Shown here: positions 1 to 64,000 of the stretch, piece after piece
Layout of the letters: the number at the start of each line of letters is the position of its first letter
Numbering within the stretch: position 1 is the stretch's first letter
NCBI RefSeq assembly: GCF_016406085.1
Contig: NZ_JAEHFJ010000001.1
Span: forward strand, 186,001-250,000
Direction of reading: 5' to 3'
Length of the DNA stretch: 64,000 bases
From: Aureibaculum flavum
Lineage (GTDB): Bacteria; Bacteroidota; Bacteroidia; Flavobacteriales; Flavobacteriaceae
Notes under the pieces: generated by a model
Databases searched by the model: none
What the model saw: the letters and a program-made list of their open reading frames with translations, nothing else
What the model was told of the DNA's origin: nothing
Position numbers and translations under genes: made by a program

Positions 1-78
1 ATAACTAAGTTCAATTTTTTCTTGGGCATTACTATTAAAAAAAATAAATACAAAAATTAATGAAATAATTTTTTTCAT
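1..78 (-). CDS. N-terminus of a secreted protein (partial, runs off the window)
   Basis: An ATG at 78 on the minus strand opens a frame that stays open to base 1. The 26 visible residues are a typical flavobacterial signal peptide: MKK, then a hydrophobic stretch of about 12 residues (IISLIFVFIFFN), then SNAQ followed by a polar mature start (EKIELSY). Cleavage is expected after the AQ. Nothing of the mature domain is present, so only export across the inner membrane can be stated. The family is unknown. Confidence 0.6.
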   Translation of the reverse strand, partial: MKKIISLIFVFIFFNSNAQEKIELSY

Positions 79-134
79 GTTAGGTTTAGGTTAAAAGTTG
101 ATGATTATATTTATAATATGTTGGAATGATGTCA

Positions 135-272
135 TTAGATTACCTTAAAAACATATCCTAATAACCAATACAAAATTAAAAAAACAAAAAAAGTACCGAT
201 ACATCCACATCTTCCTCCTCCTATTTTTTTTGCACCAAACCAAGCAATAATTATTCGTAGTAATTTTTCCAT
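135..272 (-). CDS. 45-residue single-span membrane protein with a GGGRCGC motif
   Basis: On the minus strand an ATG at 272 reads 45 codons to a TAA at 135. The N-terminus is MEKLLRIIIAWFGAKK, followed by a glycine/cysteine turn (IGGGRCGC). A hydrophobic segment of about 20 residues (from GTFFVFLIL to LLGYVF) ends at KVI. The composition is that of a small bitopic membrane protein. The overlapping longer frame in the same region is a poor protein with no coherent membrane segment, so this frame is preferred. I recall similar short conserved proteins in flavobacteria but cannot name a family or function. The two cysteines next to the membrane could bind metal or form a disulfide; that is inference. 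Confidence 0.65.
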   Translation of the reverse strand: MEKLLRIIIAWFGAKKIGGGRCGCIGTFFVFLILYWLLGYVFKVI

Positions 273-405
273 AATAGTATTTATTTATCGTAAATATACT
301 TGAATTTCGTTTATTTAAAAATGTTGTTTTAAGATAAAATAACTTTTTTAGCATAAATCAATAGCTTCACTTTCATATAAAAAACAAAATGAAACTTTTC
401 AAGGC

Positions 406-434
406 AAAAAAAAAGACTACCCATTCAGGTAGCC
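406..434 (-). terminator. Intrinsic terminator of the PUR-type gene
   Basis: On the minus strand a 7-bp stem (428-434 with 415-421, one G-U pair) with a six-base loop is followed by an uninterrupted run of T (406-414 read in reverse). It lies about 30 bp after the stop codon of the gene at 463-840. Confidence 0.8.
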
Positions 435-462
435 TTTATTTCAATTTGAGTTAGTAATACTA

Positions 463-840
463 TTAAATATCGTCAAAATCTACATCAGTAAAACTAGTAG
501 TAGATTTAATTTCTTGTTCTTCAACACTATCTTCGGTTGGTTTTTGATAATCTTTTTGGTGACGTTCAGAAATTACTTCTTCACCCTTCTCATTAATAAT
601 ATAGTCAGTTGCTTTAACTAACATTTCATTAAACTCAGTAAAATCTTCTTTATACAAATAGATTTTGTGCTTTTTATAATGGAATGAACCATCGTCATGC
701 GTAAACTTTTTACTTTCAGTAACAGTTAAATAGTAGTCTCCAGCTTTTGTAGATCGTACGTCAAAAAAATAGGTTCTTCTACCGGCTCTTAATACCTGAG
801 AAAAGATTTCTTCTTGTTCTGTGTATTCTTTATCACTCAT
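463..840 (-). CDS. PUR-family DNA/RNA-binding protein (DUF3276)
   Basis: The 125-residue protein matches the Bacteroidota PUR-alpha-like family (DUF3276): an N-terminal EIFSQVLRAGRRTYFFDVR segment, a basic middle with KKHKIYLYKEDF, and an acidic C-terminal tail ending DVDFDDI. The family forms dimers of beta-beta-beta-beta-alpha units that bind single-stranded nucleic acid. Its physiological role in this phylum is not settled. The start is an ATG at 840, about 40 nt downstream of a good promoter (885-914), and a terminator follows at 406-434, so it appears to be a one-gene transcript. The acidic tail from about residue 100 is probably disordered. Family assignment is confident; the cellular role is not. 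Confidence 0.88.
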   Translation of the reverse strand: MSDKEYTEQEEIFSQVLRAGRRTYFFDVRSTKAGDYYLTVTESKKFTHDDGSFHYKKHKIYLYKEDFTEFNEMLVKATDYIINEKGEEVISERHQKDYQKPTEDSVEEQEIKSTTSFTDVDFDDI

Positions 841-884
841 AATAATCTTAACTTAATATTGGTAAAATTTAGTAAATTACATGA

Positions 885-914
885 CAAATCTAAAAAAATA
901 AATGATTTCAGCAA
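885..914 (-). promoter_or_regulatory. Promoter for the PUR-type gene (TTG-N19-TAGATTTG)
   Basis: Read on the minus strand, a TTG (914-912) is separated by 19 bp from TAGATTTG (892-885). This matches the Bacteroidota primary-sigma consensus TTTG-N19/20-TAnnTTTG. The start point is expected near 881, giving a leader of about 40 nt before the ATG at 840. Confidence 0.6.
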
Positions 915-949
915 CACTTTATTATATTTCTTTTAATTTTTAAATTCAA

Positions 950-2707
950 TTAATGAGCACTTTGCTCCATAAGTTGTTGGTTATAAATATCTTGATAAAA
1001 GCCCTTCTGATTAAATAATTCATCATGAGTGCCTTTCTGCACTATTTTCCCCTTATCTAGAACAATAATTAAATCTGCATTTTTAGCCGATGAGACTCTA
1101 TGTCCAATAATAATTGATGTTTTGTCTTTACTTATTGTTTTTAAATTGTTTAATATAATTTCTTCAGTTTCTGTATCAACTGCAGATAAACAGTCGTCAA
1201 AAATTAATATTTCAGGTTCTTTAATAATTGCTCTTGCAATAGAAATACGTTGTTTTTGACCACCTGATAAGGTAACCCCTCTTTCCCCTACATAAGTATC
1301 ATATGATTTAGAGAAATCTTCAATATTATCATGAATATGAGCATTTTTTGCCGCATTTTCTATGAGTTCTTTAGCGGCATCTACATTACCAAATTTTATA
1401 TTATTGCCTATAGTATCAGAGAATAAAAAGGCCTCTTGCGGCACAAAACCAATGCTTTTTCGCAGGCTGGTTAAATTAATTTGTTCAATAGGCTGATCAT
1501 CAATTAAGATTTCACCTTTATCTACATCATATAGCCTGGCAATAAGTTCCGCTATGGTAGACTTTCCCGAACCCGTTTTACCCAAAATGGCCAGCATTTT
1601 ACCTTTTTCAAGGGTAAAACTAACATCTTTTAATGCTGTTGTATTGGTATCGTCATAAGTGAAAGTAACATTTTTAAACTCAATTTTACCTTCAATTTTG
1701 GAGGGTGCTTCTATGGTATTTTGAATTTCTGGTTCAACATTTAAAAACTCATTAATCCTTTTTTGTGAGGCTTCGGCCTCTTGCACTATTGAGGTTACCC
1801 AGCCAACTACAGCCACTGGCCACGTTAACATGTTCACATAAATAATAAACTCCGTAATTAAGCCTAAGCTAATTTGGTCATTTATATATCGTATTCCCCC
1901 AATATAGACCACCATAATATTACTGATACCAATAAGCAATATCATTAATGGAAAAAACAGAGCTTGTAATTTATATAATGCAATGTTTTTTTCTTTACTT
2001 TCATCAGCAACTTCATTAAAATCTTTAAAGGTTGGCTTTTCAATACCATACGCTTTAATTACGTTCATACCAGAAAAGAACTCTTGTGTAATAGACGTTA
2101 ATTTCGATAAGGTTTCTTGCTTTACTCTACTCCGTTTATTGATCTCTCTACTTAAAAAATAAATAGAAATAGATAATATTGGTAGAGGCACCAACGTATA
2201 TAGAGTTAAGGTAACATCTTTTTTAAGCATATAAGAAATAACAACTACAAATAGTGTTATCATATTTATAGTGTACATAATGGCTGGTCCAAAATACATT
2301 CTAACCTTACTTACATCTTCACTGATCCTATTCATTAAATCGCCAGTTCTATTTTTTTTATAGAAATTTAACGAGAGCTTTTGATAATGTTCATAAATTT
2401 CATTTTTAAGATCAAATTCAATGTAACGAGACATATTAATAATGGCTTGTCTCATAATAAAAGTGAATACCGCAGCTAGTAAAACCGCACAAAGCATTAA
2501 TAATATGTTTTTCGTCAACAGATCTTTTACAGCTTGTAAATCAGTTGTTTCACCTGTAATATATTTTTCCACGCCATCTATAGAATCACCAATAAGTATT
2601 GGTACAATAAGCGATAATATTTTAGCAATAATTGTACAAATAGTACCTATAATTAGACGTTTTTTATATTTTACAAAATATTTATTTAGATAACTTAAAG
2701 CTTTCAC
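950..2707 (-). CDS. ABC exporter half-transporter (YheI/MsbA-like, membrane plus ATPase)
   Basis: A 585-residue exporter with an N-terminal six-helix membrane domain (about 18-310) fused to an ATPase. The ATPase has Walker A GKTGSGKST from about residue 376, signature LSGGQ near 480, Walker B ILIFDD near 500-505, SAVD D-loop and the H-loop His near 536. It probably exports a lipid, drug or peptide across the inner membrane. The residue after the Walker B Asp is Asp instead of the catalytic Glu, as in the YheI-type half of heterodimeric exporters, so it may pair with another subunit encoded elsewhere. The start is a GTG at 2707: no ATG lies upstream before the in-frame stop. It is transcribed away from nusB. 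The substrate is unknown. Confidence 0.88.
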   Translation of the reverse strand: MKALSYLNKYFVKYKKRLIIGTICTIIAKILSLIVPILIGDSIDGVEKYITGETTDLQAVKDLLTKNILLMLCAVLLAAVFTFIMRQAIINMSRYIEFDLKNEIYEHYQKLSLNFYKKNRTGDLMNRISEDVSKVRMYFGPAIMYTINMITLFVVVISYMLKKDVTLTLYTLVPLPILSISIYFLSREINKRSRVKQETLSKLTSITQEFFSGMNVIKAYGIEKPTFKDFNEVADESKEKNIALYKLQALFFPLMILLIGISNIMVVYIGGIRYINDQISLGLITEFIIYVNMLTWPVAVVGWVTSIVQEAEASQKRINEFLNVEPEIQNTIEAPSKIEGKIEFKNVTFTYDDTNTTALKDVSFTLEKGKMLAILGKTGSGKSTIAELIARLYDVDKGEILIDDQPIEQINLTSLRKSIGFVPQEAFLFSDTIGNNIKFGNVDAAKELIENAAKNAHIHDNIEDFSKSYDTYVGERGVTLSGGQKQRISIARAIIKEPEILIFDDCLSAVDTETEEIILNNLKTISKDKTSIIIGHRVSSAKNADLIIVLDKGKIVQKGTHDELFNQKGFYQDIYNQQLMEQSAH

Positions 2708-2738
2708 GGGATAATTTTGAATTGATAAGCATTAAAAT

Positions 2739-2769
2739 TTTGACACCAATGCGTAATACTCTACCTTTG
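2739..2769 (+). promoter_or_regulatory. Promoter for nusB (TTTG-N19-TACCTTTG)
   Basis: TTTG at 2739-2742 and TACCTTTG at 2762-2769 are separated by 19 bp, an exact match to the Bacteroidota consensus. The predicted start near 2773 leaves a leader of about 80 nt before the nusB ATG at 2855. The following genes to coaE may share this transcript, although a terminator hairpin follows yajC. Confidence 0.75.
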
Positions 2770-2854
2770 CCAAGATTTTTTTATACCGCCGAATATACAA
2801 GTTTAAAATGATAGTACAAATTCTAAGTTCTTTGACTTATAAAATAACAAATTT

Positions 2855-3796
2855 ATGCTAAACAGGAGACACCTGAGAATAAAAGTAATGCAATCTGTTT
2901 ATGCTTTATTGCAATCCAACAGTGATGATATTGTAAAGGAAAGAAAATTCCTTACCTATAGTATTAATAAAATTTATGACCTATATGTTTTGCAATTAAA
3001 TTTGCTTGCAGAAGTTAGAAATTTAGCCGAAAAACATCAAGAAATTGCCAAAAAGAAATACTTGGCCACTAGTGAAGATAAAAATCCGAACAGAAAATTT
3101 ATTGATCACCCTTTCTTACTCGGTTTAAAAAACAATCTTGCTTTACACGAATATATAAAAACGCAAAAATTAAAGAACTGGAAAGAAGATAGCGAGTATG
3201 TTCGATTAATTTGGGATGCTATTCGAGAAAGTGATATTTATGCTGATTTTATAAATAATAGCGAAAACACTTCTCCTAAAGGAGATTTAGACTTTATAAG
3301 CGAACTTTATAAAAATGTAATTGCACCTAACGATAAGTTATTTGATTATTATGAAAGTCAATTGATTACTTGGGTAGACGATATTCCTTTTGTCAATACT
3401 TGGATTCTTAAAAACTTAAAGAAAATAAATCCAAACACAAGATTTGACAAAAGTTTGTTATTTAAGGATAAAGAAGATGAAGAATTCGGACTAGATTTAT
3501 ATAAAAAGACGGTCTTACACCACCATGAATTCATGGATGACATTGATGCAAAAACACCCAATTGGGATAGTGATAGAATTGCAGAAGTAGACTTTATATT
3601 AATGAAAATGGCAATGGTAGAATTGATTTACTTCCCTTCTATACCGACTCGAGTAACTATCAATGAATACATCGAAATTTCTAAAGATTATTCAACGAAT
3701 AAAAGTAGCTTTTTTATAAACGGAGTTTTAGATAAACTTTTAAAAGAGTATACTGCTCAAGATAAGATCAAAAAAATAGGAAGAGGATTACTTTAA
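2855..3796 (+). CDS. nusB: Transcription antitermination factor NusB (long Bacteroidota form)
   Basis: The 313-residue protein begins MLNRRHLRIKVMQSVYALLQ, the conserved NusB start (RRxxRxxxMQxLYA). Its C-terminal half holds the rest of the NusB fold, with a DRIAEVDFILMKMAMVEL helix and VTINEYIEISKDYSTNKSS, ending at the usual INGVLDKLL. NusB with NusE (S10) binds boxA RNA and prevents early termination of rRNA transcripts. The protein is about twice the length of the E. coli protein (139 aa) because of an insert after the first helix, which is normal for this phylum. The start is an ATG at 2855 with a strong promoter upstream. The DUF1573 gene follows 84 nt downstream. Confidence 0.93.
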   Translation: MLNRRHLRIKVMQSVYALLQSNSDDIVKERKFLTYSINKIYDLYVLQLNLLAEVRNLAEKHQEIAKKKYLATSEDKNPNRKFIDHPFLLGLKNNLALHEYIKTQKLKNWKEDSEYVRLIWDAIRESDIYADFINNSENTSPKGDLDFISELYKNVIAPNDKLFDYYESQLITWVDDIPFVNTWILKNLKKINPNTRFDKSLLFKDKEDEEFGLDLYKKTVLHHHEFMDDIDAKTPNWDSDRIAEVDFILMKMAMVELIYFPSIPTRVTINEYIEISKDYSTNKSSFFINGVLDKLLKEYTAQDKIKKIGRGLL

Positions 3797-3880
3797 AATT
3801 CATTAATTTTACCCACGTTAAGGGTTTAATAAAAATATATTAAAGCGAGTGTAATGTGCACAATTATAAATCAAAATATT

Positions 3881-4342
3881 ATGAAGTTACAAGTAAAATT
3901 TTTAGCATTTTTGGTTGTATTCACTTTATTTTCATGTAAAGATAATACGGCTTCAAAAATTAAAAAAGAAAATTTAGAAATAGCAAAACAACGTGATTAT
4001 AAAATGACTGAAGGAGCTTCTGTCATTTCTTTTTCTAAAACCCAACATGATTTTGGTAACATTAACGAAGGTGATAAAGTAGAAACTACTTTTGACTTTA
4101 AAAATACGGGGAAATCTGCATTAATTATTACAAATGCAAGTAGCACTTGTGGGTGCACAATTCCGGAATACCCAAAAGAACCAATACCAGTTGGTGGCAC
4201 CGGATCAATCACTGTAAAATTTAATTCAGCAGGAAAACCAAATCAACAAAACAAAGTAGTAACATTAACAACAAATACCGCAAACGGTAAAGAAACTGTT
4301 GTTATTAAAGCAAATGTTACACCTAAACAAAAAGCAAGCTAA
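3881..4342 (+). CDS. DUF1573 lipoprotein
   Basis: Starting at the ATG at 3881 the product is 153 residues with a lipoprotein signal (MKLQVKFLAFLVVFTLFSC, lipobox LFSC). A frame extension to 3854 would add nine residues before the signal and is rejected. The mature part carries the DUF1573 Ig-like fold: HDFGNINEGDKVETTFDFKN, then SSTCGCTIPEYPKEPI, then GGTGSITVKFNSAGK. The family is abundant in Bacteroidota and is thought to be periplasmic or surface-bound; no biochemical role is known. The CGC pair sits in the conserved TSCGCT-like loop. It lies between nusB and yajC, 11 nt before yajC, which suggests co-transcription. Confidence 0.85.
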   Translation: MKLQVKFLAFLVVFTLFSCKDNTASKIKKENLEIAKQRDYKMTEGASVISFSKTQHDFGNINEGDKVETTFDFKNTGKSALIITNASSTCGCTIPEYPKEPIPVGGTGSITVKFNSAGKPNQQNKVVTLTTNTANGKETVVIKANVTPKQKAS

Positions 4343-4353
4343 AACAATTATTT

Positions 4354-4668
4354 ATGTATTCAACAATTTTATTACAAGCCGGAGGTGGCGGAATGGGGAA
4401 TTTTATATTAATTCCTGCAATGTTATTGGTTATTTATCTTTTTATGATAAGACCACAAATGAAAAGAGCAAAAAATGAAAAGAAATTTCAAGCAGAAATA
4501 AAAAAAGGAGCCAAAGTAATAACCACAAGTGGTATTCATGGTAAAATTGTAGATTTAACTGATGATGCTGTTGTGATTGAAACTGGAGCTGGTAAAATTA
4601 AATTTGAACGTTCTGCAATATCAATGGAATTGAGTAAAAAATATTTAAGCCCTGTGGTTAAAAAATAA
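4354..4668 (+). CDS. yajC: Preprotein translocase subunit YajC
   Basis: A 104-residue protein with a single N-terminal membrane span (about 18-35, ending YLFMIRPQ) and the family signature RPQxKxxK (RPQMKRAKNEKKF). Next come IKKGAKVITTSGIHGKIVDL and a short C-terminal domain. YajC joins SecDF in the inner-membrane Sec complex that assists protein export. Start ATG 4354. A strong terminator hairpin follows at 4690-4723, so the nusB-DUF1573-yajC unit probably ends here. Confidence 0.92.
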   Translation: MYSTILLQAGGGGMGNFILIPAMLLVIYLFMIRPQMKRAKNEKKFQAEIKKGAKVITTSGIHGKIVDLTDDAVVIETGAGKIKFERSAISMELSKKYLSPVVKK

Positions 4669-4689
4669 TTTTATTTTAAAATAGTTAGA

Positions 4690-4723
4690 AGTGAGTTTTA
4701 TTTTGGTAAAACTCACTTTTTTT
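4690..4723 (+). terminator. Intrinsic terminator after yajC
   Basis: A perfect 11-bp stem (4690-4700 with 4707-4717) with a six-base loop is followed by a T tract. It separates yajC from the YbbR-like gene, whose ATG lies only 18 nt further on. Confidence 0.85.
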
Positions 4724-4741
4724 GTTTACTTTTAAAAGATA

Positions 4742-5713
4742 ATGAAGGTCAAAAAATATAAATCAAGCAGTAAAATAAAAGCCACCAAAAAAACCAAAAT
4801 GATTTTGGGATTTTTAGTTTTATCTTTTTTGTTTTGGGTGTTGATTAAACTATCAAAAGAATACATAGATGTGGTACCGGTTAATGTAGAATATATAAAC
4901 CTACCCAAAGGCAAAATGCTTCAACAAGAACCTCAAAAAACAGTACAACTAACGTTAAAAACTTTTGGTTTTGATCTTGTTAAATATCATCTTTTTAAAA
5001 GAAAAGTGACCGTTGACTTACAATCAATAAAACCAAAAAATTCAAGCCTATATTATCAACCCTCTGCAAACTTACTGACTGAAATACAAAGTCAATTAGT
5101 TTCAGATGTAGAAATTTATTCCATTAAACCAGATACTTTGTTTTATAATATCGGACAAGCGATATCAAAAACAGTTCCTATTAAAACCGATCTGGAAATA
5201 GATTATAAATCTGGTTATAATTTATTTGGAAATTTAAAAATTGAGCCAGATGAAGTTACAATTTCTGGTCCTGAGCTCTTGGTGGATTCTATTCTAAAAG
5301 TGGTAACACAAAAGAAAACATTAGTTGACGTAAATTCTAATTTTGAATTTACCATTCCACTACTGCAACTAGAAAATAATACAAAGGTAACTTACTCTAC
5401 AAATGAAATAAAAGTTAGTGGTGTCGTTGATAAATTTACCGAAGCTAAATTTACCATACCCGTTCTTGTTAACAATTTACCAAAAAATTATAGCATTAAC
5501 ACATTTCCAGATAACGTTGAAATTATTTTTCAAGTAGGGATTTCTGACTATAATAAAATCAATAAAAATGATTTTAAAGTAAGTTGCGATTACGAACGCT
5601 CTGTAAAAGATGGACTCAGCTATTTAATACCTAAAGTTGTATTAAAACCCTCTTATGTTTCTGATATTAGAATAGTACCCAATCAAATAGATTATTTAAT
5701 TAAAAATGATTAA
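4742..5713 (+). CDS. YbbR/CdaR-like domain protein
   Basis: A 323-residue protein with a basic cytosolic N-terminus, one membrane span (about 21-37: MILGFLVLSFLFWVLIKL) and an extracytoplasmic region with YbbR-like repeats (for example PVNVEYINLPKGK near 45, and DEVTISGPELLVDSI in the middle). In Firmicutes YbbR (CdaR) binds and tunes the membrane diadenylate cyclase CdaA. In flavobacteria this gene often sits next to coaE, as here; no cyclase gene is visible in the window. Its last 8 nt overlap coaE, which indicates translational coupling. Family assignment is fairly sure, function inferred. Confidence 0.78.
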   Translation: MKVKKYKSSSKIKATKKTKMILGFLVLSFLFWVLIKLSKEYIDVVPVNVEYINLPKGKMLQQEPQKTVQLTLKTFGFDLVKYHLFKRKVTVDLQSIKPKNSSLYYQPSANLLTEIQSQLVSDVEIYSIKPDTLFYNIGQAISKTVPIKTDLEIDYKSGYNLFGNLKIEPDEVTISGPELLVDSILKVVTQKKTLVDVNSNFEFTIPLLQLENNTKVTYSTNEIKVSGVVDKFTEAKFTIPVLVNNLPKNYSINTFPDNVEIIFQVGISDYNKINKNDFKVSCDYERSVKDGLSYLIPKVVLKPSYVSDIRIVPNQIDYLIKND

Positions 5714-6296
5714 AGTAGGTTTAACAGGAGGCATTGGTAGTGGTAAAACAACAGTGGTTAATTTCTTTAAGGAGTTAGGTGTACCCGTTTATATTGCTGA
5801 CATAGAAGCAAAAGAATTAATGAACACTTCTAAAAGTATTCAAAAAAAATTAATAAAGGTTTTTGGATCTCAAGCTTATATTAATGGGAAATTGAATAGA
5901 CCATTCTTAGCTCAATTAGTTTTTAATGACGAAGAAAAATTAAAAGCAATCAATAATATTGTACATCCCAAAGTTGCTAAACATTTTTCGAAATGGCTAC
6001 AACAACAAAATGCTCCATATTGCATACAAGAAAATGCAATTATTTTTGAAAATAATAAAGCCGATGATTTTGACTTTATAATTTCAGTAACTGCTCCTAA
6101 AGATATTAGAATAGAAAGGGTTTTAAAAAGAGACTCCTCATCTAAATCAGAAATTATGGCTAGAATTAATAATCAATGGGATCAAGCAAAAAAAAATGAG
6201 TTAGCCGATTTTGTTATTGATAATATTACGTTAACTGACACTAAAAATCAAGTTAAAAAAATACATGAAACATTGCTAAAAGCGACTTCTGATTAG
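5706..6296 (+). CDS. coaE: Dephospho-CoA kinase
   Basis: A 196-residue kinase that performs the last step of coenzyme A synthesis (ATP + dephospho-CoA to CoA). It has the P-loop GLTGGIGSGKTT at residues 5-16 and ADIEAKELM at the substrate-binding region. NNIVHPKVAKHF carries the conserved HP motif, followed by ISVTAPKDIRIERVLKRD and RINNQWDQAKK. The length is usual. The start ATG at 5706 lies inside the end of the YbbR-like gene (8-nt overlap). The sensor kinase begins 95 nt after its stop with its own putative promoter. Confidence 0.94.
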   Translation: MIKVGLTGGIGSGKTTVVNFFKELGVPVYIADIEAKELMNTSKSIQKKLIKVFGSQAYINGKLNRPFLAQLVFNDEEKLKAINNIVHPKVAKHFSKWLQQQNAPYCIQENAIIFENNKADDFDFIISVTAPKDIRIERVLKRDSSSKSEIMARINNQWDQAKKNELADFVIDNITLTDTKNQVKKIHETLLKATSD

Positions 6297-6331
6297 TGTA
6301 TTTCTTAAAAAACTGTTAAATTATTATTCTT

Positions 6332-6351
6332 TTAGTTAATCTTAGTTAAAT
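6332..6351 (+). promoter_or_regulatory. Tandem TTAGTTAA repeats in the promoter of the two-component operon
   Basis: TTAGTTAA occurs twice head-to-tail at 6332 and 6342, one helical turn apart. A degenerate copy (CTGTTAAAT) lies about 20 bp upstream. A TAAATTTG -7 element sits at 6378-6385, just before the kinase ATG at 6391. OmpR-type regulators bind direct repeats spaced by 10-11 bp, so this may be an autoregulatory site for the response regulator of the same operon. The role is inference. Confidence 0.35.
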
Positions 6352-6390
6352 CAATACTAAAGATTAAATACTTAAGTTAAATTTGTTTGA

Positions 6391-7962
6391 ATGAGTAAAC
6401 GTGTATTTGTACTCCTAATTATATTAATGAGTATTGCCTTAATAGGTATAATTTCAGTTCAAATTTATTGGATTAAAAGTTCTGTTGACATACGTGAAAA
6501 GCAATTTGAAAATGATGTTAAATTTGTATTATCAAAAGTCTCTGAAAATATTCAAGAAAGAGAAATTAGCGATTACTATAGAGAATATAAATCTGTAATT
6601 GATAGTGCAACGAGTTCAGATGGTGAATTGATAAAAAAAGATTTCTATTTTTCGAAAATTGATACAGTGACCAATGAAATATTTTCATTTAGACAAAGTG
6701 TTCTAGAAAATAGTTTTAAAACCGACATCCCATTATTCGAAAATGATTCTTTAATTTTTAAAGATATTCTTTCAGAAGAAGTACAAGAAGTTAGCTCTTT
6801 TAATGATTTTTTCCAAAGCGACATAAATGATGTTACGCCTACGGAACGTATTTATAATGTGGCTCGAGATAGTAGATTGATCGCTTTAAATTTTGAAAAT
6901 AATTTTAAAAAAATAGCAGCACAGAAACCTATTTATGATAGAATTGGCACCAATGAGATCTCTCTAAATCTAGAAAATGAGTTACGAGACCGGGGGGTTG
7001 ATATCAAATTTAATTTTGGAGTTTTTGGTGATGGTTTAGCCACGAAAGTAAAATCGTCTAAATTTAAAAATATTGAAGGTAAAAGCTATAGCGTTCCTTT
7101 ATTCATTGATGATGATGGTAATAGTAATTATGAATTACGGGTAACCTTCCCTTCAAAAAATGAATATATTTTTGCTTCAATCACCAATATACTGACATTG
7201 GCAGCTCTTTTTATATTGGTGATTATGTTGGCATTTGGAAGTGCTATTTATCAATTAATAAAACAAAAACAGATATCGGAAATAAAGACCGATTTTATAA
7301 ATAATATGACGCATGAGTTTAAAACACCAATTGCGACTATCAATTTAGCCTTGGATGCCATTAAAAATCCGAAAATAATTGGTGATAAGGATAAAGTATT
7401 GCGATATACCGAAATGATTCGTCAAGAGAACAAAAGAATGCATGGTCAGGTAGAAAATGTGTTACGGATTTCAAGATTAGAAAAAAATCAGTTAGATATT
7501 TCGCAAGGAGTAAATGATTTACACGACATAATAGAAGATGCAATTACTCATGTACAATTAATTATAGATGATAAGGGAGGATATATTAATTTACACTTAG
7601 AAGCTTTACAAAGCGAGGTGATGATTAATAAATTTCATTTTACAAGTGTAATCACTAATATTTTAGATAATGCAATTAAGTATACCAATGAACCTCCTAA
7701 AATTGACATTTATACGGAAAATGCAGGTAATTATGTAATCTTACATGTTAAAGACCAAGGAATTGGAATGAATAAAAATGTTCAAAAACATGTATTTGAT
7801 AAATTTTATAGAGAACAAAAAGTTAATATTCACGACGTTAAAGGACATGGTTTAGGCCTGTCATACGTAAAAAAAATAGTTGAACATCACCATGGTAATG
7901 TTTATGTAGAAAGTGAAAAAGGAAAAGGAAGCACATTTACAATAAAATTACCGTTAATTTAA
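6391..7962 (+). CDS. Membrane sensor histidine kinase (RprX-like)
   Basis: A 523-residue kinase with two membrane spans (about 8-27 and 262-289) flanking a periplasmic sensor of about 230 residues with no recognised domain. Next come the dimerisation H-box with phospho-accepting His307 (NNMTHEFKTPIATI), an N-box (TNILDNAIKYT), G1 (DQGIGM) and G2 (GHGLGLSYV). The order and size fit the RprX type of Bacteroidota. It should phosphorylate the regulator encoded 5 nt downstream. The ligand is unknown. A TAAATTTG element ends 5 nt before the ATG, so if it is the real promoter the message would be almost leaderless. Confidence 0.92.
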   Translation: MSKRVFVLLIILMSIALIGIISVQIYWIKSSVDIREKQFENDVKFVLSKVSENIQEREISDYYREYKSVIDSATSSDGELIKKDFYFSKIDTVTNEIFSFRQSVLENSFKTDIPLFENDSLIFKDILSEEVQEVSSFNDFFQSDINDVTPTERIYNVARDSRLIALNFENNFKKIAAQKPIYDRIGTNEISLNLENELRDRGVDIKFNFGVFGDGLATKVKSSKFKNIEGKSYSVPLFIDDDGNSNYELRVTFPSKNEYIFASITNILTLAALFILVIMLAFGSAIYQLIKQKQISEIKTDFINNMTHEFKTPIATINLALDAIKNPKIIGDKDKVLRYTEMIRQENKRMHGQVENVLRISRLEKNQLDISQGVNDLHDIIEDAITHVQLIIDDKGGYINLHLEALQSEVMINKFHFTSVITNILDNAIKYTNEPPKIDIYTENAGNYVILHVKDQGIGMNKNVQKHVFDKFYREQKVNIHDVKGHGLGLSYVKKIVEHHHGNVYVESEKGKGSTFTIKLPLI

Positions 7963-7967
7963 AAATT

Positions 7968-8672
7968 ATGGCAAATAAAAAAATATTATTAGTTGAAGAT
8001 GATCCAAACTTTGGTACCGTATTAAAAGACTACCTAATGTTAAATGATTACTCTGTTACCCACGCAAAAGATGGCTTAGAAGGATTAATTATGTTTAAAA
8101 ATGACGAATTTGATCTGTGTATTTTAGATGTAATGATGCCAAGAAAAGACGGTTTTTCATTAGCAAAAGACATAAGAACGACCAATACAGATGTTCCGAT
8201 TGTTTTCTTAACCGCGAAAACTATGAAAGAAGATGTTTTAAAAGGATATGAATCTGGTGCAGATGATTATTTAAATAAACCATTTGATTCAGAAGTATTA
8301 TTACATAAGATCAAAGCGATTTTACAGCGTAAAGAAATTGACATGAGTGCTGATGACGAAAAGCATGAATTTCAGATTGGCAAGTTTTTCTTAAACTCTA
8401 AATTAAGACATTTATCTTATGACGGAGGTGAAATACGAAAACTATCTCCTAAAGAAAATAAACTTTTAAAAATGTTAGCCATACATGTAAATGATTTAAT
8501 GCCGAGAGAATTAGCATTGACTAAAATTTGGAGAGATGATAATTACTTTACTTCAAGAAGTATGGATGTTTATATTGCGAAGCTTCGTAAGTATTTAAAA
8601 CCTGATCCTTCTGTTGAAATTGTAAATATTCATGGAGAAGGTTTTCGACTAATAGTTGGAGACGTACAATAA
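7968..8672 (+). CDS. OmpR-family response regulator (RprY-like)
   Basis: A 234-residue regulator. The receiver domain (1-120) has the acidic pair D11/D12, phospho-acceptor D54 (CILDVMMPRKDG), T82 and K104 (NKPFDSE). The DNA-binding winged helix (about 135-232) shows LRHLSYDGGEIRKLSPKE, SRSMDVYIAKLRKYL and HGEGFRLIV. It is encoded 5 nt after the sensor kinase and forms an operon with it. The stop codon overlaps a 50-bp perfect palindrome that ends the transcript. Target genes are not visible apart from possible autoregulation through the repeats at 6332. Confidence 0.94.
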   Translation: MANKKILLVEDDPNFGTVLKDYLMLNDYSVTHAKDGLEGLIMFKNDEFDLCILDVMMPRKDGFSLAKDIRTTNTDVPIVFLTAKTMKEDVLKGYESGADDYLNKPFDSEVLLHKIKAILQRKEIDMSADDEKHEFQIGKFFLNSKLRHLSYDGGEIRKLSPKENKLLKMLAIHVNDLMPRELALTKIWRDDNYFTSRSMDVYIAKLRKYLKPDPSVEIVNIHGEGFRLIVGDVQ

Positions 8673-8720
8673 AGAAAAAGAAAAGACTATCATTTAAATG
8701 ATAGTCTTTTCTTTTTCTTT
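8671..8720. terminator. 50-bp perfect palindrome, bidirectional terminator
   Basis: Two 25-base arms are exact reverse complements with no spacer (8671-8695 and 8696-8720). The core is GACTATCATTTAAATGATAGTC, flanked by A-rich and T-rich ends. It lies between the convergent response regulator and the small secreted-protein gene, so both transcripts end in a stem followed by a T-rich run. The regulator stop codon (8670-8672) enters it. Confidence 0.9.
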
Positions 8721-8737
8721 AAATATGAATATATTTT

Positions 8738-9061
8738 TTAGCCTTCTTCAGACTCAATACCCATAACTTTACCTTTTTCACTTACAAGTAATATATATGG
8801 AAAGCTTTTTCGCTCTATTTTAAATCTGTAAATTTTGTCTGATTTAGTATTTGATGATTTCAATTGATAGCTTACATCTTTAGAAATTTTATAACCAGAA
8901 TAACTTTTTAATGTCTCTTTTACACTATCAGGTACTTCAAGCATTTGTACTTTAAACAATTTTACTTCTTGTTTATCCGTAGACGTCGACTGAGCATTTA
9001 TATTTTGAAGGCCAACATAACCTAAACAAAGTAAAACTGCAATAATTCTTATATTTTTCAT
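8738..9061 (-). CDS. Small secreted protein of the T9SS cargo operon
   Basis: With the ATG at 9061 the product is 107 residues with a signal peptide (MKNIRIIAVLLCLGYVGLQ, then NINAQ). The 13-residue extension to 9100 lacks a sensible start for a secreted protein and is rejected. The mature part of about 83 residues (EVKLFKVQMLEVPDSVKETL, YSGYKISKDVSYQLKSS, YRFKIERKSFPYILLVSEKG) is not a family I can name. It might be a small periplasmic PepSY-like or beta-sheet protein. It is the last gene after the SprB-like cargo and PorP/SprF, with 20 nt between stop and start, so a role linked to that surface protein is plausible. Confidence 0.7.
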   Translation of the reverse strand: MKNIRIIAVLLCLGYVGLQNINAQSTSTDKQEVKLFKVQMLEVPDSVKETLKSYSGYKISKDVSYQLKSSNTKSDKIYRFKIERKSFPYILLVSEKGKVMGIESEEG

Positions 9062-9081
9062 TTTGTGATTTTTAAATTTAA

Positions 9082-10047
9082 TTATTTTCTTGAACTCCAA
9101 CTTGTATTATATCTACCTGCATCAAAATCATACCCCAACACCAATAATGGTGTCCCGTAAGATCCAAATTGTATAGATTCGTTAATGTTAAATTGGTAAC
9201 CAAGACCTAAATACATTTTATCTTTTTTCAATCCCAATAATGGAGAAACTGATAAGGGCTTAAAACCTTGATCATTTAAGAATCTTGTATTAATACCTGC
9301 CCAATAATAACCATCATCTGTTAATTTTCTCGCTTTAAAATTAATATCAGAAACGGAACGTCCATCACCTTCAAAATATTTAAAAAACAAAGAAGGTTCG
9401 TATTCATACTCATCGTTATTACTTAAAAATGTGTACCCTGTAAATAAATAGTAATTTCTTAATTTAACTGGCTCTGAATTATCAAATATTTTCGTTTCTT
9501 TATTTAAGATATTTGATGCATTAACACCTACAAAATAATTTTTAAGTCTATATAATGCTCCTACTTCAAAATTATGATTTGAGGTAGATTCACTTGCTCC
9601 AACATGTGGGTCATTATTACCTGTACCCGTTCCATCATCAAATTTATCAGTATCTATTTTAAAATGATTGAATTTATATGAAAGTCCAAATGACAAATAT
9701 TCATCATCAGCTTCAGATAAAATTAAATGATAAGCATAAGACAGCTGTGCTCCCATTTGCTTTGTATTACCATTACGGTCATTATATAATATTACCCCTA
9801 CCCCTGTGTTCTCATTTATTCTAGTATCATAAGACAGCTGTTGGGTTAAAGGTGCGTTTTCAACACCTAACCATTGGGCTACCCCACTTAAACGTAGTTT
9901 ATGCACATCATCAATACCTGCGTAAGCCGGAGAAATAACAAAGGTATTCTCTACTAAGTATTGCGAATAGGGTGATAATTTTAATTCTTGTGAATTTGCC
10001 ATAATAGTAAAGGCAAATAACATTACGGTATAAATATATTTTTTCAT
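9082..10047 (-). CDS. PorP/SprF family outer-membrane protein of type IX secretion
   Basis: A 321-residue protein with a signal peptide (MKKYIYTVMLFAFTIMANSQ) and the PorP/SprF pattern: LSPYSQYLVENTFVISPAYAG at the mature N-terminus, then repeated amphipathic beta strands (VGVILYNDRNG, GAQLSYAYHL, SFGLSYKFNHF, ALYRLKNYFVGVNASNILN) and the terminal GSYGTPLLVLGYDF. Members are predicted outer-membrane beta barrels. In Flavobacterium johnsoniae SprF is needed to secrete SprB, and type B T9SS cargos usually have their own SprF-like partner encoded next to them. It follows the cargo gene at 10069-13365 by 21 nt, which fits a dedicated secretion partner. Confidence 0.92.
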   Translation of the reverse strand: MKKYIYTVMLFAFTIMANSQELKLSPYSQYLVENTFVISPAYAGIDDVHKLRLSGVAQWLGVENAPLTQQLSYDTRINENTGVGVILYNDRNGNTKQMGAQLSYAYHLILSEADDEYLSFGLSYKFNHFKIDTDKFDDGTGTGNNDPHVGASESTSNHNFEVGALYRLKNYFVGVNASNILNKETKIFDNSEPVKLRNYYLFTGYTFLSNNDEYEYEPSLFFKYFEGDGRSVSDINFKARKLTDDGYYWAGINTRFLNDQGFKPLSVSPLLGLKKDKMYLGLGYQFNINESIQFGSYGTPLLVLGYDFDAGRYNTSWSSRK

Positions 10048-10068
10048 TGGGTTGAATAGTTTTTAATG

Positions 10069-13000
10069 TTATCTATATAAGGTAAAGTTGCCTTTAAACT
10101 CTCTTTTGTCATTTGCCGCATTAAGTTTAATGATATACCAATAGTCACCCGATGGTAATAATTTACCTTTATAAACGCCATTCCATGACTGTTGAACTCC
10201 TTTATACTCCTTAATTAATCGTTGATATCTATCAAATATCTTAACTGTTATATTCGGATATATTGCGATGTTTCTAGGATACCAAGTATCATTTATACCA
10301 TCACCATCCGGTGTAAAGAAATTTGGAATTTCAATATCTTTTACCTCTATTATTTCTGATACAACACATCCTTTGTTATCTTTTACATAGAAGGTATAAA
10401 AACCAGCTCCAGATACTGTAAATACATTAACACTTCCAAAGTCTTCATCTTTAACCTCTGGTGATATTAATTTATCAGTATTCTTAAGCATAGCATATTG
10501 ATATTCTGGTTCACCGTTTGTAGCATTAACAACATATTCTACTAAAGAATTTGCTGAGTTGTCTACACTAAAACTCACAGGCGTATATGCTTCAACAAGA
10601 ACTACAACAGGTTCATCAGTACAACCTGTACTTGTATTTCTTACTCTAACTGTATGTTCACCGTCTGGCACATCTTCAAAAACATTTGATGTTTGATATG
10701 AACCACCATCTAAACTAAATTCAACTTCATTTTGGTATTCCGTTGCAACAGTAGCTATAATTTGATTTTCAGATCCCTCACATTTAAATCCTGCATCAGC
10801 AGTAAATTCTAAAAATGTTAGTTGACTTAAAGTAACTGACTCTGTTGTTTCACAAGTATTTACACCTTTTATCTTACGTATTATAATTTCGTAATCTCCA
10901 GCAACCAATGCACTAAATAAAGAGGATGCTTGGTACGTCGTTCCTCCATCAATACTATATGTTAAAGCATTACCCGATGTATTTTGACTTACATTAATGT
11001 TAATAGAACCATCACTACCTCCATAACATAATACATCTTGTTTTTCAACAGTGTATTCAATTTCTGGATCAAAATCAATGTTAGCAACCGTTGTTGTAGT
11101 ACAACCATTCGCATCTTTTACCGTGATTGTATGATCTCCTTCTGTAGAAACTTCAAAAATGTTAGAATCTTGATAGCTTGTACCATTATTGATACTATAT
11201 TGATATGGTGGCGTACCTCCTGTTCCTGTAGCATCTATTCTTCCGCTTAAAGCATTACCATTACATGGCATAATATTATCTAAAACACTATTTGTAGCTT
11301 GTAATAAAGTGGGTTCTCCAATTGTAAAATCAAATACATCAAAACAACCATCAGTATTCGTAACTTTAACTGAATAGTTTCCAATATCTAATCCTGTAAA
11401 ATCATATGATTTCGCTGCTGTAGGCCCTTCCGTGGCAATAACACTACCCGCTTGTGATAATTCATAAGTAAAAGTTGCAGCATCATCAGTGATACTAACA
11501 TTTACTTTACCATTTTCACTATCCTTACATAAGGCATCTGTTGGAGTAAATGCAACATCTAAGCCAAGAACGGTTATCGTTCTCGTAGTTATCGTACAAC
11601 CAACTTTAGTTTGAGTAACTGTGTAAACACCTGGGCCGTTAATTGAAATCGTTTGACCTGTCCCCAAATCATTACCATTTTGATCTACCCATTCATAAAT
11701 ATTATAACCATCATGTCCAGAAATTGTTAACGTATTATTACAATACTCTTCAGTACTATCAAATTGACAAGAACTCGTGTCTACATATAAATCCATAGAA
11801 CCAACATTTGGCAATCCACAACCATTAACTCCAATTAAACCTGGTTGATCTGAAACATTTTCACCTGAAGTTACTCCTCCATATGATGAGCTGATTGTAT
11901 TTTGTAATAAATTAGTACATGCATCTGTATAATCAAAACAATTATCAGAAGCCGTTACTTGATATCTTATATTATATGAATCTGAAGCACTATTTCTTAA
12001 GACTAGCGTATCATCTATAGTAAATGTTATTTGTCTGGTGGCTGCATTAAATGTATGTGTAATTAAACCAGCGGCCAATGGTGTACCTGATGCATCTAAG
12101 AATTCAAATGTAGCATCATCTAAAGTTACATTTAGAGGTAATGTATTAGTCACCACAGTACTTGTAGCATCATCAGTACCAATATTTTTAAAATTAACAT
12201 TATACCAAACTGTTTCTCCTAATTGTACAGGTGAATTATAAGTTATTGGATTATTAGAAGTATCTTCAACACTAGTTAACACTTGTAATATCGGCTCAAT
12301 AATATTAATTGAGAATGTATTTAAAAATGTATAAATATGGTCACCCCCAGATGTATTCGTAACACGCACAGTTGCTCCAGTTTCACCGTTTCCGATTAAT
12401 GCATTACCGCCATTTAATGGTGTGAAATCTAATATTTTTTGATCCCAACCTAGGGTATTTGAACTATTTAAATTTCTATCTGTTACAACTGCACCATCAT
12501 GTGTAATATTACTACTAAAGAAATTATTAACATCATTTGCACCGTCATATAAAGGTGTAAAACCAGCTTTTCCATCTGCTTTAAATTGCATTTGATCGCC
12601 ATATAAACCTAGATCTCCTTCTAATGCCGCAACACCCACTTTACCTTCAACAGCTCCTGAAGGAGGTGTTGTAAAGCCTGAATAACTAAAATCTACAGTA
12701 CTATAACTACCATTTCTAACAGCAGACATACCATCAAAAGTACTGATGTACTTTCGTGGCTCTGATGGATCTTCATATACAATAACTAAAGACCATCCTG
12801 CAGAATTATTTGTACCTACATTTGTACTTAAGTCGGCTACATAATAATCTCCATTAGGATTGGTTATAGAAGTTACAATACTTGTAACGTCTTTATAGAA
12901 TACTAAATCTAAATCTTCTCTTTTCGAGGCATCTGTTATATCAGCTGTTATTTGCTGATAGGCACCTCCAGGTATTTTAAATTTAACTTCATTAGGAGCT

Positions 13001-13365
13001 GGAGTTGAAGGAGCACCAACTGCACCCCAATATAAACCAGCATAAACAACTCGGTTACAAGAACCAGTTGTAAATTTAGCACTACTTGAATTGAAAGTAG
13101 AAGCATCACCATCAATATCCACAAAAACCATATCAATATCATTGTTACGGTCTGTACCATTGTAAGGTTGATCACTAGTTTCTCCTAAAATAGAATTTCC
13201 TATAATTGTTAATTCTCCATTTATTCCAGTAGACTCATATCTCTTTTCAAATGGAATTGTTGTTTGAGCACTTGATAGTAAAGGAAATATTAAAAGTGCT
13301 ACTAACAATAAAAGCGTGATGTAAATAAAATTACACTTTTGTGTAGTTTGTTGGGTTGATTTCAT
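10069..13365 (-). CDS. SprB-like T9SS cargo with gliding-motility C-terminal domain (CHU_C)
   Basis: Starting at the ATG at 13365 the product is about 1098 residues with a signal peptide (hydrophobic LLLLVALLIFPLLSSAQ). A start at 13428 would place 21 basic residues before it and is less likely. Domains in order: an N-terminal region of about 330 residues; a DUF11-like Ig repeat (VWYNVNFKNIGTDDATS); about four SprB-type repeats with paired Cys and TYSIDGG-like strands (DALCKDSENGKVNVSI, DATGTGGTPPYQYSI, DVLCYGGSDGSI, GFKCEGSEN). A type B sorting domain closes it (FFTPDGDGINDTW, KIFDRYQRLI, GDYWYIIKL, FKGNFTLYR). It should be displayed on the cell surface by T9SS, probably as an adhesin, with the PorP/SprF protein next door. 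Confidence 0.9.
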   Translation of the reverse strand: MKSTQQTTQKCNFIYITLLLLVALLIFPLLSSAQTTIPFEKRYESTGINGELTIIGNSILGETSDQPYNGTDRNNDIDMVFVDIDGDASTFNSSSAKFTTGSCNRVVYAGLYWGAVGAPSTPAPNEVKFKIPGGAYQQITADITDASKREDLDLVFYKDVTSIVTSITNPNGDYYVADLSTNVGTNNSAGWSLVIVYEDPSEPRKYISTFDGMSAVRNGSYSTVDFSYSGFTTPPSGAVEGKVGVAALEGDLGLYGDQMQFKADGKAGFTPLYDGANDVNNFFSSNITHDGAVVTDRNLNSSNTLGWDQKILDFTPLNGGNALIGNGETGATVRVTNTSGGDHIYTFLNTFSINIIEPILQVLTSVEDTSNNPITYNSPVQLGETVWYNVNFKNIGTDDATSTVVTNTLPLNVTLDDATFEFLDASGTPLAAGLITHTFNAATRQITFTIDDTLVLRNSASDSYNIRYQVTASDNCFDYTDACTNLLQNTISSSYGGVTSGENVSDQPGLIGVNGCGLPNVGSMDLYVDTSSCQFDSTEEYCNNTLTISGHDGYNIYEWVDQNGNDLGTGQTISINGPGVYTVTQTKVGCTITTRTITVLGLDVAFTPTDALCKDSENGKVNVSITDDAATFTYELSQAGSVIATEGPTAAKSYDFTGLDIGNYSVKVTNTDGCFDVFDFTIGEPTLLQATNSVLDNIMPCNGNALSGRIDATGTGGTPPYQYSINNGTSYQDSNIFEVSTEGDHTITVKDANGCTTTTVANIDFDPEIEYTVEKQDVLCYGGSDGSININVSQNTSGNALTYSIDGGTTYQASSLFSALVAGDYEIIIRKIKGVNTCETTESVTLSQLTFLEFTADAGFKCEGSENQIIATVATEYQNEVEFSLDGGSYQTSNVFEDVPDGEHTVRVRNTSTGCTDEPVVVLVEAYTPVSFSVDNSANSLVEYVVNATNGEPEYQYAMLKNTDKLISPEVKDEDFGSVNVFTVSGAGFYTFYVKDNKGCVVSEIIEVKDIEIPNFFTPDGDGINDTWYPRNIAIYPNITVKIFDRYQRLIKEYKGVQQSWNGVYKGKLLPSGDYWYIIKLNAANDKREFKGNFTLYR

Positions 13366-13605
13366 TTTGTAAAAATATTTAGCGAATGAATTAGTAAAAC
13401 GTGTGTTTAAGTTCTTTAGTATATACATAACAACTAATGAACAAAAATTCCTACCCTAAATATTAAAATAAATTATTATAGCATTAAAAATGAAGAACTT
13501 GCAGGATATTAAATTTTCTTTTAAAATGTGTTTGTTTTTTTACAACAAGCTTTTCAAAATTGAAAATTAAAATGCAAATGTATTGTTGGAAGTAAGTTGT
13601 AATAT

Positions 13606-14394
13606 CTAATTGCTTTTTACACTATTCTTCACAACAGATAGCAGTACGTAAAGTACTATTATTAAAGGAATTGCGTAAATATAAAAGAAGATTATTGCTA
13701 ATGCAGAAATTATCAAAAAAGAAACTTCTATATAATTATTACGCAGTGAAAAGTTTTTAAATTTTAATGAGAAGAGCGGAATTTCAGTATTCATTAAAAA
13801 ACTAAAAATAAGGGTAACACCAATTAAAAAATAGGGATTTGAAACGAGATTAAAAATAAAATCATTATTACCAAAAGCTAAAATTACAGGTAAACTGAGA
13901 ACGAATAAAGCCATAGCCGGAGTTGGCAACCCAATAAATGAAGAAGTTTGACGGTCATCTAAATTAAATTTTGCTAATCTATAGGCTGCTGCCAATGTTA
14001 AAATGATTCCCACAAATGGCAATAGTTGCACGGTGTGAATTTTAAAACCAATCCAATTTAAAGATTCCGTTTTCTCAAACATCGAAACTTCAAACGAATT
14101 ATGATTTAACGAACTTAAAATCATCTGAAACATTACAATACCGGGCACTACTCCACTCGTCACAACATCTGCCAATGAATCTAATTGCAGGCCCAATTCA
14201 CTCTGAACATTTAATAGCCGTGCGGCTAGACCATCAAAAAAGTCAAAAAAGATACCTAATAAAACAAAAATTGCAGCCGTAACCAAATCATTATTTGCAG
14301 CAAAAAGTACAGCAATAACCCCAGAAAAAAGGTTTAACAAGGTAATAATATTGGGAATATGCTTTTTGATAATTTTAAATTTAGGTTTAAACAA
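13606..14394 (-). CDS. pssA: CDP-diacylglycerol-serine O-phosphatidyltransferase
   Basis: A 262-residue membrane enzyme of the CDP-alcohol phosphatidyltransferase family. The motif D54-G-xx-A58-R-x8-G68-xxx-D72-xxx-D76 is complete (FFDGLAARLL, ELGLQLDSLADV). There are about seven membrane spans and an opening IPNIITLLNLFSGVIAVLFA, typical of PssA. It makes phosphatidylserine from CDP-diacylglycerol and serine, the precursor of phosphatidylethanolamine, in the inner membrane. The only usable start I see is a TTG at 14394: no ATG occurs between the upstream in-frame stop and the conserved N-terminus. It is divergent from parE. No decarboxylase gene is nearby. Confidence 0.88.
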   Translation of the reverse strand: MFKPKFKIIKKHIPNIITLLNLFSGVIAVLFAANNDLVTAAIFVLLGIFFDFFDGLAARLLNVQSELGLQLDSLADVVTSGVVPGIVMFQMILSSLNHNSFEVSMFEKTESLNWIGFKIHTVQLLPFVGIILTLAAAYRLAKFNLDDRQTSSFIGLPTPAMALFVLSLPVILAFGNNDFIFNLVSNPYFLIGVTLIFSFLMNTEIPLFSLKFKNFSLRNNYIEVSFLIISALAIIFFYIYAIPLIIVLYVLLSVVKNSVKSN

Positions 14395-14526
14395 ATTTAC
14401 AGAATTATTAACAAAATCAATTCAAACATTAATTTTTAAATTATGTTAATAAAATATGGGGATACCTTTTCGTAATTTATTATGATTTCTTACTTTAGCA
14501 AACATACAAAAATCCCAAGCAACTTA

Positions 14527-16383
14527 ATGTCAGAACAAACCAAATATACAGAAGATAATATTAGATCACTAGACTGGAAAGAGCATATTCGTATGCGGCC
14601 AGGTATGTATATTGGTAAATTAGGTGATGGTTCTTCTGCTGATGATGGTATCTATATCCTTATAAAAGAGGTCATTGACAATTCTATTGACGAATTTGTA
14701 ATGGGTGCTGGTAAAACCATAGAAATTTCAGTAAAAGATAAAATGGTGACCGTAAGAGATTATGGTCGTGGTATTCCGCTTGGTAAGGTAGTCGATGTAG
14801 TTTCTAAAATGAATACGGGTGGTAAGTACGATTCTAGAGCCTTTAAAAAATCAGTAGGTTTAAATGGAGTGGGTACAAAAGCGGTAAACGCCTTATCATC
14901 GCATTTTAAAGTACAATCGGTTCGTGAGAATAAATCTAAAGTTGCTGAATTTGAACAGGGAAATTTGACTTTAGATGATAAAATTCTTGATTCTTCCTTA
15001 CGAAAAGGTACGAAAGTTAGCTTTACACCTGACGAAACTATTTTTAACAATTATAAATACAGAAACGAGTATATTATAAAAATGATTAAAAATTATGTCT
15101 ATCTCAATACGGGATTGACAATTCTTTTTAATGGTGAAAAATACTATTCTGAAAATGGGTTAAAAGATTTATTAGAAGAAAATATAGCTGAAGATGATAT
15201 GGTTTACCCAATCATACACTTACAAGGCGAAGATATAGAAATTGCTTTAACCCATAGTAAATCGCAATATAGCGAAGAATTTCACTCTTTTGTAAATGGG
15301 CAACACACCACACAAGGTGGTACACACCAAAATGCGTTTAGAGAAGCAGTTGTAAAAACTGTACGTGATTTCTTTGGAAAAAATTATGAAGCCTCAGATG
15401 TTAGAAAATCAGTAGTCTCTGCCATTAGTGTAAAGGTAATGGAACCTGTTTTTGAGAGTCAAACCAAAACAAAACTAGGATCTACCGAAATGGGTGGAAA
15501 GCTACCCACCGTACGTACTTTCATTCTTGACTTTGTAAAGCGAAACTTGGATAACTATTTGCATAAAAATCCGGATACGGCTGAACATATGCAAAAGAAA
15601 ATTTTGCAAGCAGAACGTGAGCGTAAAGATTTGTCTGGCATTAGAAAACTAGCCAGAGACCGAGCTAAGAAAGCCAATTTACACAATAAAAAATTACGCG
15701 ATTGTCGAGTACATTTAGGTGATATGAAAAAAGACAACCGTTTGGATAGTACCTTGTTTATTACAGAGGGTGATTCTGCAAGTGGATCTATTACCAAATC
15801 GAGAAACGTAAATACACAAGCCGTATTTAGTTTAAGAGGTAAGCCGCTGAATTCCTTTGGCATGAGCAAAAAAATTGTTTATGAAAATGAAGAATTTAAT
15901 TTATTACAGGCAGCTTTAAATATTGAAGATGGTATAGAAAATCTTAGATACAACAACATTGTAATTGCTACAGATGCGGATGTCGATGGTATGCATATCC
16001 GTTTGTTATTGATTACTTTTTTCTTACAGTTTTTTCCTGAATTGATAAAAGAAGGACATTTATTTATTCTTGACACCCCTCTTTTTAGGGTAAGAGACAA
16101 AAAAGAAACCTTTTATTGTTATTCGGAAACTGAAAAACAAGAAGCCATTAAGAAATTAAGAGGTAAGCCAGAAATGACACGGTTTAAAGGGTTAGGTGAA
16201 ATTTCACCTGACGAATTTGCAAATTTTATTGGCGACAGCATTCGTTTAGACCCTGTGATGCTTGATAAAGAAATGTCTATAGAACAATTGTTGACTTTTT
16301 ATATGGGTAAAAATACGCCTGACCGTCAAAAATTTATAATTAATAATCTAAAAGTTGAACTTGATTTAGTTGAAGAAGTATAA
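14527..16383 (+). CDS. parE: DNA topoisomerase IV subunit B
   Basis: From the ATG at 14527 the product is 618 residues ([17 protein letters not shown]). A frame extension to 14482 adds 15 residues without family support. The GHKL ATPase domain shows the N-box [19 protein letters not shown] and the glycine loop [15 protein letters not shown]. Next come the transducer domain and the TOPRIM region with [20 protein letters not shown] and [12 protein letters not shown]. With ParC it decatenates daughter chromosomes using ATP. The length and [13 protein letters not shown] region fit ParE better than GyrB. The stop TAA shares its last base with the parC ATG, so the two are translationally coupled. 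Confidence 0.92.
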
Positions 16384-19046
16384 TGCAAGAAGAAGAAGAA
16401 ATCCAACCCGAAAATAATCAAGAAAACCTTTCAGATGAAACCATTACTAAGGTTTCAGGCATGTACAAAGATTGGTTTTTAGACTATGCCTCCTATGTAA
16501 TATTAGAACGTGCGGTACCTGCCATTGATGATGGTTTAAAACCCGTGCAACGCCGTATTATGCAGTCTATGAAAGATTTAGACGACGGCCGTTACAATAA
16601 AGTTGCCAATTTAGTGGGACACACCATGCAGTACCACCCTCATGGAGATGCTAGTATTGCCGATGCCATGGTACAATTAGGCCAAAAAGAATTACTTATT
16701 GACATGCAAGGAAACTGGGGTAATATCCTTACTGGAGATAGAGCTGCAGCTTCAAGATATATAGAAGCCCGTTTGTCAAAATTTGCCTTAGAAGTTGTTT
16801 TTAATCCGAAAACTACCGAATGGCAATCTTCTTATGATGGTCGTAGAAAAGAACCTATTGATTTACCCGTTAAATTCCCGCTATTATTAGCACAAGGAGC
16901 TGAAGGTATTGCCGTAGGTCTATCAACAAAAATACTACCCCATAACTTTAACGAACTTATTGATGCCTCTATAAAACATCTAAAAGGAAAAAGCTTTGTA
17001 CTTCTACCCGATTTTTTAACAGGTGGTATTGCGGATATCACTAATTATAACGAAGGCAAACGAGGCGGTAAAGTTAGAGTGCGTTCTAAAATATCTCAAT
17101 TTGACAAAAACACGCTAGTTATCAACGAAATACCTTTTGGTACTACAACCTCTTCTTTAATAGATTCTGTACTTAAAGCCAATGACAAGGGCAAAATAAA
17201 AATAAAGAAAATTGAAGATAATACAGCCGCTGCAGTTGAAATATTAGTGCATTTACCTAATGGCGTTTCACCTGACAAAACGATAGATGCTCTTTATGCC
17301 TTTACCAATTGTGAGGTTTCCATTTCGCCACTTTGCTGTATCATTGAAAATAATAAACCCATTTTTATTGGGGTTCATGAAATGTTACGTAAATCTACCG
17401 ACCATACAGTAGCATTATTAAAACAAGAACTTGAAATTCAACTTCAAGAATTAGAAGAACAATGGCATTTTGCTTCATTAGAACGTATTTTTATTGAAAA
17501 CAGAATCTATCGCGACATTGAAGAGGAAGAAACATGGAAAGGTGTAATTGCTGCCATAGACAAAGGCTTAAAACCACATACAAAACATTTAAAACGGAAA
17601 GTTACTGAAGAAGACATTGTTCGTTTAACGGAAATTAGAATTAAAAAAATATCAAAATTTGATATTGACAAGGCCAAACAGTTTATTGAAAGTTTAGAAG
17701 AAAAAATTGCTGAAGTAAAACATCATTTAGCAAACCTAATCACTTTTGCCATTGATTACTTTAAGAATTTAAAGGAAAAATACGGCAAAGACAAGGACCG
17801 TAAAACGGAAATCAGAATCTTTGAAGACATTGTAGCCACTAAGGTCGCTATGAAAAATGCAAAGCTTTATGTGAACCGAAAAGAAGGCTTTTTTGGAACT
17901 TCTTTACGTAAAGATGAATTTGTAGCTGACTGTGCGGATATTGATGATATAATCGTTTTCCTAGAAGATGGTAGAATGGTAGTGTCAAAAATCGATTCTA
18001 AAACGTTTGTAGGTAAAAACATTATCCATATTGCTGTTTTTAAGAAAAAAGACAAGCGTACGGTGTACAATATGATTTATCGTGACGGTAAAGCGGGTTC
18101 TACCTATATGAAGCGTTTTTCTGTTACCAGTATTACCAGAGACAAAGATTACGACCTCACCGCTGGCACCAAAGGCTCTACTGTACTTTATTTCTCAGCC
18201 AACCCAAATGGTGAAGCAGAAGTAGTGATGGTGTATTTAAGAGCCTTAGGCAACGTTAAAAAACTGAAATGGGACATTGATTTCGCCGATTTAGCCATAA
18301 AAGGTCGCAGTAGTAAAGGGAATACCGTTACAAAACATGCCGTTAAAAAAATAGAGCTTAAAGAAAAAGGAATATCCACATTAAAACCACGTAAAATATG
18401 GTTTGATGATACCGTACAACGTTTAAATGTTGAAAATAGAGGTGATTTACTAGGTGAGTTTACTGCCGAAGATCGTTTATTGATTATTACACAATCGGGT
18501 ACTGTAAAAACCATTATGCCTGAACTCTCTGCTCATTTTGATGATGACATGATTATCCTTGAAAAATGGATTCCGAACAAACCTATTTCTGCTATTCATT
18601 ATGATGGTGAAAAAGAACGCTATTATGTCAAACGTTTTATGATTGACAATCCAAACAAGGAAGAAATATTCATTTCAGAACATGCAAAATCGCAACTTGA
18701 AATTGTAGCTACTGATTTTAGACCCATTGCAGAAGTTATTTTCTCAAAACGGGCCTTAGAAAATGAAACGGTAAACTTTGAAGAATTTATTGCGGTAAAA
18801 GGCATTAAGGCAATTGGAAATCAATTAACTACAGATAAAATAAAACAAGTTAATTTACTAGAGCCGCTACCCTATTTAGAGCCCGAAGTAAATACGGTTG
18901 AAGTGGTTGAAGAAGAAGAAATAGACAACGAAACAGAAGCTACTACCCCCATAAAAGACACTGAAAAACCAGCTACTAAAGAAACAAAAGAAGACACTAA
19001 TAATGATGGTGACGATGATGATGATGGGCAAATAACGTTGTTTTAG
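16383..19046 (+). CDS. parC: DNA topoisomerase IV subunit A
   Basis: An 887-residue cleavage and religation subunit. The catalytic Tyr126 lies in AAASRYIEARLSK, and the preceding quinolone-region helix reads YHPHGDASIADAMVQLGQ. The position equivalent to the usual quinolone-resistance Ser is Ala90 and the acidic position is Asp94, which I believe is the ordinary state in this phylum. A coiled-coil gate (about 330-460) precedes a C-terminal beta-pinwheel with degenerate repeats. The last 60 residues are a Glu/Asp-rich tail ending GDDDDDGQITLF. It starts within the parE stop (TAATG). A gene-free accessory stretch follows its stop. Confidence 0.93.
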   Translation: MQEEEEIQPENNQENLSDETITKVSGMYKDWFLDYASYVILERAVPAIDDGLKPVQRRIMQSMKDLDDGRYNKVANLVGHTMQYHPHGDASIADAMVQLGQKELLIDMQGNWGNILTGDRAAASRYIEARLSKFALEVVFNPKTTEWQSSYDGRRKEPIDLPVKFPLLLAQGAEGIAVGLSTKILPHNFNELIDASIKHLKGKSFVLLPDFLTGGIADITNYNEGKRGGKVRVRSKISQFDKNTLVINEIPFGTTTSSLIDSVLKANDKGKIKIKKIEDNTAAAVEILVHLPNGVSPDKTIDALYAFTNCEVSISPLCCIIENNKPIFIGVHEMLRKSTDHTVALLKQELEIQLQELEEQWHFASLERIFIENRIYRDIEEEETWKGVIAAIDKGLKPHTKHLKRKVTEEDIVRLTEIRIKKISKFDIDKAKQFIESLEEKIAEVKHHLANLITFAIDYFKNLKEKYGKDKDRKTEIRIFEDIVATKVAMKNAKLYVNRKEGFFGTSLRKDEFVADCADIDDIIVFLEDGRMVVSKIDSKTFVGKNIIHIAVFKKKDKRTVYNMIYRDGKAGSTYMKRFSVTSITRDKDYDLTAGTKGSTVLYFSANPNGEAEVVMVYLRALGNVKKLKWDIDFADLAIKGRSSKGNTVTKHAVKKIELKEKGISTLKPRKIWFDDTVQRLNVENRGDLLGEFTAEDRLLIITQSGTVKTIMPELSAHFDDDMIILEKWIPNKPISAIHYDGEKERYYVKRFMIDNPNKEEIFISEHAKSQLEIVATDFRPIAEVIFSKRALENETVNFEEFIAVKGIKAIGNQLTTDKIKQVNLLEPLPYLEPEVNTVEVVEEEEIDNETEATTPIKDTEKPATKETKEDTNNDGDDDDDGQITLF

Positions 19047-19571
19047 TGCATTAAAATCGTTTTTATAAAAAAAATACATAACGGATGTAAACACTCCCAA
19101 AGCATCGGGACGTTTAGCTAGCCATACAAGCTAATTAAACGCATTGCGTTTATACAATTGTTAATAGTCATTAATTCGGAGGTTCGTAAAATCCAATGGT
19201 TATGGAGAGTAATAAGATGTAAAATAACCGTGAAATTGATAAAGAAAAGGGATTACCTTCACCCACACTGACTTTAGATTCAGGGAATCGAGTAAATCCT
19301 GATTTACAATCGTTTCACGATATAAAGTCGAACTGAGTTCAAGGTACTGTTTTATTATGACAAAGTCAAGTTTATTGGTCTTTACAGTCTTCCTCTCTAC
19401 GTTTTTTAGCTCTAGCTAAAATCCATAGAGGCGAAGTTATTTTACTTACTAACTCAAAGGAAACTGCCTTTGAGTTCCGATTAACAACAACTAACACTAT
19501 GTAAAGAGAATAAAACTAACGTTTTACTATCTTTACACATACATTGTGCGTCATATAAAACCAAACAGAAA
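19047..19571. other. Gene-free 525-bp stretch with several hairpins, left edge of the accessory block
   Basis: No convincing gene is present. Palindromic segments seen: TCCCAAAGCATCGGGA at 19095-19110; arms 19111-19119 with 19129-19141; AAACGCATTGCGTTT around 19137-19151; nested arms 19389-19401 with 19423-19436 enclosing TTTAGCT/AGCTAAA; a perfect 10-bp stem 19451-19460 with 19467-19476; and a 19-base imperfect pair around GTAAAG/CTTTAC (about 19499-19540) that ends in ACATTGTGCG. The last is an attC-like end resembling the element after the next gene. A minus-strand frame of about 60 codons is open here without a start codon and may be a gene remnant. Confidence 0.5.
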
Positions 19572-20621
19572 ATGAAGATTTTATTTTTAACATTATGGGC
19601 AATTTTATCTGTTTCTTGTAATTCCCAAGAGAAGAAAGTGGAAAATGCCGAAATTGAAAATGTAATCGGACAAACAAATGCTACTCAAATTGGAGAATAT
19701 GTAGTGGAAACATTTCAAGACTCAAAAGAAAATCTTTGGTTCGGAACTTTAGAAAAAGGAGTTGCAAAATATAATGGAAACAATTTAACCTATTTGACAA
19801 CAAAAGACGGGTTGCCAAGTAATCGAATTGTAAATATCATAGAAGATAAATCAGGGAACTTATGGTTCGGAACAGGTGCTGGACTATCAAAATTTGACGG
19901 GAAGACATTTACCAACTATTCTGAAAAAGATGGACTTTGTAGTGATATGATAAGCAATGTATTTATAGATAGCAAACAAAACCTATGGATTGGGACTTGG
20001 GGTGGAGTTTGTAAGTTTGACGGAACTCGATTTGAAAATTTTCCAATCCCCTATCCGAAAATAGAAACCAAAATTAACCAAGACACAAAAGATTGGACAA
20101 CCTCAATCACAGAAGATTCAAAAGGGAATATTTGGTTTGGAAGAGACGGTTATGGAGCCACCAAATTTGATGGAAATTCTTTTACGCATTTAACAACAAA
20201 GGAAGGTTTGAACTCAAATAATGTTCAATCAATTGCATCAGATAAAGAAGGAAACATTTGGATTGGAACAAGAGTAGCGGAAAAAGATAATGCAGATACC
20301 AAAAAACGAATTGGAGAAGGCGGTCTAAACAAATATGATGGCAATAAAATCATTCATTTTTCCGAAATCAACGGACTAAATGAAAGTGATGTATTCGCAG
20401 TTTTCAAAGACAACTCGAACAGTTTATGGATTGGTACAACAAGTAACGGTGTTTACAGTTACACAAACAATGAGTTCGTAAATTACAAAGTTCCAACTTC
20501 GACAATGAGTTTTTTAAGAGATATAAATGGAAAAATTTGGTTAGGCTCTGCAGGTGGATTATATACGATTGACAAAGACGGAGAAGTAATAAATGTAATG
20601 ACAAATGGACCTTGGAATTAA
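19572..20621 (+). CDS. Beta-propeller lipoprotein (two-component regulator propeller repeats)
   Basis: A 349-residue lipoprotein (MKILFLTLWAILSVSC, lipobox SVSC) built from about seven repeats of the regulator-propeller type. Each has D-x-x-G-N-L/I-W-F/I-G-T followed by GL/GV-x-K-F/Y-D/N-G and a KDGL turn (for example ENLWFGTLEKGVAKYNGN, GNLWFGTGAGLSKFDGK, QNLWIGTWGGVCKFDG, GNIWIGTRVAE). Such propellers usually form the sensor half of hybrid two-component proteins. Here the protein ends after the propeller with no kinase, so it is a stand-alone surface or periplasmic binding protein. Palindromic attC-like elements flank both sides. Codons such as GGA and CGA are more frequent than in neighbours, which suggests transfer. 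The ligand is unknown. Confidence 0.85.
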   Translation: MKILFLTLWAILSVSCNSQEKKVENAEIENVIGQTNATQIGEYVVETFQDSKENLWFGTLEKGVAKYNGNNLTYLTTKDGLPSNRIVNIIEDKSGNLWFGTGAGLSKFDGKTFTNYSEKDGLCSDMISNVFIDSKQNLWIGTWGGVCKFDGTRFENFPIPYPKIETKINQDTKDWTTSITEDSKGNIWFGRDGYGATKFDGNSFTHLTTKEGLNSNNVQSIASDKEGNIWIGTRVAEKDNADTKKRIGEGGLNKYDGNKIIHFSEINGLNESDVFAVFKDNSNSLWIGTTSNGVYSYTNNEFVNYKVPTSTMSFLRDINGKIWLGSAGGLYTIDKDGEVINVMTNGPWN

Positions 20622-20635
20622 AAAAAATACGAACG

Positions 20636-20764
20636 CACTACAATGTATATAAAAAATAGGCGGATTAGTCCTAAAGTCAAAGGTTTTAGATCGTATCAAG
20701 CTTTGTGCTTAACCGAAAGTTTCGTGCTTCTAAATCGCTTATTTTTCATATACTAAACGTTGTG
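20636..20764. repeat. attC-like imperfect palindrome after the propeller gene
   Basis: Arms 20636-20668 and 20730-20764 are imperfect inverted repeats. The inner part TATATAAAAAATAGGCGGA pairs with its counterpart TTATTTTTCATATA, about 18 of 23 matches, and the ends CACTAC/GTTGTG also pair. The 60-base centre contains TTGTGCTTAACCGAAAG. The right edge reads AACGTTGTGG. The size (about 130 bp), the position directly after a stop codon and the related end before 19572 resemble integron recombination sites. No integrase is in the window. Confidence 0.5.
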
Positions 20765-20790
20765 GTTAATACCGAAAACCCAGAAACCGA

Positions 20791-21585
20791 ATGAATAAAA
20801 CAGTATTTGAAATTACCAAAATGGACTGTCCTTCAGAGGAAAATCTTATCCGAATGAAATTGGACGGAATTTCAAGTATTGCGAATTTGGACTTTGACAT
20901 TCCGAATCGAAAATTGACTGTTTTCCACAGCGAAGAAATTGACCAAATCGAAAGGTCTGTTATCGAACTGAATTTAGGCGGAAAAAAAATATCGACTGAA
21001 CATACCGACCAAACGGAATTTAAAGAAAATGAAAACCAAAAAAAGCTACTTTGGTCAGTACTTATAATAAATTTCTGCTTTTTTATTATCGAAATGACAA
21101 CAGGAATTATCTCAAAATCGATGGGACTTGTTGCAGATAGTTTGGATATGCTTGCCGATAGTTTTGTTTACGGAATTAGTTTGTTTGCGGTTGGCGGAAC
21201 TGTAATTAAGAAAAAAAGAATTGCAAAACTTGCTGGATATTTTCAAATCACACTTGCTATTATTGGATTTGTAGAAGTTTTAAGGAGATTTTTCGGAGAC
21301 GAGAAACTTCCGAATTTTTCGACAATGATTATCGTTTCGATTTTTGCACTTATCGCAAACGGAATTTGTCTTTATATTTTACAAAAGTCAAAAAGTAAAG
21401 AAGAAGCACATATGAAAGCGAGTATGATTTTCACTTCAAATGATGTGATCATTAATTTAGGTGTAATTATCGCAGGAGTTTTAGTAAATTGGTTGAGTTC
21501 AAGTAAACCTGATTTGATTATCGGAACAATTGTTTTTATTTTGGTAATTCAAGGTGCATTTAGAATATTGAAATTAAGTAAATAA
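20791..21585 (+). CDS. Cation-diffusion-facilitator-like transporter with N-terminal HMA-like domain
   Basis: A 264-residue protein. Residues 1-65 resemble a ferredoxin-fold metal-binding domain (EITKMDCPSEENLIRMKLDG), but only one Cys of the usual CxxC is present. From about 85 there are six predicted membrane spans in the CDF arrangement, with GLVADSLDMLADSFVYGISL as TM2 (DxxxD retained). TM5 (MIFTSNDVIINLGVIIAG) keeps Asp, but the usual His four residues earlier is Phe. It probably moves a divalent or soft metal ion across the inner membrane, possibly with altered specificity. It has no C-terminal cytosolic CDF domain. It lies in the accessory block directly after the attC-like element. 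Confidence 0.8.
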   Translation: MNKTVFEITKMDCPSEENLIRMKLDGISSIANLDFDIPNRKLTVFHSEEIDQIERSVIELNLGGKKISTEHTDQTEFKENENQKKLLWSVLIINFCFFIIEMTTGIISKSMGLVADSLDMLADSFVYGISLFAVGGTVIKKKRIAKLAGYFQITLAIIGFVEVLRRFFGDEKLPNFSTMIIVSIFALIANGICLYILQKSKSKEEAHMKASMIFTSNDVIINLGVIIAGVLVNWLSSSKPDLIIGTIVFILVIQGAFRILKLSK

Positions 21586-21713
21586 AAGAAGTACTGTGGT
21601 AAAAAAACTTAAGTCGTATAGAATTAATTGCTTACAAAGTCCGTGACTTCGAAATTTCTCCCGCAATGTCAAGATAGTTTTAATTTGCTAACTTTAGTGC
21701 TCAACCAAGTAAC

Positions 21714-22112
21714 ATGACCTTAAAAGAAAGATTAGAATTTTGTAATATATGTGAAAATCGAAATATTGACATGAAAGTTGGGCTTAAATGTAATTTAACA
21801 AATAAGAAGCCTGAATTTGAGAATACATGTGAGTTTTTTATAAAAGACGAAAAAGAAGCCGAAAGAAAATTAAAACTTAAATTGGACGCCACTGGAACTT
21901 CCAGAAGTCAGAATGGTTCATTAGTTCCATCAAATAACATTAACTATGGAGTTTTCTTAACCATAGCTGGAATTCTCGTATTATTACTATTATCTCCTTT
22001 ATTTGGAGCAATAATTTTAACAGGTGGAATTTCATTTTTAATGAGAGGCTATTCACAGAAAAAAATCTTAGCTAAAAATAAATCATTTAACGAAAAGTTG
22101 AATGAAAAATAA
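21714..22112 (+). CDS. Small membrane protein with an N-terminal four-cysteine domain
   Basis: A 132-residue protein. The N-terminal 45 residues carry four cysteines (CNICENRN, GLKCNL, FENTCEFFIKDE) in a CxxC-x15-C-x13-C arrangement that looks like a small zinc- or disulfide-stabilised domain seen at the start of several flavobacterial membrane proteins. A charged linker (EKEAERKLKLKL) precedes two close hydrophobic spans (about 80-113), followed by a lysine-rich C-terminus. Function is unknown. The start ATG at 21714 is the first in frame. It follows the transporter by 128 bp and precedes the TPR gene by 27 bp. Confidence 0.65.
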   Translation: MTLKERLEFCNICENRNIDMKVGLKCNLTNKKPEFENTCEFFIKDEKEAERKLKLKLDATGTSRSQNGSLVPSNNINYGVFLTIAGILVLLLLSPLFGAIILTGGISFLMRGYSQKKILAKNKSFNEKLNEK

Positions 22113-22139
22113 AAACATTACCCGCTATTATAAAATAAA

Positions 22140-22598
22140 ATGCCAGAACTAGAAGATAAAACGTATTTAGAAATTCAAGACTTAAGTGCAAAAGGTGATC
22201 GTCTAGCTGAAGAGGGAAATTTTAGCTCAGCATTAGAAAATTATTGGAAAGCATTTGATTTAGTCCCTGAACCGAAAACAGATTGGGATACCACAACCTG
22301 GATTTTAACTGCTATTGGCGATTCCAATTTTCTTGGAAATGACTTCCAAGCAGGAGTTGATAACCTTTCTAACGCAATGCATTGTCCAGATGCAATTGGT
22401 AATCCATTTATTCATTTACGCCTAGGTCAATGTCAATTGGAGATTGGAAATCTAGACCGTGCCACTGATGAGTTAACCAGAGCCTATGCCCTTGAAGGTG
22501 AAGCATTTTTCTCAAAAGAAGCCCCTAAGTACATAGAGTTTTTAAAGACTCGAATTGATACTATTCCTCCCAAGAAAAAACCGTGGTGGAAAAGATAA
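22140..22598 (+). CDS. TPR-repeat protein
   Basis: A 152-residue soluble protein with two to three tetratricopeptide-like helix pairs (GDRLAEEGNFSSALENYWKA at 18-37, GDSNFLGNDFQAGVDNLSNA near 61-80, LGQCQLEIGNLDRATDELTR near 100-120), no signal peptide and a basic C-terminus (PPKKKPWWKR). It closely resembles short TPR proteins of Bacteroidota and Bacilli that are often encoded beside polymorphic toxins. No toxin is recognisable here, so an immunity role is only a possibility. It ends the plus-strand accessory block and converges on the thioredoxin-like gene. Confidence 0.72.
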   Translation: MPELEDKTYLEIQDLSAKGDRLAEEGNFSSALENYWKAFDLVPEPKTDWDTTTWILTAIGDSNFLGNDFQAGVDNLSNAMHCPDAIGNPFIHLRLGQCQLEIGNLDRATDELTRAYALEGEAFFSKEAPKYIEFLKTRIDTIPPKKKPWWKR

Positions 22599-22618
22599 AA
22601 AAAAGAGCTTTCAAACAA

Positions 22619-23182
22619 CTAAACCTCACGCTTCCATTTAATACCACACCCAATACTAGGTTTTTGAATTGCGTTATTATTTTCACCTTCCAACAAACAA
22701 TCTATAGCATTACGTAAATCTACACCAGTCACTTCTACTCCATTTCCAGGTCTAGATTCGTCTAACTGTCCACGATAGGTCAATTTTAAATCATCATTAA
22801 ATAGATAAATGTCAGGTGTACAGGCGGCATCATAGACTTTTGCTACTTCCTGAGTTTCATCATATAAATACGGAAAAGGATACCCTTCTGTTTTTGCTAA
22901 CTTTTTCATTAAATCTGGAGCATCTTGTGGGTAATTCTCCACATCATTAGCAGAAATGGCTACAAAAGAGATACCTTTTGAGTTATAATCATTCGCAATC
23001 TTAACTAATTCCTCATTGATATGGATCACAAACGGACAATGATTGCAAATAAAGAAAATAACTGTCCCTTTATTACCTTTCAGATTGCTTAAAGACATCG
23101 TTTTATCACTAATCGTATCTAGCAATTTAAAGTCGGGTGCTTTGGTTCCTAAAGGAATCATATTTGAAGCTGTTCTCGCCAT
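22619..23182 (-). CDS. Thioredoxin-like (AhpC/TSA-type) protein
   Basis: A 187-residue cytosolic protein with a peroxiredoxin-like thioredoxin fold: TKAPDFKLLDTISDKTMSLS, then GTVIFFICNHCPFVIHINEE with a CNHC redox pair, FVAISANDVENYPQDAP, PYLYDETQEVAKVY and ACTPDIYLFN with the cis-Pro loop. This subfamily (thioredoxin family with CxxCP before a helix) is widespread and poorly characterised. It may act as a thiol oxidoreductase or peroxidase. The ATG at 23182 follows an intergenic repeat element. Convergent with the TPR gene, 20 bp between stops. Confidence 0.85.
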   Translation of the reverse strand: MARTASNMIPLGTKAPDFKLLDTISDKTMSLSNLKGNKGTVIFFICNHCPFVIHINEELVKIANDYNSKGISFVAISANDVENYPQDAPDLMKKLAKTEGYPFPYLYDETQEVAKVYDAACTPDIYLFNDDLKLTYRGQLDESRPGNGVEVTGVDLRNAIDCLLEGENNNAIQKPSIGCGIKWKREV

Positions 23183-23283
23183 TTTTTTTTAGAATTTATA
23201 TCAAAAGAATCTATATTATATTTGTAGTTTTACATTACTAAAATTTTGTTACAGGTTTAGCATTGTATTTGGTTAATGAATCG

Positions 23284-23426
23284 GTTCTCGATACATTTTT
23301 AATTTTAACCCAACAATTGGGTGAAAATAAAAAACACTCGAACGGACGATAGCTTTATACTTCAACCAAACGTCAGTTCGAGTATTTTCTTCGAAATGAC
23401 AGTGTAGAGGAAAATGTATCGAGAAC
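23284..23426. repeat. Intergenic palindromic element with TTCTCGATACA ends
   Basis: This gene-free stretch (23183-23487) holds a nested inverted repeat. The outer arms GTTCTCGATACATTTT (23284-23299) and its exact complement (23411-23426) match over 16 bases. The inner arms ACTCGAACGGACG (23336-23348) and CGTCAGTTCGAGT (23371-23383) differ at two positions. The same TTCTCGATACA and ACTCGAA-x-GACGG words recur at 26862-27310, so it is a dispersed non-coding element. Otherwise I see only AT-rich DNA here. Confidence 0.7.
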
Positions 23427-23487
23427 AGTTTTTGTTCTATTAAAACATTAGCAATAACCCACAACAAAGTATAAAATTAATGAAAAT

Positions 23488-23826
23488 ATGTCAGACATCA
23501 TATCTTTTGAAGACTTCACTAAAGTAGACATCAGAACAGGTACTATTATTGAAGTAAACTACTTTCCAAAAGCCAAAAAACCCGCGTATCAGCTTACTAT
23601 AGATTTTGGAAAATTAGGTGTTAAAAAATCTAGTGCACAGATAACAGAGCTCTATTCAAAAGAAGACTTACTCAATAGACAAATTACTGCCGTTGTCAAC
23701 TTTAAACCGAAACAAATTGCCAATTTTATCAGTGAATGTTTAGTGCTAGGTATAGAAAACAATAATAAAGAAGTTGTACTTCTAAAATCATCTACAAAAA
23801 CCATTAACGGAACACCTGTTAATTAA
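23488..23826 (+). CDS. CsaA-like tRNA-binding domain protein
   Basis: A 112-residue protein consisting of a single OB-fold tRNA-binding domain of the EMAP-II/CsaA type: FEDFTKVDIRTGTIIEV, PKAKKPAYQLTIDFG, SSAQITELYSKEDLLNRQI, VVNFKPKQIANFISECLVLG. CsaA of Bacillus is described as a secretion-related chaperone that binds tRNA-like structures. The length fits CsaA (about 110 aa), and the stand-alone domain excludes a methionyl-tRNA synthetase fragment. Start ATG at 23488. The oxidoreductase gene begins 40 nt after the stop and may be co-transcribed. Confidence 0.88.
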   Translation: MSDIISFEDFTKVDIRTGTIIEVNYFPKAKKPAYQLTIDFGKLGVKKSSAQITELYSKEDLLNRQITAVVNFKPKQIANFISECLVLGIENNNKEVVLLKSSTKTINGTPVN

Positions 23827-23866
23827 AAAATCAAAAATTTCACATTCCACTATTTTTAGAAACAAA

Positions 23867-26788
23867 ATGCCAGTAACCATAAACACTCAAATAGAAAAAT
23901 TATCAGAAAAACTGGACGGAGCGTTGTTTTACGACGACTTACACAAAAGTATTTACGCTACAGACGCGTCTGTCTATAGAAAAATTCCCTTAGCAGTCGC
24001 CTTTCCAAAAAATGATAACGATTTAAAAATTCTAATTGATTTTGCACAACAAAATCAAATAACCCTAATTCCCAGAGCTGCGGGTACTTCATTAGCGGGA
24101 CAATGTGTTGGAGATGGTCTGGTAGTAGATACTTCTAAGCATTTCACTTCCATATTATCTTTTGATGAAAAGGCAAAAACGGTTACCGTACAACCGGGAA
24201 TTGTAAGAGATGAACTCAATAGGTATTTAAAACCTTATGGACTTTTTTTTGGCCCCAACACCTCAACCAGTAATCGCTGTATGATTGGCGGAATGGTTGG
24301 TAATAATTCTTCAGGAACCACCTCCATTCAATTTGGTGTAACACGCGATAAAGTAATTCAGTTAAAAACTTTACTGTCAGACGGTTCAGAAGCCACATTT
24401 GAAGCTCTAAATCAGAATGATTTTAAACAAAAATGTGTTGGAAATAGTTTAGAAAATAAAATCTACAAAACTATTTTTGAGGAATTATCGGATAAAGAAA
24501 AACAGCAAGAAATACGAAATGAATTTCCTAAAACATCCATCCATAGAAGAAATACGGGCTATGCTGTTGATGAATTATTAAATACTTCTACTTTTTCAAC
24601 TTCTGATGAAAATATCAATATTGCAAAATTACTTTGCGGAAGTGAAGGCACATTGGCATTTACAACTGAAATCACCTTACAATTAGACGATTTACCGCCA
24701 TCGCATAGTTTAGTGGTTGCAGCACATTTTACGAGTATACAAGAAAGTTTGGAAGCTACAGTCGTGGCTATGAAGCATAATTTATATACCTGTGAGTTAA
24801 TGGATAAAACCATACTTGATTGTACCAAAAAAAACCGTGAACAACTTAAAAACAGGTATTTTATTGAAGGAGATCCCAAAGCTATTTTATTACTAGAAAT
24901 TAAAGCAGATACCGATCAAGAAACAGAAGCTTTAGCAGATACATTAATTGCTGATTTAAAAGAACATAATTTTGGTTATTCATATCCCAAATTATTTAAT
25001 GCAGATAGTGAAAAAGCCGCTGAACTGCGTAAAGCGGGATTAGGACTTTTAGGAAACATTGTAGGAGATAATAAAGCCGTAGCGTGTATTGAAGATACTG
25101 CGGTAGACCTACAAGATTTGCCCGCGTACATCAAAGAATTTACAGCTATGATGGATAGTTACGGACAAGACGCCGTTTATTACGCACATGCAGGTGCAGG
25201 TGAATTACACCTCCGCCCTATCTTGAATCTAAAAAAAGCAGAAGATGTAGTTCTTTTTAAGACGATAACTACCGAAACTGCCAAGCTCGTTAAAAAATAT
25301 AAAGGTTCATTTAGTGGAGAACATGGAGATGGTATTGTACGAGGTGAATTTATACCGCTTATGATTGGCGATAAAAATTATGACCTACTCAGACGTATTA
25401 AACAAGTTTTTGACCCCAATAACATTTTCAACAAAGGAAAAATAGTAGATGCTTTTCCTATGGATCAATCTTTTCGTTATGAAGTAGACCGGAATGAACC
25501 TGAAATAGAAACCATAATGGACTTTTCAGATTCAGAGGGGATTTTAAAAGCTGCTGAAAAATGTAATGGTTCTGGTGATTGCAGAAAGTCAACCGATGCA
25601 GGTGGCATGATGTGTCCTAGTTATAGAGCCACTTTAAATGAAAAAGACACCACACGAGCTAGAGCGAATGCGTTACGGGAGTTTTTAACTAATGGAGCAG
25701 AAAAAAGGAATAAATTTGATCATGAAGAGCTTAAAAAAGTATTTGATCTATGCTTAAGTTGTAAAGCTTGTGCTAGTGAGTGCCCTAGCAATGTAGATGT
25801 TGCTAGTTTTAAGGCTGAATTCTTACATCAATATCAAAAGGTAAACAAACCTTCTTTCAGAACTAAGATGTTCGCTAATAACGTAAAGTATAATAAGCTG
25901 GGTAGTATTTTTCCTAGTTTGACCAATGTTATCTTAAACACCTCTTTGACTAAAAAAATAATGGGTATTGCTGTGGAACGTAGCATACCAAAATTGGCAC
26001 CTCAGACCTTGAAAAAATGGATAAAGAAGAATCAATCCAAATTACAGCCAACACAACCTATAAAGGGTGAATTAACCTTGTTTTGCGATGAATTTACTAA
26101 CTTTTACGATTTAAATGTTGGTATAGACACCATTAAATTACTAACCAAATTAGGCTATACCATTAATTTTATTGACCACACCGAAAGTGGTAGAAGTCAT
26201 ATTTCTAAAGGATTCTTAGATGAAGCTAAGGTTTTAGCAAATAAAAACATTGCTACTTTTAAAGATACGATTAATAAGAACAATCCCATTATTGGTATGG
26301 AACCCTCGGCTATTTTATCATTCAGAGATGAATATATACGATTGGCAGATGATAAAGAGGCTGCCAAGCATTTGGCATTACATGCGTATACCATTGAAGA
26401 ATTTTTAAATAATGAAATCGTGGCAGGCAACATCAATTCTTCTCAATTTACAGACGAGCATAAAGAGATAAAAATTCACGGTCATTGCCATCAGAAGTCA
26501 TTATCTACAACTTCAGCTACTTTTGCCATGTTAAACCTCCCCGAAAACTATACAGTAACCATAATAAATTCAGGTTGTTGCGGTATGGCAGGTTCTTTTG
26601 GTTATGAAAAAGAGCATTATGAATTGAGTATGCAAGTAGGAGAACAATCGCTATTCTCAAAAATTAGAAAATTTGAACCCAACACTGAAATTTCTGCGGC
26701 TGGTACTAGTTGTCGTCATCAAATTTATGACGGCACGAAAAAGGTAGCATTGCATCCTGCTCAGTTGTTGTTGAAGGCTTTGAAATAA
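23867..26788 (+). CDS. FAD-linked oxidoreductase fused to Fe-S (glycolate/D-lactate dehydrogenase-like) domains
   Basis: A 973-residue fusion. FAD-binding type 4 (about 45-270; RAAGTSLAGQCVGDGLVVD, GGMVGNNSSGTTSI) is followed by an FAD-oxidase C domain with HAGAGELHLRP and GEHGDGIVRGEF. Next is a 4Fe-4S domain with GDCRK/MMCPSYRATLNEKDTTRARA and the cluster motif CLSCKACASECPSNVD. A C-terminal CCG-type domain (GHCHQKSL, SGCCGMAGSFGYE) closes it. This is the YdiJ-like architecture. It oxidises a 2-hydroxy acid such as D-lactate or D-2-hydroxyglutarate and passes electrons on. It is probably cytosolic or peripheral at the inner membrane. No transporter for a substrate adjoins it, so the exact substrate is open. 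Confidence 0.9.
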   Translation: MPVTINTQIEKLSEKLDGALFYDDLHKSIYATDASVYRKIPLAVAFPKNDNDLKILIDFAQQNQITLIPRAAGTSLAGQCVGDGLVVDTSKHFTSILSFDEKAKTVTVQPGIVRDELNRYLKPYGLFFGPNTSTSNRCMIGGMVGNNSSGTTSIQFGVTRDKVIQLKTLLSDGSEATFEALNQNDFKQKCVGNSLENKIYKTIFEELSDKEKQQEIRNEFPKTSIHRRNTGYAVDELLNTSTFSTSDENINIAKLLCGSEGTLAFTTEITLQLDDLPPSHSLVVAAHFTSIQESLEATVVAMKHNLYTCELMDKTILDCTKKNREQLKNRYFIEGDPKAILLLEIKADTDQETEALADTLIADLKEHNFGYSYPKLFNADSEKAAELRKAGLGLLGNIVGDNKAVACIEDTAVDLQDLPAYIKEFTAMMDSYGQDAVYYAHAGAGELHLRPILNLKKAEDVVLFKTITTETAKLVKKYKGSFSGEHGDGIVRGEFIPLMIGDKNYDLLRRIKQVFDPNNIFNKGKIVDAFPMDQSFRYEVDRNEPEIETIMDFSDSEGILKAAEKCNGSGDCRKSTDAGGMMCPSYRATLNEKDTTRARANALREFLTNGAEKRNKFDHEELKKVFDLCLSCKACASECPSNVDVASFKAEFLHQYQKVNKPSFRTKMFANNVKYNKLGSIFPSLTNVILNTSLTKKIMGIAVERSIPKLAPQTLKKWIKKNQSKLQPTQPIKGELTLFCDEFTNFYDLNVGIDTIKLLTKLGYTINFIDHTESGRSHISKGFLDEAKVLANKNIATFKDTINKNNPIIGMEPSAILSFRDEYIRLADDKEAAKHLALHAYTIEEFLNNEIVAGNINSSQFTDEHKEIKIHGHCHQKSLSTTSATFAMLNLPENYTVTIINSGCCGMAGSFGYEKEHYELSMQVGEQSLFSKIRKFEPNTEISAAGTSCRHQIYDGTKKVALHPAQLLLKALK

Positions 26789-26823
26789 AACGAAGTTCTT
26801 TAATACACCGAGTTCGTAGTAAG

Positions 26824-26958
26824 AAAATTTCGGCTGTTCGCGTAAAATTCTATAAGAATTTTGTATCGAGAACATATAATTTTCTCCCAATGCTTTGGGA
26901 TAAAAACCTATTCTCGATACAATATTTCACGAAAAATTACTCGAATCGACGGTTTTTC
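26824..26958. repeat. Inverted repeat flanking the tandem array (TTCTCGATACA family)
   Basis: Arms of about 47 bases (about 26824-26873 and 26911-26958) are imperfect reverse complements. The core TTGTATCGAGAA / TTCTCGATACAA is perfect over 12 bases, and outer parts (TTCGGCTGTTCG versus CGAATCGACGG) are related. The spacer holds the hairpin TCCCAATGCTTTGGGA (26885-26900). The right arm is also the beginning of the first 186-bp tandem unit. The element is related to the one at 23284-23426. Confidence 0.65.
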
Positions 26959-27453
26959 AGAACTTATAATTTATAATTTAGCTTTTATTATTAAGAGAAT
27001 TATGATTATATTCTTAACTTAAAATCACAAGTTAACTTGCGTTACCACCGTTATTAGGACACATCAAAAACTCTATAGAAGTGTAATCCTTGAATATTCT
27101 CGATACAATTTTTATCGAAAGATTACTCGAATCGACGGTTTTTCGAAACTTATAATTTATAATCTAGCTTTTATTATTAAGAGAATTATGATAAAATCCT
27201 TAACTTAAAATCACAAGTTAACTTGCGTTACCACCGTTAATGGGAAACATCAAAAACTCCATAGAAGTGTAATCCTTGAATATTCATGATACAATTTTTC
27301 TCGAATTGACGGTTTTTCGAAACTTATAATTTATAATCTAGCTTTTATTATTAATAAAATTTTAATTAAACCCTTAACTTAAAATCACAAGTTAACTTGC
27401 GGCACCACCGATATTGGGACACGTCAAAAACTCCATAGAAGTGTAATCCTTGT
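26911..27453. repeat. Three tandem 186-bp direct repeats
   Basis: The units start at 26911, 27097 and 27283, exactly 186 bp apart. Units 1 and 2 are about 90 percent identical by eye. Unit 3 is about 171 bp because about 15 bp are missing near its start. Each unit has TTCTCGATACAAT-like DNA, then GACGGTTTTTC, a central AACTTATAATTTATAAT, the stem TTAACTT/AAGTTAA around AAAATCAC, TTGCGTTACCACCG and ATAGAAGTGTAATCCTTG. No frame stays open. With 26789-26910 and 27454-27644 it makes a gene-free region of about 850 bp. A REP-like hairpin GCCCTGTAGGGGC lies at 27482-27494. Confidence 0.85.
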
Positions 27454-27544
27454 AATAAGGTTATAAAGTCCGATAAATGAAGCCCTGTAGGGGCGATATC
27501 TTATACGTTTCATGCATTGAAATAATCACACTCATTCTAAAGTA

Positions 27545-27576
27545 CATTTTACTCATCCTTTTGGTCATTTTACTCA
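27545..27576 (+). promoter_or_regulatory. Direct repeat CATTTTACTCA x2, candidate regulator site
   Basis: CATTTTACTCA occurs at 27545-27555 and again, identical, at 27566-27576. The start-to-start distance is 21 bp, two helical turns. The pair lies about 70 bp before the ATG at 27645. LytTR-type and some other regulators bind direct repeats with this spacing. The regulator is unknown. Confidence 0.4.
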
Positions 27577-27644
27577 ATATGGATTTCTATAATTGATGTT
27601 TGAAGCTAAATTCGTCTTATAAATTAACTATAAAACGAATACTT

Positions 27645-28349
27645 ATGAATCAAAATTTCAACCTTAGCATTAGCAAACCTTGTTCAGAAAATTTCAATCA
27701 ATTTAAAAAAACAGAAGCAGGCGGCTTTTGTGATTCTTGTGAAAAAGAAGTCATTGACTTTAGAAGCATGACACCTAAAGAAATAACAAACTACTTTAAA
27801 AATAACGATGGCAAAACCTGTGGCATCTTTAATACACCTCAACTAAAGACATACACGCCTGAACCAATAAGAAATAGCAGCAAGTTCAATTTTATTAGCG
27901 GTCTGAGTTTTTCTTTATTATCGATGGCATTAATGAATACCGCTCAAGCACAAACAACAAAACAACCTAGCATTGTTATTGAACAGAATACTGATCAGAC
28001 AAACAATGAAACCAAACAAGATAAAGAATACACAATATCTGGTATAATATCTGATGAGTCATCTCCTTTACCAGGAGCAAATGTGGTATTACAAGGAACC
28101 ATGGTGGGTACACAAACTGATTTTGATGGAAAATTTACTTTTCCTCAAAAATTGAAAAAAGGTGATGTTTTAGTAATAAGTTATATTGGTTACAATTCAA
28201 AACATATTACCATAACTAACAACAGTAAAAAGTTAGATTTTAAAATAGATTTAGCTTTAGAAATGGATTCTTGCATGATTTTAGGAGAAGTAGAAGTTCA
28301 AAAAGTTCAAAAATCGAAAAAATCGTTGTGGAGAAAATTAAAGCAATAA
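27645..28349 (+). CDS. Membrane protein: Cys-rich N-terminal domain plus carboxypeptidase-regulatory-like domain
   Basis: From the ATG at 27645 the product is 234 residues (MNQNFNLSISKPCSENF). The frame to 27600 uses a TTG and adds 15 residues; it is less likely. The N-terminal 60 residues hold the pattern PCSENFNQF, GGFCDSCEKEVIDFRSM, KTCGIF, a domain found at the N-terminus of many Bacteroidota membrane proteins with unknown role. Next come a hydrophobic segment (about 80-105, ending NTAQAQ) and an extracytoplasmic CarbopepD_reg_2 domain (YTISGIISDESSPLPGANVV, TDFDGKFTFP, VLVISYIGYNS). The order suggests a cytosolic Cys domain tethered to a periplasmic Ig-like domain. The next gene overlaps its end by 22 nt. 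Confidence 0.78.
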   Translation: MNQNFNLSISKPCSENFNQFKKTEAGGFCDSCEKEVIDFRSMTPKEITNYFKNNDGKTCGIFNTPQLKTYTPEPIRNSSKFNFISGLSFSLLSMALMNTAQAQTTKQPSIVIEQNTDQTNNETKQDKEYTISGIISDESSPLPGANVVLQGTMVGTQTDFDGKFTFPQKLKKGDVLVISYIGYNSKHITITNNSKKLDFKIDLALEMDSCMILGEVEVQKVQKSKKSLWRKLKQ

Positions 28350-29380
28350 TCATTATCCTATTTGGTATTTCTAGCTTTGCTCAAACAGATGATTTTAAGC
28401 AAATAGACTTTACAAAAGCAGATAGTATAGCTAAGTTTTATCATGGAGAAAATTTAGATAACTTACCGCTTTTAGTTCACAAACTGACTGCTACCTTCAC
28501 TACTGATGTTGAAAAATTCAGAGCCATTTACACTTGGGTCAGTACAAATATTGATAATGATTATGGAAGTGCAGTTAAAAATCAGAGAAAACGAAAAAAA
28601 TTAATGAATGATGACTACGCCCTAGGTAATTGGAACAATACGTTTAAAATTCATATGTTTCGTACACTTTTAAAAGATAAAAAAACAATTTGTACTGGTT
28701 ATGCCTATCTCATAAAAGAACTGTCAACTATAGCCAATATTAACTGTAAAATTATTGATGGTTACGGTAGAAATATAGACAATAACATTGGTGAGCTATC
28801 AGTACCTAATCATTCTTGGAATGCCGTCTTTCTAAACAATAAATGGTACCTCAGTGATGCTACTTGGTCAAGTGGTTATACTGAATTACCAACTTATGCG
28901 TTTATTAGCGATTACAATGATGGCTATTTTTTGACAGAGCCTAAACTATTTTCAAAAAGCCACTACCCTCTTAACGAGCAATGGCTCTTAATGCAAAACA
29001 ATCCGAGTGTTTCTGATTTTCTGAATGGCCCATTAGTCTATGGGAATACATTTAAAAATACGATTATACCCATTACTCCTGCTACAATGTATATTGAAAC
29101 TTCAAAAAAAATGATCAATACATTTACATTAGAAATTTCCGAGTCATTTAAAATTGAGGAATTAGAGTTAGAAATAAGCAATGGATCTAACAGAACAAAA
29201 GTTGAACCCACCAACACGGTTATCACCGATAATCTATTAAATGTTGACTATCAATTCAAAAGAACAGGCCATTATGATTTTCACATTAAACTCAAAGATG
29301 AAGTCGTAGTTACTTATTTGATTAAAGTAAAAAGGAAATTATACCATTCTAAACGATCTAGTAATAAAATTAAAATTTAG
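28328..29380 (+). CDS. Secreted transglutaminase-like protein
   Basis: A GTG at 28328 gives a clean signal peptide (VEKIKAIIIILFGISSFAQ, with the first residue translated as Met) and a 350-residue product. The longer frame from a TTG at 28271 adds 19 basic residues and would overlap the previous gene by 79 nt. The transglutaminase-like core has the Cys motif DKKTICTGYAYLIKEL, the His motif PNHSWNAVFLNNKWYLSDATW with the following Asp, and an Ig-like C-terminal part (about 245-340). Such enzymes are cysteine proteases or acyl transferases in the periplasm. The 22-nt overlap with the upstream gene indicates coupling, so both probably work on the same envelope process. Confidence 0.82.
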   Translation: MEKIKAIIIILFGISSFAQTDDFKQIDFTKADSIAKFYHGENLDNLPLLVHKLTATFTTDVEKFRAIYTWVSTNIDNDYGSAVKNQRKRKKLMNDDYALGNWNNTFKIHMFRTLLKDKKTICTGYAYLIKELSTIANINCKIIDGYGRNIDNNIGELSVPNHSWNAVFLNNKWYLSDATWSSGYTELPTYAFISDYNDGYFLTEPKLFSKSHYPLNEQWLLMQNNPSVSDFLNGPLVYGNTFKNTIIPITPATMYIETSKKMINTFTLEISESFKIEELELEISNGSNRTKVEPTNTVITDNLLNVDYQFKRTGHYDFHIKLKDEVVVTYLIKVKRKLYHSKRSSNKIKI

Positions 29381-29591
29381 AGCCTCTTTTAAACGCGTTG
29401 TAAAATTCAATTATGTAAAATGAGCAGTATTTAGAAATACTATAAATATTCTCTAAATTAAATTCACTTTAAGTAATTTATTTTAACTCAAACCTATGCG
29501 ATATTAACAGGGGTATTAAATATTTGTTAAATTATTAGTATATTTAGTATATATTTAACATTTTAGCAACTTAATTCAAATAATAGACAAT

Positions 29592-32500
29592 ATGAAAAAC
29601 AAATTTCATTTAATGTTAGCAGTATTCTTACTGCTAGCAGTGCAATCATTTGCACAGCAAAAGAAAGTAACAGGTACGGTTACGGATGATTCTGGACCAT
29701 TACCAGGAGTTAGTGTCATCATCAAAGGATCCTCTACTGGAACCGAAACAGATTTTGATGGTAACTATACCATCCAGGCGAGTACTGGTGATGTATTGGT
29801 ATTTAGTTTTGTAGGAATGGCAACTACAGAAAAAAAAGTTGGAAGTGCTAGTACTATTAATTTAGTAATGAAATCAGACAACTTGTTAGATGAAGTAATT
29901 GTAACGGCTTATGGTACATCTACCAAAGAAGCATTTACAGGCTCAGCTGACGTTTTAAGTTCTAAAGATTTAGAATTAAGAGCTGTAACCTCTCCAATTG
30001 CTGCAATTGAAGGTAATGCCACAGGTGTTCAGTTCACTTCTGCTTCAGGACAACCAGGTTCCACTCCAGGAATTGTTATTCGTGGTGTAGGTACCTTAAA
30101 TGGTGGTTCTACTGCTCCTCTTTATATCGTGGACGGTATTCAATTTGAAGGTGGTTTAGCTAGTTTAAACCAAAATGATATTGAGTCTCTTACAATTTTA
30201 AAAGATGCTGCATCTACCTCTTTATATGGGTCTAGAGCTGCAAATGGTGTGGTTATTATTAAAACCAAGAGTGGAAGAAAAAATGCGGCAACTACTGTAA
30301 ACTTCTCAACTCAATATGGTATCGTAACCAAAGGAATTGACGAGTATGAAGCTGTAGGTCCAGGTCAGTATTATGAATTGATGTGGGAGTCTTACAAAAA
30401 TGCTCTTGGAGGTCCAGGTAATGAAGCTGAAGCTTCTGAAAAAATATACAACCGTTTAGGATACAATCCTTTTAATGTGGCTAACGATCAAATTGTTGGA
30501 ACAGACGGTAAATTAAACCCAAGTGCACAAGTTATTTATCAAGGTTTAGATTGGTATAACGAATTAGAAAGAACAGGTAGTAGAGTAAATCACTCATTAG
30601 ATATTTCAGGTGGTGGTGAAAATCATCAAGTATTCTTTTCAGCTTCTTATCTTGAAGAAGATGGTTATGTTATTGAAAGTGATTACGACCGTTTAACAAC
30701 AAGACTAAGTGCTGATTTTACACCTACCAAATGGTTAACAGTTGGTGGAAGTATGAACTTAGCAATTACAGATTCTCATGGACCAACAGGTGCGGGTACT
30801 TCAAGTATCGTTAACCCTTTTTCATGGGCAAAAGATTTAGGATCTATCTACCCTGTTTATATTGTTGATTTAAATGGTAACATCGTTTTAGACGAAGCTG
30901 GTAACCCTAGATATGATTTAGGTGAAGGTTATTCTGAGTATAATATTCAGACGAGACCAGATAATCCTGGACGTCACGGTATTGCTGAAGCAATTTACAA
31001 TGAAGAACAAACCAAAATAAATAATATTGGATTTAGATATTTTGCTGAATTTACGTTGGCAAAAGGATTAAAAGCCAGATTAGATTATGGTAGAGATATT
31101 CAAGACTATATCAATAAGAGTTATGAAAATGAAGTTGTTGGTGATGGTGCTCCTACAGGTAGATATGGTGAAAGAAGATTTCGTAGAAATACAGAAAACT
31201 TTACACAATTATTGACATACAATAATTCTTTTAATGATGTACATAACGTGGACATTACTTTAGGTCATGAAAGTTTTAATAGACAATATTCTGAAAATAA
31301 TGGACTTGCAAATACACAAACTGCAACAGGTATTTATGAATTTGATAACTTTTCAGTGGTAAGTAGTTTAGGTGGCTATAGTTCAGATAAAACACTTGAA
31401 GGTTATTTTGCAAGATTAAACTATAACTATGACAATCGTTATTATATTAGTGGATCTGTAAGAAGAGATGGTAGTTCAGTTTTTAGCACTGATTCAAGAT
31501 GGGGTACATTTTACTCAATTGGAGCTTCTTGGAGAATTGATCAAGAAAGTTTCATGGAGGATGTGAGTTTTGTCAATAGATTAAAACTACGTGGATCATA
31601 CGGTGAAGTAGGAAATGACGATTTAGGTAGTTTCTATATTTCACAAGCACTTACCACATTGTATTCCAATGCTGGTGCACCTGCTGTTTACTTCTCTAGT
31701 TTAGGAAACGAAAGTTTACAATGGGAAACAAGTGAAAGTTATGATGTTGCCTTGGAATTTGGATTTTTAGAAAATCGTATTGAAGGATCATTAGAGTATT
31801 ATAAGAAAACTTCTAGTGATTTATTATACAACTTACCAATACCAACTTCAGATTCTGGTTTAAATGAAGCTCCTTTTAACATTGGAGACATGTATAATTC
31901 AGGTGTAGAATTAGGAGTTACTGGACATTTTTTCAAAAACAAAGATTTCAAATGGGACTTAACCGTTATGGCATCTACATTGAAAAATGAAATTACTTTT
32001 TTACCGGACCCATTTGTTACGGGATCAAAAAGATGGGAATCAGGACGTTCACGTTATGATTACTTTATCTATGATTTTGCAGGTGTAGACTCTTCGAATG
32101 GAGATGCCTTGTATAATATGTACGAAGCAAATGATGATGGAGATCAAGTAGCTGTATTGAATGCAGATGGCACTCAAGCTACAACTAATGATTATCAAGA
32201 TGCTGGTAAAGCCTACGTAAATGAATCTTCAATTCCAGATTTAATTGGTTCTGTTTCTAATCGTTTTAGCTATAAAGGATTTTCATTAGACGTATTATTT
32301 GTATATGGTTTAGGAGGTAAAATTCTTGATTATGGTTATGCGGCTATGATGCATGAGGGAGATTATGGTTCTTCTTTACATCCAGATGCCTTAAATGCAT
32401 GGAGACAACCAGGTGACGTTACTGATGTTCCTAGATTAGAAAATGGTGCTAACAATCAATCACAATCATTATCTACTAGATTTTTAACAGATGCTTCTTA

Positions 32501-32720
32501 TTTAGCGTTGAGAAATGTTAATTTATCATATACTTTAAATAACGATTTATCTGATAAATTAGGTGTTAATAATTTACGCCTATTTATTTCTGGAGAAAAT
32601 ATGTTCATTAACACAAAGAGAACAGGATTAAATCCTCAATATAGCTTAGCAGGTACTCCATCTGGTAATGACTATAATCCATCGAGTGTTTTATCTTTTG
32701 GTATAAACGTTTCTTTTTAA
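29592..32720 (+). CDS. SusC/RagA-type TonB-dependent outer-membrane transporter
   Basis: A 1042-residue protein with a signal peptide (hydrophobic HLMLAVFLLLAVQSFAQ). It has a CarbopepD_reg_2 domain (about 24-105: VTGTVTDDSGPLPGVSVIIK), the SusC linker DNLLDEVIVTAYG, a plug (SPIAAIEGNATGVQFTSASG, GGSTAPLYIVDGIQ, ILKDAASTSLYGSRAANGV) and a 22-strand barrel ending in FGINVSF with a terminal Phe. It imports an oligomeric nutrient energised by TonB together with the SusD lipoprotein 32 nt downstream. The substrate cannot be told: no glycosidase, peptidase or regulator typical of a utilisation locus follows. The upstream 210 bp hold an AGTATTT/AAATACT hairpin (29426-29441) and AT-rich DNA. Confidence 0.94.
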   Translation: MKNKFHLMLAVFLLLAVQSFAQQKKVTGTVTDDSGPLPGVSVIIKGSSTGTETDFDGNYTIQASTGDVLVFSFVGMATTEKKVGSASTINLVMKSDNLLDEVIVTAYGTSTKEAFTGSADVLSSKDLELRAVTSPIAAIEGNATGVQFTSASGQPGSTPGIVIRGVGTLNGGSTAPLYIVDGIQFEGGLASLNQNDIESLTILKDAASTSLYGSRAANGVVIIKTKSGRKNAATTVNFSTQYGIVTKGIDEYEAVGPGQYYELMWESYKNALGGPGNEAEASEKIYNRLGYNPFNVANDQIVGTDGKLNPSAQVIYQGLDWYNELERTGSRVNHSLDISGGGENHQVFFSASYLEEDGYVIESDYDRLTTRLSADFTPTKWLTVGGSMNLAITDSHGPTGAGTSSIVNPFSWAKDLGSIYPVYIVDLNGNIVLDEAGNPRYDLGEGYSEYNIQTRPDNPGRHGIAEAIYNEEQTKINNIGFRYFAEFTLAKGLKARLDYGRDIQDYINKSYENEVVGDGAPTGRYGERRFRRNTENFTQLLTYNNSFNDVHNVDITLGHESFNRQYSENNGLANTQTATGIYEFDNFSVVSSLGGYSSDKTLEGYFARLNYNYDNRYYISGSVRRDGSSVFSTDSRWGTFYSIGASWRIDQESFMEDVSFVNRLKLRGSYGEVGNDDLGSFYISQALTTLYSNAGAPAVYFSSLGNESLQWETSESYDVALEFGFLENRIEGSLEYYKKTSSDLLYNLPIPTSDSGLNEAPFNIGDMYNSGVELGVTGHFFKNKDFKWDLTVMASTLKNEITFLPDPFVTGSKRWESGRSRYDYFIYDFAGVDSSNGDALYNMYEANDDGDQVAVLNADGTQATTNDYQDAGKAYVNESSIPDLIGSVSNRFSYKGFSLDVLFVYGLGGKILDYGYAAMMHEGDYGSSLHPDALNAWRQPGDVTDVPRLENGANNQSQSLSTRFLTDASYLALRNVNLSYTLNNDLSDKLGVNNLRLFISGENMFINTKRTGLNPQYSLAGTPSGNDYNPSSVLSFGINVSF

Positions 32721-32752
32721 TAAGATATAATAACAATATAAAAACAACAATT

Positions 32753-34366
32753 ATGTTACGAAAAAAACACTTACTAATACTCGCAATTACTATGATAGTA
32801 TTTACGGGTTGTAATGACGATTTTCTGGAAAATGCTCCGACAAATGCAATTGCTGCAGCGGATGCGTTATCTAGTCCAGAAAATATGGATCTTTTATTAA
32901 ATGGGTTACATAGACAAATGTATGCTCAAAGCCCTTTACCAGGTACTGAATCTTCAAGATCAGGACAAAGTCACTTTATACCATCTTTTGATGCAATGGG
33001 TGGTGGTATGATTCACTCATCTCCTGGAAATGGTTGGATGAGATCTGATGCACAATGGTTAATCCATACAAATGCAAGTAGCACTACTGTTGATAATCAA
33101 TGGTATGAACGTTATCACTTTATTGGTACTGCCAATGCTATTATAAATAAAGTAGCAGAAGGAGGTTCTACAATAACCCCTGCCTTAAATAATATTCTTG
33201 GACAAGCACATGCTTATAGAGCTTGGGCTTATCACCAATTAATAATTACTTTCGCGAAGGGTTATATTATTGGCAACCCGTCATCTGACTTAGGAGTACC
33301 TTTAGTTTTAGATTCTGGAGCACCCTTTGATAGTGCCCCTCGTTCTAGTGTAGAAGCTGTTTACAGTCAAATTGAAAAAGATCTTGATCAGGCAATTACT
33401 TATTTCCAAGATGCATCATCTCCTGATAACAAATCTAACCTATCTATTAATATGGCTTATGGTGTTAAATCAAGAGTAGCTTTATCTAAAGGAGATTGGC
33501 AAACCGCTTCAGATGCAGCAGTTGCAGCTCGTGAAGGCTTCCCATTATTAGACGAAAGTGATTGGTTATCTGGATTCAACACTATTGATTTATCAGAAGT
33601 TATTTGGGGTGGACATGTAATTGATACTGAAACAAATTACTTTCAGTCTTATTTTTACTATATCTGTTCAACTTTTAACGGAAGTCAAAATAGAACAAAT
33701 CCTAAAATTATCAATAAAGAAGTTTATGATAATATTCCAGCTACAGATTACCGTAAAAAAGCATGGTTACCACTAGCTCCTAACACGAACTCTAGTGCAT
33801 CAAACGGACAAGGTGGTAGTTCAGATTCTGATCCAAATTATGATAACGATGATGATTTTTGGGATGCATGGTCTGATATTATTTCAACTTATGGTATGAC
33901 TACTGGACATAATACACATCCGTATATGTCAATGAAGTTTTTACAAAAAAACCCAGGTACAATTGATCCTGATGACGTAATTTATATGCGTTCATCTGAA
34001 ATGGTATTAAATGAGGCTGAAGCACAAGCGATGTTAAATAATATTTCTGATGCTCAAGATGCTCTTGCATTATTAGGTGAAGCAAGAGATAGTGCTTTTG
34101 ACAAAACCATTTATGATACGCAAGATAAATTAATGGAAGAAATCAAATTTCAAAGACAAGTTGAACTATGGGGTGAAGGATTTAGTTTTCATGACCATAT
34201 TCGTTGGGACGATGCTTTAGATCATACAACCTCAGGAGCTTCTGAAGTACTTTACGGTGCTGGTTTTATGCAAGACAAACCTTCTGTAAATGACGATTGG
34301 ATTTGGAAAATTCCTCAATCAGAAATTGATTCAAACGAATTTATTAGTGAAGCTGAACAAAACTAA
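32753..34366 (+). CDS. SusD/RagB-type surface lipoprotein
   Basis: A 537-residue lipoprotein (lipobox TGC at about residue 20, ITMIVFTGCNDDF) with a SusD-like fold: NAPTNAIAAADALSSPENMD at the mature start, AWAYHQLIITFAKGY, SVEAVYSQIEKDLDQAI TPR helices, and EMVLNEAEAQAML and FQRQVELWGEGFSFHDHIRW near the C-terminus. It binds substrate and acts as the lid of the SusC barrel encoded upstream. Cell location is the outer face of the outer membrane. A strong terminator follows at 34434-34470, so the unit ends with this gene. Confidence 0.94.
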   Translation: MLRKKHLLILAITMIVFTGCNDDFLENAPTNAIAAADALSSPENMDLLLNGLHRQMYAQSPLPGTESSRSGQSHFIPSFDAMGGGMIHSSPGNGWMRSDAQWLIHTNASSTTVDNQWYERYHFIGTANAIINKVAEGGSTITPALNNILGQAHAYRAWAYHQLIITFAKGYIIGNPSSDLGVPLVLDSGAPFDSAPRSSVEAVYSQIEKDLDQAITYFQDASSPDNKSNLSINMAYGVKSRVALSKGDWQTASDAAVAAREGFPLLDESDWLSGFNTIDLSEVIWGGHVIDTETNYFQSYFYYICSTFNGSQNRTNPKIINKEVYDNIPATDYRKKAWLPLAPNTNSSASNGQGGSSDSDPNYDNDDDFWDAWSDIISTYGMTTGHNTHPYMSMKFLQKNPGTIDPDDVIYMRSSEMVLNEAEAQAMLNNISDAQDALALLGEARDSAFDKTIYDTQDKLMEEIKFQRQVELWGEGFSFHDHIRWDDALDHTTSGASEVLYGAGFMQDKPSVNDDWIWKIPQSEIDSNEFISEAEQN

Positions 34367-34433
34367 TAAATTGTTAGAAATAAAAATAGAGTCATTTTAG
34401 CAAGTTTGTTTTCTATTATCAATTAAAATGACT

Positions 34434-34470
34434 AAAACCCTGAAGCCCACTCTTCAGGGTTTTGCTTTTT
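34434..34470 (+). terminator. Intrinsic terminator after the SusCD pair
   Basis: A perfect 12-bp stem (AAAACCCTGAAG, 34434-34445, with its complement 34452-34463) and a six-base loop are followed by TTTTGCTTTTT. Confidence 0.88.
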
Positions 34471-34496
34471 AATGAAATAATTAGTATCTTTTTGAA

Positions 34497-35590
<1,094 letters not shown>

Positions 35591-35663
35591 GGTTTTATAA
35601 TTTTTTATAAACGACCGATATTATTAAAAAGATCGTCATAGTTTTTTAATCGTGTCATTACAA

Positions 35664-35679
35664 TCCCGAAGCGTCGGGA
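35664..35679. repeat. Short palindrome TCCCGAAGCGTCGGGA (third copy in window)
   Basis: A 6-bp stem with a four-base loop in the 230-bp gap between lepB and the WbqC-like gene. Related copies are TCCCAAAGCATCGGGA at 19095-19110 and TCCCAATGCTTTGGGA at 26885-26900, giving the common form TCCCRAnGCnTYGGGA. All three lie in gene-free DNA. The rest of the gap is AT-rich without other signals. Confidence 0.6.
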
Positions 35680-35820
35680 GAGTAATCTTTTAAATTAAAC
35701 TCTAATTCATAAGATTCTTCACTACCCTATACTTCATTCTGAATGACAAAAACAAGAATATCACTCCGAATGCCGCCACTTAATTATAGTACCAACTAAA
35801 AACTGTGAACTGGAAACCGC

Positions 35821-37389
35821 CTACTTGTTATCTTTCCTTTTCTTTCTTACAAAATCAAAAACGAACCATAAGACTAATAGACCAATAAACCATTTAAAAT
35901 AAGAAACTGGTTTTCCATCACCGCCAACCGTTGTAAAAAAACGTTCCCAACGTGGGCTCATACCTTCCCAGCTCATCCAAATAAGCACAGGTTTACCAAC
36001 CACATGGTCAAAAGGTACATACCCCCATCTACGAGCATCTAAAGAGTTTTGTCTGTTATCACCCATCATCCAATAATAGTCTTGTCTAAAGGTGTAACTG
36101 TCTGCATCTTTACCATTAATAAGAATTTCATCGCCATTTACAATCAAATCGTTATGCTCATATTCACTAATCAACCTCTTATAAAAAGGCAGACTCTCTT
36201 TGGTCAATTTAACCGTTTCCCCTTTTTTAGGTATATAAATAGGTCCAAAATTATCCGTATTCCAACCTAACGAAGGTACTTGAGGAAATACACCTCCATC
36301 TCTTCCTTTCGGCTGCATTGTTTTCGTTATGCTCTTTACTATCGGGTTTTTTGCCAATAATGCAGCTTCATCATCTGTTAAGGTTAAATAATAATTTCCA
36401 TCCTGCATCCTACCTCCTTCTCTAACATTATATCTATTTGCTAATGCTGCTGGGCTAATAGCTTCTCCTCCAGTATTTACGTTAAAGTTATACTGAATTT
36501 TGGCTCTATCGTTATAGGTTGTACGTTTTCCATTGATATAAATATAACCATCACGAATCTCTAAAGAATCTCCAGCAATAGCAACACATCGCTTAACAAG
36601 ATTCGTTTTTTTGTCAATAGGTTTGTAGTAATTTCTGTCTGGATAAAAGTCATTCATATCCAACAAGGTATCTGCTGGCTGATTAAATACGACAATATCA
36701 TTTCGTTTTATTTTTTGAAACCCTGGCAATCGCATATAAGGCAATTGTAATTTATTTTTCCACGAAGTATCTTTCTTATCAATACGATCATCAAATAAAT
36801 ATGATTTACTTTTAGTTTTAGGGATTGTATCATGTACCATAGGTAAAGCTACCGTAGTCATTGGCACTCTTGCTCCGTAATGAAATTTACTAACAAAAAG
36901 AAAGTCACCAATTAAAAGTGTTTTTTCCAATGATGAGGAAGGAATTGTATAGGGTTGCATTACATAGGTATGTACTAACGTAGCTGCTATGATGGCAAAA
37001 ACAATAGAGCTTATCCATTCACCTGCCACAGTTCTTGGTTTTAAACTTCTGTCATCAATATATTCGACATCTACCACGTAATTCACGTAGAAAATATAAA
37101 GCCCCAATGTTAAAATAACTAAAACCGTATCTAATCTTGAATTTTTACCAAAACTTCTAATGGTCTCTACCCATATTACAGGAAACATTAATAAATTAAC
37201 AATAGGAATAAATAACAAAATTATCCACCACCATGGGCGATTGATAATTTTCATTAAAATTACAGCATTGTAAACGGGTATTGCCGCTTCCCAAGCCTGT
37301 CTCCCTGCTTTAATATATAATTTCCAAGTTCCTAAAAAATGGATTACTTGTAAAATTAGAAAAAATATAAACCATTGTGTAAATGTCAT
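35821..37389 (-). CDS. lepB: Signal peptidase I (large Bacteroidota form)
   Basis: A 522-residue inner-membrane protease. The N-terminal 110 residues form three or four membrane spans (DUF5684-like). The peptidase part carries catalytic Ser153 (PYTIPSSSLEKTLLIGDFLF), general base Lys266 (NLVKRCVAIAGDSLEI) and the late box MMGDNRQNSLDARRWGYVP, followed by a C-terminal span (WFIGLLVLWFVF). It removes signal peptides of exported proteins, of which several are encoded in the window. The protein is about 200 residues longer than E. coli LepB, with the extra N-terminal domain and an insert between Ser and Lys boxes. dapB lies 34 nt upstream in the same direction. Confidence 0.93.
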   Translation of the reverse strand: MTFTQWFIFFLILQVIHFLGTWKLYIKAGRQAWEAAIPVYNAVILMKIINRPWWWIILLFIPIVNLLMFPVIWVETIRSFGKNSRLDTVLVILTLGLYIFYVNYVVDVEYIDDRSLKPRTVAGEWISSIVFAIIAATLVHTYVMQPYTIPSSSLEKTLLIGDFLFVSKFHYGARVPMTTVALPMVHDTIPKTKSKSYLFDDRIDKKDTSWKNKLQLPYMRLPGFQKIKRNDIVVFNQPADTLLDMNDFYPDRNYYKPIDKKTNLVKRCVAIAGDSLEIRDGYIYINGKRTTYNDRAKIQYNFNVNTGGEAISPAALANRYNVREGGRMQDGNYYLTLTDDEAALLAKNPIVKSITKTMQPKGRDGGVFPQVPSLGWNTDNFGPIYIPKKGETVKLTKESLPFYKRLISEYEHNDLIVNGDEILINGKDADSYTFRQDYYWMMGDNRQNSLDARRWGYVPFDHVVGKPVLIWMSWEGMSPRWERFFTTVGGDGKPVSYFKWFIGLLVLWFVFDFVRKKRKDNK

Positions 37390-37423
37390 ATTTGCTACTT
37401 TTTATTTTGAACTATTATTTTTC

Positions 37424-38125
37424 TTAAATTCCTAAAACATCTTTCATGGTAAAAACACCTTTTTTGTCTTTTAACCATTCTGCAGCTATCACTGCACCCA
37501 AAGCAAAACCGTCTCTATTTTTGGCGGTATGTGTAATTTCAATTTCATCAACTTCAGAGGTGTACGAAGTTACATGAGTACCGGGTACATTTTCTATTCG
37601 TTTAGAAATTATTGGTATCGTTTTTTCGTCCTCTGTTACATCCAAACTCCATTTTTCTTTACTGGTTTGCTCTATTATTCCTTCTGCAAGAGTAATTGCC
37701 GTTCCGCTTGGAGCGTCTAATTTTTGTGTATGATGGGTTTCTTCTAAACTTACTTCATAAGCATCAAACTTACTCATAAGCTTCGCTAGTTGCTTGTTCA
37801 ATTCAAAAAACAAATTAACACCTAAGCTATAATTTGAGGCATAAATAAAAGCTCCATTATTTGTTTTACAATTTGCTACAGCTTCATCATATTTATCCAA
37901 CCAACCCGTTGTACCTGAAACAATTGGAATGCTATTTTTAAAGCATAAATTTATATTGTTAAATGCCTCTTTTGGAATACTAAAATCAATGGCTACATCA
38001 GCAGAGCTTAAATCATAATCTGTAGTGTCAAAATCTATTTTAGCAACAATTGTGTGCCCCCTTTCTAAGGCTATTCTTTCGATAGTTTTACCCATCTTAC
38101 CATATCCGAATAATGCGATGTTCAT
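37424..38125 (-). CDS. dapB: 4-hydroxy-tetrahydrodipicolinate reductase
   Basis: A 233-residue NAD(P)H enzyme of the lysine and meso-diaminopimelate pathway. The dinucleotide-binding motif ALFGYGKMGKTIE is at residues 4-16. Substrate motifs are SGTTGWLDKY, ASNYSLGVNLFFEL and the catalytic ETHHTQKLDAPSGTAITLAE, with HH and the DAPSGTA loop. C-terminal HTAKNRDGFALGAVIAAEWL fits. It is slightly shorter than the E. coli enzyme (273 aa), as is usual in this phylum. It lies in a run parA-parB-DUF5683-dapB-lepB with spacings below 35 nt, so it is likely co-transcribed. Confidence 0.94.
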   Translation of the reverse strand: MNIALFGYGKMGKTIERIALERGHTIVAKIDFDTTDYDLSSADVAIDFSIPKEAFNNINLCFKNSIPIVSGTTGWLDKYDEAVANCKTNNGAFIYASNYSLGVNLFFELNKQLAKLMSKFDAYEVSLEETHHTQKLDAPSGTAITLAEGIIEQTSKEKWSLDVTEDEKTIPIISKRIENVPGTHVTSYTSEVDEIEITHTAKNRDGFALGAVIAAEWLKDKKGVFTMKDVLGI

Positions 38126-38134
38126 GTTGCTAAA

Positions 38135-38713
38135 TTAAAAATTAAAACTGATTGTAGCTCCAAATCCCGTTTGATTTGTTGTTGGCATAGTAAAAATTGT
38201 AGGGTTAAACGAAATATTAGTATTTAATGCATTGTCAGGTAAGTGTGCATCTACATTCGCTTCAATAATATTTAGGATATACAAACCTATTGTAATAAAA
38301 AGCGATAAATCTCTATTTTTCTTATAAAAAGTTTGAGCCGTTTGTAAACTTGTTTGCGTTAATTCAACGTTATCTCCTGTACCATCAAACTCGTGCTCTC
38401 TACCTGCAAGTTTAGCTTTAAAAGCTTCCCTATATCTATTGTACTTATTATTATTATCTACATAAAAATAAACGCCAGTACCAACTGCTCCCCAAACTAT
38501 GGGAGCTTTCCAATACTTCTTATTATAAATTTGACCTAAGCCAGGCAAAACAGCAGAATAGAAAGCTGCTTTTGATGGAGCCAAAATATTAATTTCATCG
38601 GCTATAAAAGTGGTATCTATTTTGGTAACTTTTAAATCTGAAGGAACTTCTTGTGCATAAATAGTTGCAAAAGAGCATAAAAAAATAATACTATAGACCC
38701 ACCATTTAAACAT
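38135..38713 (-). CDS. DUF5683 membrane protein
   Basis: A 192-residue protein with an N-terminal signal or membrane segment (MFKWWVYSIIFLCSFATIYAQ). The DUF5683 core is SKAAFYSAVLPGLGQIYNKKYWKAPIVWGAVGTGVYFYVDN, then a second hydrophobic part (LSLFITIGLYILNIIEANVDAHL) and a beta-strand C-terminus (QTGFGATISFNF). The family is restricted largely to Bacteroidota and has no known activity. It is conserved between parB and dapB, separated from parB by one base and from dapB by 9 nt. A role in envelope growth near the cell-division genes is only a guess. Confidence 0.85.
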   Translation of the reverse strand: MFKWWVYSIIFLCSFATIYAQEVPSDLKVTKIDTTFIADEINILAPSKAAFYSAVLPGLGQIYNKKYWKAPIVWGAVGTGVYFYVDNNNKYNRYREAFKAKLAGREHEFDGTGDNVELTQTSLQTAQTFYKKNRDLSLFITIGLYILNIIEANVDAHLPDNALNTNISFNPTIFTMPTTNQTGFGATISFNF

Positions 38714-39613
38714 CTATTTTAATAATTTTTTAATGCGATTAAAGTCTTCTTGAGAACTAAAAGGAATTTCAATTTTGCCTTTATTTTCACCAGAAAGCTT
38801 AATTTTCACTTTATTACCTACAAAATCACTAATCTCTCTTGTACTTTGCTTTATGTATTCTGGAACCGTTTTACTAGGGGTTACATTAACTTTTTCAACG
38901 GAACCTCCATTACGAACACTCTTTACTAATTGTTCTGTTTGCCGTACAGATAGATTGTTTTTGATAATTTTTTCATAAATATCTAACTGTTTCGCAAAAT
39001 TATCAACACTAATTAAAGCTCTACCATGTCCCATTGATAAAAACCCATCTCGCATTCCTGTTTGGATGATTGGATCTAACTTTAACAATCTCAAATAGTT
39101 AGTAACTGTTGATCTGTCTTTACCCACGCGTTTACTCAGCTCTTCTTGAGTTAAATTAATCTCTTCGATTAAACGCTGGTACGATAAGGCAACCTCGATA
39201 GGATCAAGATCTTTTCGCTGAATGTTTTCAACCAATGCCATTTCTAGCATCTCTTGATCATTAGCCAATCTTATATATGCAGGAATGGTTTTTGAACCAA
39301 TAAGCTTTGACGCTCTAAAACGTCGTTCACCAGAAACCAATTGGAATCTGTTGCCATCTAATTTACGAACTGTTATTGGCTGTATTACACCAAGTTCTTT
39401 AATTGAATTTCCTAATTCCCTTAAATCATCTTCATTAAAATAGGTTCTCGGTTGAAAAGGGTTTACTTCAATAGAAACCAAATCAATTTCAACAATACTT
39501 CCTACTAATTTATCAGCATTTTTATCTCCTACAGAGCGAATATCTTCAATAGGATCTTTTAACAATGCAGATAAACCTCTTCCTAATGCTTGCTTTTTTA
39601 CAGCTTTAGCCAT
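38714..39613 (-). CDS. parB: Chromosome-partitioning protein ParB (Spo0J)
   Basis: A 299-residue ParB. The N-terminus AKAVKKQALGRGLSALL is the ParA-binding segment. The CTPase/ParB core has NPFQPRTYF, LGVIQPITVRKL, VSGERRFRASKLI and ALVENIQRKDLDPIEVA. A helix-turn-helix (LTQEELSKRVGKDRSTVTNYLRLLKLD) recognises parS, and a C-terminal dimer domain ends the protein. It loads at parS near the origin and slides as a CTP clamp. I saw no parS-like TGTTTCACGTGAAACA in the window. The start overlaps the parA stop by 8 nt (39606-39613), so translation is coupled. Confidence 0.95.
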   Translation of the reverse strand: MAKAVKKQALGRGLSALLKDPIEDIRSVGDKNADKLVGSIVEIDLVSIEVNPFQPRTYFNEDDLRELGNSIKELGVIQPITVRKLDGNRFQLVSGERRFRASKLIGSKTIPAYIRLANDQEMLEMALVENIQRKDLDPIEVALSYQRLIEEINLTQEELSKRVGKDRSTVTNYLRLLKLDPIIQTGMRDGFLSMGHGRALISVDNFAKQLDIYEKIIKNNLSVRQTEQLVKSVRNGGSVEKVNVTPSKTVPEYIKQSTREISDFVGNKVKIKLSGENKGKIEIPFSSQEDFNRIKKLLK

Positions 39614-40376
39614 TCTTGTTCTTTTTTAAAATTTCATGTGCTAAGTTAATATAATTTACCGCACCTTTACTCGTAGCATCATATGCTATTATGCTTTCAC
39701 CATAACTTGGAGCTTCGCCTAAGCGTATATTTCGTTGAATTATAGTTTTAAAAACCATATTTTGAAAATGCTTTTTCACTTCAGCCACCACTTGATTAGA
39801 TAATCGTAAACGAGAATCGTACATCGTTAGCAATAACCCTTCAATATCTAAATCTGGATTGTGAACTTTCTGAACACTTTTTATAGTATTTAATAATTTC
39901 CCTAACCCCTCAAGAGCATAATATTCACATTGAATTGGAATAATCACAGAGTCTGCTGCCGTTAAGGCATTTAGGGTTATTAAACCCAAAGAAGGAGCAC
40001 AATCTATTAAAATATAATCATAATCACCCTTTACTTCTTGTATTGCTTGTCTCAGCATATACTCGCGTTGCTCTTTATCAACCAATTCTAATTCAATAGC
40101 CACCAAATCTATATGAGATGGAATAATATCTACATTCGGTGAATTGGTAGGCACAATAGCATCTTTAATATTAATAGAATGCTCTAACAATTGATACGTA
40201 CCATTACTTACCTCGTCAACATCTATACCTAAACCTGAAGTTGCATTAGCTTGCGGATCAGCGTCTATTAACAAAACTTTGTTTTCTAAAACGCCTAAAG
40301 CAGCAGCTAGATTAACTGTTGTGGTTGTTTTACCAACACCACCTTTTTGATTTGCAACGGCTATAATTTTCCCCAT
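39606..40376 (-). CDS. parA: Chromosome-partitioning ATPase ParA (Soj)
   Basis: A 256-residue deviant-Walker ATPase: MGKIIAVANQKGGVGKTTTT with Lys11 and Lys16, LLIDADPQANATSGLG, YDYILIDCAPSLGLITLNAL and IIPIQCEYYALEGLGKLLNTI. It binds DNA non-specifically and moves ParB-parS complexes. It is the first gene of the run parA-parB-DUF5683-dapB-lepB. A terminator of the upstream unit lies at 40450-40492, so transcription of the run should start between 40377 and 40450, though I see no perfect promoter match there. Confidence 0.95.
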   Translation of the reverse strand: MGKIIAVANQKGGVGKTTTTVNLAAALGVLENKVLLIDADPQANATSGLGIDVDEVSNGTYQLLEHSINIKDAIVPTNSPNVDIIPSHIDLVAIELELVDKEQREYMLRQAIQEVKGDYDYILIDCAPSLGLITLNALTAADSVIIPIQCEYYALEGLGKLLNTIKSVQKVHNPDLDIEGLLLTMYDSRLRLSNQVVAEVKKHFQNMVFKTIIQRNIRLGEAPSYGESIIAYDATSKGAVNYINLAHEILKKNKNG

Positions 40377-40449
40377 TAAACTCGTTAAATTTTAGGCCAT
40401 AAAAATACAACTATTTATGACTTATTGAAATGAAGTTGTAAACAAAACA

Positions 40450-40492
40450 TAAAAAAAACTGCCTTAATATTGTTTCCAATCTCTAAGGCAGT
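40450..40492 (-). terminator. Terminator after the YiiX-like gene
   Basis: A 9-bp stem (ACTGCCTTA at 40458-40466 with TAAGGCAGT at 40484-40492) has a 17-base loop. On the minus strand it is followed by eight T. It ends the transcript of the two lipoprotein genes before parA. Confidence 0.75.
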
Positions 40493-40540
40493 CCTTTGTG
40501 CTGTTAATAAGTTTAATATCGTTTTAGCGTAATTATTTTC

Positions 40541-41140
40541 TTAATTCAATTTACGCAGTTTTAAGTATATATCATCTAAGCCGTACAATTTCCTATTCGC
40601 AAGTAATAAAGTTGGTGTTATTAATTCATTATTTTCAAGTGAATTTATGGCCTTTGCCACTAGTTCTGAACAATACATTTCACTATCATCATCACTATTA
40701 AAATCTAAGTCAAACGGTGTCCTTTTTTTATAATGATATTTGACAAATTCGGCAATCTTAACAGTATCAAGTTGTTCTAATCTATAAAAATCAAAAATCG
40801 CTATTTCTTTTAAAAATGACTCTAAAACTTCTTTTTTAACCCTCCCAACCCCTGTCAACTCACTTGCTTCTGCATGATAAACATAAGTAATACCATCTTC
40901 AATACTAATAACTCCAACATGAGAGTATTTTTTCTCCTTGGATGCGTAACTTCTAAAAATATCAGAAAAATAGCCATTACCTAACCGCAATACGATATCT
41001 CCCGATTTTAATTCATTTTTTAGTATAACGTTTGGATGTTCTTCTTTATTTTTATTATCTACTATACAACTACAAAATAGAAAAGGTAGAATTAAAAAAA
41101 ACCTACTTTTTAGTATCCATATGAACCAACCATTTACCAT
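40541..41140 (-). CDS. YiiX/NlpC-P60-like cysteine hydrolase lipoprotein
   Basis: A 199-residue protein with a hydrophobic N-terminus ending in a lipobox-like PFLFCSC (about residue 25). The permuted NlpC/P60 fold of the YiiX family shows LKSGDIVLRLGNGYFSDIF, His74 in KYSHVGVISI, YVYHAEASE, and Cys157 in EMYCSELVAKAI. Such enzymes hydrolyse amide or ester bonds, for example in peptidoglycan or lipid. The substrate is not known. The ATG at 41140 lies 38 nt inside the end of the upstream lipoprotein gene. No later ATG is compatible with the signal segment, so the overlap seems genuine. Confidence 0.8.
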   Translation of the reverse strand: MVNGWFIWILKSRFFLILPFLFCSCIVDNKNKEEHPNVILKNELKSGDIVLRLGNGYFSDIFRSYASKEKKYSHVGVISIEDGITYVYHAEASELTGVGRVKKEVLESFLKEIAIFDFYRLEQLDTVKIAEFVKYHYKKRTPFDLDFNSDDDSEMYCSELVAKAINSLENNELITPTLLLANRKLYGLDDIYLKLRKLN

Positions 41141-41459
41141 CTAATTCAACCAATTCAATTGTTTCTTCTTTTTCTATTTTCCCCTCTCCTACATGAGCAA
41201 TAAAGGTAACCCATGCCTTTTTACCGACAATAGAATCTTTAATAATTTCAACTTCTAAATCAGGTTCTATTGAAGTATTACTTCCGAGTGACATTGCAAA
41301 ATCTAACATTTTCCCGGTAGGTTCTGTTGCATATTTTTTAGCTTCTTCCAACTTTCCGTGAGCCATATTTTCTAAAAAATTCTTTGTTGCATTACCTGGG
41401 CCTGATGACGAACAGGCGATTAATAAAAATAAGAAGGAAATGGAAATAATCTTTTTCAT
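41103..41459 (-). CDS. DUF4878-type lipoprotein
   Basis: A 118-residue lipoprotein (MKKIISISFLFLLIACSSSG, lipobox IAC). The mature part is a cystatin/NTF2-like DUF4878 domain: GNATKNFLENMAHGKLEEAKKYATEPT, then AWVTFIAHVGEGKIEKEETIEL, VELDGKWLVHMDTKK. Function is unknown; the fold often binds small ligands or partners in the periplasm. It is the first gene of a two-gene unit with the YiiX-like hydrolase (38-nt overlap). Its start region CTATGAAAAAGA is exactly complementary over 12 nt to the linker of both small RNAs at 61.1-61.4 kb, so it is a possible target. That is inference. Confidence 0.8.
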   Translation of the reverse strand: MKKIISISFLFLLIACSSSGPGNATKNFLENMAHGKLEEAKKYATEPTGKMLDFAMSLGSNTSIEPDLEVEIIKDSIVGKKAWVTFIAHVGEGKIEKEETIELVELDGKWLVHMDTKK

Positions 41460-41528
41460 AGTTTTGTTTTTTAAGCTGTTGTAAATGATATTATTATTAT
41501 TATTAATTTTTATAGGATTTTATTAATA

Positions 41529-41562
41529 AAAAAACCTTTAGGAAAATTAATCCCTAAAGGTT
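41529..41562 (-). terminator. Terminator after the M16 peptidase gene
   Basis: The stem AACCTTTAGG (41533-41542) pairs with CCCTAAAGGTT (41552-41562) around a nine-base loop. It is followed on the minus strand by a T run (41529-41534). It lies 24 bp after the peptidase stop codon. Confidence 0.78.
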
Positions 41563-41585
41563 AATTTATAAAATCTTACCTAAAT

Positions 41586-44399
41586 TTATTCCTGAGTTTC
41601 AGGGTATAAAATAGCTAATATATAACCATCTGTAAGATATTTATTAGCAACTGCCTGAATTTTTTCAGCAGTAATGCTACCGATATCTTTAGTTTTTCCT
41701 AAGATTTTCGAAGAATCTGATTTGTTATAATCTGAATTTTTAAGAGCACTAATCCAATACTTATTTTTCTTTAAATTCTCTTTATAATCTAACAATTGAG
41801 CTTGTTTAACTTTTTCAACATCCTCTTCTGTTGGTCCATTTTCAATAATTTCTTGAACTTGTGCCAACGCAGCCTCTTTTAACTTCTCAACATTATCTGG
41901 TCCACATGGAAATGAAATTGTAAAACTATAAGAACCATAAGGCATTTTATTAAGTCCACCTCTAGCACCTACACCATAAACCCCTGCTTCCTCTTCTCTC
42001 AGTTTTTCAATTAATTTAATCGTCAATAGCTCACCAAGACTTTGCAACATATGATCATCCTCAGCATTGTATTTCGTTTCTCCTTTATATTGAATTAACA
42101 CACTACTTTTAGGTTCTGTACCTTTTTTAACAATTTTCTCATGCGATCCTGATAATGATCTGAATCCTAAATCTTTTATATCTTCTTTTACATTTGTACT
42201 TGGAAGACTAGCGATATATTGTTTTGAGAATTCCCTTAGTTTGGCTTCATCAAAGTTTCCAACAAAATAAAATTTGAAGTCACCTGCATTTGCAAAACGC
42301 TCTTTATACTTTTCATACGCTAAGTTATAATCAGCAGCATCAAATTCTTCAGGCGTTGGAAATCCCATATACCTTTCATTTTTTTCATTCATAAATTTCC
42401 CTAACTCAATTTGAAAATAGATGCTAGGATTAGACATTATGCTACCTAAAAATGCTTTTTGCTTACTCGCAAAAGAAGTAAATGCTTTTTCATCTTTATT
42501 TAATGAAGTGAAATTCAAATAAATTAACTGAAACAATGTTTCTAAATCTTTAGGTGTTGCATTACCAGACATACCTTCGCTGTCACTGCCAATATATGGT
42601 CTTACTCCCGCAATTTTACCCGTTAACATTTTACCTAAATCTGTTTTATTAAAACCATTAACTCCGGCTTCATTTAATCCGCCATTAGCTCGTGCTGTTT
42701 TTTTATAGGTATCTAAGTCATATTCATTTGTTCCTCCATAACTAAAGGCTTCAAATAAGACTTCATCATCTTTAAATTCTGTTTTTTTATAAACAACGGT
42801 TGCTCCATTAACCAAGGTTAACGTTGTTGTTCCTAAATTCTCATCTTTAACCTCTTTTATAATAGCTCCTAATTTCGGAATTTCAGTCATCAGTGCTTCA
42901 CCTAAATCAGAATCTTGATACGGTTGAATATCAGATTTTCCCACTGCTACTAACAAATCCGTCACTTGTTTTTCAGTAACTTTAGGAATACCTTCTTTTT
43001 CAGAACCGGTTATCACTACTACCCTATTATCATCATGCAAATAATTTGCAATTAAACCGTTTACTTCATCTAATTGGATTGATGGTAATGCCTTTTTGTA
43101 AAAATCATACTCCCATTCAATACCCGGTATTGGCTCTTGTTCTAAGAAATTACGTACATATTCACCAACATATCGATCGGATTCATTTTTATCTTTATTT
43201 TGAAATGCTTTATCCATTCTTGCAAGAATAGCTGTTTTAGCACGTTCAAATTCGCCTTTTTGAAAACCATGTCTTTTTACACGCTCATTTTCTTCCAACA
43301 ATGTTTTTAAAGCAGTTAACTGACCTGTAGGGCTTGTCATGGCAAAAGATTGATATGCATTTTTACTTCTAGCATAAGTACCTCCATAATAGGTGGAACC
43401 AAAAACAAAAGGAGGATTTTCTCCGTTCGTTAACTCCTGAAGTCTATTATTCAACATTTGAGAAAACAAACCTTTTACAATTGAATTCCTATAATCTTCT
43501 AAATTAGTTTCAACTTCTTTAGGCTTACGATCTTTATACAACAACTGTACTCTATTAAAAGTTGCTTCTTTATCCGTTTCAATAGCCACAAACGTTTCTT
43601 CGTGATTTGGCACATCAAAAACTTTACGCTCACGCGGATTCTTTTGAGCCTTCGCCTTACTAAAATGTTCTTTTATTTTAGCTTCTAACTTATCCAAATC
43701 AACATCACCCACCGCAATTACAGCCATTAAATCAGGCCTATACCAATCATCTCTAAACCTTTTAATAACTTCCGGCTTAAAAGTTTCCAGAATATCCTTT
43801 TTCCCTATGGGTAATCGCTCGGCATATTGAGAATTATACATCATCTTAGGCAAATAATTCGCTAACATACGCTTATCTGCCCCTAAACCTATTCTATATT
43901 CCTCAAGTACAACCCCTCTTTCCTTATCAATTTCATCATCAGTTAACAAGGCATTAAATGCCCAATCTTCAATAATTTGAAATCCTTTTTCTAATTTCTC
44001 TTCATTATCACTAGGGATCGGCAACATATATACCGTTTCATCAAAACTAGTATAAGCATTTAAGTGTGCTCCAAATTTTACACCAATACTTTGTAAATAA
44101 TCTACCAATTCATTTTTTTTGAAATTTTTAGTCCCATTAAAATTCATGTGTTCCATAAAATGTGCCAACCCTTGTTGATCATCATCTTCTAAAATTGACC
44201 CAGCATTTATAGCGAGTCTCAAAACTACTTTATCTTCTGGTTTACCATTATTACGTAGGTAATAGGTTAATCCATTTTCCAATTTACCTGTTCTGATATT
44301 AGGGTCAGTAGGTATTTTAGAACTAAGGTCTATTGTTTCTTGTGCAAACATGTTGCCACAGGCTATGATCATAGCCAATGCAAAAATTAGTTTTCTCAT
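41586..44399 (-). CDS. M16 family zinc metallopeptidase
   Basis: A 937-residue secreted or periplasmic peptidase with a signal peptide (MRKLIFALAMIIACGNMFAQ). The inverted zinc motif HxxEH is at His80-Glu83-His84 (LAHFMEHMNFNGT), with the third ligand Glu in EIDKERGVVLEEYR about 80 residues later. Two tandem M16 halves follow: the second half (from about 500) lacks HxxEH, as usual for the inactive C-terminal half, and keeps SFPCGPDNVEKL and the RxY-like region (AGVYGVGARGG). It degrades oligopeptides in a closed chamber. It is probably transcribed together with or just after the SDR gene upstream (41 nt gap). Confidence 0.92.
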   Translation of the reverse strand: MRKLIFALAMIIACGNMFAQETIDLSSKIPTDPNIRTGKLENGLTYYLRNNGKPEDKVVLRLAINAGSILEDDDQQGLAHFMEHMNFNGTKNFKKNELVDYLQSIGVKFGAHLNAYTSFDETVYMLPIPSDNEEKLEKGFQIIEDWAFNALLTDDEIDKERGVVLEEYRIGLGADKRMLANYLPKMMYNSQYAERLPIGKKDILETFKPEVIKRFRDDWYRPDLMAVIAVGDVDLDKLEAKIKEHFSKAKAQKNPRERKVFDVPNHEETFVAIETDKEATFNRVQLLYKDRKPKEVETNLEDYRNSIVKGLFSQMLNNRLQELTNGENPPFVFGSTYYGGTYARSKNAYQSFAMTSPTGQLTALKTLLEENERVKRHGFQKGEFERAKTAILARMDKAFQNKDKNESDRYVGEYVRNFLEQEPIPGIEWEYDFYKKALPSIQLDEVNGLIANYLHDDNRVVVITGSEKEGIPKVTEKQVTDLLVAVGKSDIQPYQDSDLGEALMTEIPKLGAIIKEVKDENLGTTTLTLVNGATVVYKKTEFKDDEVLFEAFSYGGTNEYDLDTYKKTARANGGLNEAGVNGFNKTDLGKMLTGKIAGVRPYIGSDSEGMSGNATPKDLETLFQLIYLNFTSLNKDEKAFTSFASKQKAFLGSIMSNPSIYFQIELGKFMNEKNERYMGFPTPEEFDAADYNLAYEKYKERFANAGDFKFYFVGNFDEAKLREFSKQYIASLPSTNVKEDIKDLGFRSLSGSHEKIVKKGTEPKSSVLIQYKGETKYNAEDDHMLQSLGELLTIKLIEKLREEEAGVYGVGARGGLNKMPYGSYSFTISFPCGPDNVEKLKEAALAQVQEIIENGPTEEDVEKVKQAQLLDYKENLKKNKYWISALKNSDYNKSDSSKILGKTKDIGSITAEKIQAVANKYLTDGYILAILYPETQE

Positions 44400-44440
44400 T
44401 GTAGTTTTGGTTTTAATGTTCCTATTATAATTACTATCGT

Positions 44441-45328
44441 TTAGCTTTTATTCTTTTTAGAGCGTATCATTGCTTCCAACATATCCCACATTTCTTGTGG
44501 AATTTCCTCTAGCATATTAAACTGTCCTGCTCCCTGTAACCATTCACCACCATCTATTGTAATTACCTCTCCGTTAACATAAGATGAAAAGTCAGACATT
44601 AAATAGGCTGCTAAATTTGCCAATTCTTGATGCTCGCCTACTCTACGCAATGGCACTTTCTTTTTCATGTCAAATTTATCTTTTAAACCTCCAGGTAGCA
44701 GTCTATCCCAAGCTCCTTTCGTTGGAAAAGGTCCTGGAGCAATAGCATTAAATCTGATGTTATATTTTGCCCATTCTACGGCTAACGATCGCGTCATTGC
44801 CAACACCCCTGCTTTTGCTGTTGCAGAAGGTACAACATAAGCAGAACCTGTCCAAGCATACGTTGTTACTATATTTAATACTGTGGCTTTATCTTGTTTT
44901 TCGGCTATCCAATGCTTCCCAAAAGCCAAGGTGCAATTTTTTGTACCCCGCAAAACGATATCGATAATAGTATCAAAAGCATTTGAGGAAAGTCTTTCGG
45001 TTGGACTAATAAAATTACCAGCCGCATTATTTAAAAGACCATCAACTTTTCCATATTCATCCAAAGAAGCCTTTAACATGGCCTCTACTTCTTCATAATT
45101 TCTTACATCACATTGAACCGGTAAAACCTTTCCTCCCGTTTTTTCTTCCAATTCAACTTTTACAGCTTTCAGCTTATCAATATTTCTAGAGGTAATTACC
45201 ACGTTGGCTCCTAATTCTAAAAAATAAGTTGTCATCGCTTTTCCTAGTCCACTACCTCCCCCTGTAATTACAATTGTATTCCCTTTTAAGCTTCCCTCTT
45301 TAAGCATGGGTTTTTGATATGTATTCAT
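44441..45328 (-). CDS. SDR oxidoreductase, 2,4-dienoyl-CoA reductase-like
   Basis: A 295-residue short-chain dehydrogenase: nucleotide motif ITGGGSGLGKAM near residue 21, NNAAGNF, and the region TTYAWTGSAYVVPSATAKAGV. The usual YxxxK is replaced by SxxxK, with a Tyr 12 residues earlier. That arrangement is characteristic of the DECR-type 2,4-dienoyl-CoA reductases, as is NIRFNAIAPGPFPTKGAWDRL. It probably reduces dienoyl-CoA with NADPH in unsaturated fatty acid oxidation, in the cytosol. No other beta-oxidation genes are near. The M16 gene follows 41 nt downstream. Confidence 0.85.
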   Translation of the reverse strand: MNTYQKPMLKEGSLKGNTIVITGGGSGLGKAMTTYFLELGANVVITSRNIDKLKAVKVELEEKTGGKVLPVQCDVRNYEEVEAMLKASLDEYGKVDGLLNNAAGNFISPTERLSSNAFDTIIDIVLRGTKNCTLAFGKHWIAEKQDKATVLNIVTTYAWTGSAYVVPSATAKAGVLAMTRSLAVEWAKYNIRFNAIAPGPFPTKGAWDRLLPGGLKDKFDMKKKVPLRRVGEHQELANLAAYLMSDFSSYVNGEVITIDGGEWLQGAGQFNMLEEIPQEMWDMLEAMIRSKKNKS

Positions 45329-45412
45329 CTTTTTTTTATTTTTTAGTAAAAATATTGAAAATTGCCAAAAATGGCTAGAATTAATCTCTTTATTTTTTTA
45401 TTAAAAAAACTG

Positions 45413-45442
45413 TTGCAGAAAACAAAAGGATTTGTATATTTG
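45413..45442 (+). promoter_or_regulatory. Promoter for rpmH (TTG-N19-TATATTTG)
   Basis: TTG at 45413-45415 and TATATTTG at 45435-45442 are separated by 19 bp. The predicted start near 45446 leaves a leader of about 65 nt before the rpmH ATG at 45512. Confidence 0.7.
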
Positions 45443-45511
45443 CGTCCGATTTTAGCAAGGGCTTACAAAAAGCTAACATAACTGATAAGAAGATTTTTAA
45501 AGATATAGAAA

Positions 45512-45673
45512 ATGAGTAAAAGAACGTTCCAACCGTCAAAGAGAAAAAGAAAAAATAAGCACGGCTTTAGAGAAAGAATGGCTAGTGTTAACGGAAGAAA
45601 AGTTTTAGCACGTAGAAGAGCTAAAGGTAGAAAGAAACTTTCAGTTTCATCAGAAGCTAGTCCGAAAAAATAA
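45512..45673 (+). CDS. rpmH: 50S ribosomal protein L34
   Basis: ATG at 45512 to TAA at 45673, 53 residues. The sequence [20 protein letters not shown], then [21 protein letters not shown], is the L34 signature. The C-terminal [10 protein letters not shown] extension is common in flavobacteria. It is a component of the large ribosomal subunit. The longer frame on the opposite strand is only a shadow. A promoter (45413-45442) and a terminator (45698-45730) make it a single-gene unit. rnpA and dnaA are not adjacent, unlike in many other bacteria. Confidence 0.97.
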
Positions 45674-45697
45674 TGATATTTAATTATAATCATATAC

Positions 45698-45730
45698 AAG
45701 GTGTTACTTTTTAAGTAACACCTTTTTTTA
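45698..45730 (+). terminator. Intrinsic terminator after rpmH
   Basis: Stem AAGGTGTTACTT with its complement AAGTAACACCTT around a three-base T loop, followed by a T-run. It ends about 50 bp after the rpmH stop. Confidence 0.88.
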
Positions 45731-45820
45731 TATCTTCTTAATAAGTTTTTAAAATTATTCGAGGAATAAAAATAGAATTTTCAAATATTTGTATTCTTAA
45801 AAATAAAATAAAATTATAAA

Positions 45821-48670
45821 ATGCCAAAGAATCCAGCCATCAAGTCCGTTTTAATTATAGGTTCAGGTCCCATTATCATTGGTCAAGCCTGTGAGTTTGA
45901 CTATTCAGGTAGTCAATCTATTCGGTCACTAAAAGAAGAAGGTATAGAAGTTACCTTGATAAATTCAAATCCTGCCACCATAATGACAGATCCTTCTTTG
46001 GCGGATAATGTTTATCTAAAACCACTGACTACAAAATCTATTGTAGAAATATTACAAAACCATCCAAACATCGATGCTGTTTTACCAACCATGGGTGGAC
46101 AAACAGCCTTAAATTTATGTATTGAAGCTCAAGATAAAGGGATCTGGGATGATTTTAATGTAGCCTTAATTGGTGTTGATATTGACGCTATTAATATTAC
46201 AGAAGACAGAGAGCAGTTTAGAAAATTAATGATTAAGATTGGTATTGGCCAAGCTCCGTCTACCACTGCAACTTCATTTTTAAAAGGAAAGGAAATAGCT
46301 CAAGAGTATGGTTTTCCACTTGTAATTCGCCCTTCTTTTACCTTAGGCGGTTTTGGAGCATCAATAGTTTATGATAAAAAAGATTTCGATGAATTATTGA
46401 GTCGCGGATTGGAAGCTTCACCTATTCATGAGGTAATCATTGACAAGGCTCTTTTGGGTTGGAAAGAATATGAATTAGAGTTATTAAGAGACAGAAACGA
46501 TAATGTTGTTATTATCTGTACTATAGAAAATATGGATCCAATGGGAATTCACACTGGTGATTCCATTACAGTTGCTCCTGCCATGACATTATCTGATAAA
46601 ACGTATCAAAGAATGCGTGATATGGCTATCCATATGATGCGTTCCATTGGTGATTTTGCCGGTGGTTGTAATGTACAATTTGCGGTGAGTCCTGACGAGA
46701 AAGAGGATATTATTGCTATTGAAATTAATCCACGTGTATCACGTTCTTCTGCATTGGCATCAAAAGCTACGGGATATCCTATTGCAAAAATTGCTACTAA
46801 ATTGGCAATTGGTTATCACTTAGATGAATTAGAAAATCAAATTACAAAAACTACATCAGCCTTATTTGAGCCTACTTTAGATTATGTAATTGTAAAAATT
46901 CCACGATGGAACTTCGATAAATTTGAAGGTTCTGATAGAACTTTAGGACTCCAAATGAAGTCTGTTGGTGAAGTAATGGGTATTGGAAGGTCTTTCCAAG
47001 AAGCTTTACATAAAGCTACACAATCTCTTGAAATTAAGCGTAATGGAATTGGTGCAGATGGTAAGGGAGAAAAAGATTACGATAAAATTGTTGACAAATT
47101 AAAAAATCCAAGTTGGGATCGGGTTTTTATTATTTATGATGCTATTCAAATGGGTATGCCATTGAGTAGAATTCACGAAATTACTAAAATAGATATGTGG
47201 TTCTTACGTCAATATGAAGAACTACACTTTTTAGAAAAGGAAATATCAACGTATAGCCTAGAATCTTTACCGAAAGACTTATTGTTAGAAGCCAAACAAA
47301 AAGGCTATGGTGACCGCCAAATAGCTCACATGATCGATTGTTATGAGAGTGAAGTTTATAATAGACGTAAGGAACTTAACATTAATCGTGTTTATAAATT
47401 AGTTGATACCTGTGCTGCCGAATTTAAAGCACAAACCCCTTACTACTACTCTACTTTTGAAAATAATAGTATTGTCAATGGCGTAGCTTCTGCTGAAAAT
47501 GAATCTGTTGTCACAGATAAAAAGAAAGTGATTGTATTAGGTTCTGGACCTAACCGAATTGGACAAGGTATAGAATTTGATTATTGTTGCGTACATGGTG
47601 TTATAGCTGCAAAAGAAGCAGGTTATGAAACCATAATGATTAACTGTAATCCAGAAACGGTTTCAACGGATTTTGATACGGCTGATAAATTGTATTTTGA
47701 ACCTGTGTTTTGGGAGCATATTTATGATATTATTCAACTTGAAAAACCAGAAGGTGTTATCGTTCAATTGGGTGGACAAACCGCGTTAAAACTTGCTGAA
47801 AAATTAGAAAAATACGGAGTAAAAATTATTGGAACCTCTTTTGAAGCCCTAGATTTAGCGGAAGATAGAGGTCGTTTTTCACGATTGTTAGAAGAATTAG
47901 AAATTCCTTTCCCTCAATTTGGTACTGCCACAACGGCTGATGAAGCATTGGCTGTAGCCGACGAATTGGATTTCCCAATTTTGGTAAGACCTTCTTATGT
48001 ATTGGGTGGTCAAGGGATGAAAATTGTTATCAACAAGGAAGAATTAGAAAACCATGTGGTAGATTTATTACATAAAATTCCAAATAATGTATTACTATTA
48101 GACCATTATTTAGATGGTGCTATTGAAGCGGAATCTGATTCTATTTGTGATGGTGACGACGTGTATACCATTGGTATTATGGAACATATTGAGCCTTGTG
48201 GTGTACACTCAGGTGATTCAAATGCTACATTACCAGCATTTAATATTGGTGAATTTGTAATGCAACAAATAAAAGACCATACTGTAAAAATTGCAAAAGC
48301 ATTAAAAACGGTAGGGCTTATAAACATTCAATTTGCCATAAAAGACGACATTGTTTATATCATTGAAGCCAATCCAAGAGCTTCTAGAACGGTTCCTTTT
48401 ATCGCTAAAGCATATGGTGAACCATATGTGAATTATGCAACTAAAGTAATGTTAGGTGATAAAAAAGTGAAGGATTTCACCTTTAATCCGCAGTTGAAAG
48501 GTTTTGCCATTAAACAACCAGTGTTCTCGTTTAACAAATTCCCTAATGTGGATAAAAAACTAGGTCCTGAGATGAAATCGACAGGTGAGAGTATCTTATT
48601 TATTGATAGCCTTAAAGATGATCAGTTTTATGAGTTGTATTCTAGAAGGAAGATGTATTTGAGTAAGTAA
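45821..48670 (+). CDS. carB: Carbamoyl-phosphate synthase large subunit without the allosteric domain
   Basis: A 949-residue synthase with two homologous ATP-grasp halves: SVLIIGSGPIIIGQACEFDYSG at the start and VIVLGSGPNRIGQGIEFDYCC near 565. The carboxyphosphate and carbamate domains show FPLVIRPSFTLGGFG and FPILVRPSYVLGGQG. It makes carbamoyl phosphate for pyrimidines and arginine from bicarbonate, glutamine-derived ammonia and two ATP. E. coli CarB has about 1073 residues; here the C-terminal MGS-like regulatory domain (binding UMP and ornithine) is missing, as the protein ends KDDQFYELYSRRKMYLSK. carA is not adjacent. ATG at 45821. Confidence 0.95.
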   Translation: MPKNPAIKSVLIIGSGPIIIGQACEFDYSGSQSIRSLKEEGIEVTLINSNPATIMTDPSLADNVYLKPLTTKSIVEILQNHPNIDAVLPTMGGQTALNLCIEAQDKGIWDDFNVALIGVDIDAINITEDREQFRKLMIKIGIGQAPSTTATSFLKGKEIAQEYGFPLVIRPSFTLGGFGASIVYDKKDFDELLSRGLEASPIHEVIIDKALLGWKEYELELLRDRNDNVVIICTIENMDPMGIHTGDSITVAPAMTLSDKTYQRMRDMAIHMMRSIGDFAGGCNVQFAVSPDEKEDIIAIEINPRVSRSSALASKATGYPIAKIATKLAIGYHLDELENQITKTTSALFEPTLDYVIVKIPRWNFDKFEGSDRTLGLQMKSVGEVMGIGRSFQEALHKATQSLEIKRNGIGADGKGEKDYDKIVDKLKNPSWDRVFIIYDAIQMGMPLSRIHEITKIDMWFLRQYEELHFLEKEISTYSLESLPKDLLLEAKQKGYGDRQIAHMIDCYESEVYNRRKELNINRVYKLVDTCAAEFKAQTPYYYSTFENNSIVNGVASAENESVVTDKKKVIVLGSGPNRIGQGIEFDYCCVHGVIAAKEAGYETIMINCNPETVSTDFDTADKLYFEPVFWEHIYDIIQLEKPEGVIVQLGGQTALKLAEKLEKYGVKIIGTSFEALDLAEDRGRFSRLLEELEIPFPQFGTATTADEALAVADELDFPILVRPSYVLGGQGMKIVINKEELENHVVDLLHKIPNNVLLLDHYLDGAIEAESDSICDGDDVYTIGIMEHIEPCGVHSGDSNATLPAFNIGEFVMQQIKDHTVKIAKALKTVGLINIQFAIKDDIVYIIEANPRASRTVPFIAKAYGEPYVNYATKVMLGDKKVKDFTFNPQLKGFAIKQPVFSFNKFPNVDKKLGPEMKSTGESILFIDSLKDDQFYELYSRRKMYLSK

Positions 48671-48729
48671 TATAATAAACATTGACGGACTTCTAGGAAA
48701 ATCAAACATTTAACATTGACATCATAACC

Positions 48730-49518
48730 ATGTTCAAAAATCCATTTAAAAAAAATTCAGAAAAGTCGTTAGAAATTAAGCAAGACTGGGCTTCTTACTT
48801 TACAAGAGTTGATGATAAGCCTGCAAGTATTCGTTTAAATTTAGGACTTAATGACCTCGCTCCTATTGAAAAATATGAGCACAGAGTTTGGTTTTCTGTT
48901 CAACTTTTAGATCCTGATAACAATGGTTTTACTACAAGAGAAGAATTTCCTACAATTTGTAAAATAGAAGATGATATTTCAGAAGCTTTAGAAAAAAAAG
49001 GTGCCATTGCCGCAGGTGCATTAAAAACCAATGGTACTTTTGATGTATACTTTTACACTTCAGCAACTATAGACATTGCTGAAATGGCTGCTACAGTTAT
49101 GCAAAATCATCCCAATTACAGATACGCCACAGATACCAAAGTCGATACCAATTGGAGTGATTATTTTGATTTTCTATACCCTGCAGAATTCGAATATCAA
49201 ACTATTCTAAATCAAAGAGTACTTACAAATCTTGATAAAGAAGGAGATAATCCTGCTATTGAAAGACCTGTAGATCATTGGTTATACTTCCAAACAGAAG
49301 CAGACAGAAATGCATTTATAACCACTATTGAAAAGCTAGGTTATAAAATTTTATCACAAGAAAAAATTGATAGAAACATTAATTCATTTCAATTAAATAT
49401 TTCTAAAGTAAGCGATGTTAATTGGAATACGATTAATGATAATGTTTGGGAACTTATAACACTCACCAAAGAAAACAATGGTGTTTATGACGGCTGGGGC
49501 TGTCCAATTGCAAAATAA
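48730..49518 (+). CDS. DUF695 plus RraB-like domain protein
   Basis: A 262-residue soluble protein. The N-terminal 140 residues fit DUF695 (QDWASYFTRVDDKPASIRLNLG, HRVWFSVQLLDPDNNGFTTREEF, GTFDVYFYTSATIDI). The C-terminal part (about 165-262) resembles RraB, the regulator of ribonuclease E (REGDNP-like DKEGDNPAIERPVDHWLYFQTEADRNAFI and NNGVYDGWGCPI). RraB binds RNase E in gamma-proteobacteria. Whether it does so in Bacteroidota is unknown. It follows carB by 59 bp in the same direction. Confidence 0.78.
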   Translation: MFKNPFKKNSEKSLEIKQDWASYFTRVDDKPASIRLNLGLNDLAPIEKYEHRVWFSVQLLDPDNNGFTTREEFPTICKIEDDISEALEKKGAIAAGALKTNGTFDVYFYTSATIDIAEMAATVMQNHPNYRYATDTKVDTNWSDYFDFLYPAEFEYQTILNQRVLTNLDKEGDNPAIERPVDHWLYFQTEADRNAFITTIEKLGYKILSQEKIDRNINSFQLNISKVSDVNWNTINDNVWELITLTKENNGVYDGWGCPIAK

Positions 49519-49615
49519 ATCTATTTTTGAAAGTTTATAATTTCTCCTATTAAAGTCTTTTTGTATTCGCAATTTTTCGAATTAGATTGCGTTTTAGTAT
49601 AAAAACTAATAGGTT

Positions 49616-51130
49616 ATGACAAAACAAATACTATCCTTACTTTCCTTCTTTTTTATTTTTGTAAACACCGTATCGGCAACAGATTATTTTGTCTCGAACT
49701 CAGGTAACAATTCCAACACTGGATTGTCCGAAAGTCAACCGTTTTTAACTATACAACATGCTGCAGATTTGGTCGTAGCAGGCGATGTTGTTTATGTTTT
49801 AAATGGCACTTATACAGGTTTCGATGTAAGAGAAAAAAATGGGCAGGCCAATAAATACATTACCTTCAAAGCAAATGGCGACAATGTAATTATCAACAAA
49901 AAAGGACCTAAACGAGATGATGGCATTAATGTAGAAAATTGCAATTACATTATTATTGACGGATTCATTGTTAATAATATGACTGGAAATGGAAATGGTA
50001 TCCGTGTGGTAGTTTCCGACTATTGCATTGTACGGAACAATCGTTGTGATAATAATGCAGAACGTGCTATTTTTACAGGGTTTACTGATGATATACTTAT
50101 TGAAAACAATATATGTTCAAACTCAATAGATGAGCATGGAATATATGTTTCTAACAGCTCCGATCGACCGATTATCAGATATAATGAATGTTTTGGCAAT
50201 AACAGTATTGGAATTCATATGAATGGAGATCTTTCAGTGGGTGGTGATGGAATTATAAGTGATCCTCAAATTTATGGTAATATTATACATGATAACAATA
50301 AAGCCGCTGGTATCAACATGGATGGCGTTGAAAACCCTATCGTATTCAATAACCTTATTTACAATAATCATAACGCTCAAGGCATTGCTCTTTTTAAGGG
50401 AGATGGTGCTATTGTAACCAATGGTGCTAAAATTTATAATAATACTATAATAGTTCCTTCAGACGGCAGATGGGGTATTCTTGTTCAAGCAGGTGCAAAT
50501 ATCAATACAGAAATTTATAACAATATTATTATTAACGAACATGCATGGAGAGGTTGTATTGCTGTTTCATCGACTTTACAGTTTAAAAGTGATTATAATA
50601 TTCTTAATGATAAAATGAGTAGCAATGGTGATGGCTCATCTATTAGCTTGAGCGGATGGCAAGCTTTAGGTTTTGATACCAATTCATTAATAGCAAATAA
50701 TTCATCATCAATTTTTGATGCTAAAACCACAAACAATTATGAATTAGCTGCAGGGTCACAAGCCATAGATAATGGTACTACTATGGTGAATTCAGTCGTT
50801 ACTTATGATATCAATAAAAACGACAGACCAGCAGGTTCAACCTATGATATTGGAGCTTATGAATTTAATGCAACAGCATCAATTGTTGAAAATAATCTTA
50901 GTGAGGTTATTGTTTTTCCAAATCCGACTTCGGATTATCTTTCTTTAAAATATGGAAATAACTTAAATGATATTAAATATATTAATATTTACGATGGCGT
51001 AGGCAAACGTATAACGTCTTATAATTCGCCCGAAATGATGGATGTAAGAAGTTTGTCACCTGGATTGTATTTTTTAGAATTACAAACCAATACAAATCAA
51101 ATTCTCAATAAAAAAGTAATCATCTACTAG
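49616..51130 (+). CDS. Secreted right-handed beta-helix protein with T9SS type A sorting domain
   Basis: A 504-residue protein with a signal peptide (LLSFFFIFVNTVSA). It has a DUF1565/parallel-beta-helix core (DYFVSNSGNNSNTGLSESQP, then repeats such as NYIIIDGFIVNN, DYCIVRNNRCDNN, DDILIENNICSNS, RPIIRYNECFGN), a loop ending YDIGAYEFN, and a C-terminal type A sorting domain (VIVFPNPTSDYLSLKY, INIYDGVGKRI, SLSPGLYFLELQT, KKVIIY). It should be secreted by T9SS and either anchored to surface lipopolysaccharide or released. The helix fold is typical of polysaccharide lyases and glycan-binding proteins, but no catalytic motif is clear. Confidence 0.88.
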   Translation: MTKQILSLLSFFFIFVNTVSATDYFVSNSGNNSNTGLSESQPFLTIQHAADLVVAGDVVYVLNGTYTGFDVREKNGQANKYITFKANGDNVIINKKGPKRDDGINVENCNYIIIDGFIVNNMTGNGNGIRVVVSDYCIVRNNRCDNNAERAIFTGFTDDILIENNICSNSIDEHGIYVSNSSDRPIIRYNECFGNNSIGIHMNGDLSVGGDGIISDPQIYGNIIHDNNKAAGINMDGVENPIVFNNLIYNNHNAQGIALFKGDGAIVTNGAKIYNNTIIVPSDGRWGILVQAGANINTEIYNNIIINEHAWRGCIAVSSTLQFKSDYNILNDKMSSNGDGSSISLSGWQALGFDTNSLIANNSSSIFDAKTTNNYELAAGSQAIDNGTTMVNSVVTYDINKNDRPAGSTYDIGAYEFNATASIVENNLSEVIVFPNPTSDYLSLKYGNNLNDIKYINIYDGVGKRITSYNSPEMMDVRSLSPGLYFLELQTNTNQILNKKVIIY

Positions 51131-51150
51131 ACTTTTTCTATCTTCGCGAC

Positions 51151-52824
51151 ATGCAACAAGAAAAAGCCTTAGCGATATTAAAATCTGGTAAAAATGTGTT
51201 TTTAACAGGTTCCGCAGGTACAGGTAAAACGTATGTCCTTAATGAATATATTAAGTATTTACGAGCTCGAAAAGTGCCAGTTGCCGTAACGGCTTCAACA
51301 GGAATTGCTGCAACACATATGAATGGTATGACCATTCATTCGTGGTCAGGCATCGGTGTTAAAGAACATCTTACTCAAGGAAATTTGGCAAGTATGAAAG
51401 CCAAGAAATACCTTAAAAAGAACTTAGGAAAAGCAGAAATACTCATCATTGATGAAATTTCAATGTTGCATAAGAACCAATTAAATTTAGTAGATCGAGT
51501 ATTACGGTATTTTAAAGATAATCAAGATCCATTTGGAGGCATTCAAGTGGTGCTCAGTGGTGACTTTTTTCAACTCCCTCCTATTGGTAAATACAATGAA
51601 AAAAGTAGAGATAAATTTTCATTTATGTCTGAGGCTTGGGTAAATGCTAATTTTAATGTTTGCTATTTAACGGAACAATACCGTCAAAGTGATTCTAGCC
51701 TTAATGATATTTTAAATGAAATTCGCACAGGTAACGTATCACAACAGAACTTACAAATTTTAAAAGAGGCCACCGAGCACACACTAGAAAAGAAAGAAGT
51801 ACCTACTAAATTATTTACCCACAATACAGATGTAGATAAGATAAATACCGAACATTTAGTTGAGTTAGAAGGTAGAACAAAAACTTTTAAAGCAACAGCT
51901 AAAGGAAATATTAAATTAATTGATACCTTAAAGAATTCGGTATTGGCTAGTGAAAATTTACAATTGAAAATTGGTGCTAAAGTGATGTTCGTAAAAAACA
52001 ATGCTGAAAAAGGATTTGTAAACGGCACCTTAGGTAAAGTAACTGGATTTAATGCAGAAGGACATCCAAAAGTAAAACTATCTGATAAAAGAATTATTAC
52101 GGTTGAGAAAGAAGATTGGTCAATTCAGGATGATCATAATAAAGTACTGGCTAGCTTCAGTCAATTTCCATTGCGTTTGGCTTGGGCAATCACGGTTCAT
52201 AAATGTCAAGGAATGACTTTAGATGAAGCTGAAATTGATCTATCTAAAACCTTTGAACGTGGGCAAGGCTATGTGGCTTTATCACGATTAAAAAGAATTG
52301 AAAATCTTCAATTAAAAGGTTTCAATGAAATGGCCTTAATGGTTGACCAACTGGCACATAAGGCAGATCTTCGTTTTCAAGAACTTTCAAATGATGCCGA
52401 TCAAAAATATACTATTGATGAATTAACTAAAATGGCTCCTGCCTTTATTAGAAGTTGTGGCGGAACTACAAATGTTAAGGATATTGACAAGAATAAGAAA
52501 AAAATAAAAGAGAAAAAGTCAACAAAACAATCTACTTACGACCTGACTTTATCTTACCTGCAGCAAAAGAAATCTATTGAAGAAATTGCTGAAGAAAGAG
52601 GAATGACAGCCGGTACAATTTCTGGTCATGTTATTAGACTTCGAAGTGATTATCCGAAAGAAGATTTAAGTTTTTACAAACCTAAAAAGGCTCTTTTTAA
52701 TAAAGTAAAAAAAGTGTACGAGCTGCAATCTAATGGCAATGAAATTAGTTCAAAAGTAATTTTTGACGCTTTAAATGGCGAAGTAAGTTATCAGGAAATA
52801 AAATTGTGCATCGCATTTTTATAA
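51151..52824 (+). CDS. Pif1-like DNA helicase with C-terminal HTH_40 domain
   Basis: A 557-residue superfamily 1B helicase: Walker A FLTGSAGTGKTYVLNEYI near residue 20, VAVTASTGIAATHMNGMTIHSWSGI, Walker B AEILIIDEISMLHKNQL, GGIQVVLSGDFFQLPPIG, TEQYRQSD, and the late motif RLAWAITVHKCQGMTLDEAEIDL with YVALSRL. The C-terminal 130 residues hold a helix-turn-helix of the HTH_40 type (TYDLTLSYLQQKKSIEEIAE, ERGMTAGTISGHVIRL). Pif1 relatives unwind DNA 5' to 3' and resolve G-quadruplexes and R-loops. This architecture is typical for Bacteroidota. It starts 20 nt after the beta-helix gene. Confidence 0.92.
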   Translation: MQQEKALAILKSGKNVFLTGSAGTGKTYVLNEYIKYLRARKVPVAVTASTGIAATHMNGMTIHSWSGIGVKEHLTQGNLASMKAKKYLKKNLGKAEILIIDEISMLHKNQLNLVDRVLRYFKDNQDPFGGIQVVLSGDFFQLPPIGKYNEKSRDKFSFMSEAWVNANFNVCYLTEQYRQSDSSLNDILNEIRTGNVSQQNLQILKEATEHTLEKKEVPTKLFTHNTDVDKINTEHLVELEGRTKTFKATAKGNIKLIDTLKNSVLASENLQLKIGAKVMFVKNNAEKGFVNGTLGKVTGFNAEGHPKVKLSDKRIITVEKEDWSIQDDHNKVLASFSQFPLRLAWAITVHKCQGMTLDEAEIDLSKTFERGQGYVALSRLKRIENLQLKGFNEMALMVDQLAHKADLRFQELSNDADQKYTIDELTKMAPAFIRSCGGTTNVKDIDKNKKKIKEKKSTKQSTYDLTLSYLQQKKSIEEIAEERGMTAGTISGHVIRLRSDYPKEDLSFYKPKKALFNKVKKVYELQSNGNEISSKVIFDALNGEVSYQEIKLCIAFL

Positions 52825-52828
52825 AGTC

Positions 52829-53290
52829 ATGAGTATTTTAAACTTCTTATTTGGTAAAAAAAAGATTATTATTCATCCTATTATTGGTGAAATAATAAGC
52901 GATAGAATTAAAGGAAACAACCAAACTAAAAGCTATACTTGGCTTGGAAGCATAACTTTAAATAATCAACCAGAAAAAACAACCATAATTATGGAAGGCC
53001 ATGCATCTGGTCCTTTATCAGCTCATTTAAGTTTTATTAGTCAACTAATTGAAAATTGGGAGAATAAATTTCTTCCAATTATAGAGCAGATTATCATAGA
53101 AAAAGGAATTGATAAAACTGAAAAGTACTCAAATTGGAAAAATGAATTTTATGTTGGGGCTGTTGTCCCTACAAATTCTAAGAAATCTGAGTTTGAATTA
53201 ACATTTGAGCCTTTTAATTCTGAAAATAGTAATTTCATTTGCATTGAATTTAAAAATAGTACTATTATTAATGTTCAGACTTTTGAATAA
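52829..53290 (+). CDS. Uncharacterised 153-residue protein
   Basis: A soluble protein without signal peptide or membrane span. Features: N-terminal KKKIIIHPIIGEI, a segment YTWLGSITLNNQPEKTTIIM, GHASGPLSAHLSFISQLIENWENKF, then a likely helical part and a beta-rich end. I do not recognise the family with certainty; it recalls DUF2262/DUF6985-like proteins, which are also poorly known. ATG at 52829 lies 4 nt after the helicase stop, so co-transcription is likely. No catalytic motif is visible. Confidence 0.6.
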   Translation: MSILNFLFGKKKIIIHPIIGEIISDRIKGNNQTKSYTWLGSITLNNQPEKTTIIMEGHASGPLSAHLSFISQLIENWENKFLPIIEQIIIEKGIDKTEKYSNWKNEFYVGAVVPTNSKKSEFELTFEPFNSENSNFICIEFKNSTIINVQTFE

Positions 53291-53366
53291 TTACATTGCA
53301 ACCGAACACAATAGCTTACACATTACTCTTTAACAAGATTTTAAACCTTTTTATTCTCTTTTTGTT

Positions 53367-53374
53367 TAGTTTTG
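53367..53374 (+). promoter_or_regulatory. Possible -7 element (TAGTTTTG) before the OstA-like gene
   Basis: TAGTTTTG fits TAnnTTTG, 11 nt before the ATG at 53385. No good -33 TTTG is at the right spacing, so it is only a candidate. Confidence 0.3.
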
Positions 53375-53384
53375 TAGCAAATCA

Positions 53385-54962
53385 ATGAATTTGAAAAAAG
53401 TTTTATTTTTACTAGTATTTATCACATCCTTTGCAATGCAAGCTCAGCAAAAACGGATTGAGATATTACATGCTGACACTTCTATTGAAGATGATGAAAG
53501 GTACCCAAATGGTACGGTTTTACTGGGTGATGTTTTTATACAGCACGAAGGCTTTACGCTACGAAGTAAAACAGCAGTACACTATAAACTAGAAAATATA
53601 ATAAGAGCATATGGTAATGTAGTATTAAACCAAGGAGACACCATTACACAAACAAGTGATTATGTGCAGTATAATGGTAAGACTAAAAAAGCAAAATCAT
53701 GGGGTAAAGTTGTACTGAACAATACCGAAATGACTTTGACTACAGACACGTTAGACTTTGACCGTACAAAGCAGCTATTGTTTTACAAAAGTGGTGCAAT
53801 CATCAAAGATAGCGTCAACGTTTTGGAAAGTAAAATAGGGAATTACTATCTTAAAACTTCAAAGTTTGAGGCACTTTCTAATGTTGTTCTCACCAATCCT
53901 GATTATGTACTTGAATCTGACCATTTAGATTATTATACAAGTAATGGACAAGCTTTTCTATATGGACCTTCAACCATTACTGGAGAAGACAACCATATTT
54001 ATACTGAAAGTGGATTTTATGACACTCAAAAAAACACCTCTCATTTTACAAAAAACTCAGTATTAACCTACCAAAACAGGTCTATTACTGCTGATAGTTT
54101 ATATTATGATAGGAATCTAGCATTTGCCTCAGCCACCAACAACATAAAGATGTTAGATACCTTAAACAATGCTGTAATTCGAGGTGATTATGGTGAGTTT
54201 TACCAAAAATTAGATTCCGCTTTTGTGATAAACAAAGCCGTTGCTATAACAGAAATTGAGAAAGATTCAATGTATGTCCATGGAGATACCTTACTGGTAA
54301 CTGGCAAACCAGAAAATAGAATAATAAGGGCGTATAATCGCGTAAAATTCTTCAAAAGTAATTTAAGTGGTAAGTGTGATTCAATTCATTCAAATCAAAA
54401 AACGGGACTCACACAAATGTTTAGAAACCCTGTATTGTGGTCACAAGAAAGTCAAATTACTGGAGACACCATTCACTTACTTTCTAATTCCGTAACAGAG
54501 CAATTAGATAGTTTAAAAATTTTACGTAATGCCTTTGTGATTCAAAAAGATTCTGCAGGGTATAATCAGATAAAAGGTAGGAATATATTAGGAAAGTTTA
54601 TTGACAATGATTTAGAAGATGTTAATGTCGTGGGTAATGCGGAAAGCATATTTTATGTTAGAGATGATGAAGACAATCTTAATGGTATAGATAAAAGTAC
54701 GTGCAGCTATATCAATTTTCAATTAAAAGATAAGAAAATCAGAAACATTACGTATTACGTTAACCCTGAAGGAACTATTTACCCGCCCTCTAAAATACCA
54801 AAAAGTGATCGTATTTTTCGTGGTTTTGTTTGGCGTGATACTGAAAGACCACAAAAAATGGAAGATATTTTTATAAAGGATGATGATGATGCTATTGAAG
54901 TCAATAAAGAACAACAACCTACGGTAAGTTCGCTAGAATCTATCAAAAAAGGTATTGAGTAA
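53385..54962 (+). CDS. OstA/LptA-like periplasmic protein
   Basis: A 525-residue protein with a signal peptide (MNLKKVLFLLVFITSFAMQAQ) and several OstA repeats: VLLGDVFIQHEGFTLRSKTA, AYGNVVLNQGDTI, YYLKTSKFEALSNVVLTNPD, GPSTITGEDNHIY, ADSLYYDRNLAFASATNNIK. It resembles the periplasmic LptA/LptD-N beta-jellyroll that carries lipopolysaccharide to the outer membrane. Bacteroidota encode this long OstA form. The acidic C-terminus (IKDDDDAIEVNKEQQ) is not part of the jellyroll. The aminotransferase gene starts 13 nt after its stop. Confidence 0.87.
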   Translation: MNLKKVLFLLVFITSFAMQAQQKRIEILHADTSIEDDERYPNGTVLLGDVFIQHEGFTLRSKTAVHYKLENIIRAYGNVVLNQGDTITQTSDYVQYNGKTKKAKSWGKVVLNNTEMTLTTDTLDFDRTKQLLFYKSGAIIKDSVNVLESKIGNYYLKTSKFEALSNVVLTNPDYVLESDHLDYYTSNGQAFLYGPSTITGEDNHIYTESGFYDTQKNTSHFTKNSVLTYQNRSITADSLYYDRNLAFASATNNIKMLDTLNNAVIRGDYGEFYQKLDSAFVINKAVAITEIEKDSMYVHGDTLLVTGKPENRIIRAYNRVKFFKSNLSGKCDSIHSNQKTGLTQMFRNPVLWSQESQITGDTIHLLSNSVTEQLDSLKILRNAFVIQKDSAGYNQIKGRNILGKFIDNDLEDVNVVGNAESIFYVRDDEDNLNGIDKSTCSYINFQLKDKKIRNITYYVNPEGTIYPPSKIPKSDRIFRGFVWRDTERPQKMEDIFIKDDDDAIEVNKEQQPTVSSLESIKKGIE

Positions 54963-54975
54963 TAAGAGTAATCGT

Positions 54976-56163
54976 ATGCAATCAGACTTTACAAAATATC
55001 AAGCACAAACGTCTCCACATCCTTTAGCTTTGGAAATATCACACGCCGAAGGATCTTTTGTTTATGATACAAAGGGAAAAGAGTATCTCGATTTTATTGC
55101 GGGTGTTTCAGCCAATAGTTTAGGACACAACCATCCTAAAGTAAAAAAAGCTATCATTGATCAGGTTAATGCCTATACACATGTTATGGTTTATGGAGAG
55201 TTTGTTCAAAAACCAGCAGTTGAGCTCTGTAAACAATTAGCAGATTTACTTCCTCAATCAGAAGAATGGTCAATCTATTTAACCAATTCTGGTACTGAGG
55301 CAACAGAAGGAGCTATAAAATTAGCAAAAAAATTTACAGGTAGAACAGAAATAATAGCCGCCAAAAATGCGTACCATGGTAATACACAAGGTGCTATGAG
55401 TGTTTGCGGAAATGAGAATCAAAATAGAGCTTTTAGACCACTAGTTCCTGGTATTAAATTCATCACTTTTAATAATGAAGAGGAACTGAAAAAAATCACT
55501 TCTAAAACAGCCGCCGTACTTTTAGAAACCATTCAAGGTGGAGCCGGTTTCATTGTTCCAAAAAATGATTATTTATTAAAAGTCAAAAAACGTTGTGAAG
55601 AAGTTGGTGCACTATTAATACTTGATGAAATACAAACAGGTATTGGCAGAACGGGTTCGTTTTTTGGTTTCGAAAATTACAACACCACTCCTGATATTAT
55701 TATAACAGGCAAAGGTTTAGGTGGAGGCATGCCTATTGGAGCCTTTATTGCTCCTAATAATATGATGTCAATTCTAAAAGAAAATCCCAAATTAGGCCAT
55801 ATTACTACTTTTGGAGGGCATCCAGTTATTGCCGCTTCAGCCTTAGCGACAGTAAAGGAAATAAGTTCATCCAACTTAATGGCCGAGACCTTAGTAAAAG
55901 AAAAGTTATTTAGAAAAAGATTACAACATACAGCGGTAAAAGAAATTAGAGGTAAGGGATTGCTTTTAGCTTTAATTGTTGACACTCCAGAAATTGCCTC
56001 ACAAATAATTTTAAAATCGTTAGAGAAAGGTTTATTACTATTTTGGTTACTTTTTGAAGGGCGTGCTGTTAGAATAACACCTCCTTTAAATATTTCAAAT
56101 GAGGAAATAGAAAAAGGATGTGAAATATTACTTAATGTAATTAATGAAGTTACAAATGACTAA
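54976..56163 (+). CDS. Class III PLP aminotransferase (acetylornithine aminotransferase-like)
   Basis: From the ATG at 54976 the product is 395 residues (MQSDFTKYQAQTSPHPLALE). A TTG at 54955 would overlap the OstA-like gene and is less likely. Class III features: FIAGVSANSLGHNHPKV, TNSGTEATEGAIKLAKK, LILDEIQTGIGRTGSFFGFE and the PLP lysine in IITGKGLGGGMPIGAFIAP. It transfers amino groups between an omega-amine or aspartate-like donor and a keto acid; the substrate cannot be decided. The 3' end overlaps the convergent antiporter gene by 4 nt. Confidence 0.88.
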   Translation: MQSDFTKYQAQTSPHPLALEISHAEGSFVYDTKGKEYLDFIAGVSANSLGHNHPKVKKAIIDQVNAYTHVMVYGEFVQKPAVELCKQLADLLPQSEEWSIYLTNSGTEATEGAIKLAKKFTGRTEIIAAKNAYHGNTQGAMSVCGNENQNRAFRPLVPGIKFITFNNEEELKKITSKTAAVLLETIQGGAGFIVPKNDYLLKVKKRCEEVGALLILDEIQTGIGRTGSFFGFENYNTTPDIIITGKGLGGGMPIGAFIAPNNMMSILKENPKLGHITTFGGHPVIAASALATVKEISSSNLMAETLVKEKLFRKRLQHTAVKEIRGKGLLLALIVDTPEIASQIILKSLEKGLLLFWLLFEGRAVRITPPLNISNEEIEKGCEILLNVINEVTND

Positions 56164-57503
56164 TGCTCGGTAGAAGGAAATCCATTGTCCTTCTCTTCTG
56201 AAATTTCATTTTGCTTTACTTCTTCATTACGTTCTTCTAAGGCTTCTTGTTCATTTAATACATCTTCTGCTTCATTTCTTTGTTGTACTTCATCATCAAT
56301 GTCATCCAAAATAGTTCCAATTTTCTTCTTATCTTTTATCATTGCCCATGTCATTAATAGGCTTGTTGCAATAATTACAAAGAGCAAAATACCCGATTCA
56401 AAATTTTCTATCTGACCTTCTTTGGGTATGCTATAAAATAATAATATAGTTATCAATCCACGTGGTGCTATAAACAACTGCGGAAAAATATCTTTACCTA
56501 TAAATATTCTTAAAACAACGTAACGAATTGCATAAATAGACGCAATAATTAAAAGGCTAATACCAACTACACTTATACTTACTAAAGAAGATAAAACGAT
56601 AGTAAGCCCAAAAATTACAAAGAAAAATGTGCGGATTACAAATGCCGTTTCTAAGGTAATAATATGTAATTCATGATAAATTTGGTCAATCTTATCCTTT
56701 TCTAAAAAGATGGCTGTTTTACCAGGAAAAAATAACTTAACGTTTGCAATAACCAATCCAAAAATCAATATAATTATTAATGAAGACAAATGGAACTTCT
56801 TACCAATGGCATAGAGTAAAAGCAATACCGCTATTAATAAAAATAGCTTTGCTTGACTCTTAATTTTTTGAAAAATCAAGATGATACCATAACTGGCCAC
56901 GAGAGCAATAATAATGGTTAAAACCGTTGTTAATGCAAACTCTCCTGCCCCAACAGCATGTTCCGGATCAAGACCTCCTATCATAAAATAAAACATCATA
57001 ATTCCCATTATATCTGAGAAGGTACTTTCATATATATGAAATTCTTTCTTCTTATCTCCTAACCCACTTACACTTGGTATAATAATAGCACTAGATAATA
57101 TGGACAATGGAATTGCGTATAACCAAGCAGAGGTCATTGACATTCCATCAACAGCATAATGCAGTATAAGTGCAGCTACCCATGCTGATGCCACTAAACC
57201 AATCAAAGCTATTGCCATTGATTTTAAAATAGGTATTAGTTTCTCTCGTTTCAATTCTAATTCTAAAGCAGCTTCAAGAACAATCATAATTAACCCAATG
57301 GTACCTAAAATTTCTAAGGAAGGTCTAAAATCTATTTCTTCTCCAACAAAATAATCCATTGCAAATTTTAATATAACACCCAATACTATGAGCATTAAAA
57401 CGGAAGGAATATTTGTTTTTTTTGAGAGTCCAGTAAACCAAAAAGATAAAATTATAATTACAGAAGCTCCAATGATTAAATTATAAGAAGATAATATTTC
57501 CAT
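56160..57503 (-). CDS. Cation:proton antiporter (CPA1/NhaP type)
   Basis: A 447-residue inner-membrane transporter with about 12 spans (LIIGASVIIILSFWFTGL, IPSVLMLIVLGVILKFAM, FRPSLEILGTIGLIMIVLEAAL), the helix pair SILSSAIIIPSVSGL, FVIRTFFFVIFGLTIVL and FIAPRGLITILLF, as in Na+/H+ exchangers. A 60-residue Glu-rich cytosolic tail (DDIDDEVQQRNEAEDVLNEQ) follows and may regulate the exchanger. No RCK/TrkA domain is present. It balances internal pH or sodium. The ATG at 57503 faces a long gene-free stretch. The stop overlaps the convergent aminotransferase. Confidence 0.88.
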   Translation of the reverse strand: MEILSSYNLIIGASVIIILSFWFTGLSKKTNIPSVLMLIVLGVILKFAMDYFVGEEIDFRPSLEILGTIGLIMIVLEAALELELKREKLIPILKSMAIALIGLVASAWVAALILHYAVDGMSMTSAWLYAIPLSILSSAIIIPSVSGLGDKKKEFHIYESTFSDIMGIMMFYFMIGGLDPEHAVGAGEFALTTVLTIIIALVASYGIILIFQKIKSQAKLFLLIAVLLLLYAIGKKFHLSSLIIILIFGLVIANVKLFFPGKTAIFLEKDKIDQIYHELHIITLETAFVIRTFFFVIFGLTIVLSSLVSISVVGISLLIIASIYAIRYVVLRIFIGKDIFPQLFIAPRGLITILLFYSIPKEGQIENFESGILLFVIIATSLLMTWAMIKDKKKIGTILDDIDDEVQQRNEAEDVLNEQEALEERNEEVKQNEISEEKDNGFPSTEH

Positions 57504-57862
57504 GTAGGATTAGTTTCGTTTGATTTAATTCGTTAAAAATACCATTTAAAAATGTATAGTAATATTTTTCATTAATAATAACGGATATAAGTTACAATTT
57601 GTTTGAATCCTAATAAAAAAAAATAAATGATTAATTCTTCTAACGCATTAATAGCGTTTCTTAAATGCTAATTTTTATGAATATTTTTAAAAAAAACAGC
57701 TTAGATACTGATGATTTCAACTATTTACAAAAATTTTTAAACCAAATGTTAAAACTGTTAAAATGTACTAAAATTTAGTTAAAATGAAAATTAACAGTAA
57801 CAATTTGTACTTCAAAAAGTCTATTAGGCATAACATAAAAATTAATCCAAAACATATTTATC
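57504..57862. other. 359-bp gene-free divergent intergenic region
   Basis: AT-rich DNA between the divergent antiporter and small secreted-protein genes. The only repeats seen are GTTAAAA words at about 57748, 57757 and 57780 (GTTAAAAC, GTTAAAATG, GTTAAAATG), which could be a regulator site for the rightward gene. A 33-codon frame at 57677-57778 (MNIFKKNSLD start) is not convincing. No exact TAnnTTTG promoter stands out. Confidence 0.4.
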
Positions 57863-58210
57863 ATGAAAAAATTAAAATTAGTTTCATTATCATTAGCACT
57901 ACTTATTGGATCTTTATCGTATGCCTCAAATGCTGAACCAGACACCAAATCTGAAATTAGAAATCAAATCATAAGCCTATTAAACAAAACGGAAGTAAAC
58001 ATTGATTCTGATCAATTAGTAGCTAATGTATCTTTTATGCTAAACGAAAAATCAGAACTTGTCATCATTTCTGTGAGATCAAAAAATGATAAAAAAAATA
58101 ATTATATAATTGATACTTATATTAAAAAACACTTGAACTATAAAAAAGTAAAAGTGAATAACTTAAAAGTTGGTAAAGTTTATGAAATGCCTTTTAAAAT
58201 GGTAAAATAA
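57863..58210 (+). CDS. Small secreted protein of unknown function
   Basis: A 115-residue protein with a signal peptide (MKKLKLVSLSLALLIGSLSYA). The mature part of about 94 residues (EIRNQIISLLNKTEVNID, ANVSFMLNEKSELVIISVRS, IDTYIKKHLNYKKVKVNNLKVGKVYEMPF) has alternating strands and helices. It resembles small periplasmic proteins common in flavobacteria (TonB-C-like or BON-like size), but no domain is certain. Start ATG 57863. A strong bidirectional terminator follows at 58223-58268. Confidence 0.75.
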   Translation: MKKLKLVSLSLALLIGSLSYASNAEPDTKSEIRNQIISLLNKTEVNIDSDQLVANVSFMLNEKSELVIISVRSKNDKKNNYIIDTYIKKHLNYKKVKVNNLKVGKVYEMPFKMVK

Positions 58211-58222
58211 CAAATAATACAT

Positions 58223-58268
58223 AAAAAAGAGAGACTGCCTTTAAGTTAAAGACAGTCTCTCTTTTTTT
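58223..58268. terminator. Bidirectional terminator between convergent genes
   Basis: The stem AAAAAGAGAGACTG with its exact complement CAGTCTCTCTTTTT brackets a further small hairpin CTTTAAGTTAAAG. It ends in a T run on the plus strand and an A run at the other side, so it serves the plus-strand gene and the minus-strand TlpA-like gene. Confidence 0.9.
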
Positions 58269-58283
58269 TTCAAAACACATTAA

Positions 58284-58862
58284 TTATTCTTCAATTAATT
58301 TATCTAATAATTCTCTAATTGAATTACTGTTCCAATTGACAGCTCCATATTCTGACAACGCCACCTTTCCATTTTTATCTAAAATAAAAGTTGTAGGAAT
58401 GGTTGAAACTTCTAATTGCTTTGGTGCCTGTGACAGTTGATTGTATGTAGGAAAGTTATAATCATTCTTACCATAAAATTTCTCTACTTTCTCTTTAGTA
58501 TCTGTAGTTACAAATAAAAACACCAATTTTTCATTATAATCTAAATACAGCTTATGTATCATGGGCATTTCTGCAATACAAGGTGGACACCACGTTGCCC
58601 AGTAATTTATAAAAACTACTTTGCCTTTTAATGATTCCAAGTTCATATCGTTCGCCGAAACAATTCCTTTGAATTTTAAATCATAAGTATCTACTGTCAA
58701 TCGCTTATCAATTTGCTCCACAGAAGGTGAAAAAATTAAGGTCTTTACATAGGTAATACCTTGGGTTAGCTTTGCTCTTGTACCCAAACCAAATGGTGTA
58801 AAAAGGAAAATAATAAATCCGAAAAATAGAATATTTGAAATTGTTTTTTTGTTTAGTTTCAT
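58284..58862 (-). CDS. TlpA/ResA-like membrane-anchored thioredoxin
   Basis: A 192-residue protein with an N-terminal membrane anchor (ISNILFFGFIIFLFTPFGLG) and a thioredoxin domain: GIVSANDMNLESLKGKVVFINYWATWCPPCIAEMP with the WCPPC active site. FLFVTTDTKEKVEKFYGKN and the cis-Pro loop EVSTIPTTFILDKNGKV follow. It keeps periplasmic thiols reduced, possibly in cytochrome c or other envelope-protein maturation. The ATG at 58862 is about 29 nt after a candidate start point (promoter 58895-58924). Confidence 0.88.
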   Translation of the reverse strand: MKLNKKTISNILFFGFIIFLFTPFGLGTRAKLTQGITYVKTLIFSPSVEQIDKRLTVDTYDLKFKGIVSANDMNLESLKGKVVFINYWATWCPPCIAEMPMIHKLYLDYNEKLVFLFVTTDTKEKVEKFYGKNDYNFPTYNQLSQAPKQLEVSTIPTTFILDKNGKVALSEYGAVNWNSNSIRELLDKLIEE

Positions 58863-58894
58863 ATTGTATTAGTAGTATAATTATTACAATCTTA

Positions 58895-58924
58895 CAAAAA
58901 TAAATAAAAAAAAGGTGCAACAAA
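58895..58924 (-). promoter_or_regulatory. Candidate promoter for the TlpA-like gene
   Basis: On the minus strand TTTG (58924-58921) is followed after 18 bp by TATTTTTG (58902-58895), close to TTTG-N19-TAnnTTTG. The predicted start is near 58891. It overlaps the terminator of the upstream lipoprotein gene. Confidence 0.45.
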
Positions 58925-58935
58925 TGTTACACCTT
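58907..58935 (-). terminator. Terminator after the RskA-repeat lipoprotein gene
   Basis: The stem AAGGTG with CACCTT and AAC with GTT (one mismatch) encloses a short loop at 58912-58935. It is followed on the minus strand by a T-rich run, 27 bp after the lipoprotein stop. Confidence 0.65.
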
Positions 58936-58961
58936 AAATAACTCAAAACACTAAAATCGTT

Positions 58962-59858
58962 TTATCTATTTACTGTCCCTGATGGGAAAGAAGCACCATT
59001 AAAAGTTAAGTCATATGTTGCCGGTGCCGTTTCATTACCTGCAGTACCCAATAAAGGTTTTAATAAAAAGGGTGCCGGTGAGTTATCTGGTGATGGTTCT
59101 ACAGAAAGCACTACCGTTCTTCCTCTAATATCTAATGGAAATGTAAATCCTGTTGGTGTATTACTAAAAAAATCTTCACCCGGAATTGGAGGGCCTGCAT
59201 TTTCAATTCCACTGAAAGAAGTTGCACTTCCAGCATTGTCATCTGCTACATCAAACGCCGTAAAGGTACCTGTAGATAAAGGACCTTGACCATCTACGAC
59301 AACCCAACCTTCGTATTTCCAACCGGCTTCCAATGTAGGTAATGTAAAAGCTGCTGTTGGTGGAGCACCAGGTGTACCAAACCAAATTCCACTTTCATCG
59401 TTACCATTATTATCTGCAGATTCATCGGTTGGAGATCTTAAAAAGAATTTCCCAGCTGGTGTATCTGTAGTAAAATCACCAACTGTACCCACTGAAACTG
59501 TAGCACTACTTCCTGAAAAATCTCCTACAATTAATTTAGTATCAGAAGGTGTTGCTGCCGCAGTACCTGTTTCTCCTGCAGGTTCTATGCTTAATACAAA
59601 TCTAGTAGCTGCATCTAATTCAACAGCATCTACAGCAAAATTTTGACCTAATGAAATGTCTGAAAATGTTCCTGTACTTACTGGAGCTCCATCAACTATA
59701 ATCCATCCTTCATAAACATAATCTGAACCCAATTCTTCCAGACCGGTAACATTGATGGTTAAATTTTTTGTTGAAGGCGAAAAGTTGTTATCTTCATCAC
59801 ATGATGTAAATAGCAGTCCAAAAGCTGTAATAGCTAAAAATAAATTGTTTCTTGTCAT
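58962..59858 (-). CDS. Lipoprotein with two RskA-C-like repeats
   Basis: From the ATG at 59858 the product is 298 residues (MTRNNLFLAITAFGLLFTSC, lipobox TSC). A frame start at 59906 would add 16 residues and is rejected. Two copies of a repeat follow: YEGWIIVDGAPVSTGTFSDI with RFVLSIEPAGETG, and YEGWVVVDGQGPLSTGTFTAF with VVLSVEPSPDNSP. The pattern (YEGWVVVDG-PVSTGTF ... VLSVEP) is like the C-terminal domain of anti-sigma factor RskA, here without its cytosolic part or membrane helix. It is probably anchored in the outer or inner membrane and could bind a ligand. A Crp/Fnr gene lies 128 nt upstream, with a palindrome and a TATATTTG element in between. Confidence 0.8.
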   Translation of the reverse strand: MTRNNLFLAITAFGLLFTSCDEDNNFSPSTKNLTINVTGLEELGSDYVYEGWIIVDGAPVSTGTFSDISLGQNFAVDAVELDAATRFVLSIEPAGETGTAAATPSDTKLIVGDFSGSSATVSVGTVGDFTTDTPAGKFFLRSPTDESADNNGNDESGIWFGTPGAPPTAAFTLPTLEAGWKYEGWVVVDGQGPLSTGTFTAFDVADDNAGSATSFSGIENAGPPIPGEDFFSNTPTGFTFPLDIRGRTVVLSVEPSPDNSPAPFLLKPLLGTAGNETAPATYDLTFNGASFPSGTVNR

Positions 59859-59941
59859 AATAAAGTTTTTTTTATGTGTTAGTAATCGTGTTTTTATTAG
59901 CATCAAATGAGAGACTAATAATTTGAGTAAAATTTATATGA

Positions 59942-59949
59942 CAAATATA
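59942..59949 (-). promoter_or_regulatory. -7 element TATATTTG of the lipoprotein gene
   Basis: Read on the minus strand, TATATTTG fits TAnnTTTG. The predicted start is near 59938, with an 80-nt leader. There is no TTTG at the -33 position (the bases there are CATT), which is typical of an activator-dependent promoter. Confidence 0.55.
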
Positions 59950-59970
59950 AAAGAGGTATGTTTTATAAAA

Positions 59971-59986
59971 TGTTAGCTAGCTAACA
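59971..59986. promoter_or_regulatory. 16-bp perfect palindrome TGTTAGCTAGCTAACA, likely Crp/Fnr operator
   Basis: An exact 16-bp inverted repeat starts directly after the stop codon of the Crp/Fnr gene. Its centre (59978.5) is about 40 bp upstream of the predicted start at 59938, the position used by class II Crp/Fnr activators (-41.5). The regulator encoded next to it is the obvious candidate to bind. This is inference. Confidence 0.5.
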
Positions 59987-60661
59987 CTATGCAACTTTTT
60001 TCAGGATACGAATTTCTTTTTTATAAAAATCTAAGATTTTTTCATGTTTTAATTCGTTAAGTATAATATTAAGTGTAGGTCTAGATGTACCAATTAATGA
60101 AGCAATATCTTTTTGGGTGTAAGGGTGTTTAATAATCTTATCACCAGTCTTTTCACAATCATATCCATAATCTTCACACAACTCATCTAAAAACTCTAAC
60201 AGTCTGGTTTTTGTATCTTTAAATAGTAACAATTGAATTCTTCGTTCCAACCTTTTAATACGTAATCCAATGAATTTATAAATTTTAAAGCTTACGGAAA
60301 CATTATCCCTCATCAATTCATAAAGTGTTTCTTTTGATATCGGGCAAATAGAGGTTGTATTATCTATAGATTGTGCAAATTCATTTCTTTTATCAATTCC
60401 TAAAATGGCTTTTTCTCCAAACATTTCCCCCTTCGTCAATATTGCTCTAACAACTTCTTCACCGTCATCATTATATTGACCTATTTTAACTTTACCTTTA
60501 TTAATCAAATAAATTTTATTGGCAGCATCTTGCTCAAAATAGATATAATCCCTTTTTTTATAAAAACTAAATTTATGGTTTGAAGAATACTCCGAATATT
60601 TATGAGGGCATAAAATTTTAAAAAGATTTACATCATCAAAAAACCACATATTAGTGTTCAT
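59987..60661 (-). CDS. Crp/Fnr family transcription regulator
   Basis: A 224-residue regulator. The N-terminal cNMP-binding-like barrel (about 35-125) shows YIYFEQDAANKIYLINKGKVKIG, GEMFGEKAILG and ETLYELMRDN. A long helix (VSFKIYKFIGLRIKRLERRIQLL) precedes the C-terminal winged helix with KHPYTQKDIASLIGTSRPTLNIILNELK as recognition helix. No Fnr-type cysteine cluster is present near the N-terminus, so it is not an oxygen-sensing Fe-S Fnr; the effector is unknown. Start ATG at 60661; M5 is an alternative. It probably controls the adjacent lipoprotein gene through the palindrome at 59971-59986. Confidence 0.9.
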   Translation of the reverse strand: MNTNMWFFDDVNLFKILCPHKYSEYSSNHKFSFYKKRDYIYFEQDAANKIYLINKGKVKIGQYNDDGEEVVRAILTKGEMFGEKAILGIDKRNEFAQSIDNTTSICPISKETLYELMRDNVSVSFKIYKFIGLRIKRLERRIQLLLFKDTKTRLLEFLDELCEDYGYDCEKTGDKIIKHPYTQKDIASLIGTSRPTLNIILNELKHEKILDFYKKEIRILKKVA

Positions 60662-60724
60662 AGCTATATTGTTTTGGTTGATGATTAAGTCGGGGTGTAC
60701 TGCTATTTCTTACAAAAGAAAAAA

Positions 60725-61037
60725 AAGTAGGCTATAAGCCGGATTCTGTAATTCAGTTGAACTGAAATCCTTATCATTTATCTACGTTATACATTACTGC
60801 ATAACTTTAGCTGTTTACCCCTTGGAATTGGACGCGTACCCTTACCCTTTCGGGACTCCAATATACGTAACATTGCATCTCATAGAGTTTACCTGGTTTC
60901 ACTACAGCCTAACTGTACTTGCTTTCTGTTGCACTTGTCCTTGGCTTACGCCAGACGGATGTTATCCGCTATGATTCGCTGTGATGTCCGGACTTTCCTA
61001 TTCCACTATTGGTGAAATCGATAAGGTAGCCTACTTT
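60725..61037 (-). ncRNA. rnpB: RNase P RNA (bacterial type A)
   Basis: The minus strand reads from about 61037 to 60725, roughly 313 nt. The ends pair: AGTAGGCT near the 5' end with AGCCTACT near the 3' end (helix P1). Highly conserved parts are present: GGAAAGTCCGGAC after the first helix, and CAGAATCCGGCTTAT near the 3' end. It is the catalytic RNA that trims the 5' end of tRNA precursors. A TATTTTTG promoter element (61048-61041) predicts a start at 61037. It lies between the Crp/Fnr gene and two small RNAs on the same strand. Confidence 0.93.
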
Positions 61038-61040
61038 CTG

Positions 61041-61048
61041 CAAAAATA
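61041..61048 (-). promoter_or_regulatory. -7 element TATTTTTG of rnpB
   Basis: On the minus strand TATTTTTG fits TAnnTTTG. With the usual four-base distance the start falls at 61037, exactly at the 5' end of the P1 helix of rnpB. That agreement supports both calls. Confidence 0.6.
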
Positions 61049-61084
61049 GAACTAATAAAAATGTGAATCTATAATTTATGGATA

Positions 61085-61162
61085 AAAAAAATCCCACTCC
61101 TTATTTAAAAGGAGTGAGAAAATTGCTATGAAAAAGAAATATTACTGAACTATTGCTCAGCA
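61085..61162 (-). ncRNA. Small RNA copy 1 (about 78 nt), tandem paralogue
   Basis: On the minus strand a TATATTTG element (61173-61166) predicts a start near 61162. The RNA has a 5' hairpin (TATTGCTGA with TCAGTAATA, 61165-61140, one G-U pair), then the linker TTTTTCATAGCAATTTTC, then a stem-loop (CTCACTCC with GGAGTGGG, 61118-61093) followed by a T run. Layout and sequence match copy 2 exactly 200 bp away. No protein is encoded. I cannot tie it to a known family; Rfam Flavo-1 or similar should be tested. Confidence 0.6.
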
Positions 61163-61165
61163 ATA

Positions 61166-61173
61166 CAAATATA
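61166..61173 (-). promoter_or_regulatory. -7 element TATATTTG of small RNA copy 1
   Basis: On the minus strand TATATTTG, a perfect TAnnTTTG, lies directly before the hairpin of copy 1. The preceding bases are TT, as in copy 2. No clear -33 element is seen. Confidence 0.5.
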
Positions 61174-61289
61174 TAAACGCCGTCTCTATCGTTTTATTGC
61201 AACGTATAAGTAATTAATGATGAAATAAACAAAAACCAACTTAACATACTGAAAAACAATGTGTTGAGAAATGTTAAAAATTTGTTACA

Positions 61290-61364
61290 AAAAAAAACCC
61301 ACTCTAAATTAGAGTGGGAAAATTGCTATGAAAAAGAAAAAGTGTTGAATTTTACAATTCAACA
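61290..61364 (-). ncRNA. Small RNA copy 2 (about 75 nt), tandem paralogue
   Basis: On the minus strand a TATATTTG element (61375-61368) predicts a start at 61364, the first base of a perfect 9-bp hairpin (TGTTGAATT / AATTCAACA, loop GTAA). The same 22-nt linker as copy 1 follows (61339-61318), then a perfect terminator stem CCCACTCT/AGAGTGGG (61318-61298) and nine T. The hairpin and terminator stems differ in sequence from copy 1 but keep pairing, which indicates selection on structure. Between the copies (61174-61288) I see no gene. It lies about 70 bp downstream of dnaJ. Confidence 0.65.
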
Positions 61365-61367
61365 GGA

Positions 61368-61375
61368 CAAATATA
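61368..61375 (-). promoter_or_regulatory. -7 element TATATTTG of small RNA copy 2
   Basis: On the minus strand TATATTTG, a perfect TAnnTTTG, lies 3 nt before the 5' hairpin. A weak CTG occupies the -33 position at a spacing of 19 bp. Confidence 0.5.
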
Positions 61376-61434
61376 TAAATTTTATTAATAAAAACAGTAA
61401 ATAATTATCAATAAATGATTAATTCACACTTGTT

Positions 61435-62568
61435 TTATGAAAACATATCTTTGACCTTTTCAAAAAATGATTTATCTGAATGTGTTGGTATCGGTGCAAA
61501 ATGCTCATCATCTTTCATTGATTCGAAAAAAGCTTTTTGATCTTTTGACAAATCCTTTGGTGTCCAAACATTTACATGAATTAGTAAGTCACCTTTACCA
61601 TAACCTTCTAGACTCGGTAAACCTTTACCTCTCAATCTTAATATCTTACCGGACTGTGTACCTGCTTCAATTTTAATTCTGACCTTACCTGTTAAGGTAT
61701 CAATTTCCATACTTTCACCAAGTACAGCATCAGGAATACTCACATACATATCATAGTGTAAGTTATTACCCTCACGTTTTAACTTATCATGTGGAATTTC
61801 TTGAATAACAACCAATAAATCTCCAGATATACTGTTTCCTGGAGCCTCATTACCTTTACCTGATACTTTCAATTGAACGCCATCTACAACTCCAGGTGGA
61901 ATTTTAATAGAAACACTTTCTTCTTTTTCTATTAAACCTTGAGCATTTGAGCCACTTGGTCTGTGATCTATCATTTGACCAGCACCTTGACATGTTGGAC
62001 AAGTAGTTGCTGTCTGCATTCTACCTAGTATAGTATTGGTAACTCTAGTAACTTGACCTTGACCATTACATGTACTACAGGTCTTATAAGTAACTCCCTC
62101 GGCTTTAACCAAACGCTTTACTTTTACCTTTTTTTCGACACCATTAACAATTTCTTCTAATGTTAATTTGACACGAATTCTAAGATTACTCCCTTTAACT
62201 CTAACGCCTCCTCTACTTTGACCACCTCCGCCAAAACCAGAAAATCCGCCGCCGCCGCCGAAAGCACCTCCAAAAATATCTCCAAATTGACTAAAGATAT
62301 CATCCATGTTCATACCACCACCGCCAAAGCCTCCACCTTGACCACCTTCAAATGCAGAATGTCCAAATTGATCGTAACGTGCTTTTTTATCAGTATTACC
62401 TAATATTTCATAAGCTTCTGCTGCTTTTTTAAATTTTTCTTCCGCTGTTTTATCATCAGGATTTTTATCCGGATGATATTTTATAGCCTTCTTTCGATAC
62501 GCTTTCTTTATCTCTGCAGGAGATGCACTTTTTTCAATTCCTAATATTATATAATAATCTTCCTTCAA
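61435..62568 (-). CDS. dnaJ: Chaperone DnaJ with a two-motif zinc finger
   Basis: A 377-residue Hsp40. J domain: DYYIILGIEKSASPAEIKKA with His32-Pro33-Asp34 (YHPDKNPDDKTAEEKF). Then a Gly/Phe-rich linker (GGGFGGGGMNMDDIFSQFG), a cysteine region and the C-terminal substrate-binding beta domains (SVSIKIPPGVVDG, GDLLVVIQEIPHDKLKREG). The cysteine region holds only two CxxCxGxG motifs (CSTCNGQG and CPTCQGAG), equivalent to zinc site II. Motifs 1 and 4 (site I) are absent. It delivers unfolded clients to DnaK. The only start in frame before the upstream stop is a TTG at 62568. grpE precedes it by 30 nt. Confidence 0.94.
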   Translation of the reverse strand: MKEDYYIILGIEKSASPAEIKKAYRKKAIKYHPDKNPDDKTAEEKFKKAAEAYEILGNTDKKARYDQFGHSAFEGGQGGGFGGGGMNMDDIFSQFGDIFGGAFGGGGGFSGFGGGGQSRGGVRVKGSNLRIRVKLTLEEIVNGVEKKVKVKRLVKAEGVTYKTCSTCNGQGQVTRVTNTILGRMQTATTCPTCQGAGQMIDHRPSGSNAQGLIEKEESVSIKIPPGVVDGVQLKVSGKGNEAPGNSISGDLLVVIQEIPHDKLKREGNNLHYDMYVSIPDAVLGESMEIDTLTGKVRIKIEAGTQSGKILRLRGKGLPSLEGYGKGDLLIHVNVWTPKDLSKDQKAFFESMKDDEHFAPIPTHSDKSFFEKVKDMFS

Positions 62569-62598
62569 AATTTAAAATTTAATTACACTGAAAATAAT

Positions 62599-63147
62599 TT
62601 ATTGACCGATAACTACTTTTGGATAGCGAATAATTTTATCACCCAACTTATATCCTTTTTCAGTTACGTCAATAACCTTTCCTTTTAATTTTTTTGATGG
62701 AGCAGGAATTTGAGTAATAGCTTCATGTATTTCCGCATCAAATTTATCACCTTGCTTCACCTCTACCTTTGTTAATCCCTTTTGCTCTAAAGTTTTTAAA
62801 AGTTTTTGATAAATTAATAATACTCCTTTTCGTAACTCTTCAGCCTCCTTATCGTCTTCTGCATGCGTTAATGCACGTTCAAAATCATCTAAAACTGGCA
62901 ATAAAACAGTCATTAAGTCTTGATTTGCAGTTTTAAATAACTCTACTCTTTCCCTTGAAGTTCTTTTCTTATAATTTTCAAACTCAGCAAATAAGCGTAA
63001 ATACTTATCTTTTTCCTTTTGAATTAAATCTTCAGTAGTCGGTTCTGCAGTATCATTCACTTCTTCTCCATTAACTTCTGCCTGACCATCTTGAACATTT
63101 TCTGTATCTTGAATCTCTTCTTGATTTGTATTTTCTTCTGTACTCAT
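62599..63147 (-). CDS. grpE: Nucleotide-exchange factor GrpE
   Basis: A 182-residue DnaK co-chaperone. An acidic disordered N-terminus (STEENTNQEEIQDTENVQDG) is followed by a long coiled coil (DKYLRLFAEFENYKKRTSRE), a four-helix part (LMTVLLPVLDDFERAL) and the C-terminal beta wing (IHEAITQIPAPSKKLKGKVI, GYKLGDKIIRYPKVVIG). It releases ADP from DnaK. ATG at 63147. It forms a unit with dnaJ; dnaK is not in the window. Its promoter region has a sigma-54-like -24/-12 motif (63180-63196). Confidence 0.95.
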   Translation of the reverse strand: MSTEENTNQEEIQDTENVQDGQAEVNGEEVNDTAEPTTEDLIQKEKDKYLRLFAEFENYKKRTSRERVELFKTANQDLMTVLLPVLDDFERALTHAEDDKEAEELRKGVLLIYQKLLKTLEQKGLTKVEVKQGDKFDAEIHEAITQIPAPSKKLKGKVIDVTEKGYKLGDKIIRYPKVVIGQ

Positions 63148-63179
63148 CTCTATGAATATTTAACATTAAAAATTTAGTT

Positions 63180-63196
63180 TGCAAAAGTACTGCCAA
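63180..63196 (-). promoter_or_regulatory. Sigma-54-like promoter for grpE-dnaJ
   Basis: On the minus strand TTGGCAGTACTTTTGCA fits YTGGCAC-N5-TTGCW, with GG and GC at the required spacing and only two positions off. The predicted start near 63169 leaves a leader of about 22 nt to the grpE ATG. The same bases also contain TACTTTTG, a TAnnTTTG match (63189-63182), without a -33 element. TGACATTATGGCA lies just upstream. Confidence 0.45.
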
Positions 63197-63324
63197 TTCC
63201 TCTAAAATGCCATAATGTCAGAAGAAAAATTTTAATAGAGAAATATTATCCACATATTTGCTAAAACCATAGTAGAAAACATACTATAATTCAATGGAAA
63301 GGATAAAAGCACTTCACTTTTAAA

Positions 63325-63360
63325 CAAAAAAATCCAATTTTACCGAAATAAAATTGGATT
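63325..63360 (-). terminator. Intrinsic terminator after murA
   Basis: A perfect 12-bp stem (AATCCAATTTTA, 63331-63342, with its complement 63349-63360) and a six-base loop are followed on the minus strand by a T run (63330-63325). It lies 24 bp after the murA stop. Confidence 0.85.
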
Positions 63361-63384
63361 TATAATTTTTTGGGATTTTTAAAA

Positions 63385-64000
63385 TTAATCTACTCTTATA
63401 ATTTTAGCTCCGATAGCTTGCAAACGTTCATCTATACGTTCGTAACCTCTATCGATCTGTTCTATATTATGAATTGTTGAAGTTCCTTTAGCAGAGAGTG
63501 CTGCAATAAGTAAGGACACTCCTGCTCTAATATCAGGTGAAGTCATCGTTGTAGCCTGTAAGTCAGATTTAAAATCATGACCAATTACAGTGGCTCTATG
63601 TGGGTCACATAAAATAATTTTAGCTCCCATATCTATCAATTTATCAACGAAAAACAAACGACTTTCGAACATTTTTTGATGAATTAATAAACTTCCATTT
63701 GCTTGTGTTGCTACAACCAAAATAATACTCAATAAATCTGGCGTAAATCCAGGCCAAGGAGCATCAGATATGGTAAGTATAGAACCATCTATAAAACTCT
63801 GTACATTATACCCATTCTTATGTTCTGGTATATGAATATCATCACCTTGACGTTCTACTGTTATTCCTAATTTTCTAAAAACGCTTGGTATAACTCCTAA
63901 ATCATCCCAACTGACACCTTTAATAGTTAATTCACTTTTTGTCATTGCTGCCAGGCCAATCCAACTTCCAATTTCAATCATATCAGGTAACATTCTGTGT
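63385..64000 (-). CDS. murA: UDP-N-acetylglucosamine 1-carboxyvinyltransferase (C-terminal part)
   Basis: The frame is open to the window edge and ends at a TAA at 63385; about 204 of the expected 430 residues are visible. Family features: HRMLPDMIEIGSWIGLAAMT, then DISIP-like DDIHIPEHK, GSILTISDAPWPGFTPDLLSI, TNGSLL-like NGSLLIHQKMFESRLFFVDKLIDMGA, and the end TTMTSPDIRAGVSLLIAALS and QIDRGYERIDERLQAIGA. The enzyme transfers enolpyruvate from PEP to UDP-GlcNAc in the first step of peptidoglycan synthesis, in the cytosol. The Cys loop lies in the missing N-terminal half. A terminator follows at 63325-63360. Confidence 0.94.
   Translation of the reverse strand, partial: HRMLPDMIEIGSWIGLAAMTKSELTIKGVSWDDLGVIPSVFRKLGITVERQGDDIHIPEHKNGYNVQSFIDGSILTISDAPWPGFTPDLLSIILVVATQANGSLLIHQKMFESRLFFVDKLIDMGAKIILCDPHRATVIGHDFKSDLQATTMTSPDIRAGVSLLIAALSAKGTSTIHNIEQIDRGYERIDERLQAIGAKIIRVD

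Follow-up and report, generated by a model that had tools for sequence, protein, structure and literature searches.

The window analysed here, a 64,000-nucleotide stretch of the Aureibaculum flavum genome (G000; G, C and L numbers are the genome, contig and locus handles of this analysis), carries two predicted small RNA genes, units A and B. As the preliminary description had it, both lie on the minus strand between dnaJ and rnpB, genes that Pfam and Rfam, respectively, identify. The features of the locus are as follows:

61435..62568, minus strand: dnaJ, the upstream neighbour (Pfam DnaJ and DnaJ_C; synteny across genera)
61368..61375, minus strand: −7 box of unit A, TATATTTG, of the sigma-A type TAnnTTTG (sequence motif)
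61289..61364, minus strand: unit A, predicted dnaJ-proximal small RNA with inferred ends (fold z −5.58; covariance model E 5.2e-14)
61343..61364, minus strand: 5′ hairpin of unit A (fold)
61318..61336, minus strand: core of unit A, CTTTTTCATAGCAATTTTC, inside the identical 22-nt string at 61318–61339
61289..61318, minus strand: intrinsic terminator and T run of unit A (sequence, fold)
61176..61200, minus strand: ECF-like promoter of unit B, GCAATA-N15-CGTT (before all 15 B units read in Aureibaculum; at 0 of 7080 random places)
61166..61173, minus strand: TATATTTG before unit B (lacking in 10 of the 15 B units read in Aureibaculum)
61084..61162, minus strand: unit B, predicted rnpB-proximal small RNA with inferred ends (fold z −6.08; model E 3.4e-12)
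61143..61162, minus strand: 5′ hairpin of unit B (fold)
61118..61136, minus strand: core of unit B, inside the identical 22-nt string at 61118–61139
61084..61119, minus strand: intrinsic terminator and T run of unit B (sequence, fold)
60720..61037, minus strand: rnpB (RNase P RNA), the downstream neighbour (Rfam RF00010, 195 bits)

Each unit measures about 80 nt and folds into a 5′ hairpin, an open linker and a terminator (z −5.6 and −6.1), and the 22-nt string TTTCTTTTTCATAGCAATTTTC is the same in both (61339–61318 in A, 61139–61118 in B); the shared order of parts and the identical linker noted earlier are thus borne out. A search of the window for the 19-nt core with up to three mismatches gave three matches against 0.16 expected, a number reached by none of 100 shuffles. 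The 14 paired loci from Aureibaculum hold A and B units in the same order as the window. Other features of the first description apply more narrowly: the exact 200 bp between units is correct in the window but is no fixed spacing, the range being 151–397 bp at the other multi-copy loci retrieved; TATATTTG precedes both units here, but 10 of the 15 B units read in Aureibaculum lack TAnnTTTG; and the two tandem paralogues, true locally, are not the general state but result from local duplication of a gene that the family as a whole mostly has in one copy.

Across positions 50000–64000 of the window, only rnpB exceeded the gathering threshold of Rfam 15, and the only match over unit A, anti-hemB, stayed below threshold with 21.7 of 49.5 bits. 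Fifteen further loci with the RNA, sponge or phage copies gave no match at gathering, and in a search of 20 loci at E 0.5, only rnpB was above threshold. In the parts available of the best-matching open-access articles on flavobacterial and Bacteroidota sRNAs, including PMC9723704, PMC11697453 and PMC5069720, we likewise found no description of the RNA, in keeping with the initial impression that the units match no described RNA with certainty. Elsewhere in the window, a long bidirectional terminator-like palindrome lies between two convergent genes (58201–58295), with weak, below-threshold Rfam matches on both strands.

A covariance-model search of flavobacterial genomes had been suggested as a check. 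Our model, R1, was built from 52 sequences and pairs positions in the terminator only, so that the core drives it; it matched 255 of 299 Flavobacteriaceae genomes and 205 of 236 genera, mostly with one copy. In a sample of the phylum, it matched 24 of 395 genomes, 22 of them Flavobacteriaceae, and inspection found the core absent from both matches outside the family. Weak model matches there (G569 and G619; E about 1e-4) were dismissed as chance, the best core match in L339 and L340 having four mismatches. Searched for directly with at most one mismatch, the 19-nt core occurred in 24 of 40 relatives (one, G038, belongs to another family and is probably a chance match) and its reversed control string in none of the 40.

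For closer inspection we chose 20 genomes of 20 genera among the model matches with coordinates, 19 with one match and G109 with two. The 18-nt core CTTTTTCATAGCAATTTT was unaltered in all 20—an identity that is partly by construction because a core-rich model found these genomes. This does not apply to synteny: in 19 of the 20, the C-terminus of DnaJ is encoded within 500 nt upstream of the RNA. In one large genus, g142, the four listed genomes matched by the model all have the core after dnaJ (L323–L326), and at least 19 genomes have no model match. Our guess is that g142 is Flavobacterium, which would explain why the RNA is absent from the F. psychrophilum text.

Covariation was counted on 20 sequences of one hairpin type with a structure drawn by hand. 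In this alignment, 97.5% of cells pair and eight of 20 base pairs changed on both sides (shuffled mean, 2.4), as did six of nine in the 5′ helix; the covariation score of 0.207 (shuffled, 0.130) was reached by none of 500 shuffles. RNAalifold missed the 5′ hairpin in a 40-sequence alignment (A2) because the hairpin types are misaligned there. The stems thus vary yet pair around a linker whose core is the same in 20 genera, as first noted for the two window copies; a lack of linker or pairing conservation in related genomes had been named as grounds for rejecting that claim, and conservation is what the relatives display. A family of RNAs with a hairpin, a fixed core and a terminator is real and conserved, and apparently undescribed.

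An invariant partner such as ribosomal RNA would fit the invariance of the core. We consider this explanation extremely improbable, since the longest exact complement in the 5.9-kb rRNA contig of the genome is 8 nt, and the best duplex with the scanned 23S gene strand (−12.2 kcal/mol) is no better than the shuffled mean of −14.7 kcal/mol.

A contig scan recovered at least 118 stretches, with copies in Lutibacter, Tenacibaculum, Polaribacter, Flavicella, Lutimonas, Gelidibacter and others among the matches listed, a few of which lack the hairpin–core–terminator architecture. At 195 core places (one mismatch allowed; some are repeats of one locus), both stems were found at 170, as against 278 of 3900 random places. 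The 25 without both stems include a larger tandem element and related loci, the complement loci of the Muricauda group and chance matches (L097, L119, L169 and L199); a few true copies (L050, L076, L113) were missed by the stem finder. An arm-swap figure (5′ stem 98.4% paired versus 44%) was set aside as overstated because stems had been found by maximising pairing, the both-stem share being the fair control. Copies that are dispersed, sometimes tandem and sometimes in phages could be read as a repeated element or terminator cassette devoid of regulatory function, yet the position behind dnaJ is kept in 19 of 20 genera, the stems covary and the unpaired core does not change, all of which makes this very improbable.

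By sequence, promoter motifs and intrinsic terminators are present and conserved. TAnnTTTG precedes 112 of 169 copies, compared to 173 of 7080 random places (2.4%), while rCAATA-N15-CGTT—by its sequence an ECF-sigma-like promoter—precedes all 15 B units read in the genus, the window included, and none of the 7080 random places. Two Tenacibaculum copies (L148, position 5132; L173, position 5772) carry a sigma-54-like TGGCAC-N5-TTGC or near form directly before the hairpin; the motif and its near form occur at zero and one of 7080 random places. None of the three types stands before 45 copies. Sigma-A (TAnnTTTG consensus), ECF (CGT box) and sigma-54 promoters are described for F. psychrophilum (PMC9723704).

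The core is also present on six viral contigs, on four of which (L202, position 5787; L205, 526; L206, 9062; L207, 536) it sits between its own 5′ hairpin and a terminator, with a GGTAGT/ACTACC hairpin in three of these four phage versions. A Lutibacter maritimus region (L189) shares genes with L205 and carries the same hairpin-bearing core version; phage-like genes around L189, L202, L205, L206 and L207 were recognised by eye. Tenacibaculum sp. MAR_2009_124 (L185) has four copies about 2 kb apart (739, 3190, 5201, 7062), with an upstream motif that has TTCGT just before the hairpin, and a near-identical copy (L203, position 607) is filed as viral. Within Aureibaculum, there is a third paralogue with the core CTTTTCATAGCAATTTCCC or a near form, located at C20:446836–446907 (minus strand; L269) in G000 and found in several genomes of the genus (L068, L072, L078, L240, L266).

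The complement of the core, AAAAUUGCUAUGAAAAAG, contains a start codon. We surveyed potential targets in 20 single-contig genomes of 20 genera, all with the RNA. The 12-mer TTGCTATGAAAA matched 83 times, 20 of which are the sRNA itself (one per genome), leaving 63 that were all read in context, whereas the control STTSTATGAAAA, four strings of like composition, matched 84 times or 21 per string; complementary 12-mers are hence about three times commoner than control 12-mers. Machine classification of 81 contexts assigned 21 to gene starts, 20 to coding sequences, 19 to the sRNA, eight to positions before terminators, seven to other and six to antisense locations; L461 was wrongly classed as sRNA, and tests used n = 62 non-sRNA sites. 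The 59 of 84 control contexts that were read comprised 28 in coding sequences, 15 antisense, six other, six at starts and four before terminators. Gene-start sites were enriched (21/62 versus 6/59; Fisher p 0.002), and sites before terminators showed no significant excess by machine class (8/62 versus 4/59; p 0.36). By eye, L387 is not a pre-terminator site but falls within a coding sequence; L448 appears to be internal and L447 to be a start, and only L477 is convincing among the four control sites before terminators. Calculated from base frequencies, TTGCT is favoured about 2.5-fold over the control strings in the flanks of start codons, which brings the excess at starts closer to 4 fold than to 10. 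An estimate that three of 95 ATGAAAA starts have TTGCT before them was dropped, the three (L097, L119, L169) having been brought in by the same pattern. Sites internal to coding sequences ran at twice the control rate (20 versus about 10), six of them in one acyl-CoA-dehydrogenase-like orthologous gene of six genera (by eye); these six are no evidence.

As negative controls served 19 g142 genomes without a model match, all of one genus. They hold 33 TTGCTATGAAAA sites in 87.4 Mb (0.38 per Mb), the 20 genomes with the RNA 63 in 73.6 Mb (0.86 per Mb), a difference with Fisher p 1.6e-5 when tested against the reversed-string counts (82 and 47). Thirty sites read in the g142 genomes without a match included six starts and none before terminators (by eye, L497 was added and L509 removed). 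The start share does not differ significantly between genomes with the RNA (21/62) and those without a model match (6/30; p 0.22); the difference lies in density. We looked for one long-complement target common to all genera and found none, and the target genes differ between genera.

Pfam named nine of 12 start-site genes, three being without a family: the peptide methionine sulfoxide reductases MsrA and SelR (MsrB), GSHPx, YceI, Usp, rhodanese, fasciclin, glucose/sorbosone dehydrogenase and DUF6252. Many other start-site genes look like lipoproteins, but so do, often, those at control start sites, and the envelope bias is background for this reason. No susC-like gene was recognised among the start sites (from their sequences, with Pfam on 12 of them). 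Of seven real-looking terminator sites, three follow fasciclin genes in two genera; the others follow a peroxiredoxin gene, a thioredoxin–DUF6952 pair with a thiol peroxidase gene after it, a CsbD-like gene and a DUF2383-like gene, with fasciclin, AhpC-TSA and DUF6952 assigned by Pfam and the rest by eye. More weight may attach to the fasciclin and thiol/peroxide genes, which recur, than to the envelope bias.

In the window's own genome, TTGCTATGAAA occurs exactly 15 times, the reversed string 13 times. The places comprise the two sRNAs, the third paralogue (C20:446869), a tandem structured element (three), a sponge (two), two 3′ UTRs ahead of terminators (a second, shorter match accompanies one of them) and one start codon, the remainder being without a clear role. 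The gene at that sole start-codon site (C20:194211) is outer-membrane-like, matches no Pfam family and was not among the 14-mer matches of seven relatives; the duplex of the site with the linker has −23.6 kcal/mol. Long mRNA pairing is thus rare in G000, and support for start-codon targets comes from the other genera.

Exact matches to the 14-mer AATTGCTATGAAAA outside the sRNA loci led us to complementary non-coding RNAs. The first (S1), in G000 (C3:34372, in a sponge at about 34250–34530), G009, G007, G016, G011 and G012, has three to four sites, e.g. TTGCTATGAA and TTGCTGTGAA, within a stem that AAATTCTTAGAC and TCTGAGAATTTTT, or similar sequences, close. A second (S2), at a separate locus in G005, G002 and G001, has two to three sites and then a terminator; a third (S3), in G005 and G002, comprises a TATATTTG box, a 22-nt complement of linker A and a terminator. 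The duplex of linker A with the sponge L255 reaches −27.9 kcal/mol against a shuffled mean of −11.9. Four Muricauda-group loci (L118, L144, L150, L164) hold a single exact complement each; L118 and L150, the two that were read, have a terminator after it. Clusters of two or more sites turned up in two of 249 genomes and one of 235 genera (control, 0), for which reason the multi-site RNAs look like a local invention. Judged by sequence, the Aureibaculum RNAs with two to four complementary sites are probable sponges. Tandem repeats of 23 bp in G173 that contain GCTATGAA were taken as unrelated; this genome has several arrays of the repeat GCTATGAAACATCTTCATACTAT (C1:903978, 2908021–2908166, 3422786–3422931 and 3835624–3835723).

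One could suppose that the main job of the RNA is to interact with such dedicated complementary RNAs, as an RNA–RNA switch to which start-codon sites are incidental: the longest complements in G000 indeed lie in the sponge, the tandem structured RNAs, 3′ UTRs and just one start. We regard this as improbable, given that multi-site RNAs occur in one of 235 genera, yet the RNA in 205 of 236, and that start-codon sites exceed control strings in 20 genera.

The best reading, and in our judgement a probable one, is that of a family-wide trans-acting base-pairing sRNA with a fixed anti-start-codon core and local sponges. By sequence, the RNA has the conserved unpaired region with complementary sites expected of a base-pairing sRNA, and pairing by the core is the best-supported mechanism that the sequences suggest. 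The original proposal of selection on trans-acting RNAs with a fixed seed gains comparative support from the invariant core, the covarying stems, the excess of complements and the multi-site RNAs; transcription, pairing in cells, the sign of regulation and sponge action are what we infer from these. Mechanistically, the 5′ hairpin and terminator would protect and present the invariant single strand 5′-CUUUUUCAUAGCAAUUUU, and as its complement AAAAUUGCUAUGAAAAAG corresponds to a start-codon region, the RNA would pair at the start codons of selected messages (exported lipoproteins in many cases, redox repair in some), most likely blocking translation. It may also pair with the 3′ ends of some stress genes just before their terminators, which could alter stability or titrate the RNA. 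In Aureibaculum, the separate RNAs with two to four complementary sites would act as sponges, and extra copies would put the same core under other sigma factors, allowing several stresses to reach one target set.

The nearest analogue in presumed mode of action is FopS/GibS of Bacteroides, for which PMC11697453 describes multicopy paralogous sRNAs (in B. thetaiotaomicron, 14 similar ones) that have a terminator and a conserved single-stranded seed, the seed pairing near start codons of exported-protein, susC-like mRNAs; a phage sequence with FopS is also reported. Both are paralogous Bacteroidota sRNAs with a single-stranded conserved stretch, a terminator and phage copies, and pairing near start codons is predicted for the present RNA. 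In FopS, however, the single-stranded stretch is at the 5′ end, the consensus has no 5′ hairpin and promoters are of the sigma-ABfr type (PMC11697453), whereas here a covarying 5′ hairpin precedes the core, and the RNA is family-wide, mostly single-copy at dnaJ, under other sigma-type promoters and accompanied by complementary RNAs. The loci tested did not match the FopS Rfam model, whose presence in the release rests on the deposition statement of PMC11697453.

At 18 nt, the invariant stretch exceeds the usual length of a seed, so that a protein partner may also be involved. A stronger form of this idea is that the core chiefly serves as the binding site of an RNA-binding protein, e.g. an RRM protein like RbpB—which binds FopS RNAs in Bacteroides, according to PMC11697453—with the RNA titrating or guiding it and complements being secondary. 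Invariance of 18 nt across genera does exceed the constraint usual from variable mRNA targets, but a protein site alone predicts neither the excess of exact complements in RNA-bearing genomes nor RNAs with repeated complementary sites, and we deem it rather unlikely. Retaining the base-pairing sRNA with its anti-start-codon core, we advance a wider scenario as a tentative possibility: a Flavobacteriaceae core regulator behind dnaJ would set the translation of envelope and thiol/peroxide stress genes, its core having been copied under ECF and sigma-54 control, sponges having evolved more than once and phages having taken the core up to act on the host network.

Post-transcriptional regulation in Flavobacteriaceae is, to our knowledge, little known. 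The family is a major group of marine polysaccharide degraders and makes little use of Shine-Dalgarno sequences. With the RNA in 205 of 236 sampled genera, a list of sites and probable sponges, sRNA control of translation in low-Shine-Dalgarno bacteria becomes directly testable.

Among flavobacterial sRNAs, Rfp18 of F. psychrophilum is conserved, with predicted exported-protein mRNA targets that its third stem-loop pairs with; the article places Rfp11 at 182564, Rfp36 at 840245 and the dnaJ promoter at 1798337 (PMC9723704). Conservation and predicted targets for exported proteins make Rfp18 similar to the present RNA, but it is unlikely to be the same one: on these positions, the order of Rfp numbers should put it away from dnaJ.

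In other phyla, Qrr, OmrA/B and LhrC are sibling sRNAs that share one seed among several differently controlled genes; the present family differs by its 18-nt invariant core and the complementary multi-site RNAs. The sponges SroC and RosA are complementary to an sRNA seed, often near a 3′ end, whereas here up to four tandem sites lie in one non-coding RNA (L220), and two unrelated loci are involved.

Finally, the larger structured element, often tandem (L009 245–375, with three copies 453 bp apart in C4 of G000; L208–L213), sits downstream of a CBS-domain-like gene (MAIKSFQG, by eye). Its two ends have GGGGAGAAAGGAGA and CCCCC, respectively, and a long hairpin includes the core or its complement; AGAAAGGAG resembles a strong Shine-Dalgarno sequence.
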